From contig QZKJ01000054.1 in the NCBI GenBank assembly GCA_003605035.1, positions 1 through 39,053 of the forward strand: a DNA stretch of 39,053 bases, written 5' to 3'. The notes under the pieces are model-generated. The model was not told the DNA's origin and did no database searches. It saw only the letters and a program-made list of their open reading frames with translations. The position numbers were made by a program, and so were the translations under genes. Position 1 is the first letter of the stretch; each line of letters begins with the position of its first letter. The DNA is from Desulfurivibrio sp. (GTDB lineage: Bacteria > Desulfobacterota > Desulfobulbia > Desulfobulbales > SURF-16). Shown one piece after another: positions 1-39,053 of the stretch.

Positions 1-20
1 TCCCCGCAGGAGGCAAACCG

Positions 21-208
21 ATGAACCGCCGAAATTTCTTGAAAATCGCCCTGGCCGGCCGAAAACTCGGCTACCTCCCGCGTTGCATCAACAAGATCCC
101 GGCCCGGCAGATGGACCAGGGCCGGATGCTTGCCGCCCTGGTGAAGGAGATCGATCCGGCCGCCCCCATTGGGAGATGCTGGAGATGACTGCGGTGATGC
201 AGGATTAG
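21..208 (+). pseudogene. Decayed HIRAN-domain protein remnant
   Basis: An ATG at 21 preceded by AGGAGG (about 7 nt away) opens a 55-codon frame that stops at 188. It starts MNRRNFLKI, like the twin-arginine-style N-terminus of small bacterial HIRAN proteins, then jumps directly to a segment containing GRKLGYLPR and LVKEIDP, which resembles the C-terminal half of the HIRAN domain. After the Pro/Ala stretch near 170 the expected continuation (WEMLEM...) is in another frame and runs to a stop at 206-208. I read this as a gene with a large internal deletion and a later frameshift. HIRAN domains bind DNA ends in other proteins; no function is expected here. The family call rests on motif recognition only. 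Confidence 0.5.
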
Positions 209-409
209 TGGGTTGCTTGGTTGCACGATACAGTGATACGCTTTCCCTAAAAGAGTTAGTTCGCGATGAGACTTATCTCCCTTGACACTGTAAGCAGGGG
301 AAGGTGATAGGGAATCTGGAGGAGTTGAGAAATAAGAGGCATGTTATTGTCAGGGAGGGGTTGCAGAAATGGTAAGGAACCAGTAAGTCATAAGTGGTTG
401 AGGTAAGAA
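209..409. other. Intergenic region upstream of the cas operon
   Basis: No convincing gene is seen. A TTGACA hexamer lies at 282-287, with a poor -10 match (TGATAG) 17 nt later at 305-310; it could be a weak promoter for the cas operon. A short open stretch at 304-375 ends in a stop and looks like a helical tail (LEELRNK...), possibly the end of a lost gene, but I cannot assign it. Confidence 0.3.
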
Positions 410-475
410 ATGATCGTGGTCGTCAATAAAATGAATCGCCCCCATTTGTTGAACAAGAGGTGGCAAGACGTATGA
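410..475 (+). CDS. Possible 21-aa leader peptide coupled to cas3
   Basis: An ATG at 410 follows GAGG (400-403) at a normal spacing of 6 nt, and an in-frame TAA lies two codons upstream, so the frame begins here. It encodes 21 residues and stops with TGA at 473-475, overlapping the ATG of cas3 at 472 in the classic ATGA arrangement. The cas3 ATG itself has only a distant purine-rich match (AAGAGG at 455-460). This suggests that translation of the short frame could feed ribosomes into cas3. The peptide has no recognisable motif, and chance occurrence cannot be excluded for such a short frame. Confidence 0.35.
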   Translation: MIVVVNKMNRPHLLNKRWQDV

Positions 476-2709
476 ACACAATAGATAATCAAATCGATCC
501 GTTGGCTCGTCACGGGCAATCACTGTTTGATCACCTTAATGGTGTTGCGTCCCGAGCCGCAACCTTTGCGGGTGCTTTTCATGGGGAGAGCGAGGCACAG
601 TGGGCGGGTCTTCTTCATGACCTTGGCAAGTGCCGTAAGGAGTTTCAGGAATATTTGCACGGCACACGAAAGGGAGGCGTCGATACGCACCATGCAGTCT
701 ATGGCGCGGCGCTTGCTTTTGAGCGAGAGTGGTTTGCCGCGGCCTTTGCCATTGCTGGCCACCATGCAGGCCTGCACAATTTGAATGCCCTCCAATCCTT
801 GGTGGAAAATCCAAACTACGACGCCCAGTCCCGTCTTCCTCCTCTTGCAAAATGGCTCATTAGCTCCTTTAGCAAACTGCCGGATGCGGCGCTCTCTCCT
901 ACTTTCATCGAAAGCAAGCCATTGGTACTGGAATACTATACCCGTATGCTATACTCTTGCCTGGTGGATGCGGACTGGCTGGATGCCGCCGGAGAAAAAC
1001 AGCAGGCTATTTGTCTTGCCGAAGTGGTGGAGGAACTTCTTAACAAGGTGTTTCAGGTGAGGGAAGGGAAATCCCGTCAAGGTTTGGTGAACGAGCTTCG
1101 CCATGCCGTTTTTGATGACTGTTTGCAGGCGGGAGAATGGGAGAAAGGTTTTTTCTCGCTGACCGTGCCAACGGGGGGCGGCAAGACCCTGTCCAGCATG
1201 GCCTTTGCCCTTGCTCATGCGAAAAAACATGCACTCGATCGCGTCATTGTTGTAATCCCTTATCTTTCCATTATCGAGCAGAATGCTGCAGAATACCGCA
1301 GTATACTTGATCCGGACGGCCTGGGTCTGGTGGTGGAACATCATTCATCGGTCCCGGAGCGGTCTGAGGAAGCCGATGAAGCGGCTGCCCCGCTCTTGCA
1401 AGCCGCAGACAACTGGGACGCGCCGGTCATCGTTACCACCTCGGTGCAGTTTGTCGAGTCACTTTTTTCCTCCTCACCTGGACGGTGCCGGAAACTGCAC
1501 AACATTGTTAACAGCATTGTCATCTTCGACGAGGTGCAGACCCTGCCTTCCCATTTGCTCAATCCCTTGTTGAACGTCCTGAAGGAATTGCGCCGGAATT
1601 ATGGGGTCAGCTTTCTCTTCATGACCGCTACCCAGCCAGCTTTTAGGAAAGGCCCGTATTTGACGGAGGGCTTTGCCTCCGGCGAGGTTAGAGAAATCAC
1701 GCAAAACACCCCGAAACTCTTCAAAAATCTCCTAAGAGTCGATTACCACCAGCCGGAAATTCTTGACTGGAAGACACTGGCGGCACGAATCGCCTCTTGC
1801 CCTCAGGCGCTCTGCGTGGTGAATGTTCGCAAACATGCCTGCCGTCTCTGGGAAGAAGTGGGCAATCTTTTGCCCGTTGAGGAGAAGAATTCGGTCTATC
1901 ACCTTTCCTCCTCTATGTGCGCCGCGCATCGGCTCAGGGTTTTAGGTGACAGCGGAAAGCCTCGCGAGGGCTGCGTCCGCTACCGCCTGCGGAACAATCT
2001 TCCCTGCCGGCTCATCGCCACCCAAGTGGTGGAGGCTGGGGTGGATATCGATTTTCCAGTGGTTTATCGCGCCCTTGGCCCGCTCGACGCTATCGCTCAG
2101 GCGGCAGGTCGCTGCAACCGGGAAGGTCTGTTGCAGGATGTGGGAGGTCGACCGGTACATGGTCAAGTGTTTATTTTCATCCCTGAAGAAAAAGGTTTGC
2201 CGCCTGGCGTCTATACCACTGCAACCGGCATAAGCGCCAGTATGCTTGGAAATAGTCTTGAATCCCTCGGCAAAGCACCGGATATTTTCGCGCGATATTT
2301 TTCACAATTGTATCAGTTGACCAACACCGATCACGCGCGTCGAGGTGAGACTTCCATCCAGGAAGACCGCGAGTCTTTTCGTTTTCGCGAGGTCGCCCGC
2401 AAGGCGAGAGTAATTGTCGATGATGGCCAGCCCGTCATAGTGCCATTCCGGCAAGGGGCTGAGCGCATCTTCGACATCCGCAGCCGGAAACGGCCGCCCG
2501 GTGAGCCTCGTTTTGATCGTAACGACCTGCGGCGCCTGCAGCGGTATATGGTGAACGTCAGCAACCGGGAATTTGCCATGCTGCTTCATACCGGCATGGC
2601 AAAGCCTCTGTTTCCCAATCTTGAGTTGTACGTCCTGGAAGAAGGATGTTATCATGACCAGTTAGGGCTTATTATCGACAACCGTCCATTGGAGGATTTC
2701 ATTCTATGA
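472..2709 (+). CDS. cas3: CRISPR-associated helicase/nuclease Cas3 (HD), type I-C
   Basis: Cas3 is recruited to Cascade-bound target DNA, nicks it, and unwinds and degrades it. The N-terminal HD nuclease is visible: His21, then His49-Asp50 in LLHDLGK, with further His residues (HHAV, GHHAG). Helicase motifs follow in order: Walker A TGGGKT with Lys238, DEVQ at 353-356 (the DExx box), TAT at 385-387, the motif V-like QVVEAGVDID, and motif VI QAAGRCNR at about 543-550. The length of 745 aa is normal for type I-C Cas3. I chose ATG 472 over GTG 460 because of the ATGA overlap with the upstream short frame and because MNTID starts the alignable region only slightly later. The 3' end overlaps cas5c by 4 nt, so it is the first effector gene of a coupled operon. 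Confidence 0.96.
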   Translation: MNTIDNQIDPLARHGQSLFDHLNGVASRAATFAGAFHGESEAQWAGLLHDLGKCRKEFQEYLHGTRKGGVDTHHAVYGAALAFEREWFAAAFAIAGHHAGLHNLNALQSLVENPNYDAQSRLPPLAKWLISSFSKLPDAALSPTFIESKPLVLEYYTRMLYSCLVDADWLDAAGEKQQAICLAEVVEELLNKVFQVREGKSRQGLVNELRHAVFDDCLQAGEWEKGFFSLTVPTGGGKTLSSMAFALAHAKKHALDRVIVVIPYLSIIEQNAAEYRSILDPDGLGLVVEHHSSVPERSEEADEAAAPLLQAADNWDAPVIVTTSVQFVESLFSSSPGRCRKLHNIVNSIVIFDEVQTLPSHLLNPLLNVLKELRRNYGVSFLFMTATQPAFRKGPYLTEGFASGEVREITQNTPKLFKNLLRVDYHQPEILDWKTLAARIASCPQALCVVNVRKHACRLWEEVGNLLPVEEKNSVYHLSSSMCAAHRLRVLGDSGKPREGCVRYRLRNNLPCRLIATQVVEAGVDIDFPVVYRALGPLDAIAQAAGRCNREGLLQDVGGRPVHGQVFIFIPEEKGLPPGVYTTATGISASMLGNSLESLGKAPDIFARYFSQLYQLTNTDHARRGETSIQEDRESFRFREVARKARVIVDDGQPVIVPFRQGAERIFDIRSRKRPPGEPRFDRNDLRRLQRYMVNVSNREFAMLLHTGMAKPLFPNLELYVLEEGCYHDQLGLIIDNRPLEDFIL

Positions 2710-3578
2710 GCGACAATACCGTTTCCATTCGCGTCTGGGGCGATTTCGCCTGTTTTACTCGGCCCGAGATGAAGGTCGAGAGAGTGAGTTACCCCATCAT
2801 CACTCCATCAGCAGCCCGCGGGATATTTGAAGCTGTCTTCTGGGAACCGCAGATTTTGTACATTATCGATGCGGTTCGGGTGGTGAAAAAGGGCCGTTGG
2901 GTGAGTTTCCGGCGTAACGAGGTGACAAGCCAGGTGAGTATCGACAGCGCCAAAACCTGGATGAAGTCGCCAGAGAAATTTTCGCCTATTCAAGCCGGTG
3001 GTGGCGCTGCTGATGGCACGCAGCGCAATATGCTGGCACTCGGAGAAGTGGAGTATATTTTGACCGCTCAGGTAGGCATGACGGGGATTGGCAGAACTGG
3101 GCGGCACAATATTAAGATTTATCTTGACGAGATCGAACGCCGAGCAAAAAAAGGAAAGTGTTTTCACCGTCCGGCGCTTGGCGTGCGGGAGTTCGCCGCC
3201 GATTTTGAATGGGAGGCGAACCCGCAGGGGGCACTCGAACGCCGCGTTGCTGAGACAAGGCCTGCTAACGACTGGCGGTATGTCTGGCCGGATGAGTACT
3301 TGGGGCTCATGCTCTACGATGTTTTTGATCACAGACAACGCGAGGCCGGTTTCCGATGGCTTACCGATGAGGAGCGGAAATTGTTGGTTAGCGCGAGCAA
3401 GGAATCTGAGAAGAACGGTCGTGGAAGGCGGAAGAAAAAGGGCAAGCCGGATGTCCCACGCTTTGATGGGGCCATAGTCCGTCCACAGGCAGCTTTTTTT
3501 CAGGCCAGGGTACATGAAAGCCGGATGGACTGTCATCCGGATCGGGTGAGGATGATTACTAAGACAGTGGAGGGTTGA
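2706..3578 (+). CDS. cas5c: Cas5c (Cas5d), type I-C pre-crRNA endoribonuclease
   Basis: In type I-C systems, which lack Cas6, Cas5c cuts the pre-crRNA within the repeat and stays bound to the 5' handle in Cascade. The RAMP-type fold is supported by the N-terminal IRVWGDFACFTRPEMKVER and the PSAARGIFEAVFW segment, and by KGKCFHRPALG followed by VREFAADFEW, which matches the family motif GCREF except that the usual Cys is Val here. The length of 290 aa is longer than the common 220-250 aa; the extra part is a Lys/Arg-rich stretch near residues 235-255. The catalytic Tyr/Lys/His of characterised homologues cannot be placed with certainty from one sequence. ATG 2706 overlaps the cas3 stop (ATGA), and cas8c begins 1 nt after this stop codon. 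Confidence 0.93.
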   Translation: MSDNTVSIRVWGDFACFTRPEMKVERVSYPIITPSAARGIFEAVFWEPQILYIIDAVRVVKKGRWVSFRRNEVTSQVSIDSAKTWMKSPEKFSPIQAGGGAADGTQRNMLALGEVEYILTAQVGMTGIGRTGRHNIKIYLDEIERRAKKGKCFHRPALGVREFAADFEWEANPQGALERRVAETRPANDWRYVWPDEYLGLMLYDVFDHRQREAGFRWLTDEERKLLVSASKESEKNGRGRRKKKGKPDVPRFDGAIVRPQAAFFQARVHESRMDCHPDRVRMITKTVEG

Positions 3579-3579
3579 T

Positions 3580-5517
3580 ATGCTTCTTAATGCGCTTTGT
3601 CAATTTGCTTACTCTCGTAAGATCCTTGACGATCTTGCCTTTGAGAACAAAGCGATCCGCTGGGTCATTCCCCTGGACCAGAACGGTAATCTGGTTAGTA
3701 GTGGTTTGATTGAGACCGAGGGAGAGAAGAACCGGGGGAAGGAATTCTCTGCTCCCCGGACCAGTCGAGCCAAGGACGCTGGCGGTATTGCGGAGTTCCT
3801 GGCCGACGGGTTAACCGCAGTCTTCGGTCTGGATACGGAGCCGGATAAAAAATTGACAGAGAAACAGCGCCGAGACCGGGACGCAAACAACACTAAGAAG
3901 CATAAGGATTTCTGGCGGCAGATTCAGGAGGCGACAATAAAGACAGACAGCTTAGCCTTATATGCAGTCTTGGCCTTCCATGATTCTTTTCGGCAGGCTC
4001 CCCTGCATTTTATCCGTTATGGAGTGAAGGCCGATTCCAAAAATCCGAATGAAAAGAAAAAGTGGTGGCTACGCTGTGCTGATGGCACAGAAAAATCAAT
4101 GGGGCCTGACGCCTTCACCTTTCAGGTGGATGGCGATTTGCCCCTACAGGACGAAGAAAATATCCGGCCTCACTGGCGGACGGTCTTTGAAGAGGAGGTG
4201 TCCAGCAAAACTCAAGAAGCCAGACGGGGGGTATGTTTGGTCACGGGCCGGGAGGATGTCCCTATTGCAACGACGCATTTACCTAAGATCAAGGGTGTCC
4301 CTGGAACCCAAGCATTTGGTGCCGCGATTGTCTCTTTTGATAAGCCATCTTTCACCTCCTATGGATTCGACCAAAGTTTCAATGCCCCCGTTTCACTTGA
4401 AGCGGTCTCTGCGTATTGCAATGCCCTGCGAGCCCTTCTTAGCCGGGAAGACCACTCCATTATTATTGGCGCGACTGCCCTGTGCTTCTGGGCCAAAGAG
4501 TCCGAAGACGCCACCAGTTTTCTTGCCCGGATGCTCCGCAGACCCGACCCCCTTGCGGTGGTTGATTTCCTGAAGGCTCCATGGTCCGGTATCGACAGGA
4601 ACGTAGCGAAACTCGATCAGTTCTATTCCGTCACTCTCTGCGGCAACGCCGGCCGCATCGCGGTCCGGCATTGGATGCAGACTACTGTCGAGGCTGCTCG
4701 AGAGAATTTCGTCCAGTGGTTCCATGATCTTGAGATCGACGAAATTCCAATGCCGGAATCAAGGGGCAAGAAAGGTAAGAAGAAAAGTGGGGAACGTGGT
4801 GCGCCGTTAGAGAATGACACAGAGAAGATGCCGCCTCTGGCCGTGTTCCGGCTTGCCTGCACTACGGTGCGGGAGGCTAAGGATCTGAGGCCGGAGGTGC
4901 CAGCCCAGCTATACCAGGCAGCGTTGGAAGGCGCCGCGCCTTCCATTCTGCTGATCAAGCCCATTCTGAACCGGCTTGAAGCAGACTTGCAACGATTCGG
5001 TATGAAAACCCTTTTCCATATATCCCGCTTCGCCCTCTTGAAACTCATTCTTAACCGAAACAGAAAGGAAGGTGGTCCCATGATTGAACCAAAGGTATTT
5101 GAGACCGATGACAAGGCCTACAACTGTGGCCGACTGCTGGCCGTGTTGGCCGAAATTCAGGCCAAGGCCCATGACTATCAACTCTCTGGCGCAGGCGTGG
5201 CGGAACGTTACTTCGGCACCGCTTCGGTGTCGCCCGCCTCGGTTTTCCCGCTTCTGCTGCGGTTGAATCGCCACCACCTCGACAAGATCAGAAAAGCCAG
5301 CGGCAGCGCCTGGAATCAGGAAGGCAATATTCAGGAGGTCCTCTGTCGGCTTGCACCGGAGGCAGCGGGCGCGCCGCCCCAATTCCCCCGGCATCTCGAT
5401 TTGCAGGCCCAAGGCCGTTTCGCCATCGGTTTCTATCAGCAGAAAGCGGAGGTTGAGAAAAGGAAGGAAGCGGCCAGGCAAAATAAGGCAAACGCCAGTA
5501 AAGGAGCGACCCCATGA
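3580..5517 (+). CDS. cas8c: Cas8c (Csd1), type I-C Cascade large subunit
   Basis: Cas8c is the large subunit of the type I-C surveillance complex; it recognises the PAM and helps recruit Cas3. The family is recognised from the start (LLNALCQFAYSRKIL), the internal CLVTGRED followed by HLPKIKGVPG and AAIVSFD, the GATALCFWA segment, and the C-terminal part with CGRLLAVLAEIQ, RYFGTASVSPASVFP and LDLQAQGRFAIGFYQQ. At 645 aa it is at the upper end of the family. A Lys-rich insertion (GKKGKKKSGER) near residue 395 separates the halves. The C-terminal 145 residues can probably also be made separately as Cas11c (see that entry). It ends in an ATGA overlap with the HEPN gene rather than with cas7c, which is unusual for this operon type. 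Confidence 0.95.
   Translation: MLLNALCQFAYSRKILDDLAFENKAIRWVIPLDQNGNLVSSGLIETEGEKNRGKEFSAPRTSRAKDAGGIAEFLADGLTAVFGLDTEPDKKLTEKQRRDRDANNTKKHKDFWRQIQEATIKTDSLALYAVLAFHDSFRQAPLHFIRYGVKADSKNPNEKKKWWLRCADGTEKSMGPDAFTFQVDGDLPLQDEENIRPHWRTVFEEEVSSKTQEARRGVCLVTGREDVPIATTHLPKIKGVPGTQAFGAAIVSFDKPSFTSYGFDQSFNAPVSLEAVSAYCNALRALLSREDHSIIIGATALCFWAKESEDATSFLARMLRRPDPLAVVDFLKAPWSGIDRNVAKLDQFYSVTLCGNAGRIAVRHWMQTTVEAARENFVQWFHDLEIDEIPMPESRGKKGKKKSGERGAPLENDTEKMPPLAVFRLACTTVREAKDLRPEVPAQLYQAALEGAAPSILLIKPILNRLEADLQRFGMKTLFHISRFALLKLILNRNRKEGGPMIEPKVFETDDKAYNCGRLLAVLAEIQAKAHDYQLSGAGVAERYFGTASVSPASVFPLLLRLNRHHLDKIRKASGSAWNQEGNIQEVLCRLAPEAAGAPPQFPRHLDLQAQGRFAIGFYQQKAEVEKRKEAARQNKANASKGATP
5080..5517 (+). CDS. 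cas11c: Probable internal-start product Cas11c (small subunit) within cas8c
   Basis: In characterised type I-C systems the small Cascade subunit Cas11c is translated from an internal start in the 3' part of cas8c. Here codon 501 of cas8c is an ATG (5080) preceded by AAGGAAGG (5065-5072) about 7 nt upstream, a far better ribosome binding site than expected by chance inside a gene. The product would be 145 aa, beginning MIEPKVF and containing the helical segments CGRLLAVLAEIQ and RYFGTASVSPASVFP. Position, length and reading frame fit the known arrangement. Expression is inferred from sequence only. Confidence 0.65.
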   Translation: MIEPKVFETDDKAYNCGRLLAVLAEIQAKAHDYQLSGAGVAERYFGTASVSPASVFPLLLRLNRHHLDKIRKASGSAWNQEGNIQEVLCRLAPEAAGAPPQFPRHLDLQAQGRFAIGFYQQKAEVEKRKEAARQNKANASKGATP

Positions 5518-5906
5518 CCAGGGATGAACACATCGCCTACTGGCTTGTAGAGTCGGATAAAGACCTGTCGGTCATGGAAAGCCTCTTCGCAAGCGGCCAT
5601 TACACCTGGTCGCTCTTTGTCGGACACCTGGCTCTGGAAAAGGTGCTGAAGGCCCTGTATGTGAAACAGGTCGAGGTCCAGGTTCCGCATATTCACCATC
5701 TGCTGAAAATCGCGAGAGACTGCGGTCTGCAATTGACCAGTGATCAGGAAGATTTTCTTCTGGAAGTGACAACGTATAACCTTAAAGGCAGATATCCGGA
5801 CTACAAGCAGAGTTTTTCCCGGAAGGCAACCGGCGAATTTACCGCAAAACGTATCGCACAGATCCAGGAGATGCAGCAATGGCTCAAACAACAAGTGGCA
5901 GCATGA
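5514..5906 (+). CDS. HEPN-domain protein (probable toxin of a HEPN/MNT pair)
   Basis: A 130-aa all-helical protein of the HEPN family (PF05168-like): it starts with HIAYWLVESDKDL and continues with LFVGHLALEKVLKALY, HIHHLLKIA and the typical RYPDY segment near residue 94. In HEPN/MNT modules the HEPN partner is usually the toxin (an RNase) and the nucleotidyltransferase the antitoxin. I do not see a clear Rx4-6H catalytic motif, nor the Rx4HxY motif of the HepT subgroup, so its activity is uncertain. Its ATG overlaps the cas8c stop by 4 nt, and the MNT gene starts inside its 3' end. The pair is thus built into the cas operon between cas8c and cas7c, and should be co-transcribed with Cascade. 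Confidence 0.85.
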   Translation: MTRDEHIAYWLVESDKDLSVMESLFASGHYTWSLFVGHLALEKVLKALYVKQVEVQVPHIHHLLKIARDCGLQLTSDQEDFLLEVTTYNLKGRYPDYKQSFSRKATGEFTAKRIAQIQEMQQWLKQQVAA

Positions 5907-6202
5907 TTGACGACCAGGTGAGACGGTATATCCAGACCTTGCACGATAACAGGATAGCGGTCTGGCGTCTCTATCTTTTTGGTTCCCACGCCAAGGGCAC
6001 GGCACGCGCGGAGAGCGATATAGATTTGGCGGTTTTCTGGGACAGGGAAGAGATCGATGGCTTTGATGAGGATGTGCAGCTCATGCGCCTGACCCGCAAC
6101 GTGGATCTCCGCATTGAGCCCCATTCCTTTTCACGCAAGGATTTTGAAAATCCTGATCCGTTTGTAAAGGAGATCATTTCCACTGGGCAGCGCATCCTGT
6201 AG
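5879..6202 (+). CDS. MNT-type nucleotidyltransferase (probable antitoxin)
   Basis: Minimal nucleotidyltransferase of 107 aa. The signature GSHAKGTARAESDID (residues 35-49) matches GSx10DxD, in which the two Asp bind metal; VDLRIEP near residue 80 probably carries the third acidic residue. In MntA/HepT-like modules this enzyme neutralises the HEPN partner by adding AMP. I prefer ATG 5879, which has AGGAG at 5866-5870 with 8 nt spacing, over ATG 5903, which overlaps the HEPN stop codon as ATGA but has no visible ribosome binding site. A 97-nt gap follows before cas7c; it contains no gene and no strong promoter that I can see. Confidence 0.87.
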   Translation: MAQTTSGSMIDDQVRRYIQTLHDNRIAVWRLYLFGSHAKGTARAESDIDLAVFWDREEIDGFDEDVQLMRLTRNVDLRIEPHSFSRKDFENPDPFVKEIISTGQRIL

Positions 6203-6299
6203 TGGCAAAAAAAACAAGATTTCGCCGGGGTAATGATGACTATCCTGACGAATCGGCTTGCGAAATATCTGTAAACCAACTCGAATGGAGGAAAAATAC

Positions 6300-7292
6300 A
6301 TGAACACCATCGTCGGCAACCGTCATGACATTCTCGTTCTTTTTGATGTCTCACAGGGGAACCCCAATGGAGACCCAGACGCCGGCAATATGCCGCGAAT
6401 CGAGCCCAACAGCAATCGGGGCATTGTTTCGGATGTCTGCCTGAAGCGAAAGATCAGGAACTATGTGGAATTGGTGAAACCGGGACGTGTCACCTATCAG
6501 TATAAGAATAAAGAATATGAGCAAGGTTACGCCATTCTGGTACAGCAGGGGGCGATTCTTAACAATGAGATTGTCAGAGGCATTACCGCGGCAACTGAAA
6601 AAATGGATGACAAGGCCGAGAAAAATCAGAAGGCCGAAGCTGCAATGAGCTGGCTTTGTCGAGAGTTCTTTGATATCCGCACCTTTGGTGCAGTTCTTTC
6701 CACTGGTGATGACATCATGAAGGGTTCTGCCTTTGGCCAGGTGCGGGGGCCGGTGCAGTTCACCTTTGGCCAGAGTTTTCATCCCATAACGCCGCTTGAG
6801 ATCACCGTGACCCGTTGCGCTGTGACCAAGGAGGAAGACAAGGAGAAGGAGCGGACCATGGGACACAAGCACGTTGTGCCTTACGCTCTTTATGCCGCCA
6901 AGTGTTATATTTCACCGCCCTTTGCCGAGCGTACCGGATTTACCACCCGCGATCTCGAACTCTTCTTTGAGGCCCTGGTCGAGATGTTTACTCACGACCG
7001 TTCTGCGGCGCGGGGAGAGATGGTGGTCCGCGGCATCTATGATTTCGAGCACGTGGGTTCCCAGCACCCGAATAACGCCGAGCAAAACAAGAAGGAGGCT
7101 CGGCTTGGCTGTTATCATGCCCATAAGCTGTTTGAGGGCGTCAAGGTGGGATTAAAGGAGGGCAAGACTTTTCCTGAGGCATTTGATGATTATTCAATCT
7201 CTTGCGAATGGATAAAAAACAACCTGCCAAAGGGTGTTGTGCTTCATTTTCGGCATGAACTGCCCATGAAAACCATACAATTTCAACAATGA
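6300..7292 (+). CDS. cas7c: Cas7c (Csd2), type I-C Cascade backbone subunit
   Basis: Cas7c polymerises along the crRNA spacer to form the Cascade backbone. Family features are clear: RHDILVLFDVSQGNPNGDPD at the N-terminus, the conserved PRI, DVCLKRKIRNYV, FFDIRTFGAVLSTG, GQVRGPVQFTFGQS, and the C-terminal CEWIKNNLP. The length of 330 aa is slightly above the usual 280-300. I chose ATG 6300 because GGAGG lies at 6287-6291 with 8 nt spacing; an upstream in-frame ATG at 6285 would contain that site. The stop overlaps the cas4 start by 4 nt. This is the first cas gene with its own strong ribosome binding site after the inserted HEPN/MNT pair. Confidence 0.95.
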   Translation: MNTIVGNRHDILVLFDVSQGNPNGDPDAGNMPRIEPNSNRGIVSDVCLKRKIRNYVELVKPGRVTYQYKNKEYEQGYAILVQQGAILNNEIVRGITAATEKMDDKAEKNQKAEAAMSWLCREFFDIRTFGAVLSTGDDIMKGSAFGQVRGPVQFTFGQSFHPITPLEITVTRCAVTKEEDKEKERTMGHKHVVPYALYAAKCYISPPFAERTGFTTRDLELFFEALVEMFTHDRSAARGEMVVRGIYDFEHVGSQHPNNAEQNKKEARLGCYHAHKLFEGVKVGLKEGKTFPEAFDDYSISCEWIKNNLPKGVVLHFRHELPMKTIQFQQ

Positions 7293-7996
7293 TGTATTCT
7301 GATGACGATCTTCTGCCCCTCTCGGTCCTCGCCGATCTCCTGTTCTGTGAGCGCCGAGCTGCTCTTCATCAAATCGAAGGCCTGTGGAAAGATAACCTCT
7401 TCACCGTCGAAGGCACGTATCTCCACCAGAAAGTGGATGATGATTTACCTGTTGAATCGCGTGGTGATCTCCGTATCACCAGAGGGCTCTTGTTGCACTC
7501 TCGGGAGTTGGGTTTGTCTGGCAAGGCGGATGTGGTGGAATTTTGCCGAATAGCCGATGTCGGAGGGGCGCACTATTCATCCTCTGGGACTTTAGCCGCC
7601 GCCATACCGCTCTCTGGATCATCTGGGCTCTGGCGTCCATACCCGGTTGATTACAAACGTGGCAGGCTACGGCATGAGGAAGGCTTCGAGGCCCAGCTCT
7701 GCGCCCAGGCCCTCTGTCTGGAGGAGATGCTGAAGGTGGCTGTGCCGGAGGGGGCGATCTATTATGGCAAGCCCCGCCGCCGGCTGGTGGTGGTCTTTGA
7801 TGACAGTCTGCGCTCCAAGACCCGTGAGGCGGCTCGCCGTCTGCATGAGTTGGTCAGCAGTGGCCGTACTCCCCAGGCGCGCTATGAAAAAAAATGCGAG
7901 AGCTGTTCCTTGCTCTCTGTCTGCATGCCGAAAATAACGGGGTCGGGCCGGAGTGCGCAGGGGTACATAGCCAAGGCTCTTGCCCAGGATCTATGA
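7289..7996 (+). CDS. cas4: Cas4 exonuclease, type I-C (intact copy)
   Basis: Cas4 trims prespacers and helps choose PAM-containing ends for Cas1-Cas2. The RecB-like nuclease residues are present: His46 (YLHQK), Asp81 (GKADVVEF), Asp121 and Lys123 in VDYKRG, then EAQLCAQALCLEE. The four Fe-S cluster cysteines are Cys20 (LFCERR) and Cys203, Cys206 and Cys212 (CESCSLLSVC). At 235 aa it is slightly longer than most Cas4 proteins, with a short insertion near residue 95-110. It starts inside the cas7c stop (ATGATG). In ordinary type I-C loci cas1 follows directly; here 3.3 kb of unrelated genes intervene, and a second cas4 remnant lies just before cas1. Confidence 0.94.
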   Translation: MMYSDDDLLPLSVLADLLFCERRAALHQIEGLWKDNLFTVEGTYLHQKVDDDLPVESRGDLRITRGLLLHSRELGLSGKADVVEFCRIADVGGAHYSSSGTLAAAIPLSGSSGLWRPYPVDYKRGRLRHEEGFEAQLCAQALCLEEMLKVAVPEGAIYYGKPRRRLVVVFDDSLRSKTREAARRLHELVSSGRTPQARYEKKCESCSLLSVCMPKITGSGRSAQGYIAKALAQDL

Positions 7997-8042
7997 ATAA
8001 AACTCGTCGTTTTGGCGAGGACTTCATGGTGCCAGGAGCCGG

Positions 8043-8055
8043 ATCTCAGTGAGAT
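8043..8055. promoter_or_regulatory. Short palindrome upstream of the BRO-N gene
   Basis: ATCTCA and TGAGAT flank a single central G, a perfect 13-nt palindrome ending 6 nt before the ATG at 8062. It overlaps the place of the ribosome binding site and could be an operator. It is not a LexA-type CTG-N10-CAG box. Short palindromes arise by chance, so this is tentative. Confidence 0.25.
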
Positions 8056-8061
8056 ACTGAT

Positions 8062-8892
8062 ATGGAAAGAATAGCAGTTGTTTTCAAGAACGAAGAGATC
8101 CGGCGGACCCTGCACAATAACGAGTGGTGGTTCTCTGTGGACGATATTGTTGAGGCGTTGACTAATTCGAGCAACTGTACCGACTATATCAAGGAATTTT
8201 GTAAACACGACCAAGAGTTATCCAGAGATTGGGGGGAAATAGTCATTCCCCTTTGGATAGGTGATCCTGGCGGGAAGCAGAAGGTTAACTGCGCCAGCAT
8301 CGAGGGCATTTTCCGCATCATCCAGTCCATCCCATCGCCCAAGGCCGAGCCGTATAAGAGGTGGCTGGCCAAGGTCGGTTCTGATCGGGTGCAGGAAATC
8401 CTGCACCCCGAACTGGCAACAAAAAGAACGAAAGCCATTTACCGGGCCAATGGCTATTCGGAAGCATGGATTGAAAAACGGATGCGTGGCATCGCCGTCC
8501 AGGCCGAGCCGACCGATGAGTGGCAGAACCGGGGCGTCAATGGCGAACCGGAATATGCCATCCTCACCGCCGAGATTTCCAAGGCCGCTTTCGGCCTGAC
8601 TCCGTCCGAGTATAAGGAATTGAAAGGGCTGGAGCGGGAGAATCTGCGCGACCACATGACCGATCTGGAACTGATCTTTTCCATGCTGGGCGAGGCTGCC
8701 ACCACTGAGATCGCCAGGAGGCAGGATGCGCAAGGGTTTGGCGAAAATAAAACAGCGGCCCGCAAGGGCGGCCGGATCGCCGGGGAGGCGCGGGGAAAAC
8801 TGGAGAATGAGACGGGCAGCAAGGTGGTCTCCTCGGAGAACTACTTAACCGAGCCGGAGAGCCGCATGCGGCTGAAAGACACCAAAAAGTGA
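8062..8892 (+). CDS. BRO-N domain protein, DinD/phage antirepressor-like
   Basis: A 276-aa protein whose first 110 residues resemble the BRO-N domain (PF02498) of phage antirepressors and of the DNA-damage-inducible protein DinD: IAVVFKNEEIRRTL, EWWFSVDDIVEALT, CASIEGIFRIIQSI and KAEPYKRWLAKV. The C-terminal part (ILTAEISKAAFGLTPSEYKEL and LRDHMTDLELIFSMLGEAATTEIAR) is the extension common to chromosomal BRO proteins, ending in a low-complexity Lys/Gly/Ala tail. BRO-N domains bind DNA; the role of this subgroup is not established. It begins 65 nt after cas4 on the same strand and could be read from the cas operon. It is probably part of a later insertion between cas4 and cas1. Confidence 0.8.
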   Translation: MERIAVVFKNEEIRRTLHNNEWWFSVDDIVEALTNSSNCTDYIKEFCKHDQELSRDWGEIVIPLWIGDPGGKQKVNCASIEGIFRIIQSIPSPKAEPYKRWLAKVGSDRVQEILHPELATKRTKAIYRANGYSEAWIEKRMRGIAVQAEPTDEWQNRGVNGEPEYAILTAEISKAAFGLTPSEYKELKGLERENLRDHMTDLELIFSMLGEAATTEIARRQDAQGFGENKTAARKGGRIAGEARGKLENETGSKVVSSENYLTEPESRMRLKDTKK

Positions 8893-8918
8893 TTTGCCCG
8901 ACACGGTGGGGCAAATCA
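8890..8918 (+). terminator. Hairpin at the end of the BRO-N gene
   Basis: TGATTTGCCC (8890-8899) and GGGCAAATCA (8909-8918) form a perfect 10-bp stem with a 9-nt loop; the stop codon of the BRO-N gene is inside the left arm. No T-run follows, so it is a weak candidate for an intrinsic terminator, or an mRNA 3'-end stabilising hairpin. Confidence 0.4.
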
Positions 8919-8998
8919 ACATATGTGAAAAAACATGCTGTTATGTTGAGGTCGGAAGAATAACATGAGACCGAAGGTCAATGAAGATTCATTTTTTC

Positions 8999-9076
8999 GT
9001 CACCCCCGCATGTTGTTAGCGGGGGTCCAGCGTATTGAAAACACATGGATTCCCGCTAACTGCATGCGGGAATGAC
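8999..9076. repeat. Inverted pair of 31-nt REP-like palindromes
   Basis: The 31 nt at 8999-9029 and the reverse complement of 9046-9076 agree at all but a few positions (shared skeleton GTCA..CCCGCATG..GTTAGCGGG..TCCA), separated by 16 nt. Each arm is itself a hairpin (CCCGC...GCGGG), so the whole can fold as two hairpins or as one long cruciform. The GTCATTCCCGC...GCGGGAATCCA pattern is a widespread type of REP or small non-autonomous repeat. It lies between the convergent ends of the BRO-N and yoeB genes, where it may act as a two-way terminator. Otherwise 8919-9139 holds no gene. Confidence 0.75.
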
Positions 9077-9139
9077 GGCTTTGGTGCTGCCCGTTTCAGT
9101 ATCATTCAAATCCCCCGACTGAGGATGTCTGAAGTTGAG

Positions 9140-9409
9140 TTAATAATGATACCGACCCTGCAGAAAATCGATGCGGTCGTCGCGGACGAGATAGACGATC
9201 CGGTGTTCCTGGGTGAGACGGCGGGACCAGACGCCAGGGGCGAGATACTTGAGGGGTTCCGGCTTGCCGATGCCGGTGAAGGGATCACGCATAATGGCCT
9301 CGATCAGGCCGAAGGCGCGCAGCGCCACCTTGCGGTCAGTCTCAATCCAGTGGCGCAGGTCGTCACGGAACTCCGGTTGGAAGACGGCCTCCCGGTGTTT
9401 ATTTTTCAA
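9140..9409 (-). CDS. yoeB: YoeB-family mRNA interferase toxin
   Basis: An 89-aa RelE-superfamily toxin of the YoeB type, which cleaves mRNA at the ribosomal A site. The segments RDPFTGIGKPEPLKYL, WSRRLTQEHRIVYLV and the C-terminal QGRYHY match YoeB closely, including the Glu, Arg and final His-Tyr implicated in catalysis. The start is most likely TTG at 9409: it lies over the stop of the antitoxin gene and has AGGAAG about 7 nt upstream, and the protein then begins with the family's usual short N-terminus (KNKHREAVFQPEF). It is translated after yefM in one operon on the strand opposite to cas. Confidence 0.92.
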   Translation of the reverse strand: MKNKHREAVFQPEFRDDLRHWIETDRKVALRAFGLIEAIMRDPFTGIGKPEPLKYLAPGVWSRRLTQEHRIVYLVRDDRIDFLQGRYHY

Positions 9410-9677
9410 GGCCGGCTTCCTGGCGGAACGTTTCCAGCGAAGACGGTTCTCCCTCGCGTTTGAGGGCGCGGTCCAGGGCGGCGAGCAACCGTTCGGCGTT
9501 TGCCGGGGAGCGGAGCAGATGGGTTGTTTCAACGAGACTTTCCAGCTCATCGGCCGCGATCATGGCAACACTGCCGCCCTTGCGGCGGCGGATGACGACG
9601 ATTTCCCGGTTTTCCGTGACCTCGTCGCACAGGCTGGCGAAGTTGGCTCGTGCATTGGAATACGTTGTTTGGAGCAT
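9399..9677 (-). CDS. yefM: YefM/Phd-family antitoxin
   Basis: A 92-aa antitoxin. The N-terminal half (MLQTTYSNARANFASLCDEV, then REIVVIRRRKGGSVAMIAADELESLVET) is the DNA-binding Phd/YefM fold; the C-terminal half (LRSPANAERLLAALDRAL) is the toxin-binding helix. The ATG at 9677 follows AGGAGG at normal distance. A longer frame upstream has no ribosome binding site and crosses the operator, so I reject it. Its gene overlaps the yoeB start by 11 nt. YefM with YoeB represses its own promoter through the palindrome at 9694-9720. Confidence 0.93.
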   Translation of the reverse strand: MLQTTYSNARANFASLCDEVTENREIVVIRRRKGGSVAMIAADELESLVETTHLLRSPANAERLLAALDRALKREGEPSSLETFRQEAGLEK

Positions 9678-9693
9678 GGTGTCCTCCTGATAG

Positions 9694-9720
9694 TTATTGT
9701 ACAGGAATATTGTACAATAA
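9694..9720 (-). promoter_or_regulatory. YefM operator palindrome (TGTACA type)
   Basis: TTATTGTACA (9694-9703) and TGTACAATAA (9711-9720) are perfect inverted repeats of 10 nt separated by 7 nt. Each arm contains TGTACA, the core motif bound by YefM in Escherichia coli. The palindrome lies 17 nt upstream of the yefM start codon, where it would cover the promoter. Confidence 0.8.
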
Positions 9721-9771
9721 GGCGCTTGCGTCAGCAATGGGTAATCTGAAAAATTTCATGGATGTGACGTA

Positions 9772-10794
9772 ATGATTCAAAAAATGGGAAAATCCGAAAA
9801 CATGTCTTCAGATTTTGGTGAGATCATCCTGTATCAGTCCGAGGAAGGGAAATCAGCACTCGATGTCCATCTCAAGGATGAAACCGTCTGGTTGACTTTA
9901 AACCGGATTGCGGATCTGTTCGAAAGAGATAAATCCGTTATTTCCCGCCATTTTCGCAATGTATTCCAGTCTGGCGAGCTGGTAAAAGAGGCAGTTGTTG
10001 CAAAAAATGCAACAGTTCAAAGCGAAGGTGACAGGCAGGTTACCCGGCAAGTCGAATACTACAATCTGGATGCCATCATCTCCGTGGGCTACCGGGTTAA
10101 TTCCAAACGGGGCACCCAGTTCCGCATCTGGGCCAGCTCGGTTTTAAAAGACCACCTGGTGCGCGGTTATTCGCTTAATCAGCGGCGGCTGGCGGAAAAA
10201 GGCGTGGACGAGGTGCGGCAGGTTCTGCGTCTGCTGGCCGGTACCCTGGAAAGTCACAACCTGGTCAGCGATGAAGGCCTGGCGGTGCTGGAGGTCGTCA
10301 ACCGCTACGCCAGGACCTGGCAGCTTCTTCTGCAGTATGACGAAGACAGGCTGCCGGTGCCCGCGACCAAACACGACACCAGATCGGTTCTGGAGATTGA
10401 CCAGGCCCGGCAGGCCATTGCCACCCTGAAAAACGACTTGCTGACCAGGGGAGAGGCGACTGACCTTTTCGGCCACGAACGGGGCCACGGCCTTGCCGGC
10501 CTTATCGGCGCGGTGCAACAGTCCTTCGGCGGCCAGGATCTGTATCCAAGCGTGGAGGAGAAGGCGGCCCATCTTCTCTATTTTGTCATCAAGGATCATC
10601 CTTTTACTGATGGCAACAAGCGGATCGGTTCCTTTCTCTTTTTGCTGTTTCTCCAAGCCAATGGCCTGCTGGATGCGGGAAGCTTCGACAACCGGGCGCT
10701 CGTGGCTCTGGCCCTGCTGACCGCTGCCAGCGAAGCAGGGCAGAAGGAGCTGATGATTCGTTTGATTATGAACCTGATCGGCGGGGACGGATAA
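9772..10794 (+). CDS. RhuM-type DNA-binding protein fused to a Fic/Doc domain
   Basis: A 340-aa two-domain protein. Residues ~12-150 match the virulence RhuM family (GEIILYQSEEGKSALDV, VWLTLNRIADLFERDKSVISRHF, YNLDAIISVGYRVNSKRGTQFRIWA, LKDHLVRGYSLNQ). Residues ~180-335 form a Fic/Doc domain with the active-site motif HPFTDGNKR at 276-284, in which His276 is the expected catalytic base. The motif has Lys where classical Fic AMP transferases have GNGR, as in Doc and related enzymes, so the target modification could be AMPylation or phosphorylation. It diverges from yefM-yoeB across the operator region and converges with the higA remnant. Several in-frame ATGs (9772, 9784, 9802) compete; none has a strong ribosome binding site. 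Confidence 0.88.
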   Translation: MIQKMGKSENMSSDFGEIILYQSEEGKSALDVHLKDETVWLTLNRIADLFERDKSVISRHFRNVFQSGELVKEAVVAKNATVQSEGDRQVTRQVEYYNLDAIISVGYRVNSKRGTQFRIWASSVLKDHLVRGYSLNQRRLAEKGVDEVRQVLRLLAGTLESHNLVSDEGLAVLEVVNRYARTWQLLLQYDEDRLPVPATKHDTRSVLEIDQARQAIATLKNDLLTRGEATDLFGHERGHGLAGLIGAVQQSFGGQDLYPSVEEKAAHLLYFVIKDHPFTDGNKRIGSFLFLLFLQANGLLDAGSFDNRALVALALLTAASEAGQKELMIRLIMNLIGGDG

Positions 10795-10807
10795 TATGAC
10801 GTTACAA

Positions 10808-11112
10808 TCAGGCGGCCTGGCGCTCAAGAATTTTGACTTCCCGTTCCAGGCGGTCGCCCAGGCTCATGCGGGCGGTCTCGGTATCAAAGTGGGACTGGAT
10901 GCCGGTCCAGAACTCCACCGAGTTGCCGAAATAGCGGGCAAGGCGCAGCGCCGTGTCGGCGCTGATGCCCCGTTCCCCCCGGCAGATCTTGTTGATCCGC
11001 ATGACCGCAACACTGATGTCACGGGCCAGCCGGTACTGGCTGATGCGCAAAGGTTTCAGGAATTCTTCCAGCAGAATTTCACCGGGATGTACGGGGGAGG
11101 GAAATCTTTCAT
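10808..11112 (-). pseudogene. higA: HigA-like antitoxin, frameshifted near its start
   Basis: The main body (10808-11050) encodes an XRE-family HigA protein: RISQYRLARDISVAVMRINKICRGERGISADTALRLARYFG, then VEFWTGIQSHFDTETA. Family members begin about 20 residues earlier. Those residues (VHPGEILLEEFLKPL) are present in the same frame, but the ATG at 11112 (followed by KDFPPP) is joined to them only if one C is added to a run of five C near 11096. As read, the ATG frame stops early. It is therefore a frameshifted gene, a sequencing error in a homopolymer, or it starts at a rare codon such as TTG 11050. No HigB toxin lies upstream; the neighbouring sequence is a cas4 remnant, so this would be an orphan antitoxin. 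Confidence 0.7.
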
Positions 11113-11173
11113 GGCGGTCACCTCAATGCAAAGAAGATAACCGCGCAAGGTATTATCGTCAAGGGTTAACACT

Positions 11174-11335
11174 ATGCCGTATTGCGAAGACGAACTCATC
11201 GGCGCGGGCAGAACACCGGCGCCGGTGTATACCAAAAGGTGCGAAACCTGTTCGTTTTACGAAGTCTGTCTGCCGAAACCCTGGAGAAAAGAAAGAAAGA
11301 TTGATCGTTATCGCGATCAGGCTTGCGAGGAATAA
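11174..11335 (+). pseudogene. C-terminal remnant of a second cas4
   Basis: A 53-codon frame whose product matches the end of Cas4: ELIGAGRTPAPVYTKRC, then CETCSFYEVCLPK, carrying three of the four Fe-S cysteines (Cys23, Cys26, Cys32). The nuclease domain and the first cysteine are missing. It is clearly different in sequence from the intact Cas4 C-terminus (ELVSSGRTPQARYEKKC, CESCSLLSVCMPK), so it is not a fresh duplication. Its TAA overlaps the cas1 ATG by one base (TAATG), the kind of tight junction found in functional cas4-cas1 operons. It probably marks where an older cas4 stood before it was deleted. Confidence 0.85.
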
Positions 11336-12366
11336 TGAAAAAACATCTCAACACGTTGTTTGTCACCACTCAGGGGGCCTATCTGGCCAAGGAAGGCGAG
11401 ACGGTTGCCGTCAAGGTGGAGGGCAAGGTTCGTCTGCAGTTGCCGGTGCACACCCTGGGAGGCATCGTCTGCTTCGGCAATGTCAGCTGCAGCCCCTTTC
11501 TCATGGGCTTCTGCGCCGAACGCGATGTGGCGATCAGTTTTCTTACCGAACACGGCCGCTTCCTGGCGCGGGTGCAGGGGCCGGTTTCCGGCAATGTCCT
11601 TCTGCGCCGCCAGCAGTACAGAAATGCCGACGATTCCTGTTTCTCCTCATGCATGGCGAAATCCTTTGTCACCGGTAAAGTGTATAACTGCCGCACCGTC
11701 ATCCTCCGCGCCCTGCGGGATCACTCCGACAAGGTCGACGAAAAGTCTTTGGCTGATGCGGCGGAACGGTTAAGTTCAATCCTCATGCACCTGCAGCAGG
11801 ATATGTCGCTGGACTGCGCCCGTGGCTTTGAAGGTGAGGCGGCAAAAATCTATTTCGGTGTGTTCGACCAGTTAATCACTAACCGGAAAGTCGATTTCTT
11901 TTTCCGCGAACGTAGTCGGAGGCCGCCGCTTGATCGCATGAACTGTCTTTTATCCTTTCTCTATACCCTCATTCTTCATGATGCCCGATCCGCCCTGGAA
12001 TCGGTCGGTCTTGATCCGGCAGTCGGCTTTCTGCACAGGGACCGGCCAGGCAGGCCTGGTCTGGCACTGGACATGATGGAGGAATTTCGGCCTTTCCTGG
12101 CCGATCGACTGGTTCTGTCGCTGGTCAATCTCGGTCAGCTCAAGGCCAAGGGTTTCAAAATTACTGAAACCGGCGCCGTACAGATGGACGACGACACAAG
12201 AAAAACCGTGCTGGTGGCTTACCAGAAACGTAAGCAGGAGGAAATCATGCACCCTTTTCTTAATGAGAAAATGGCGGTCGGGTTGCTTTTTTATGCACAA
12301 GCACTGGTACTGGCAAGATTTCTACGTGGTGACTTGGACGGCTACCCGCCCTTTTTGTGGAAATAG
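11335..12366 (+). CDS. cas1: Cas1 integrase, type I-C
   Basis: Cas1 joins Cas2 to insert new spacers at the leader end of the array. The metal-binding residues are seen: Glu166 in FEGEAAKIYF, His234 in GFLHRDRPGRPGLALD, and Asp246/Glu249 in LDMMEEFRPFLADR. Typical type I-C features include the start (KKHLNTLFVTTQGAYLAKEG) and VRLQLPVHTLGGIVCFGNVSCSPFLM. The length of 343 aa is usual. ATG 11335 is chosen because GAGGA lies just upstream (11326-11330) and it is coupled to the cas4 remnant's stop; upstream start codons fall inside that remnant. cas2 follows after 10 nt. Confidence 0.97.
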   Translation: MKKHLNTLFVTTQGAYLAKEGETVAVKVEGKVRLQLPVHTLGGIVCFGNVSCSPFLMGFCAERDVAISFLTEHGRFLARVQGPVSGNVLLRRQQYRNADDSCFSSCMAKSFVTGKVYNCRTVILRALRDHSDKVDEKSLADAAERLSSILMHLQQDMSLDCARGFEGEAAKIYFGVFDQLITNRKVDFFFRERSRRPPLDRMNCLLSFLYTLILHDARSALESVGLDPAVGFLHRDRPGRPGLALDMMEEFRPFLADRLVLSLVNLGQLKAKGFKITETGAVQMDDDTRKTVLVAYQKRKQEEIMHPFLNEKMAVGLLFYAQALVLARFLRGDLDGYPPFLWK

Positions 12367-12376
12367 GCAGAAAAAA

Positions 12377-12667
12377 ATGTTTGTCCTGATCAGTTATGAT
12401 GTGGCAACCAGCAGTGTTGGCGGCCAGCGACGTCTGCGTCGTGTTGCCAAGGCTTGTAAGGACTATGGTCAGCGGGTGCAGTTTTCGGTTTTCGAATGCA
12501 TTGTTGACCCGGCCCAATGGGCAATGCTCAGACAGCGGCTTATCGATGAGATAGATTTGCAGGAGGACAGCCTGCGTTTCTATTTTCTTGGTTCTAATTG
12601 GAAACATAGAGTCGAGCATGTCGGCGCCAAGGAAGGAATTGACCAGGAGGGGCCTTTGATTATCTGA
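12377..12667 (+). CDS. cas2: Cas2, type I-C
   Basis: A 96-aa Cas2 with the ferredoxin-like start MFVLISYDVATSS, where the Asp of SYDV is the conserved metal-binding residue, then GQRRLRRVAKACKDYGQRVQFSVFEC and a C-terminal strand (LRFYFLGSNW). Cas2 forms the central dimer of the Cas1-Cas2 integrase. The ATG at 12377 is 10 nt after cas1, with only a weak purine stretch as ribosome binding site; the longer upstream frame lies within cas1 and is not real. It is the last cas gene before the leader. Confidence 0.97.
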   Translation: MFVLISYDVATSSVGGQRRLRRVAKACKDYGQRVQFSVFECIVDPAQWAMLRQRLIDEIDLQEDSLRFYFLGSNWKHRVEHVGAKEGIDQEGPLII

Positions 12668-12851
12668 TGCAGCGTGCGAACCATGAGTTGCCATGAAATC
12701 CCCGGCAGGTTCGCGTTGGTTGTAACTGCTTGTAATATAGCGATTTTGGTGGATGCCAGTCGTTTGACTGGCGTGTTTTTTTGTGTTTAGCGTTTGGTTT
12801 CGCGGAATTTAGTGAAAGAAAGGAGGTGGGATAACGGATTGAAAAGAAACA
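12668..12851 (+). promoter_or_regulatory. CRISPR leader
   Basis: The 184 nt between cas2 and the first repeat are AT-rich compared with the array and contain no gene. They hold a terminator-like hairpin (12755-12782), a T-rich stretch, and, immediately before repeat 1, GGATTGAAAAGAAAC, which resembles the repeat 3' end GGATTGAAAC. This is the expected position for the array promoter and the Cas1-Cas2 integration signals, and the repeat orientation (GATTGAAAC at the 3' end) agrees with the leader being on this side. Confidence 0.8.
12755..12782 (+). terminator. Intrinsic terminator after cas2, inside the leader
   Basis: GCCAGTC (12755-12761) and GACTGGC (12766-12772) form a perfect 7-bp stem with a 4-nt loop, followed by GTGTTTTTTT. 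This is a standard intrinsic terminator and would separate the cas transcript from the array transcript. Confidence 0.7.
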
Positions 12852-15800
12852 GCCGCCCCCCGCGCGGGGGCGTGGATTGAAACTGATATGCCGAGTAGCA
12901 ACCGGCCGCAGCTGCTGGCCGCCCCCCGCGCGGGGGCGTGGATTGAAACGCTTCATGCGGGATTGCCTGGAGTATTTCCAGGAGCCGCCCCCCGCGCGGG
13001 GGCGTGGATTGAAACACCTTGTACTTCTGGCGCTGCAAATACGCCAGCAGCCGCCCCCCGCGCGGGGGCGTGGATTGAAACTTCCTGGAGAAAACTGCAA
13101 GGCCGATGCCTGACCATGCCGCCCCCCGCGCGGGGGCGTGGATTGAAACATATCCCGTGGTCGAGGCGAAGAACAGCCACAGGCCGCCCCCCGCGCGGGG
13201 GCGTGGATTGAAACGGGATATCTTCGTGGAAGACGAGACCTTTGCGGCGCCGCCCCCCGCGCGGGGGCGTGGATTGAAACGTTTCCCATCGATCTGCCGC
13301 AACCGCCAGGAGTCGCCGCCCCCCGCGCGGGGGCGTGGATTGAAACATTTTGGTATTTACGGGTAGAAAGGGGTTCGTTAGGCCGCCCCCCGCGCGGGGG
13401 CGTGGATTGAAACCATTTCTCCCACTCCTGCTGCGGTGTTTTTTCCTGCGCCGCCCCCCGCGCGGGGGCGTGGATTGAAACATGCCGTGGCTGTCACGGC
13501 ACCGGTAAGGTTAGCGCCGCCCCCCGCGCGGGGGCGTGGATTGAAACTTTATCCCTGATAATGTTGTTGATGGCCTTCATGGCCGCCCCCCGCGCGGGGG
13601 CGTGGATTGAAACAGAATCATGAGTGAGCTTGAGATGATGACCATTGGCCGCCCCCCGCGCGGGGGCGTGGATTGAAACTAAATATTTGGTGGTTGACTG
13701 GCTGATGCCGGAAGCCGCCCCCCGCGCGGGGGCGTGGATTGAAACGCGTTCGAGTGCGCGGATGTAACCATGAGGAAAGCCGCCCCCCGCGCGGGGGCGT
13801 GGATTGAAACTATTGACGCCTTGGTCGCGGAACTGGCTGGCGAGTGCCGCCCCCCGCGCGGGGGCGTGGATTGAAACCCTTGAATACTTCTTTGCGCCGT
13901 AGGTGCAGACTTGCCGCCCCCCGCGCGGGGGCGTGGATTGAAACATGTTTTCGACAAGGACGGGCGTCTGCTGCCGGTGCCGCCCCCCGCGCGGGGGCGT
14001 GGATTGAAACAGCAAGCAGCATCGATCCTCCTGGAGCGCAGAAAGCCGCCCCCCGCGCGGGGGCGTGGATTGAAACCTGCTGAATGCTACTTTTTTTGAA
14101 TCAGGTTGCCGGCCGCCCCCCGCGCGGGGGCGTGGATTGAAACATGTGCTCGACATCGACCGCATCTCCGCCAGGCAGCCGCCCCCCGCGCGGGGGCGTG
14201 GATTGAAACTAGGAAGTTTTTGAATGTGGTGGCGTTCATTTCAAGCCGCCCCCCGCGCGGGGGCGTGGATTGAAACGCTTCCGCTGTTGGCAGTGTCGCC
14301 CGGCAGGTGTGCCGCCCCCCGCGCGGGGGCGTGGATTGAAACAATCTCTGCTATGACGGTCAGTATTTTTACGACAGCCGCCCCCCGCGCGGGGGCGTGG
14401 ATTGAAACGTTTTCTTAATTTAACGTACTACCCTACTATAGGGCCGCCCCCCGCGCGGGGGCGTGGATTGAAACAGCCTGTCAGTACCGGTTTTAATAGG
14501 ACTGATATGCCGCCCCCCGCGCGGGGGCGTGGATTGAAACAGGATGCAGTTTTCGGCTGAAACTCAAGCTAAAAGCCGCCCCCCGCGCGGGGGCGTGGAT
14601 TGAAACAGATCGTAATCAACATAAGCACGGAGAAAATCCGCCGCCCCCCGCGCGGGGGCGTGGATTGAAACAACAACCACCACAGGAGGATCAAACGATG
14701 TGGAGCCGCCCCCCGCGCGGGGGCGTGGATTGAAACACCCTGCGGGGCTGACGGATCGCTGGCAAACAGGCCGCCCCCCGCGCGGGGGCGTGGATTGAAA
14801 CAATCAGCCCTGCAGTGCTAGTTAGCAAATCTGTGCCGCCCCCCGCGCGGGGGCGTGGATTGAAACTGTTTATCTATTTTTTCGATGTCCTGAGTGATGA
14901 GCCGCCCCCCGCGCGGGGGCGTGGATTGAAACGACCCTACCAACACAGCGGCTCAGATCGCGGCGGGCCGCCCCCCGCGCGGGGGCGTGGATTGAAACAG
15001 ATCAACAAATTGTTTAGCTCGATGGCGAGCATGCCGCCCCCCGCGCGGGGGCGTGGATTGAAACTCATAGGTGCGGACATTTTTGGAAAGGGGTTGTCCG
15101 CCGCCCCCCGCGCGGGGGCGTGGATTGAAACATCTAACCGATTATCAGCTGGTTTTGCTGTTGCATGCCGCCCCCCGCGCGGGGGCGTGGATTGAAACAA
15201 TATCTCCTGTTCCTCTTGTTTGATGGGGTTTGCCGCCCCCCGCGCGGGGGCGTGGATTGAAACACCTGACCGTTAGTTATGATGGAATGGTAGATGAGCC
15301 GCCCCCCGCGCGGGGGCGTGGATTGAAACATGTTCGCCAGAATGCTGTCCAGTGTAGGTGTTTCGCCGCCCCCCGCGCGGGGGCGTGGATTGAAACTGTT
15401 TATTATTCAGGTTAAGAATTTTTAAATAGTGCCGCCCCCCGCGCGGGGGCGTGGATTGAAACACCCAGGGAGCCAAAATCCAACGCCAAAACGGGAGCCG
15501 CCCCCCGCGCGGGGGCGTGGATTGAAACTCTAACGTCCCTGTAATAACCTCTAGCGCACGAGGCCGCCCCCCGCGCGGGGGCGTGGATTGAAACATGACA
15601 GGAGTAGGATTTTTTTCAATCGGCTGTTGGCCGCCCCCCGCGCGGGGGCGTGGATTGAAACCGGTGAAAGCCGTGGTCAACACGTGTATTATCGAGCCGC
15701 CCCCCGCGCGGGGGCGTGGATTGAAACTTGTGAATGTACCGTTTTGCAACAAACAGCAAACGCCGCCCCCCGCGCGGGGGCGTGGATTGAAACTGCCAGA

Positions 15801-16190
15801 AAGCGGAAATCAAGCCGACAAAGAGACGCCGCCCCCCGCGCGGGGGCGTGGATTGAAACTTGTTAACGATCATAAAATCCTCCTAAAAGCGCTGCCGCCC
15901 CCCGCGCGGGGGCGTGGATTGAAACTATTCCACAGGGTCAACCTATAACGGTTATTGTGGCCGCCCCCCGCGCGGGGGCGTGGATTGAAACCTGCTCCCG
16001 GCAACGGACAGCAAAAAACGCTGTCGCCGCCCCCCGCGCGGGGGCGTGGATTGAAACCCTACATTAAAGAAAGAGACAAAGCAAGTGAGATGCCGCCCCC
16101 CGCGCGGGGGCGTGGATTGAAACAAACAGAGCGTTGATATACGTTCCGGCGATGGTGTGCCGCCCCCCGCGCGGGGGCGTGGATTGAAAC
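12852..16190 (+). CRISPR. Type I-C CRISPR array, 51 repeats and 50 spacers
   Basis: Repeats are 32 nt, beginning GCCGCCCCCC and ending GTGGATTGAAAC, with the palindromic core CCCCCGCGCGGGGG that forms the crRNA hairpin. I placed 51 repeat starts one by one (first at 12852, last at 16159); spacers are 33-36 nt, mostly 34. All repeats look identical by eye, including the last one, where terminal repeats usually decay. No spacer is repeated. The array runs away from cas1-cas2 in the same direction as the cas genes. Frames across it that encode runs such as FNPRPRAGGG or SIHAPARG are translation artefacts of the repeat. The final repeat ends at 16190, immediately beside the vapC stop codon. Confidence 0.99.
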
Positions 16191-16580
16191 TCAGGGCTTT
16201 TTTACCACACGTTTACTCAACCCCTTGGAACGGCGGATGAAATCAGAGTCAAAGGTAGCGAACTGGTCTGAGTCCTTGCTGTATGCAAGATGGAGGGCAT
16301 CGGCGAAATCGAGGCCTTTGCGGGTCCATTCAATGGCCAGAAACAGGATGCCGGGGTTTTTCGTTTTGACGTTCGGCAGGCTGAGCAGTTTGATAAACGC
16401 ATCGCAGATCTCATGGGATTTGAAACTGTATGCAAACCGTAAAACCCATTCTGTTTCAAGCATAACGGTGTCGGCAATAAAAACAGCATCCGTATTGAAA
16501 AGGGCAAAGGCCTTCTGGAATTGCCCCTCATGGTCGCGGGTCAGCAGCCGGACAAGAATATTTGTATCAACCCCGGTCAT
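16191..16580 (-). CDS. vapC: VapC-type PIN-domain ribonuclease toxin
   Basis: A 129-aa PIN-domain protein. Conserved acidic residues appear in order: Asp in GVDTNILVRLL, Glu in MLETEWVLRF, Asp in GLDFADALHLA and Asp in FATFDSDF, the standard four-residue metal site of VapC RNases. The ATG at 16580 lies within the end of vapB (14-nt overlap) with GGAGA just upstream; a GTG two codons earlier is possible. The stop codon complement begins at 16191, the first base after the last CRISPR repeat, so the toxin gene runs head-on into the array with no trailer between them. Confidence 0.9.
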   Translation of the reverse strand: MTGVDTNILVRLLTRDHEGQFQKAFALFNTDAVFIADTVMLETEWVLRFAYSFKSHEICDAFIKLLSLPNVKTKNPGILFLAIEWTRKGLDFADALHLAYSKDSDQFATFDSDFIRRSKGLSKRVVKKP

Positions 16581-16830
16581 TGGCACTCTCCATGGCGCCT
16601 TTCCTTATGGCCTCATCCATTTCTTTCAGGCTTTTGGCCGGGCCGTCATACTTGAGACAGGCTGCCACTTCGGAAAGAGTTGCCGGCGGATAGGGCCGGG
16701 CGGGTTTCAGCAGGATGCCCTCCGCCGTATCAAGCACCTCCAGTTTCTGGCCGGGTTCCATCTGGTGGGCGTCGCGCACGGATTTGGGGATGATAATCTG
16801 CCCCTTGCTGGATAATACGGTTATTGCCAT
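16567..16830 (-). CDS. vapB: VapB-type AbrB/SpoVT antitoxin
   Basis: An 87-aa antitoxin with an N-terminal AbrB/SpoVT swapped-hairpin DNA-binding domain (ITVLSSKGQIIIPKSVRDA, then PGQKLEVLDTAEGILLKPA) and a C-terminal acidic/helical tail that would bind VapC (LSEVAACLKYDGPAKSLKEMDEAI). The ATG at 16830 has GGAGG about 6 nt upstream. It is the first gene of the vapBC operon; the promoter and a possible operator are just upstream at 16863-16891. Confidence 0.9.
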   Translation of the reverse strand: MAITVLSSKGQIIIPKSVRDAHQMEPGQKLEVLDTAEGILLKPARPYPPATLSEVAACLKYDGPAKSLKEMDEAIRKGAMESANDRG

Positions 16831-16862
16831 GGGAGACCTCCAGGTAAGAAAGTTGTAAGAAT

Positions 16863-16891
16863 ACTTTAGAGAGCTAAACGTGTTTTGTCAA
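16863..16891 (-). promoter_or_regulatory. Probable vapBC promoter with an overlapping palindrome
   Basis: On the minus strand TTGACA (16891-16886) and TAAAGT (16868-16863) are separated by exactly 17 nt, a good sigma70 match, 33 nt upstream of vapB. TTTAG and CTAAA (16865-16878 on the plus strand, 4-nt centre) form a palindrome that overlaps the -10 element, a likely site for autorepression by VapB-VapC. Confidence 0.6.
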
Positions 16892-16918
16892 ATACAAGCG
16901 CAATTCAAAGGTGTCGCC

Positions 16919-16981
16919 CCAACCAACCCAACCAACCCAACAAACCCAACAAACCCAATAAACTCAACCAACCCAACCACC
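16919..16981. repeat. Seven-copy 9-nt tandem repeat (CCAACCAAC)
   Basis: Seven consecutive 9-nt units of the form CCAACCAAC, with variants CCAACAAAC, CCAATAAAC, TCAACCAAC and CCAACCACC. An open frame through it encodes TNP repeats, but it has no ribosome binding site and no similarity to a known protein. The rest of 16892-17199 contains no gene; a small CCCCT/AGGGG hairpin lies near 17076-17089. Confidence 0.85.
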
Positions 16982-17199
16982 CAAATGGCCAGCTTTTTTA
17001 AGGTTTCGTCAGGGGGTTCGCGTATCCGCATACTCGTTCCAGACGTTTGCACGTTGTTTATTTTGAAAGCCTATTCCCCTGACAAGGGGAGTTATGATAC
17101 AGTGGAAAAAATTGACAGCGGCCGGGATTTCAGGCTCTGGTAGGGCAGAGTCGAGGTGGGGGAAATCAGGCCCGATTGCGGGGCGCGAAGGGAAGGGAA

Positions 17200-17571
17200 A
17201 TGAAGAAGAAGCATAATATTTTAGTAATAGATGATGATGAAACGGTACTGCAGGTCATCGAACAGATACTTGCCTCGACCGGCTACCACGTGCAGACTGC
17301 CTTGAGTGGCAGGAAGGCCCTGGAGCTTGCCGAGATTGCCAATGGCGAGGTTGATCTGGTGTTGACGGATGTGGTCATGCCGGAAATGAACGGGGAGGAC
17401 CTGGCCCTGGTTTTCAAGCGGACCTATCCCGCCACAAAAGTGCTCTTCATGTCGGCTTATCTGAAGCCTGGCTCGGGCAGATATGAGGAGCTGCATGGGA
17501 AGATGGAGTTTATCGTCAAGCCTTTCAGTTCGGAAAAATTGCGGGGCGAGGTCAAAAGAATACTGTCCTGA
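17200..17571 (+). CDS. Stand-alone response-regulator receiver protein
   Basis: A 123-aa CheY-like receiver. The acidic pocket is at ILVIDDDETV, the phosphoacceptor is Asp57 in VDLVLTDVVMPEMNG, the switch Ser is at 85 (LFMSAYL), and the conserved Lys107 is in FIVKPFS. No output domain follows. The ATG at 17200 has GGAAGGG just upstream; an earlier in-frame start at 17176 lacks one. Receivers of this kind usually work with hybrid histidine kinases, but no kinase is in the window, so the pathway is unknown. Confidence 0.92.
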   Translation: MKKKHNILVIDDDETVLQVIEQILASTGYHVQTALSGRKALELAEIANGEVDLVLTDVVMPEMNGEDLALVFKRTYPATKVLFMSAYLKPGSGRYEELHGKMEFIVKPFSSEKLRGEVKRILS

Positions 17572-17782
17572 GAATTTTTCCCGCTGCTGCCTGCACTGTG
17601 GTGCAATTTCCCTTTTCTTTCTTGACCCTGCAGGTATGCCCGGATTTTTACCGGGAAAATTGGTGAAAAATCGGCCAATTATCGTTGAATTATTTGCGCC
17701 GGCCTGCTTTTTCCGGTAAAGATGGCTGTTGTTGCGGGGAAGGGATGGGGTGAGGCGATTTGCTTGATTAGGCGGAGGACAT

Positions 17783-19216
17783 ATGGCTGACCGGGATGAA
17801 ACAAAGGCCCATTCGGCTCCAGTGCAGGAGCTGTTGCGGGCAATTCCCAAGGTTGATGAGTTCCTGGGCTGGGTGGAGCACCTGCAGGCGCCGGTGCGTT
17901 TTATCAAGGCCGCCGTGCGGGAGGTGCTGGCCACGGAGCGGGAGATAATCCTGGGCGGCCGGGCCCGCCGGCTGGAGGATCTCGGCCGCGAGGTGCTGCT
18001 GGCGAAATTCGACAAACGCCTCAAGGACAAGCTGACCCCTAATTTCCGCACGGTGATTAATGCCACCGGGGTGATCATCCACACCAATATGGGCCGTTCC
18101 CTGCTGCCGGCGGAGGCCATGGACGGCCTGGTCAGGGTGGGCAGCCGCTATTCCAACCTGGAGTTTGATCTCGCCACCGGCAAGCGGGGCAGCCGCTACA
18201 GCCTGGTGGAGGATCTGCTCTGCGAGCTGACCGGGGCGGAGGCGGGTCTGGTGGTCAACAATAATGCCGCCGCCGTGCTGCTGGCGCTGGACACCCTGGC
18301 CAAGGGGCGTGAGGTGATCGTTTCCCGGGGTCAGTTGGTGGAGATCGGCGGCTCTTTCCGCATCCCCGAGGTAATGGAGAAAAGCGGCGCCTTTCTGCGC
18401 GAGGTGGGCGCCACCAACCGCACCCATCTGCGGGATTATGAGAATGCCATCAACGAGCAGACCAGCCTGCTGCTCAAGGTGCATATGAGCAATTACCGCA
18501 TCATCGGCTTTACCTCCGAGGTGACTCTGCCGGAAATGGTTGAGCTGGGCCGGAAGCATAATCTGCCGGTCATGGAGGATCTGGGCAGCGGCAGCCTGGT
18601 GGATCTGACCCGCTTCGGGCTGCAGAAGGAGCCCACCGTGGGCGAGGTGGTCAGGGCCGGGGTTGATGTGGTGACCTTCAGCGGCGATAAACTGCTGGGC
18701 GGGCCCCAGGCCGGCCTGATCCTCGGCAAGCGCGACATTATCGGCCGCATCAAGAAAAACCCGCTCAACCGGGCCCTGCGCATCGACAAGTTCACCCTGG
18801 CCGGGCTGGAGGCCATTCTGCGGCTTTACTGTGATGAGGAAAAGGCGCTGACCGCCATCCCCACCCTGGCCATGATGGGCATGCCGCCTGCGGTGATCGA
18901 ACGCCGGGCGGCCAGATTGATCCGCCGCATCAGAAAGAGTCTGGCCGGCTGCTGCGAGACGGCCATTGTGCCGGTCGCCTCCCGGGTGGGCGGCGGGGCC
19001 ATGCCGGAGCAGGATCTGCCCAGCCGGGCGGTGGCGCTGCGGCCGCTGGCGCTGAAGGTGACGGAGGTGGAGCGGAAACTGCGGGAGACCGCCATGCCGG
19101 TGATCGGCCGCATTGAAAACGAGGCCCTGCTGCTCGATATGCGCACCGTGGCGGATGATGAAATCCCGCTGCTGGCCGCCGCGTTGTTTGAGGTTTTCGA
19201 GGTGGAGGAGAAATGA
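17783..19216 (+). CDS. selA: L-seryl-tRNA(Sec) selenium transferase
   Basis: SelA is a PLP enzyme that converts seryl-tRNA(Sec) to selenocysteinyl-tRNA(Sec), using selenophosphate. At 477 aa it has the usual length. Recognisable parts include the N-terminal helical region (LLRAIPKVDEFL), FRTVINATGVIIHTNMGRSLL, YSNLEFDLATGKRGSRY, NNNAAAVLLAL, and the PLP-lysine segment TFSGDKLLGGPQAG with Lys303. ATG 17783 follows GGAGG at 6 nt. It implies that the organism makes selenoproteins; no selB, selD or tRNA(Sec) gene is seen here. Its stop overlaps the next gene by 4 nt. Confidence 0.97.
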   Translation: MADRDETKAHSAPVQELLRAIPKVDEFLGWVEHLQAPVRFIKAAVREVLATEREIILGGRARRLEDLGREVLLAKFDKRLKDKLTPNFRTVINATGVIIHTNMGRSLLPAEAMDGLVRVGSRYSNLEFDLATGKRGSRYSLVEDLLCELTGAEAGLVVNNNAAAVLLALDTLAKGREVIVSRGQLVEIGGSFRIPEVMEKSGAFLREVGATNRTHLRDYENAINEQTSLLLKVHMSNYRIIGFTSEVTLPEMVELGRKHNLPVMEDLGSGSLVDLTRFGLQKEPTVGEVVRAGVDVVTFSGDKLLGGPQAGLILGKRDIIGRIKKNPLNRALRIDKFTLAGLEAILRLYCDEEKALTAIPTLAMMGMPPAVIERRAARLIRRIRKSLAGCCETAIVPVASRVGGGAMPEQDLPSRAVALRPLALKVTEVERKLRETAMPVIGRIENEALLLDMRTVADDEIPLLAAALFEVFEVEEK

Positions 19217-21327
19217 GCTTTCCCTTTGATCTGCGCCACAGAAAGCTTGATGAGGTTGATCTGGATCTGTTTGGCCTGGAATTTGCCGAGATCGTCAGCC
19301 TGTTTCTGCCCAGCCGCAAGGTGCATTTTGTCGGTCCCCATGCGGGCGGGGAACTCCATGCCGGCTGGAAGGCCGGGGTGGAGATGGTGCGCAATGCCCA
19401 GAAACCGGTGGTGGACGGCGGCGAGGTGGAGCACCTCTATCTGCCCCTGTGGGACGGGGAAACCCTTTTCTGCGTCGCCATCCTGGACAATCCGCCGGGC
19501 ACCTATCAGGATTCCTCCTCCTCCCTGCTGCTGGACAAGAGCCGTTTGATTTCCGCGGAGATGTCCAGGGTCAAGCAGTTTGCCCTGGAGCCGGTCACCG
19601 GGCTGCCCGGCGGCCGCATGCTGCATAACCGGCTGCAGGCCCTGCTGCAGAAGAAACGCGCCGGGGAAAAGGGTCAGCCGCCCTTTGCCCTGCTGCTGCT
19701 GGAGATTCATCCCCGGGCCCGGGACGGTGAGCAGGCCCTGGCGGTGATCGCCAGGAGCGCCGCCTTCCTCGATTCGCTCATCGGCCATCTCTTTACCCCC
19801 TGCCATCTGGGCAGCGGCATTTTCGGCCTGATCTGGGAAGGGTTCGGCGAGGGGCAGACCATGAAGATGGCCGATCTGCTGCTGCGCTGGCTGAAACGGG
19901 AGGGGTTTGCCCGAAGCCGCATCGGCATCCGCTCCTGTCTGAGCGGGGAGCCGGCGGAGGCGGTGGAGATATTTCTGGGCCAGGCCTGGGACGCCCTGGG
20001 CGTGGCCCGCAGGCGCGGCCCCTTTGCCCTCTGCTCGCATCAGGCGCTGAGCAACCGCGGCGCCCATCCCCTCTGCCCGCCGCGGCCCAGGGTTTTCACC
20101 GAACTGCGCCGGCTGTGGCAGGACAGCGAGCGTTTTGCCCTGCTGCTGGTGCACGCGGATCATAATGACGATGACGGCGACGCTTCCTGGCCGGATACCG
20201 CGGGTGCGCCTGTGGTGCGGCTCGATAAGCGCGAGGCCCTTGTCTACCTGGACGGGGCGGACCAGCAGGCGGCCGAGGCGTGGGGTCGGGATTTCCAGGC
20301 CCGGGCCGCCGGCGGCAGGACCAGCTTTTCCCTGGGCATCGCCCTCTATCCCGGGCAGGGCTTCAAGAAGGTGGAGACAGCGGGCAACTGCCGCAAGGCC
20401 CTGCTGCATACCGGCTTCTACGGGCCGGGCACCATGACGGTCTTTGACGGGGTCAGTCTCAATATCAGCGGCGACATCTATTACAACGAGGGTGATCTGG
20501 CCCGGGCGGCCAAGGAGTACCGCCTGGGGCTGCAGCTTGATCCGGCCAATATCAATCTGCTCAACAGCATGGCCGTCACCCTGGCCCAGATGAATCTGTA
20601 CCGCCGGGCCATCCCGCTCTTTCAGCAGGCCCTGGCCCTGGAGCCCGCCAATTTCATGGCCCTCTACAACCTCGGCTTTGCTTTTCTTGCCACGGATGAA
20701 GAGGACAGGGCCATGGAGAATTTCGAGAAGGCCCTGGCGGTCCAGGATGATAATTTCGATCTGCTGCTGCAGCTGGGCAAACTCTACTGCAAGGCGGGCC
20801 GCTGGGCCTCGGCGGTGGCTGTGCTGCGCCGGGGTGAGCAGGTGGGGCCGGGTGGGGTGCGCGATATCAGCCATGGCGCGGTCCACCGTTATCTGGGTGA
20901 GGCCTACAAGGGACTGGGCGAGAACGGCCGGGCCATCTCCTGTCTGCAGAAGGCGGCCCGCCACAATCCGCGGGATGCCGCGGCGCTCAGCATGCTCGGC
21001 GAACTCTTTCTGCTGGAAAAGCAGGGCGATGAGATCGCCCTGGCCCTCTGCCGGCAGGCGGTGGAGCTGGCTGACGATGACTGGCGCCACTGGTCGCGGC
21101 TGGCGACGGTGCAGGCAGGCCGGGGGGAATATGATGACGCCCTGCGGGCCCTGCGCCGGGCCCTGGTCCTGGACGGCAGAAACAGCAGGCTCCTTATCCA
21201 GCTTGGCGGCCTGTATGAAAAACGGGGCAAGACCGGCCTGGCGGAAAAGATATACGGAAAGATTCTGCGGGCCGACCCCACCTGCCGGGAGGCGGCGGAG
21301 CGGCTGGCCGCGCTGCACAAGGCCTGA
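19213..21327 (+). CDS. Degenerate GGDEF-like and TPR protein coupled to selA
   Basis: A 704-aa protein. Residues ~1-120 look like a small GAF-like sensor region (LYLPLWDGETLFCVAIL). Near residue 125 the sequence EPVTGLPGGRMLHNRLQALL resembles the start of a GGDEF domain, but no GGDEF or similar catalytic signature follows, and a second such half (FSLGIALYPG) is also degenerate. From about 418 to the end there are tandem TPR units (GDIYYNEGDLARAAKEYRLGL, ALYNLGFAFLATDEEDRAMENFEKAL, and several more). It has no signal peptide or membrane segment, so it is probably a cytoplasmic scaffold. The ATGA overlap with selA suggests a shared transcript; a link with selenium metabolism is not shown. Confidence 0.75.
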   Translation: MSFPFDLRHRKLDEVDLDLFGLEFAEIVSLFLPSRKVHFVGPHAGGELHAGWKAGVEMVRNAQKPVVDGGEVEHLYLPLWDGETLFCVAILDNPPGTYQDSSSSLLLDKSRLISAEMSRVKQFALEPVTGLPGGRMLHNRLQALLQKKRAGEKGQPPFALLLLEIHPRARDGEQALAVIARSAAFLDSLIGHLFTPCHLGSGIFGLIWEGFGEGQTMKMADLLLRWLKREGFARSRIGIRSCLSGEPAEAVEIFLGQAWDALGVARRRGPFALCSHQALSNRGAHPLCPPRPRVFTELRRLWQDSERFALLLVHADHNDDDGDASWPDTAGAPVVRLDKREALVYLDGADQQAAEAWGRDFQARAAGGRTSFSLGIALYPGQGFKKVETAGNCRKALLHTGFYGPGTMTVFDGVSLNISGDIYYNEGDLARAAKEYRLGLQLDPANINLLNSMAVTLAQMNLYRRAIPLFQQALALEPANFMALYNLGFAFLATDEEDRAMENFEKALAVQDDNFDLLLQLGKLYCKAGRWASAVAVLRRGEQVGPGGVRDISHGAVHRYLGEAYKGLGENGRAISCLQKAARHNPRDAAALSMLGELFLLEKQGDEIALALCRQAVELADDDWRHWSRLATVQAGRGEYDDALRALRRALVLDGRNSRLLIQLGGLYEKRGKTGLAEKIYGKILRADPTCREAAERLAALHKA

Positions 21328-21341
21328 CAGCCTCCCTTGGC

Positions 21342-21385
21342 GTAGGGGCGCCCCTTGCGGGTGCCCGATCCCAGGGTGCCCCTAC
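21342..21385. terminator. Long inverted repeat after the selA operon
   Basis: GTAGGGGCGCCC (21342-21353) pairs with GGGTGCCCCTAC (21374-21385) over 12 bp with one G-T pair and a 20-nt loop. It lies 14 nt after the TPR gene and probably marks the end of that transcript, although there is no T-run. The GTAGGGGC pattern is also a common dispersed repeat type. Confidence 0.5.
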
Positions 21386-21578
21386 CGCGCCGTTCTGTGG
21401 GGATGGTTTTTTGCCCCACTTTGCACCACCCTTTCCTGCAAAAATAATTTTATCAATTTTCCCCTCCTGTGGTCTTCCTCATTTCTATATGTTGTTGTGT
21501 CCCTGATGTAGTACACAATATGCGGTAAAAAACGCCGCATTTCCATGTTGTTGCCAGAAAACAGGGCAATAATTCCTC

Positions 21579-21608
21579 TTGACACTTCTGTTCGTTGCCT
21601 CTTATAAG
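21579..21608 (+). promoter_or_regulatory. Promoter of the dcw cluster
   Basis: TTGACA (21579-21584) and TATAAG (21603-21608) are spaced by 18 nt, a strong sigma70-type match, about 50 nt before mraZ. It is the only clear promoter that I see for the whole cluster up to ftsZ. Between the selA-side inverted repeat and this promoter (21386-21578) there is no gene, only a small ATGCGG/CCGCAT hairpin near 21520-21540. Confidence 0.7.
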
Positions 21609-21618
21609 TATCATACTA

Positions 21619-21653
21619 TGGTGTAAAATGGGGCAACAGGGTGCAGAGGGGGT
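21619..21653 (+). promoter_or_regulatory. MraZ-box-like direct repeats
   Basis: G-rich pentamers recur every 10 nt at 21619 (TGGTG), 21629 (TGGGG), 21639 (GGGTG) and 21649 (GGGGT), just after the -10 element. MraZ is known to repress its own operon through TGGGN repeats separated by 5 nt. One copy matches perfectly and the others have one or two mismatches, so this is a plausible autoregulatory site. Confidence 0.5.
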
Positions 21654-21659
21654 GGAGAG

Positions 21660-22139
21660 TTGGTTGAAAGCGTTGTTGTGAGTCAGCCAAGCCGTTTCAG
21701 GGGCAGATCTGAGCATACGCTGGACGGGAAAGGACGGCTCAATGTGCCGTCCCGGTTCCGGGAAGTTCTGCTGCGTGATTATGATGACCGGCTGCTGATC
21801 ACCCCGCCATGGCGCACCTGCCTGCGCATCTATCCCCTGCAGGAGTGGGAGAAGCTGGAAGCCACTCTGCTCAGCAAGGAAAAAAAGGACGCCCAGTTTC
21901 AGAAGATGATCCGTCATCTGGTCGGAGGATCGGAGGAGTGCCAGATCGACCGGAACGGCCGCATCATTCTGCCCATGCATCTGCGCAATCAGCTTGATCT
22001 GAAAAAGGATGTGGTGATGGTGGGCATGGGACCGTTCTTCGAGATATGGAACAAGGATACCTGGCAGGCGGAAAGCAGCGTTACACCGCAGGATTTTGAT
22101 AAATTTGATGCGACCCTCCATGAGCTGGGTCTCTTTTAA
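21660..22139 (+). CDS. mraZ: Transcriptional regulator MraZ
   Basis: MraZ is a ring-forming AbrB-like DNA-binding protein that controls the dcw operon. The two half-repeats are seen: HTLDGKGRLNVPSRFRE near residues 19-35 and QIDRNGRIILPMHLRNQL near 96-113. At 159 aa it is a little longer than most. The start is uncertain: TTG 21660 has GGTGGAG directly upstream, whereas GTG 21678 has no visible site; the conserved part begins only at FRGRSEHTL. rsmH begins 3 nt after the stop. Confidence 0.94.
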   Translation: MVESVVVSQPSRFRGRSEHTLDGKGRLNVPSRFREVLLRDYDDRLLITPPWRTCLRIYPLQEWEKLEATLLSKEKKDAQFQKMIRHLVGGSEECQIDRNGRIILPMHLRNQLDLKKDVVMVGMGPFFEIWNKDTWQAESSVTPQDFDKFDATLHELGLF

Positions 22140-22142
22140 CCT

Positions 22143-23036
22143 ATGCAGAGCAAACCGGTACACCTGCCGGTCCTGCTGGATGAGGTAATCCACTACCTGG
22201 CCCCGCGGGATGGCGGCCTCTATGTGGACGGGAACCTGGGGCTCGGCGGGCACAGCGCGGCGATCCTGGCGGCCAGCAGCCCGGGCGGCAGGGTGATAGG
22301 GTTTGACTGGGATGAGGAGGCCCTGGCCCGGGCCAGGGTCAATCTGGCCGGGTATCAGGGCAGAGTGGAGTTTGTCCGGCGCAATTTTGCGGAGCTCAGT
22401 GAGGTTCTGCCTGCCTTGGGGGTGGACCGGGTGGACGGTCTGCTGCTCGATCTGGGGCTCTCCTCCCTGCAGCTGGACGCCAGCAGCCGGGGCTTTAGCT
22501 TTCAGGGTTGCCAGCCCCTTGACATGCGCATGGACAGCAGAAGCCCGGAAACGGCGGCGGATCTGTTGAACCGGGCCGGCGAGCAGGAACTGGCCGACAT
22601 TTTCTATCTGTACGGAGAGGAACGGCAGGCCAGGCGGATTGCGGCGCAGGTGGTTGACGCCCGCAAAAAGAGTGAGCTTACGAGTACGGATCAGCTGGTA
22701 AAGATTGTTGAAAACGCGGTGCCGCGCAGGTTCTGGCCAAAAAAAATCCATGTTGCCACCAAGGTTTTCCAGGCCCTGCGCATCGCGGTGAACCGGGAGC
22801 TCGACAATCTTCAGCAGATTTTAGCAAGCGTGGCGGATTTTGTGAAACCGGGAGGGCGTATCTGTGTAATTTCTTTTCATTCCCTGGAGGATCGTCTGGT
22901 GAAGCGGGCCTTTCGAAATAACCCTGCCCTGGAGCTGGTAACGGCAAAGGCGGTGACGGCGGCGGATAACGAGATCCTGGCAAATCCGCGCTCAAGAAGC
23001 GCCAGGCTGCGCGTTGCCGCGGTGCGGGGTGAGTGA
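22143..23036 (+). CDS. rsmH: 16S rRNA (cytosine(1402)-N(4))-methyltransferase
   Basis: RsmH (MraW) methylates N4 of C1402 in 16S rRNA using S-adenosylmethionine. At 297 aa, with VHLPVLLDEVIHYLAP, the SAM-binding GNLGLGGHSAAIL, DGLLLDLGLSSLQLD, SRGFSFQGCQPLDMRMD and the late CVISFHSLEDRLVKRAFR, it is a typical member. There is no obvious ribosome binding site before ATG 22143, so translation may depend on mraZ 3 nt upstream. Its TGA shares one base with the ftsL ATG. Confidence 0.97.
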   Translation: MQSKPVHLPVLLDEVIHYLAPRDGGLYVDGNLGLGGHSAAILAASSPGGRVIGFDWDEEALARARVNLAGYQGRVEFVRRNFAELSEVLPALGVDRVDGLLLDLGLSSLQLDASSRGFSFQGCQPLDMRMDSRSPETAADLLNRAGEQELADIFYLYGEERQARRIAAQVVDARKKSELTSTDQLVKIVENAVPRRFWPKKIHVATKVFQALRIAVNRELDNLQQILASVADFVKPGGRICVISFHSLEDRLVKRAFRNNPALELVTAKAVTAADNEILANPRSRSARLRVAAVRGE

Positions 23037-23416
23037 TGTCCGTGCAACTGTCTTCACGCTATAACTACAAGCCGAGCCTCAGCAGAAAGCTGAGTAAAAA
23101 GGGGCCCGGCCAGAAATTGACCCTGGGCGGCTGGTTCTGGAAGCTGTCCGGGGTAATCATCGTTGTGGCCACCCTGATCGGCATGGCGGGCAGTTACTGG
23201 TTTTCGTGGAGCATCAGGCGGGGGCTGGACAGTTTGACCGGCGTGCAGGGAGAAAAGCATGCCTTGCAGCAGGTGAGCGTCAAGCTGCGGGGCCAGAAGG
23301 GACAGCTGCTGGACAGAAAACGAATCGAGACCGTTGCCGCAGCAAAACTTTCCCTCCACCCGACGGTTGAACAGAGTGCCGGCGGCGGGGTGATCGTACG
23401 GATTCCTGAACCATGA
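23036..23416 (+). CDS. ftsL: FtsL-like bitopic division protein
   Basis: A 126-aa protein with a basic cytoplasmic tail, one membrane segment (LSGVIIVVATLIGMAGSYWF, residues ~37-56) and a short periplasmic coiled-coil region (GLDSLTGVQGEKHALQQ, LRGQKGQLLDRKRIETVAAAKL). Topology, size and position between rsmH and the ftsI homologue identify it as FtsL, which normally forms the FtsQLB complex and activates FtsWI; sequence conservation in this family is poor. I use ATG 23036 (TGATG overlap with rsmH); a GTG one codon earlier is possible. It overlaps the next gene by 4 nt. Confidence 0.8.
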   Translation: MSVQLSSRYNYKPSLSRKLSKKGPGQKLTLGGWFWKLSGVIIVVATLIGMAGSYWFSWSIRRGLDSLTGVQGEKHALQQVSVKLRGQKGQLLDRKRIETVAAAKLSLHPTVEQSAGGGVIVRIPEP

Positions 23417-25455
23417 AAGGCGACAAGGGTCCGTTCGGCAGCAAGTGGATTCATCGGGAGAGCGAGGAGAAGAAGAAAAAAAGGATTGCCAGACTGCAGC
23501 GGCTGGCAGCGCTTCTCGTTCCGCTCATGCTGCTTGTCTCCTATTTTCTGTTTTTCCGCCACACCCCTGCCGGGGATGACGGCAGCGTAAAGAACGAGAC
23601 GGTCGGGACAGAGGAGGATCTTCTCCTGGCCGTCCCGGAGAAAAAGGAAGAAATCAGGCGCCGCAATATTTATGACCGCAACCTTAATGAACTTGCCATC
23701 AGCTTTAAAGTGGACTCGATCTATGTCAAGCCCCTGGAATTTGACAACATTGAAAAAACGGTCGGGCTGCTGGCCGATGCTCTGAATCTTGATGAAAAAG
23801 ATGTGCTGGATGAACTGAAAACCCAGAGGAGCTACAAATGGGTGGTGAAAAATATTTCTCCTGAGAAGGCAGCCGCGGTTGCGGCCTTGAATCTTCCAGG
23901 AGTTTATTTTTATGAGCAGGAGCAACGATATAACCCCAGCCGGGCGAACATGGGACAGATCATCGGCGAGGTGAAGGACGGCCACGGCCTGTCCGGGGTG
24001 GAACTCTTTTATGACAATCTGCTGCTCGGTGGTGCGGCGGCGGATGCGGCAGGCGGCGGCAAAAGTCTGGTGCTCACCCTGGACGCAAAAATGCAATTGC
24101 TGCTGGAGCAGGAAATGACGGCACTGTTGAATGAGATACGGCCGGCGGATGGGGCGGCTGAAGCGATGACCGCGGTGAGCGCCCTGGTGATGGACGTGGA
24201 CCAGGGTGAAGTTCTGGCCTATGTCAAGCTGCCGTTCTTTGCCGCCACCAGGCTGGGCATGGCGGGCAGCGTTGAAGGGGTGGACCGCATGATGGCCGGC
24301 CAGGTGGACCCCGGAGCCCTGTCGCTGATCTTCAAGGCTGCGGCAGATTTCGAACGGGCGCAGCAGGCCCTTGCCGCCGGCCAGGGCGAAGAGGGGCAGA
24401 CCCCGGTTGAAAAACCGGTCAAGTCGCTGACGCCGAGGATAATGAAAAAAATTCGGGAAGGCCCGCAGAAATCGCCATGGGTAAAGCTGCAGGACGGCTC
24501 CTATGCATCCGACTGGCTGGCCGATGCGCTGGAGGTTGAGCAGGCCGATGCGGAAAACGGCCAGCTGGATTTTTCCGATTTCGGCAAAATCCTGGCCAGC
24601 GTCGGCCAGTGCAGGCTTGACCTGCCTGGAGATAATGGCGGCAAGGAAACGGGGTTGGGCCTGCTGTGCGGTTATGCCGCACTGGTGAACGGCGGCGGCG
24701 CGGTTGCTCCCCATCTGCTGCAGGCCACTCTTGCCGGGTCGGGAAAACCTGAGGAGTGGCCCTGGCCGTCACAGGAAAACAAGGTCATCGGCCCTGAAGC
24801 AAGCCGTGACCTTGTTCTTTTTTTAGGGGAAAAGACCCATGCCGCGGATAACGTGCTGGTGGCCGAAATTCTGCGGCCCCGGGCCGATATGGCAGCTGCC
24901 GGGGAAGAGCTGGCGCCGCCGCCTGCGCCCGCAACCGGGCCGGCCGGCGCCGCGGCAGAACCCGACGCGCCGGCAGCAAAACCGCAGGACCCGGTCATCC
25001 GCCATTGCGACGGCCTGGTGCTGGCCTCCATCACGGTAAGCGAGCCGGAACTGGCGATGCTGCTGGTCATTGATGACGCCAGCATCGATCTCAAGCAGTC
25101 ATCCCCGCTCAAGCATCATGCCGGCGCCTTTCTGCAGGCGGCCCTCAGATTGCATCAGCAGCAGGAGAGCCCCGGAGCCCTGCCGCCGCCGGTTTCCAGG
25201 GAGGAGATCTTTCATCGCTGGATGCTGCGCAACAAGCAGCTGGGCTTTGATCTGCTGGGGGAAAGGAAAAGTGATGCGGATACCATGATCGATGTGCGGG
25301 GCCTGAGCATCCGCAAGGCTCTGCAGGAATTGGATCGCTATCATATCAAGGTGGTGGTTGAAGGTTCGGGTATCGTCAAAAAGCAGCACCCCGCGGCCGG
25401 CAGCAAATTGAAAGAGGGGACCCTGGTGATCCTCAAGGCTGAGACCAGGCGGTAG
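23413..25455 (+). CDS. FtsI/PBP2b-like protein with a degenerate transpeptidase domain and C-terminal PASTA
   Basis: This 680-aa protein occupies the ftsI place of the dcw cluster. It has a basic N-terminus, one membrane anchor (LAALLVPLMLLVSYFLFF, ~31-48), the PBP dimerisation landmarks (RRRNIYDRNLNELAISF near 76-92; LSGVELFYDNLLLGG near 194-208) and a C-terminal PASTA domain (~624-677, DVRGLSIRKALQEL). The transpeptidase fold can still be followed (LVMDVDQGEVLAYVKLP; GYAALVNGGGAVAPHLL near 420-436), but the catalytic motifs are gone. EPGSxxK is DPGAL, with Ala302 in place of the nucleophile and the nearest Lys at 308; SxN appears as Ser366-Asp367-Trp368; the KTG region is replaced by a Pro/Ala-rich linker (~499-535). 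The frame is intact with normal codon use, so it looks like a maintained pseudo-enzyme rather than a pseudogene. Confidence 0.88.
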   Translation: MKGDKGPFGSKWIHRESEEKKKKRIARLQRLAALLVPLMLLVSYFLFFRHTPAGDDGSVKNETVGTEEDLLLAVPEKKEEIRRRNIYDRNLNELAISFKVDSIYVKPLEFDNIEKTVGLLADALNLDEKDVLDELKTQRSYKWVVKNISPEKAAAVAALNLPGVYFYEQEQRYNPSRANMGQIIGEVKDGHGLSGVELFYDNLLLGGAAADAAGGGKSLVLTLDAKMQLLLEQEMTALLNEIRPADGAAEAMTAVSALVMDVDQGEVLAYVKLPFFAATRLGMAGSVEGVDRMMAGQVDPGALSLIFKAAADFERAQQALAAGQGEEGQTPVEKPVKSLTPRIMKKIREGPQKSPWVKLQDGSYASDWLADALEVEQADAENGQLDFSDFGKILASVGQCRLDLPGDNGGKETGLGLLCGYAALVNGGGAVAPHLLQATLAGSGKPEEWPWPSQENKVIGPEASRDLVLFLGEKTHAADNVLVAEILRPRADMAAAGEELAPPPAPATGPAGAAAEPDAPAAKPQDPVIRHCDGLVLASITVSEPELAMLLVIDDASIDLKQSSPLKHHAGAFLQAALRLHQQQESPGALPPPVSREEIFHRWMLRNKQLGFDLLGERKSDADTMIDVRGLSIRKALQELDRYHIKVVVEGSGIVKKQHPAAGSKLKEGTLVILKAETRR

Positions 25456-25460
25456 CGCTC

Positions 25461-27056
25461 ATGATGGAGATGCGAAAGAAAAAACTGGGTGACCTTCTTG
25501 CTGCGGCGGATCTCGCCATCACCTGCCCTGCCCGCGCCCGGGAGGTGGAGATCAGCGGGGTGACGGACGATTCGCGTAAGGCTGCGCCCGGCATGCTTTT
25601 TGTCGCAGTGGCGGGCGCCACGGTGGACGGCCACCGCTTTATCAATGATGCCGTGGCCAGAGGTTGCGCCGCGGTGCTGGCCAGCCTGGCCTATGCGGAA
25701 AAATGCGACGCCCTGCTTTTGAAAGTTGATGATACCGGTCGCGCTTTGGGCTATCTTGCCGCGGCCTTTTGCGATTTTCCCTGCCGAAGGATGAAGATGA
25801 TCGGCATTACCGGCACCAACGGCAAGACCACCTGCACCTATCTGCTGGAGGCGGTGATCAGGCGGGCGGGCGGCGACCCCGGCGTCATCGGCACGGTCAG
25901 CGTCCGCTATCAGGGCCATGAGTCACCGGCCGCGCTGACCACCCCCCAGCCGGTTGAGCTGCAGCGGATTCTCACGCAGATGGCTGATGCGGGCGTCACC
26001 CATGTGGTCATGGAGGTTTCCTCCCATGCCCTGTCCCTGCAGCGGGTGAACGGGGTGTGGTTCGATGTGGCGCTCTTTACCAACCTCAGCCGTGATCATC
26101 TGGATTTTCACGGCAGCATGGACGGCTATTTTGCCGAGAAGGAAAAACTCTTTGCCTCCTACCTGAAAGAAGACGGCCAGGGGGTTATCGTGCTGGGCCA
26201 GGGGCAGGGCGGGGAGCAGGAGGGGGATGTCTGGTGCGAGCGGCTGATCGACGTGCTGGGCCGGGGCAGGCACGTCTGTCTGAGCTGCGGCATTGGCCGG
26301 GGGCTGATCAGGGCCGCGGATTTCAGCTTTGACCTGCAGGGGATCCGGGCGGAGATCGTCACTCCCGCGGCACGATGTATGCTGGACAGCCCGCTGGTGG
26401 GCGACTTCAACCTGCGCAACCTGCTGGGGGTGATCGGCTGCGGCACGGCCCTGGGCTTTGAGCTGCCGGTCATCTGCCGGGGCGTGGCCGGGGTGGCCGG
26501 CGTGCCGGGCAGGCTGGAGAGGGTGTTGCCGGATGCAGACGCGGAGCTGAACGGCGCTGAGCTGGCCACTGTATTCGTCGATTACGCCCATACCCCGGAC
26601 GCCCTGGAAAATGTGCTGCTCACCCTGCGGGCGCTGCAACCAGCCCGGCTCATTGTGGTGTTCGGTTGCGGCGGAGACCGCGACCGGGGCAAGCGGCCGC
26701 TGATGGGCGGCGTGGCGGCGCGGCTGGGCGATGTGCTGCTGGTCACCTCGGATAATCCCCGCAGCGAGCCGCCCCGGCAGATCATGGCGGAGATCGAGGC
26801 GGGCATCCGGGAAGAAAAGCTTGCCAGGGTTGCCAGCGAACTGCTCATGCAGGCCGGCTCCCTCCAGGGCTATGACCTGATCGAGGAACGCTCTGAGGCG
26901 ATCCGCATCGCCATTCAGGGCGCCCAGGGGGGAGACGTGGTGCTGATCAGCGGCAAAGGGCATGAGAACTACCAGATCATCGGCAGCCGGAAGTTGTTTT
27001 TTGATGACCGCGAGCAGGCCAGAAAGCAGCTTAATATTGCCAGACAGGCAGCATAG
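25461..27056 (+). CDS. murE: UDP-MurNAc-tripeptide synthetase (meso-DAP adding)
   Basis: MurE adds the third residue to UDP-MurNAc-L-Ala-D-Glu. ATP-binding GITGTNGKTT (Lys122), TTPQPVELQRIL, the VMEVSSHALSLQRV segment and YAHTPDALENVL are diagnostic. The DNPR motif at 431-434 is the signature of enzymes that use meso-diaminopimelate, so the wall is of the Gram-negative A1-gamma type. At 531 aa it is slightly long because of an insertion near residue 255. ATG 25461 lies 5 nt after the ftsI-like stop, without a strong ribosome binding site. Confidence 0.97.
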   Translation: MMEMRKKKLGDLLAAADLAITCPARAREVEISGVTDDSRKAAPGMLFVAVAGATVDGHRFINDAVARGCAAVLASLAYAEKCDALLLKVDDTGRALGYLAAAFCDFPCRRMKMIGITGTNGKTTCTYLLEAVIRRAGGDPGVIGTVSVRYQGHESPAALTTPQPVELQRILTQMADAGVTHVVMEVSSHALSLQRVNGVWFDVALFTNLSRDHLDFHGSMDGYFAEKEKLFASYLKEDGQGVIVLGQGQGGEQEGDVWCERLIDVLGRGRHVCLSCGIGRGLIRAADFSFDLQGIRAEIVTPAARCMLDSPLVGDFNLRNLLGVIGCGTALGFELPVICRGVAGVAGVPGRLERVLPDADAELNGAELATVFVDYAHTPDALENVLLTLRALQPARLIVVFGCGGDRDRGKRPLMGGVAARLGDVLLVTSDNPRSEPPRQIMAEIEAGIREEKLARVASELLMQAGSLQGYDLIEERSEAIRIAIQGAQGGDVVLISGKGHENYQIIGSRKLFFDDREQARKQLNIARQAA

Positions 27057-27073
27057 GGGAAAAGGAGAAGAGT

Positions 27074-28564
27074 ATGGACCTTTTACGGAGCACGGAAAAA
27101 GAGTTCTGCCGGCTGGCGGCCGGCCCGGCGCGGACTGACTTCGGCTATGGGTTCAATACGGTGCAGGATCCGGTCTGGACCCTGAGCCAGGTGCTGCTGG
27201 CAACCGGAGGGCGCATTGTCTGCGGGGCGCCGGGGGCGAATTTCCGCGCCATCTCAACGGATACCCGCACCCTGCAGCCGGGGGATCTCTTTGTGGCCCT
27301 GTCCGGCGAGCATTTTGACGGCCGGCAGTTTGTCAGGGAGGCGGTGGCCAAAGGAGCAGCCGGCGTCATCGTGGCAGGCCAGGTGGAGGAAAAACTGCCG
27401 GTGCCGGTCATTGCCGTGGCCGACCCGCAGGAGGCGCTGGGCGATCTGGCCGCCTACCGCCGGACCTCCATGCCCAACCTGCAGGTCATCGCCATCACCG
27501 GCAGCTCCGGCAAGACCACAGTCAAGGAGATGTGCGCCGCCATTCTCAAAGAGGAATACAATGTCCTGAAAACCGAGGGCAACCTCAACAACCTGATCGG
27601 CCTGCCGCTGACCCTGCTGCGCCTTGATGCCAGCCATGAAGTGGCGGTGCTGGAAATGGGCATGAACCGGCCCGGCGAAATTGCCAGGATGACCGAGATC
27701 GCCGATCCTGATATCGCCTGCATTGTCAATATCCATGGCGCCCATCTGGCCGGGCTGCATTCTATTGAAGGCGTGGCCAGGGCCAAGGGCGAGCTGTTTG
27801 CCGGCGGCAAGTCCTGGGCCAGATTCTGCGTCAACCTTGATGACAAGCGGGTCAAGGCCATTGCCCGCAACTGCAGCCAGCAGCAGATTACCTTCGGCCG
27901 CAGCCGCAATGCCTACGTGCGGGCCACCCATGTGCGCAACCTGGGCGAGCAGGGCATGCTGTTCACCCTGCATGTGGGCGGCGACAAGGTGCGCATCCGC
28001 ATCCGGGGCCTGGGCGAGCATAATGTCGGCAATGCCCTGGCCGCCGCCGCCATGGCTTATGCCGCCGGGGTCAAGCCGGAGCAGATCGGCCGCGGGTTGA
28101 TGCATTTCGTCCCCTATGACAAAAGGCTGCAGATGGAGACCATCGGCGGGCTGTCAGTCATCAATGACTGCTACAACGCCAACCCGGCTTCCATGCTGGC
28201 CGCCCTGGAGACGGTGCGGGCCATGAAGAAGAACCGGAAGAGCGTAGCCATCCTGGGCGACATGCTCGAACTGGGCGAGACCAGCGACGCGGCCCATCGC
28301 CGGCTGGGTGAAACCGCGGCCTGCAAGGCCTTTGATTATCTGTTTGCCTACGGCCAGTTTGCCAGAAAAGTGGTGGAAGGCGCCCTCGACGCCCGCATGA
28401 CCATGAAACAGGCCAAACAGATGGAGAAAAAAGAGGATATCGTGGAGGCCATTGTCAAACTGATCGCCCTGGGCGAGCTGCAAAGCGGGGATCTGGTGCT
28501 GGTCAAAGGTTCGCGCGGCATGCGCATGGAAACAATCATCGAGCAGTTGAAAATCAGGCTGTAG
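27074..28564 (+). CDS. murF: UDP-MurNAc-pentapeptide synthetase
   Basis: MurF adds D-Ala-D-Ala to UDP-MurNAc-tripeptide. [13 protein letters not shown] (Lys147), [43 protein letters not shown] and ILGDMLELG are standard. The protein is 496 aa because about 33 extra residues precede the usual start ([12 protein letters not shown]); ATG 27074 has AGGAG at good spacing, so the extension seems genuine. It begins 17 nt after murE and is followed by mraY after 10 nt. Confidence 0.97.
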
Positions 28565-28574
28565 GCAGGGACAC

Positions 28575-29654
28575 ATGCTGTATCATTTTCTCTATCCGCT
28601 GCATAACCTGTTCGGGGGCTTCAATGTCTTCCGCTACATCACCTTCCGGTGTATCGGGGCGATTGTCACCGGCTTTCTCATCGCCACGGTGCTGGGGCCC
28701 TATTTCATCAGGCTGCTGCAGCGCCATCAGGTGGGGCAGGTGGTGCGGGAAGACGGACCGGCCAGCCACTTCAGCAAGCGGGGCGTGCCCACCATGGGGG
28801 GGGTGCTGATTATTGCCGCGGTGGTCACCTCAACGCTGTTGTGGGTGGATCTGACCAACCGCTTCGTCTGGCTGATCCTGGCCATCACCATCTGGTACGG
28901 GGCCATCGGCAGCATTGACGACTGGCGCAAGATCAAGAAGAAAAACTCCAAGGGACTGAGCGCCCGAGGAAAAATGGCCCTGCAGTTTGCCGGCGTAGTC
29001 GCGGTCGGCGGCTTTTTACTGAATCAGCCTGGTTTTGATACCTCGCTGAGTTTTCCGTTTGTAAAGGACATCAAACCGGACCTGGGGGTTTATTATATCC
29101 TGTTCATGGCGCTGGTGGTGGCCGGCGCCTCCAACGCGGTCAATCTGACCGACGGCCTGGACGGGCTGGCCATCGGCCCCACCGTGGTGACCAGCGGCGT
29201 CTACCTGCTGTTTTCCTATCTGGCCGGCCATGCGGGTCTGGCCGCTTATCTGCAGATCCCCTTTGTGCCGGGCGCGGGCGAGGTGACGGTGTTCTGCGGG
29301 GCTCTGGCCGGGGCCAGTCTCGGATTTCTCTGGTTCAACGCCTACCCGGCCCAGGTCTTCATGGGTGATGTCGGCTCGCTGGCCATCGGCGGGGCCCTGG
29401 GGGTGGTGGCGGTGATCATCAAGCAGGAGATTCTCCTGGTGCTGGTGGGCGGCATTTTTGTCATGGAGGCCATTTCCGTGATCCTGCAGGTGGGTTATTT
29501 CAAGCTTTCCGGGGGCAAGCGGATCTTTCTCATGGCCCCCTTTCACCATCATTTTGAAAAAATGGGCTGGGTGGAGCCGAAGGTGGTGGTCCGCTTCTGG
29601 ATCGTGTCCATCATTCTCGGCCTGATGGCCCTGGCCACCTTGAAACTGCGGTGA
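28575..29654 (+). CDS. mraY: Phospho-MurNAc-pentapeptide transferase
   Basis: MraY transfers phospho-MurNAc-pentapeptide to undecaprenyl phosphate, giving lipid I, in the inner membrane. It has 359 aa and about ten membrane segments. Key motifs are [45 protein letters not shown] (the catalytic Asp region), [20 protein letters not shown] and [13 protein letters not shown]. It starts with [19 protein letters not shown] as in other members. murD follows 7 nt later. Confidence 0.98.
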
Positions 29655-29661
29655 GGAGGAC

Positions 29662-31047
29662 ATGGTTGGTTTAAAAGAATTCATGGCTTCCCCGGCATCC
29701 TACCGGGCCCTGGTGGTCGGCTCGGGCAAGTCGGGCTTTGCGGCCCTGCGGTTCCTGCACCGGCTGGGCTGCCGGGTGGCGCTCAGCGAGAAGGCCGAGG
29801 AGCCGGCCCTGGACGGCAGGCTGCTGCAGTGGCTGCAGGAAAAAAATGTCTACCATGAGACAGGCGGACACCGCCGGGAGACCTTCCTCGATGCCGATGT
29901 CATCGTGGTCAGCCCCGGGGTGCCGCTGGAACTGGCGGAGCTTGCCGCCGCCCGGCAGGCGGGTATTGAGATAATTGGAGAATTCGGGCTTGGTGCTGCT
30001 TATCTTCAGATCCCGATTGTGGCCGTTACCGGCACGAACGGCAAAACCACGGTTACCAAACTGATTGGTGAATTGCTGCAGGGAGCTGGGAGAAAGGTGT
30101 TTGTCGGCGGAAACATCGGGACGCCGCTGCTTGATTACCTGCTGGGGGAGCAGGATGCGGAAATAGCGGTCCTGGAGGTAAGCAGCTACCAGCTTGATAC
30201 GGCAGGCGCATTCCGGCCGGACGTGGCGGTGCTGCTCAATATCAGCCCTGATCATCTTGACCGCTACGGCTCATACGATGAGTATGCGGCGGCCAAGCTG
30301 AAGATCTTCGCCTGGCAGCAGCCGGATGATCTGGCCGTGGTCAATGCCGACGACCCGGAGATTACGGGCAGGCTTGCTGCGGCGCCTATTGCCGCGAAAA
30401 CCCTGTGGTTCGGCCGGGAACTCGGCGGCCGGCCCGGCACGGTGGTGGCGGGGGGAAAGATTGTGTTGCGCGGCATGTTCAGCCATGAGGAAAAATATGA
30501 GCTGCCGGCGGAACTCCTCAAATCGCCGAACAGCGAGAATGCCATGGCGGCGACCCTGGCGGCCCGCGTCATGGCCTGCCCGGAGGAGGCGATCAGCAGG
30601 GTGCTGGCGAAATTCGAGCGGCCTCCCCACCGGCTCGCCCTGGTTACCGAGATCAAGGGGGTGAGCTATTTTGACGATTCCAAGGCCACCAACGTCGGGG
30701 CGGTGCAGTCGGCGCTTGAGGGGATGAACCAGCCGGTGATTCTGATTGCCGGCGGCCGTGACAAGGGTGGCGACTACGGCTACATGGCGGAAGGCGTGCG
30801 GGCCAAGGTGAAAAAAATGGTGCTGATCGGCGAGGCCAGGGAAAAAATGGCCGGCGCCTTTGCCGGGATGACCAGCATCGAGATGGCGGACAGTCTGGAA
30901 GAGGCGGTGCTCAAGGCGGCCCGCAGCGCGCAGGAAGGTGATGCGGTGTTGCTCTCCCCGGCCTGCGCCAGTTTTGATATGTTTCAGAGCTATGCCGATC
31001 GCGGGGAGAGGTTCCAGCGCGCGGTGCACAATTTGAACAATAAGTAA
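29662..31047 (+). CDS. murD: UDP-MurNAc-L-alanine:D-glutamate ligase
   Basis: MurD adds D-Glu to UDP-MurNAc-L-Ala. It has VVGSGKSGFAALRFL at the N-terminal UDP-binding domain, DVIVVSPGVPLE, the P-loop TGTNGKTTVTKL (Lys128), EVSSYQLDT, NISPDHLDRYGS, and DDSKATNVGAVQSALEG in the C-terminal domain. The length of 461 aa is normal. ATG 29662 follows GAGGAGG. ftsW is normally found next; it is absent here (see the small gene at 31159). Confidence 0.97.
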   Translation: MVGLKEFMASPASYRALVVGSGKSGFAALRFLHRLGCRVALSEKAEEPALDGRLLQWLQEKNVYHETGGHRRETFLDADVIVVSPGVPLELAELAAARQAGIEIIGEFGLGAAYLQIPIVAVTGTNGKTTVTKLIGELLQGAGRKVFVGGNIGTPLLDYLLGEQDAEIAVLEVSSYQLDTAGAFRPDVAVLLNISPDHLDRYGSYDEYAAAKLKIFAWQQPDDLAVVNADDPEITGRLAAAPIAAKTLWFGRELGGRPGTVVAGGKIVLRGMFSHEEKYELPAELLKSPNSENAMAATLAARVMACPEEAISRVLAKFERPPHRLALVTEIKGVSYFDDSKATNVGAVQSALEGMNQPVILIAGGRDKGGDYGYMAEGVRAKVKKMVLIGEAREKMAGAFAGMTSIEMADSLEEAVLKAARSAQEGDAVLLSPACASFDMFQSYADRGERFQRAVHNLNNK

Positions 31048-31158
31048 CGAACAGGGTTGACCTGCTCGGGCCTGCTCCACTGGCAAGGGCGCAGGGACAG
31101 CGGGCATCTGAACTGATAAAGAGAAACGACGAACCGGTATCAGACACCAACCGAGAAA

Positions 31159-31356
31159 ATGAAAATGAAAATGGAAAAGGTATGTTGCCGCTGCAAGCGC
31201 AACGAACAGGCAGGCAGGTGGATTCCCCTGCAGGACACGGACACCACCCTCTATTCCTATGGGTTTTGTCCGAGCTGCTATCAGCAGACCCTGGCGGAGA
31301 TTAAAATGGCCTCACCGAAGTACAGCTGTCGGCGGCCGCCGGAAAGGGTGCTGTAA
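31159..31356 (+). CDS. Small two-CxxC (zinc-ribbon-like) protein in the ftsW position
   Basis: A 65-aa protein with VCCRCKRNEQ near the start and YGFCPSCYQQTLAEI after a 25-residue spacer; the two Cys pairs could bind one zinc ion. The pattern (CxxC... W.P.. ...GfCPsC) recalls the cysteine-rich tail found on some signalling proteins of Desulfobacterota and related groups, here free-standing. Three alternative ATGs (31159, 31165, 31171) start it, with no strong ribosome binding site. It sits between murD (111-nt gap) and murG (13-nt gap), co-directional. Function unknown. Confidence 0.65.
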   Translation: MKMKMEKVCCRCKRNEQAGRWIPLQDTDTTLYSYGFCPSCYQQTLAEIKMASPKYSCRRPPERVL

Positions 31357-31369
31357 CCACTCAGGATTT

Positions 31370-32464
31370 ATGGGAAACAAGGAAATCAGGTTGATGGTCA
31401 GCGGCGGCGGTACGGGGGGGCATCTTTTCCCGGGCATAGCAGTGGCGGAGGCCTTTCTGGATAAATATCCGGGCAGCCGGGTGCTTTTTGTCGGCACCGG
31501 CCGGCAGACCGATGCGCGGGTGCTGGCCAACCGGAAATTCGAGACCGCCGCCATCAGCAGCCAGGGGCTGAAGGGCAAAAGCCTGGGGCAGCGGATCACG
31601 GCCCTGCTGCAGTTGCCGGTGTCCATCCTGGCGGCCATGCGGCTGCTGAGGCGTTTCCGGCCGCAGCTGGTGCTCGGCGTGGGTGGCTATGTCACCGGGC
31701 CGGTACTGGTGGCGGCAAAAATGCTGAGCATCGCCACCTGCATCCATGAGCAGAACTCGGTGCCGGGCATGGCCAACCGCAAGCTGGGCCGCCTGGTTGA
31801 CCGCATTTTTCTCTCCATCCCCGGCAGCGAGGGCTATTTCAGCGCCGGCAAATGGGTGATGACCGGCAATCCGCTGCGCCGGGAACTGCTGGCAGCGTCG
31901 GCCCGGCAGCGGCCAAACAAAGAGGGGCTGACCCTGCTGGTGCTCGGCGGCAGCCTCGGGGCGCACCGGGTGAATACCCTGCTGATGGGCGCCATGGAGC
32001 TGCTGCGGGGCGCGGCAACGCCTCTGCAGGTCATCCACCAGACCGGCAGGGATGATGAGCAGATGGTGGCCGCAAGCTACAGGGAGCTGGGTGTAAACGC
32101 TGAGGTGGCGGCCTTTTTTACCGATATGGCGGCACTGTACAGCCGGGCCGATCTGGTGGTTTCCCGGGCGGGCGCCACCACCCTGGCCGAGATCACGGCC
32201 TTTGGCCTGCCCATGATCCTCATCCCCTATCCCTTTGCCGCCGATGATCATCAGCGCAGAAACGGCGAGTATCTGGTGCGGGGCGGGGCGGCGCTGCTGT
32301 TTAGCCAGCAGGAGCTGACGGAACAAAAACTGGCTGAGGAAATCAGCGCGCTGCTGGCCGATAAACAGCGGCGGCAGCAGATGGGCGAGGCGGCCAGAAG
32401 GCTGGCCAGGCCCGATGCCACCGAGGCGATAGTCGAGCAGTGCGAGAAACTGATGGTCGGGTAA
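31370..32464 (+). CDS. murG: UDP-GlcNAc:lipid I N-acetylglucosaminyltransferase
   Basis: MurG converts lipid I to lipid II at the cytoplasmic membrane face. At 364 aa with the first G loop SGGGTGGHLFPGIAVAEA, LGVGGYVTGPVLVAA, HEQNSVPGMANR, LLVLGGSLGAHRVN (second G loop), IHQTGRDDE and VVSRAGATTLAEI followed by PYPFAADDHQ, it is a typical GT28 enzyme. ATG 31370 has AGGA 5-6 nt upstream. Longer frames upstream run through the small CxxC gene and are not real. Confidence 0.97.
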   Translation: MGNKEIRLMVSGGGTGGHLFPGIAVAEAFLDKYPGSRVLFVGTGRQTDARVLANRKFETAAISSQGLKGKSLGQRITALLQLPVSILAAMRLLRRFRPQLVLGVGGYVTGPVLVAAKMLSIATCIHEQNSVPGMANRKLGRLVDRIFLSIPGSEGYFSAGKWVMTGNPLRRELLAASARQRPNKEGLTLLVLGGSLGAHRVNTLLMGAMELLRGAATPLQVIHQTGRDDEQMVAASYRELGVNAEVAAFFTDMAALYSRADLVVSRAGATTLAEITAFGLPMILIPYPFAADDHQRRNGEYLVRGGAALLFSQQELTEQKLAEEISALLADKQRRQQMGEAARRLARPDATEAIVEQCEKLMVG

Positions 32465-32523
32465 GACCGCGGCAGAACGGTCACCCCGGGAATATAACTG
32501 AAGAATTAAGCTAAGAAACAACA

Positions 32524-33900
32524 TTGTATAACAAGACCAAACATATCCATTTTGTCGGCATCGGCGGCATCGGCATGAGCGGCATCGCCGAGCTGCTGCT
32601 CAACCTCGGCTACCGGGTCAGCGGTTCGGACCTGAAGCAGAGCGATATCACCAGACGGCTGCAGAGCCTGGGGGGCAGGGTGTACCAGGGCCATAACGGC
32701 GCCTGGGTGGGCAATGCCGATGTGGTGGTGATCTCCTCGGCGGTCAAAGACAGCAACCCCGAGGTCATCGCCGCCCGCGAGGCCTTTATCCCGGTTATTC
32801 CCCGGGCTGAAATGCTGGCCGAGCTGATGCGTCTGAAGAAATACGGCATCGCCGTGGCCGGCAGCCACGGCAAGACCTCCACCACCTCCCTGGTGGGCTG
32901 GCTGCTGGCCGAGGCGGGCTTTGATCCCACCGTGGTGATCGGCGGCAAGGTGAACAGCCTGGGCACCAATGCCAAGCTGGGTGGGGGCGAGTTTCTGGTG
33001 GCCGAGGCGGATGAGAGCGACGGCTCCTTTCTCCAGCTCTCGCCGGTGATCGAGGTGGTGACCAATATTGATCTGGAGCATCTGGACTACTACCACAACA
33101 TTGAGGAGATCAAGGAAGTCTTCCTGCAGTTCATCAACAAGATCCCGTTTTATGGCGCCGCGGTGCTCTGCCTTGATGATGACAATATCGCCTCTCTGCT
33201 GCCGCACATCAAAAAAAGGGTGATCACCTACGGGCTGGTCACCCAGGCGGATATCAGCGGCCGGCAGCTCAAATCCGCCGGCCTGACCACCAGTTTTGAG
33301 GTATGCCGGGGCGCCGAGGTGCTGGGCGAGATCACCATCAATTCCCCCGGCCGCCATAACGTGTTGAACAGTCTGGCGGCCGTGGCCGTGGGGCTTGAGC
33401 TGCAGATCCCCTTTGCCGGCATCGCCACCGCCCTCTCCACCTTTACCGGGGTGCAGCGGCGGCTGCAGATCAAGGGCGAGAGCCAGGGGATCACGGTGAT
33501 CGATGACTATGGTCATCATCCCACGGAAATCAGGGCGACGCTCGCGGCCATTAGAAGCGCCTGGCCGAGCCGCCGGCTGCTGGTCATGTTCCAGCCCCAC
33601 CGCTATACCCGCACCCAGGGCTTGTTCAAGGAGTTCTGCACCGCCTTTCACGATGCCGATATCCTCATCCTGACCGAGATCTATCCGGCCAGTGAAACGC
33701 CCATCGAGGGGGTGACCGCGGAAAATCTCATGATCGGCATCAAGGAGCATGGTCAGCGTCAGGTGTATCTGGCCGCAGGGGTCGACGACCTGGCCGGTCT
33801 GGTGCAGCCCATGCTGGCGGAGGGGGACATTGTGCTCAGCCTGGGGGCCGGCGACATTCTGCGGGCCGGCGAACAGCTGTTATCCGCTTTGTCGGCCTAA
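32524..33900 (+). CDS. murC: UDP-MurNAc:L-alanine ligase
   Basis: MurC attaches L-Ala to UDP-MurNAc. It has [48 protein letters not shown] (Lys117), [22 protein letters not shown] and [14 protein letters not shown]. The length of 458 aa is normal. The start appears to be TTG 32524; there is no ATG at a suitable place and only a weak purine stretch upstream, so translation initiation may be modest. A 59-nt gap separates it from murG. Confidence 0.96.
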
Positions 33901-33917
33901 ACAGGGAGAGTGGAGGT

Positions 33918-34922
33918 ATGTATGGCACTGCAGTGTACAGCGGGAAACGGGAGACGATGATGCCGCCACGGGCCGGGACTGCCAGAGCGTTGCCCCCGTG
34001 GGCGCCGGCGCTGCAGCAGGCCATGGCGGGCCATCCCGGGGAAGCGATTGTCTGGCATGGCAGTCTTGCCGGCTACACCACCTTCAAGGTGGGCGGCAGG
34101 GCCGAGGCCATCGTTTTCCCCCGGGGCCGCGACGAGCTGTCCGGCCTTGTCCGCCGCCTGCACGAGCTGGCGGTGCCGTGGGTCATTCTCGGCCGGGGCA
34201 GCAATGTGGTGATCGCCGATGAGGGGCTCAGGGGCGTGGTCATCGTGCTCGGCCGTGAGTTCGCCGCCATCGAGCTGCTTGAGGACGCCGGGGACAGCGT
34301 GCTGGTCCGGGTCGAGGCGGGCTGCAGTCTGGTCAAGCTGGTCAACTGGGCGGTGGAGCGGGGCTATGCCGGCCTCGAGTTCGCCGCGGGCATCCCCGGC
34401 AGTGTCGGCGGGGCGATTGTCATGAACGCCGGGGCCTGGCAGCGGGAGATGAAAGACGTGCTGGAGCGGGTCGGCATCATGGACAGCCGGGGCGTCATCG
34501 CAGCCAGCGATATTGATGCCATGCGTTTCGCCTACCGGACCTGGGGAGCGGAGCAGGGCAGCATCGCCCTGGAAGGATTTGTGCGCTTGACAAAAGACAC
34601 GCCGGCCAGGCTCAGGGAGATCTGCAGCGACTACCGGCAGCGCCGCCGGCAGCGGCAGCCGCAGAATATGGCCAGCGGCGGCTCCTTTTTCAAGAACCCG
34701 CCGGGCGGCAGAACCGCTGGGCAGCTGATTGACCAGGCCGGGCTGAAGGGCCGCACCGTGGGCGGGGCCATGGTGTCGCCGGTGCATGCCAACTTCATCG
34801 TCAACACGGGCAATGCCACGGCCGGGGACATTATTGAGCTGATGGGGATTGTCCAGCAGGCCGTCCAGGAACGTTACGGCATCATCCTGGAGCCTGAAGT
34901 CAAGATTCTGGGCCGGCCATGA
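33918..34922 (+). CDS. murB: UDP-N-acetylenolpyruvoylglucosamine reductase
   Basis: MurB reduces UDP-GlcNAc-enolpyruvate to UDP-MurNAc with FAD and NADPH. FAD-binding parts are YTTFKVGGRAEAIVFP, VILGRGSNVVIADEG and AAGIPGSVGGAIVMNAGAW; the substrate region has GGSFFKNPPGGRTAGQLID, with the catalytic Ser in GSFFKNP, and the late Glu in LEPEVKILG. The arrangement fits the type II (shorter) MurB class. It is 334 aa with a ~30-residue N-terminal extension before the conserved part. ATG 33918 has GGAGG close by. It overlaps ftsQ by 4 nt; no ddl gene follows. Confidence 0.95.
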   Translation: MYGTAVYSGKRETMMPPRAGTARALPPWAPALQQAMAGHPGEAIVWHGSLAGYTTFKVGGRAEAIVFPRGRDELSGLVRRLHELAVPWVILGRGSNVVIADEGLRGVVIVLGREFAAIELLEDAGDSVLVRVEAGCSLVKLVNWAVERGYAGLEFAAGIPGSVGGAIVMNAGAWQREMKDVLERVGIMDSRGVIAASDIDAMRFAYRTWGAEQGSIALEGFVRLTKDTPARLREICSDYRQRRRQRQPQNMASGGSFFKNPPGGRTAGQLIDQAGLKGRTVGGAMVSPVHANFIVNTGNATAGDIIELMGIVQQAVQERYGIILEPEVKILGRP

Positions 34923-35764
34923 AAAGGAAGAAAAAGGGATTAACGGTTTACCGGGCCAGCAATCACAGCTGGTTCGGCGACCAGCTGCTGAAGGTGATCA
35001 GCATCTGCTTCGGGGTGCTGATCGTGGGCGGCATCATGTGTCTCATCGCCTATCAGGGCTTGAGCCGGTCGATCTTTTTCCAGGTGGAGATGGTGGACAT
35101 CAAGGGCTGCGTCAGGACCACGCCCACCGAGATTCTCTCCTGGAGCGGGCTGGATGTGAAAACCAATCTGTGGGCGACACGCATCGGCCGCATCAGGAAG
35201 AAACTGGAGAGCCAGCACTGGATCGCAGCCGCCGAGGTGACCAGGAACTGGCCGAACAAGCTGGCCATTGTGGTGCGGGAGCGCAAGCCCCTGGCCATGG
35301 TGAGTCTGAAATCAGGGCTCTATTATGTGGACCGCGGCGGCGTGGTCTTTGCCGAGGTGCTGCCCGTTGATGACCGGGACTTTCCGGTGATCACCGGCCT
35401 GGAGATCGACAAGGCGCCCGGGGTCGAAGAGGAGCCGCGGCTGGCCGAGGCCCTTGGTTTTATCGTCCTGGCGGAAAAGGGGGCGGTGGCCCTGCCGAAA
35501 CAGAATATTTCGGAAATTCACCTGACCCCCGAGGGGGATCTGGTGCTGTTCATGGCGGACCATGCCTTCCCGGTTTATCTCGGCAGGGGAGAGCTGAAGA
35601 CCAAATATTATCGATTAAGCACGGTGCTTTCCTGGCTCTACCGCAAAGAGAAGTACGATCTCGCCGCGGCCATCGAGATGAATTACCTGCCCGGCGATGA
35701 AACGGACGCGGAAGGCGGGGGCAAGGTGCTGGTGCGCCTGAGTGATTACAAGCCGGCTCATTAG
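34919..35764 (+). CDS. ftsQ: Cell division protein FtsQ
   Basis: FtsQ is a bitopic protein that, with FtsL and FtsB, regulates septal peptidoglycan synthesis. The 281-aa product has a basic cytoplasmic tail, one membrane segment (VISICFGVLIVGGIMCLIAY, ~23-42), a POTRA domain (VEMVDIKGCVRTTPTEILSW) and the FtsQ beta domain (NWPNKLAIVVRERKPLAMV, YYVDRGGVVF, LTPEGDLVLFMADHAFPVYLG). Motifs and position make the call firm. It starts in the murB stop (ATGA), and ftsA follows 9 nt later. Confidence 0.93.
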   Translation: MKRKKKGLTVYRASNHSWFGDQLLKVISICFGVLIVGGIMCLIAYQGLSRSIFFQVEMVDIKGCVRTTPTEILSWSGLDVKTNLWATRIGRIRKKLESQHWIAAAEVTRNWPNKLAIVVRERKPLAMVSLKSGLYYVDRGGVVFAEVLPVDDRDFPVITGLEIDKAPGVEEEPRLAEALGFIVLAEKGAVALPKQNISEIHLTPEGDLVLFMADHAFPVYLGRGELKTKYYRLSTVLSWLYRKEKYDLAAAIEMNYLPGDETDAEGGGKVLVRLSDYKPAH

Positions 35765-35773
35765 AGGAAATAT

Positions 35774-37006
35774 ATGGCGAATGTGGAAAGAGGGGAGTTG
35801 ATTGTCGGCCTTGATATCGGCACGACAAAGATCTGCGCCGTGGTGGGCGAGGTGGTCGATAACCGGGTGGATATAGTCGGCGTCGGCAGCCATCCCTCCA
35901 TCGGTCTGCGCAAAGGCGTGGTGGTCAATATCGAAAGCACGGTCAACTCCATCAAGAAGGCGGTGGCCGAAGCGGAAATGATGGCGGGCTGCAATATTTC
36001 CTCGGTCTATGTGGGCATTGCCGGCAGTCATGTCACCGGGCAGAACAGCGACGGGGTCATCGCCGTCAAGAACCGCGAGATCCGCCAGGAGGAAATCGAC
36101 CGGGTGGTGGAGAATGCCAAGGCCATCCCCCTGGGCCAGGACAAGGAGGTGATCCATGTCATGCCCCAGGAGTTCAGGGTGGACGGGCAGGGCGGCATTC
36201 AGGACCCGCTGGGCATGACCGGCGTGCGGCTCGAGGCCAAGGTGCATATCGTCACCGGCTCGGTAACCGCGGTGCATAACATCATCAAGTGCTGCAACCG
36301 GGCCGGGCTGGAGGTGGATGACGTGGTGCTGGAGCCCATCGCCTCGGCCGAGGCGGTGCTCACCCCGGAAGAGCGGGAACTGGGGGTGGCCCTAATTGAC
36401 ATCGGCGGCGGCACCTCGGATCTGGCCGTGTTCGCGGAGAACTGCATCCAGCGCACCTTTGTGCTGGGCATCGGCGGCAACAATCTGACCAACGATCTGT
36501 CCATCGGCCTGCGCACCCCGCTCAAAGCGGCGGAGAAGCTCAAGGAAAAATACGGCTGCGCCATCTCGTCGATGATCGACAAGGATCAGGCCATTGAGGT
36601 GCCCAGCGTGGGCGGCCGCAAATCCCGCCGGCTTTCCCAGCGGGTCATGGGGGAGATCCTCGAGCCGCGGGTGGAGGAGATGCTGACCCTGATCAATTAC
36701 GAGCTGGTCAACTGCGGGGTGAAGAATATGGTCAACGCCGGGGTGGTGCTGACCGGCGGCACCTCGATGCTGATCCATATCCTTGATCTGGCCGAGCAGA
36801 TTTTTGATCTGCCGGTGCGCATCGGCTATCCGCGCAATATCGGCGGGGTGACGGATATCGTCAACACCCCGCAATGCGCCACCGGCGTCGGCCTGGTCAT
36901 CTACGGCATGCGGAGCGAATCGGAAAGGGGTTTCCGGGACCGGGGCGAGAAGGGCATCGGCGGCCTGGCCAAGAAGATAAAAGGGCTGTTCGGTAAATTA
37001 ATGTAG
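35774..37006 (+). CDS. ftsA: Cell division protein FtsA
   Basis: FtsA is the actin-like protein that tethers FtsZ to the membrane. At 410 aa it has the actin-fold motifs IVGLDIGTTKICAVVGEV, VYVGIAGSHVTGQNSDG (1C region), GVALIDIGGGTSDLAVF (phosphate 2) and AGVVLTGGTSMLIHILDLA (adenosine), and the C-terminal amphipathic helix GLAKKIKGLFGKLM, which would insert in the membrane. It has the normal start and spacing, 86 nt before ftsZ. Confidence 0.97.
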   Translation: MANVERGELIVGLDIGTTKICAVVGEVVDNRVDIVGVGSHPSIGLRKGVVVNIESTVNSIKKAVAEAEMMAGCNISSVYVGIAGSHVTGQNSDGVIAVKNREIRQEEIDRVVENAKAIPLGQDKEVIHVMPQEFRVDGQGGIQDPLGMTGVRLEAKVHIVTGSVTAVHNIIKCCNRAGLEVDDVVLEPIASAEAVLTPEERELGVALIDIGGGTSDLAVFAENCIQRTFVLGIGGNNLTNDLSIGLRTPLKAAEKLKEKYGCAISSMIDKDQAIEVPSVGGRKSRRLSQRVMGEILEPRVEEMLTLINYELVNCGVKNMVNAGVVLTGGTSMLIHILDLAEQIFDLPVRIGYPRNIGGVTDIVNTPQCATGVGLVIYGMRSESERGFRDRGEKGIGGLAKKIKGLFGKLM

Positions 37007-37092
37007 AGCAATTGCGGGTTTGGTTGTAAATTACAGGCAGGATTTCCGCGGGCGACGACGCTCGGCGAAGTTCATCAGGAAGGGGGCGAACT

Positions 37093-38268
37093 ATGGAGTT
37101 TCAAATGGCGGAAGACACATCAAGGGTGAAGATCAGGGTCTTCGGTATTGGCGGCGGCGGTGGCAATGCCGTGAATACCATGGTGGAAAGCAAGCTCCAG
37201 GGGGTGGAATTCATTGCGGCCAATACGGATCTGCAGGTGCTGGATCATTCCAAGGCGGACGTGAAACTGCAGCTCGGGCCCACGGTCAGCAAGGGATTCG
37301 GCGCCGGCGCCAATCCTGACAAGGGACGGGAATCGGCGGAGGAGAGTATTGACGAGATCAGAAACTGTCTGAAGGGCAGCGACATGGTCTTCATCACCGC
37401 GGGGCTCGGCGGCGGCACCGGCACCGGCGCCGCACCCATCGTGGCCAAGGTGAGCAAGGAACTGGGGGCGCTCACCGTGGCGGTGGTGACCAAGCCCTTT
37501 GTCTTTGAAGGCAAGGCCCGCATGCGCAATGCCGAGATCGGCTGGGAGCAGCTCAAAAAACACGTGGATACCATCATCACCATTCCCAATGACCGCATCC
37601 TGTCGCTCACCCAGAAGAAAACCCGCTTTCTCGACGGCATGAAAATGGCCGATAACGTACTGGTGCAGGCGGTGAAAGGCATCACCGATCTGATCAACCT
37701 GCCGGGTTACATCAATCCGGACTTTGCCGATGTGTGCACGGTGATGAATGAGATGGGACCGGCCCTGATGGGTGCCGGGGTCGGCATCGGCGAAAACCGG
37801 GCCATCGAAGCGGTCAACATGGCCATAGCGAGTCCGCTGCTGCAGGATATCAGCATTGACGGGGCCAGGGGCGTGCTGGTCAATATCTCCGCCCGGGAAG
37901 ACACCCTGACCATGGCCGAGGTGACCGAGGCCACCAGCAAGATTTACGAAGAGGTGCATGATGAGGCCAATATCATCCTGGGCGTCATCTTTGATGATTC
38001 ACTGGGAGAGGAGCTGCGGGTCACGGTGGTTGCCACCGGCATCCGGGTGGCGGAGGAGCTGGAGCCTCTGCCGGACAAGGTGACTCCGCTGCCCAAAAAG
38101 GCGGAACCGAAGGCGGCCAGCGGCACCCTGCCCTTCAACCAGGCCAAGGTACCGCAGGTGGCCAACGGTGGCGGCTATCCTGAGCCCAGGAAAAAATATA
38201 CCACGGTCAGAATTTTTGACGAAGATGAACTGGATGAGCCGACCTTTATCCGCCGTAATGAAAATTGA
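37093..38268 (+). CDS. ftsZ: Cell division GTPase FtsZ
   Basis: FtsZ polymerises into the division ring. Motifs: GIGGGGGNAVNTM, AANTDLQVLDHS, the tubulin signature GGGTGTG at 106-112, NPDKGRESAEE, and NPDFADVCTVMNEMGPALMG (T7 loop region). The C-terminal linker (~320-370) is short, and the conserved tail is DELDEPTFIRRNEN, a recognisable variant of the peptide that binds FtsA. At 391 aa it is normal. GGGGG lies ahead of ATG 37093. It is the last gene of the cluster. Confidence 0.98.
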   Translation: MEFQMAEDTSRVKIRVFGIGGGGGNAVNTMVESKLQGVEFIAANTDLQVLDHSKADVKLQLGPTVSKGFGAGANPDKGRESAEESIDEIRNCLKGSDMVFITAGLGGGTGTGAAPIVAKVSKELGALTVAVVTKPFVFEGKARMRNAEIGWEQLKKHVDTIITIPNDRILSLTQKKTRFLDGMKMADNVLVQAVKGITDLINLPGYINPDFADVCTVMNEMGPALMGAGVGIGENRAIEAVNMAIASPLLQDISIDGARGVLVNISAREDTLTMAEVTEATSKIYEEVHDEANIILGVIFDDSLGEELRVTVVATGIRVAEELEPLPDKVTPLPKKAEPKAASGTLPFNQAKVPQVANGGGYPEPRKKYTTVRIFDEDELDEPTFIRRNEN

Positions 38269-38289
38269 CGGGGGGGCGGAATGCGGAAT

Positions 38290-38495
38290 GCGGATTTGGG
38301 GATTTCGGATTTCGGAATGCGGATCGGGGATTACGCGGTCCAGCATTTTCCGTGAAAAATTATCCAGGAGCCCGGGAGCTGAAGAACTGAAAAAAATATA
38401 TCTGTGATCGCTGTTTGTTCCGTGGTAAAAAAAATGGCTATTGCCACGTGAACGGGGTGCGTCGCCCAATCCGCAATCCGAAATCCCAAATCCGC
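38290..38495. repeat. Imperfect inverted repeat downstream of ftsZ
   Basis: A segment with GCGGATTTGGGGATTTCGG (from 38290) returns as its near reverse complement ending at 38495 (about 25 nt, one extra G), enclosing about 155 nt with no gene. The left side also has internal short repeats of GCGGAATGCGGAT. It could be a small non-autonomous element or a transcription end structure; 38269-38556 otherwise shows no coding potential. Confidence 0.55.
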
Positions 38496-38556
38496 CATTG
38501 ATTAAACAGCACGGTTTGGGGTGAGGAACGAACCTCAACAACGAATTCCAACAACA

Positions 38557-38700
38557 TCATCCTCTCTCGCCGCAGATTCCACCGCCCCAGTCACGGCCCA
38601 TCATCCCCGCCTCCATATACCGGTGGCTGCTCGCATACGGCCAATCCGCCGCCCGGGTCACCTGGCCGTGTTTCACCGGATTGCAATGGATGTACCACCT
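38557..38700 (-). pseudogene. C-terminal remnant of a REP-associated tyrosine transposase
   Basis: On the minus strand the frame encodes WYIHCNPVKHGQV, then ADWPYASSHRYMEAG and WGGG before a stop at 38557-38559. This is the C-terminal signature of REP-associated tyrosine transposases (IS200-like Y1 family, YIHYNPVKHG...DWPySS.HRY). The catalytic HUH and Tyr parts upstream are not present, so only about 48 codons remain. Confidence 0.75.
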
Positions 38701-38780
38701 GTCTTGCAAAATCCCCTTTGTCGCGGCTGAAGTATCGAATTTTGCCGATCTCTTATGTTGCTGCCTGGTCGATGGTCTAG

Positions 38781-38999
38781 AAAGCAGGGAGACTCGTCGA
38801 TATTGAATTGCGCCCTCATGATCTCAGACGTCATGCCGCGACTTATGCATCGAGATCCGGCACCCCAATTGAAATTGTCAGCAAAGTAATTCTCCGGCAC
38901 GCGGATTTATCAACGACTCAGAGATATCTCGGCAAGGTGAATGATTCAGAAGCAATCTATGGTGGACCCCATCGTCAAGACAAATTTTCTCCCAAATAA
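38781..38999 (+). pseudogene. C-terminal remnant of a tyrosine recombinase
   Basis: The frame contains ELRPHDLRRHAATYASRSGTP, then SKVILRHADLSTTQRYLGKV and a stop at 38997-38999. This is the C-terminal part of a phage-type integrase with the HxxR segment, the second His (LRHADLSTTQ) and the nucleophilic Tyr in RYLG. A TAG lies directly upstream (38778-38780), and the N-terminal and core domains are missing, so it is a fragment. Confidence 0.85.
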
Positions 39000-39053
39000 G
39001 ATATAAAATCCCCGGGAGAAAACACCATTGCATCCATCAACCAGCCCTTTGTC

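Follow-up and report, generated by a model that had tools for sequence, protein, structure and literature searches.

An FtsI homologue without transpeptidase active-site motifs in the dcw cluster of Desulfurivibrio sp. and its relatives

The dcw locus and its FtsI homologue

The window, i.e., the whole stretch of 39,053 nucleotides analysed here, belongs to a draft genome of Desulfurivibrio sp. (118 contigs, 93.6% complete) and comprises a dcw cluster with the gene order rsmH, ftsL-like, pseudo-FtsI, murE, murF, mraY, murD, murG, murC, murB, ftsQ, ftsA and ftsZ. The ATG of the pseudo-FtsI gene (23413..25455, +) overlaps the stop codon of the preceding FtsL-like gene (23033..23416, +; 127 aa). 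Thus the position between ftsL and murE, given in an earlier sequence-only reading of this DNA, was confirmed, while ftsL itself is a weak match: it was assigned by position and by judging its sequence by eye, and PF04999 (E 0.12) stays under the cut-off. The intact frame of 680 codons (680 aa) and the neighbour-like codon use stated by the same reading were found as well, the latter with r 0.91 and hence within the range of the other eight genes (0.75–0.98; shifted frames 0.69 and 0.38). Further downstream, ftsQ (34919..35764, +; POTRA and FtsQ_DivIB_C domains) as well as ftsA and ftsZ (35774..38268, +) are intact, and a DivIC/FtsB-type gene is present in the window genome (E 3e-20). Besides the dcw cluster, the window contains Type I-C CRISPR-Cas genes (Cas3, Cas5c, Csd1, Csd2, Cas4) with a repeat array (460–7996 and about 12852 to beyond 16058; 32-nt repeat, some 50 copies, the array extending beyond 16058), and a RhuM-family protein with a Fic domain is encoded next to this locus (9772–10794).

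In Pfam searches up to E 1, the pseudo-FtsI protein matched the PBP dimerisation or pedestal domain at residues 83–188 (PBP_dimer, PF03717; 23659..23976, +; E 6e-10) and PASTA at residues 624–675 (25282..25437, +; E 1e-10), the latter being the best-conserved stretch of pseudo-FtsI within the order. With 40.2 bits against a cut-off of 24.4, the PF03717 match is that of a class B PBP pedestal. The transpeptidase domain PF00905 gave no match to the window protein up to E 1; among the 35 members of alignment A3 (the window protein and 34 of the 37 named loci) it matches 32, the window protein not being one of them. A transpeptidase-fold region without catalytic residues is predicted at residues 215–590 (24055..25182, +) by the AF2 model and structural matches; structural alignments cover residues 84–584 as class B PBP, on a model with some weak regions (mean pLDDT 70.7; 163 residues below 50, including parts of the pedestal, 173–194). 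Taken together, Pfam and these alignments agree with the PBP scaffold plus PASTA domain that had been read from the letters. A PASTA domain was also aligned in active FtsI proteins of the same phylum. In a phmmer search against the PDB, FtsI and other class B PBP chains align to the window protein, the best of them covering residues 83–304 and none reaching past about residue 317. Within the named NCBIfam families FtsI, PBP2 and SpoVD no curated cut-off was reached: the best score was 115.9 bits against 688, and compared to C. difficile SpoVD (7rcz, by its entry title the structure of an ampicillin complex) this match is restricted to residues 80–313.

None of the three active-site motifs is present at its place. 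In the helix holding SxxK in active PBPs (residues 301–321; 24313..24375, +; alignment and model), the window protein has Ala302 (DPGAL) instead of the serine and Leu305 instead of a lysine at +3, and at the SxN place Ser-Asp-Trp (366–368; 24508..24516, +; alignment) is found, both as first read. For KTG, the proposed loss holds, but the Pro/Ala linker was mistaken for the KTG region: both alignment and model put the KTG place on the strand 481–489 (VLVAEILRP; 24853..24879, +) with the conserved Glu485, and the weakly constrained linker (490–527; 24880..24993, +) is an insertion directly after it. Glu485 is invariant in the 19 rows of alignment A1 and present in at least 90% of the 35 A3 rows, which makes it a signature of the dead family. 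A motif set elsewhere in the protein was sought, and no second such domain was seen beside the class B PBP fold at 84–584. The ordered pattern SxxK, SxN, KTG was matched by 23 of 98 proteins; all 20 matches listed start at residues 40–231, upstream of the active-site helix.

Loss of the active site across the order

Homologues of pseudo-FtsI were found in 95 of the 97 genomes of the order, presumably Desulfobulbales. Among the named genomes the carriers are Desulfobulbaceae, Desulfurivibrionaceae, Desulfurivibrio, Desulfocapsa and one Desulfobacterales, most others being named only Deltaproteobacteria or Proteobacteria. In total 94 homologues were aligned (no match in G048 and G088, only a PASTA piece in G081), seven of which are fragments below 500 aa (G004, G022, G025, G030, G035, G068, G083). 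Fragments were judged by length, given that a script counting 93 rows as spanning the active site was misled by fragment ends spread through the alignment. None of the 94 combines SxxK in the helix with KTG at the KTG place, so the loss is common to the orthologues. In active outgroup FtsI, both S and K occupy the SxxK columns in 23 of 23 proteins. In the order, by comparison, the first of these columns holds serine once (G010, by its segment, and there without lysine at +3) and the second holds lysine in 4/94; three further proteins (G013, G044, G059) have S-x-F-K a few residues downstream of the SxxK place, without KTG. The SxN columns retain S in 54/94 and Asn in 5/94. For KTG the counts are 4/94 (K), 3/94 (T) and 6/94 (G) in columns whose alignment is uncertain because of the linker, and RTG or KSG occurs inside the linker of two proteins (G004, G040), neither with SxxK. 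The single-contig genome of Desulfurivibrio alkaliphilus (G024; 3,097,763 bp) likewise encodes a dead FtsI, together with one SEDS protein adjoining its PBP2. Judged from these sequences, the loss is not a strain oddity; it spans the order.

The gene is nevertheless not released from selection. Within the genus, dN/dS is 0.21–0.29 in five pairs, dS exceeding 1 in the two most distant ones, and twelve neighbouring genes gave 0.05–0.26 in one pair. By part, the values are lowest for the pedestal (0.06–0.13) and PASTA (0.09–0.19), followed by the three transpeptidase segments (0.09–0.72) and the linker (0.27–0.96); constraint is weaker in the distant pairs, with up to 0.72 in the C-terminal transpeptidase part and up to 0.81 in the KTG strand. 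Constraint has shifted off the catalytic domain and onto pedestal and PASTA: mean identity is 0.50 for the transpeptidase part, 0.43 for the pedestal and 0.38 for PASTA among the 23 active outgroup FtsI proteins, compared to 0.25, 0.39 and 0.47 in the order (one protein per family, 20 draws). A sequencing artefact or a decay specific to the strain was ruled out by the order-wide state, the single-contig genomes and purifying selection.

FtsW and the remaining wall synthases

The murD-murG junction (31048..31258, +), which is the ftsW site in relatives possessing this gene, is a gap of 211 bp without ftsW in the window, and no FtsW was found elsewhere in the draft window genome (PF01098, E 1e-10). 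The lone SEDS protein found in the window genome at this threshold falls into the RodA clade and adjoins PBP2. Across the order, PF01098 matched in 94 of 97 genomes (exactly one match in 90, two or three in four, none in three); the multiple matches are partial pieces by their coordinates, and none of the order genomes thus shows two full SEDS proteins. Among the 141 genomes outside the order in a phylum draw of 148, at least two matches were found in 111, one in 28 and none in two. In a SEDS tree the 12 order members tested group with outgroup SEDS encoded outside dcw, taken as RodA, at 100/100 and apart from dcw FtsW. FtsW appears to be gone from the order. A second FtsI or FtsW elsewhere was rejected on the basis of the PF03717 search of the draft window genome and the SEDS profile search. 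In the single-contig genome G031, rodA consists of two adjacent matched pieces with separate open frames (G031:C1:137697-138757). The absence of ftsW, together with that of ftsN and zipA, is already in print for four Desulfobulbaceae, in a paper on cable bacteria and Desulfobulbus (PMC7873302).

The absence of ftsW, which had escaped the earlier reading, goes together with the loss of the active site. Among 65 selected dcw loci, one genome each, FtsI keeps SxxK and KTG in 25 of 25 loci with ftsW and is dead or shrunken in 40 of 40 loci without it; the selection is non-random, as FtsW-less loci outside the order were chosen for single-SEDS genomes and those with FtsW are mostly strong matches with enough flank, and only SxxK and KTG were scored. 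Four pattern matches among the 40 fall away from the active-site places. The 40 comprise 28 loci from order members and 12 from nine other families, among them a closed genome (2,025,450 bp) taken as Dissulfurimicrobium hydrothermale Sh68, and the dead-FtsI state hence extends into further lineages of the phylum, a reach likewise overlooked in the earlier reading. In some of these outside families FtsI measures 560, 457, 440, 340, 326–329 or 248–267 aa. In three only a remnant of 248–340 aa is left, and f35 and f65 show by eye PASTA and no pedestal, which means that the parts kept differ between lineages. The 560-aa protein (among L249–L257, 248–560 aa) still matches PBP_dimer, transpeptidase and PASTA. 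Outside the 65 loci, G201 has a dcw cluster without ftsW and a 299-aa FtsI remnant. In two other FtsW-less lineages, the murE place is occupied by frames of 982 and 1001 aa (L219 in G182, L220 in G227) without a separate murF, resembling a MurE-MurF fusion.

Some genomes deviate from this pattern. In G139 (L178), an outgroup with two SEDS proteins, FtsI retains SxxK and SxN, whereas KTG is replaced by KTA. Also outside the 65 loci, FtsI with SxxK and KTG was found without SEDS match in G134 and G176 and with a single SEDS in G097, G141, G221 and G231; of the latter, the look for ftsW covered G097, G141 and G231, whose dcw stretches are short and show none. We take these six exceptions as draft gaps. 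For the 28 outside-order single-SEDS genomes, the FtsI look covered all but G155, G156, G181 and G204. How often the change occurred was addressed by phylogeny. In the SEDS tree f28 and f66 group with the order (96/92). FastTree with six concatenated dcw proteins gave four all-pseudo groups, and an IQ-TREE quick tree requires three changes. In the AU tests, three of four of which finished, a single clade of all 18 pseudo rows was not rejected (p 0.369). Constrained trees holding together 16 or 15 pseudo rows, without f35/f65 (and f28), had likelihoods about 18 above the free tree, and consequently the free search was not the best. The same FtsW/FtsI trade may have occurred more than once, ending in remnants of 250–340 aa without a full transpeptidase domain.

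Regarding the synthases that remain, PF03717 (up to E 1) matched only pseudo-FtsI and PBP2 in the window genome, the latter being a class B PBP with STYK, SCD and KTG. Beyond PBP2, PF00905 matches four proteins that were assigned to class A by Pfam or size, with motifs intact by eye; their glycosyltransferase domain is clear in three, and the fourth (L004, a cut frame) has only a partial match below the cut-off. PF00912 gave five matches in the window genome and is present in each of the 78 order genomes covered. Of the FtsW-less genomes from other lineages than the order, six have a single match (G109, G116, G121, G182, G226, G227), others two or three (G120, G152, G205; G178, G201, G223), and the draft G174 of the f28 genus none. 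One large class A PBP (L005, L284–L295; about 1100 aa) has a split transpeptidase match and is present in each of the seven order members in the phylum draw. It is also found in relatives with at least two SEDS (G112, G148, G208) and unmatched in the FtsW-less G109, G116, G120 and G121; as its presence does not track the loss, it was ruled out as common substitute. This leaves RodA-PBP2 and class A PBPs, which are thus candidates for septal synthesis. The best reading is that the septum would be made by RodA-PBP2 and/or class A PBPs.

Possible roles of the pseudo-FtsI

The loss of the triad, purifying selection and the failure to find FtsW are results of sequence comparison, and the kept fold is a prediction of the model; protein contacts, inactivity in vitro and the nature of the substitute synthase are what we infer from them. 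In our opinion the protein is probably a natural pseudoenzyme derived from FtsI, most likely a non-catalytic divisome scaffold or regulator. This corresponds to the original proposal, in which a pseudo-transpeptidase is retained because of a structural or regulatory function; the proposal is supported by the order-wide loss, the kept fold, purifying selection and the shift in conservation. The parts kept would be a membrane anchor, the pedestal, a folded inactive transpeptidase domain and PASTA. In other bacteria the pedestal serves as dock for FtsQLB. In the order, pedestal and transmembrane helix might bind to FtsQ-FtsB-FtsL, while septal peptidoglycan might be held or sensed by PASTA together with the empty transpeptidase domain. 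The assembly might then recruit or activate a different synthase (RodA-PBP2 and/or a class A PBP) for building the septum.

Other explanations have to be weighed against this pseudoenzyme reading. That the gene is decaying and without function seems hardly credible: it is indeed shortened to 248–340 aa in some lineages outside the order, but purifying selection, the intact frame, the conserved place, the order-wide retention and a PASTA domain more conserved than in active relatives argue against it. Highly improbable as well is a real division transpeptidase elsewhere, with the window gene as a spare paralogue. The genes of the FtsW-FtsI pair can move, since passages of PMC10693644 place ftsW of Bacilli outside the dcw cluster. 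However, PF03717 leaves only pseudo-FtsI and PBP2 in the window genome, where the other four PF00905 proteins read as class A, two full SEDS matches were seen in none of the order genomes, and single-contig D. alkaliphilus has one SEDS beside PBP2 and a dead FtsI (the PF03717 search being that of the window genome).

Two further scenarios differ in the synthase employed. A class A PBP could be the septal synthase with pseudo-FtsI as its regulator, in analogy to C. difficile PBP3 acting on PBP1, the closest experimental precedent (PMC12539705); we consider this plausible, at a little below even chances. PF00912 in all 78 order genomes fits, and the six FtsW-less outside genomes with a single match indicate that one such protein may suffice, but a class A PBP whose occurrence follows the loss was not found (the one of about 1100 aa does not), other FtsW-less genomes have two or three matches, and G174 has none. 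Alternatively, PBP2 (MrdA) and RodA might act as a general pair that makes both side wall and septum, with pseudo-FtsI as septal adaptor directing it, a possibility we rate at roughly one in three. RodA-PBP2 is the sole SEDS-class B pair remaining in the window genome, and SEDS proteins require class B partners, as stated in PMC8078798. On the other hand, a contact between pseudo-FtsI and RodA-PBP2 is putative, and C. difficile employs RodA and PBP2 for elongation, leaving division to a class A PBP (passages of PMC10693644).

Compared with known systems, the window protein differs from FtsI/PBP3 class B PBPs such as P. aeruginosa PBP3 in lacking SxxK, SxN and KTG, in a genome where no FtsW was found, and in possessing the Pro/Ala linker and PASTA. 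Closer is C. difficile, which according to passages of PMC10693644 and PMC12539705 divides without canonical FtsW/FtsI and resembles the order in its missing FtsW, its class A PBPs and a class B PBP in a non-catalytic role. However, the same passages describe the class B PBP of this Firmicute as catalytically active, its activity being dispensable, whereas the dcw-encoded FtsI of the order is dead. Likewise, B. subtilis PBP2B S309A points to a structural role independent of catalysis, yet it is a laboratory mutant that needs PBP3 (PMC5656894), in contrast to the natural and fixed state of the order. The paper on cable bacteria and Desulfobulbus (PMC7873302) counts FtsI among recruited divisome proteins; a dead active site is unmentioned in passages of it, and the sentence there on septal synthesis by FtsI activity concerns E. 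coli. In our search, from which most subscription papers were absent, a family of catalytically dead FtsI proteins was not encountered, and the dead FtsI is apparently unreported.

FtsW and FtsI are commonly held to be the universal septal wall synthase (passages of PMC10693644). With FtsI dead, FtsW apparently missing and the gene under selection, division in these cells probably relies on another wall-building engine. Tentatively, and with odds somewhat short of even, we propose that the order and further lineages of the phylum dismantled FtsW-FtsI and that pseudo-FtsI now has RodA-PBP2 (or a class A PBP) as its partner in place of FtsW. A single synthase set would then serve elongation and division, the dead PBP giving place and timing. 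Nature has here separated functions, as catalysis and FtsW are gone and the remainder of FtsI persists under constraint, and thus the role of FtsI beyond cross-linking becomes testable in the cultured D. alkaliphilus and Dissulfurimicrobium hydrothermale. The finding is relevant, too, for cable bacteria and for how beta-lactams directed at FtsI can be expected to act within the group.
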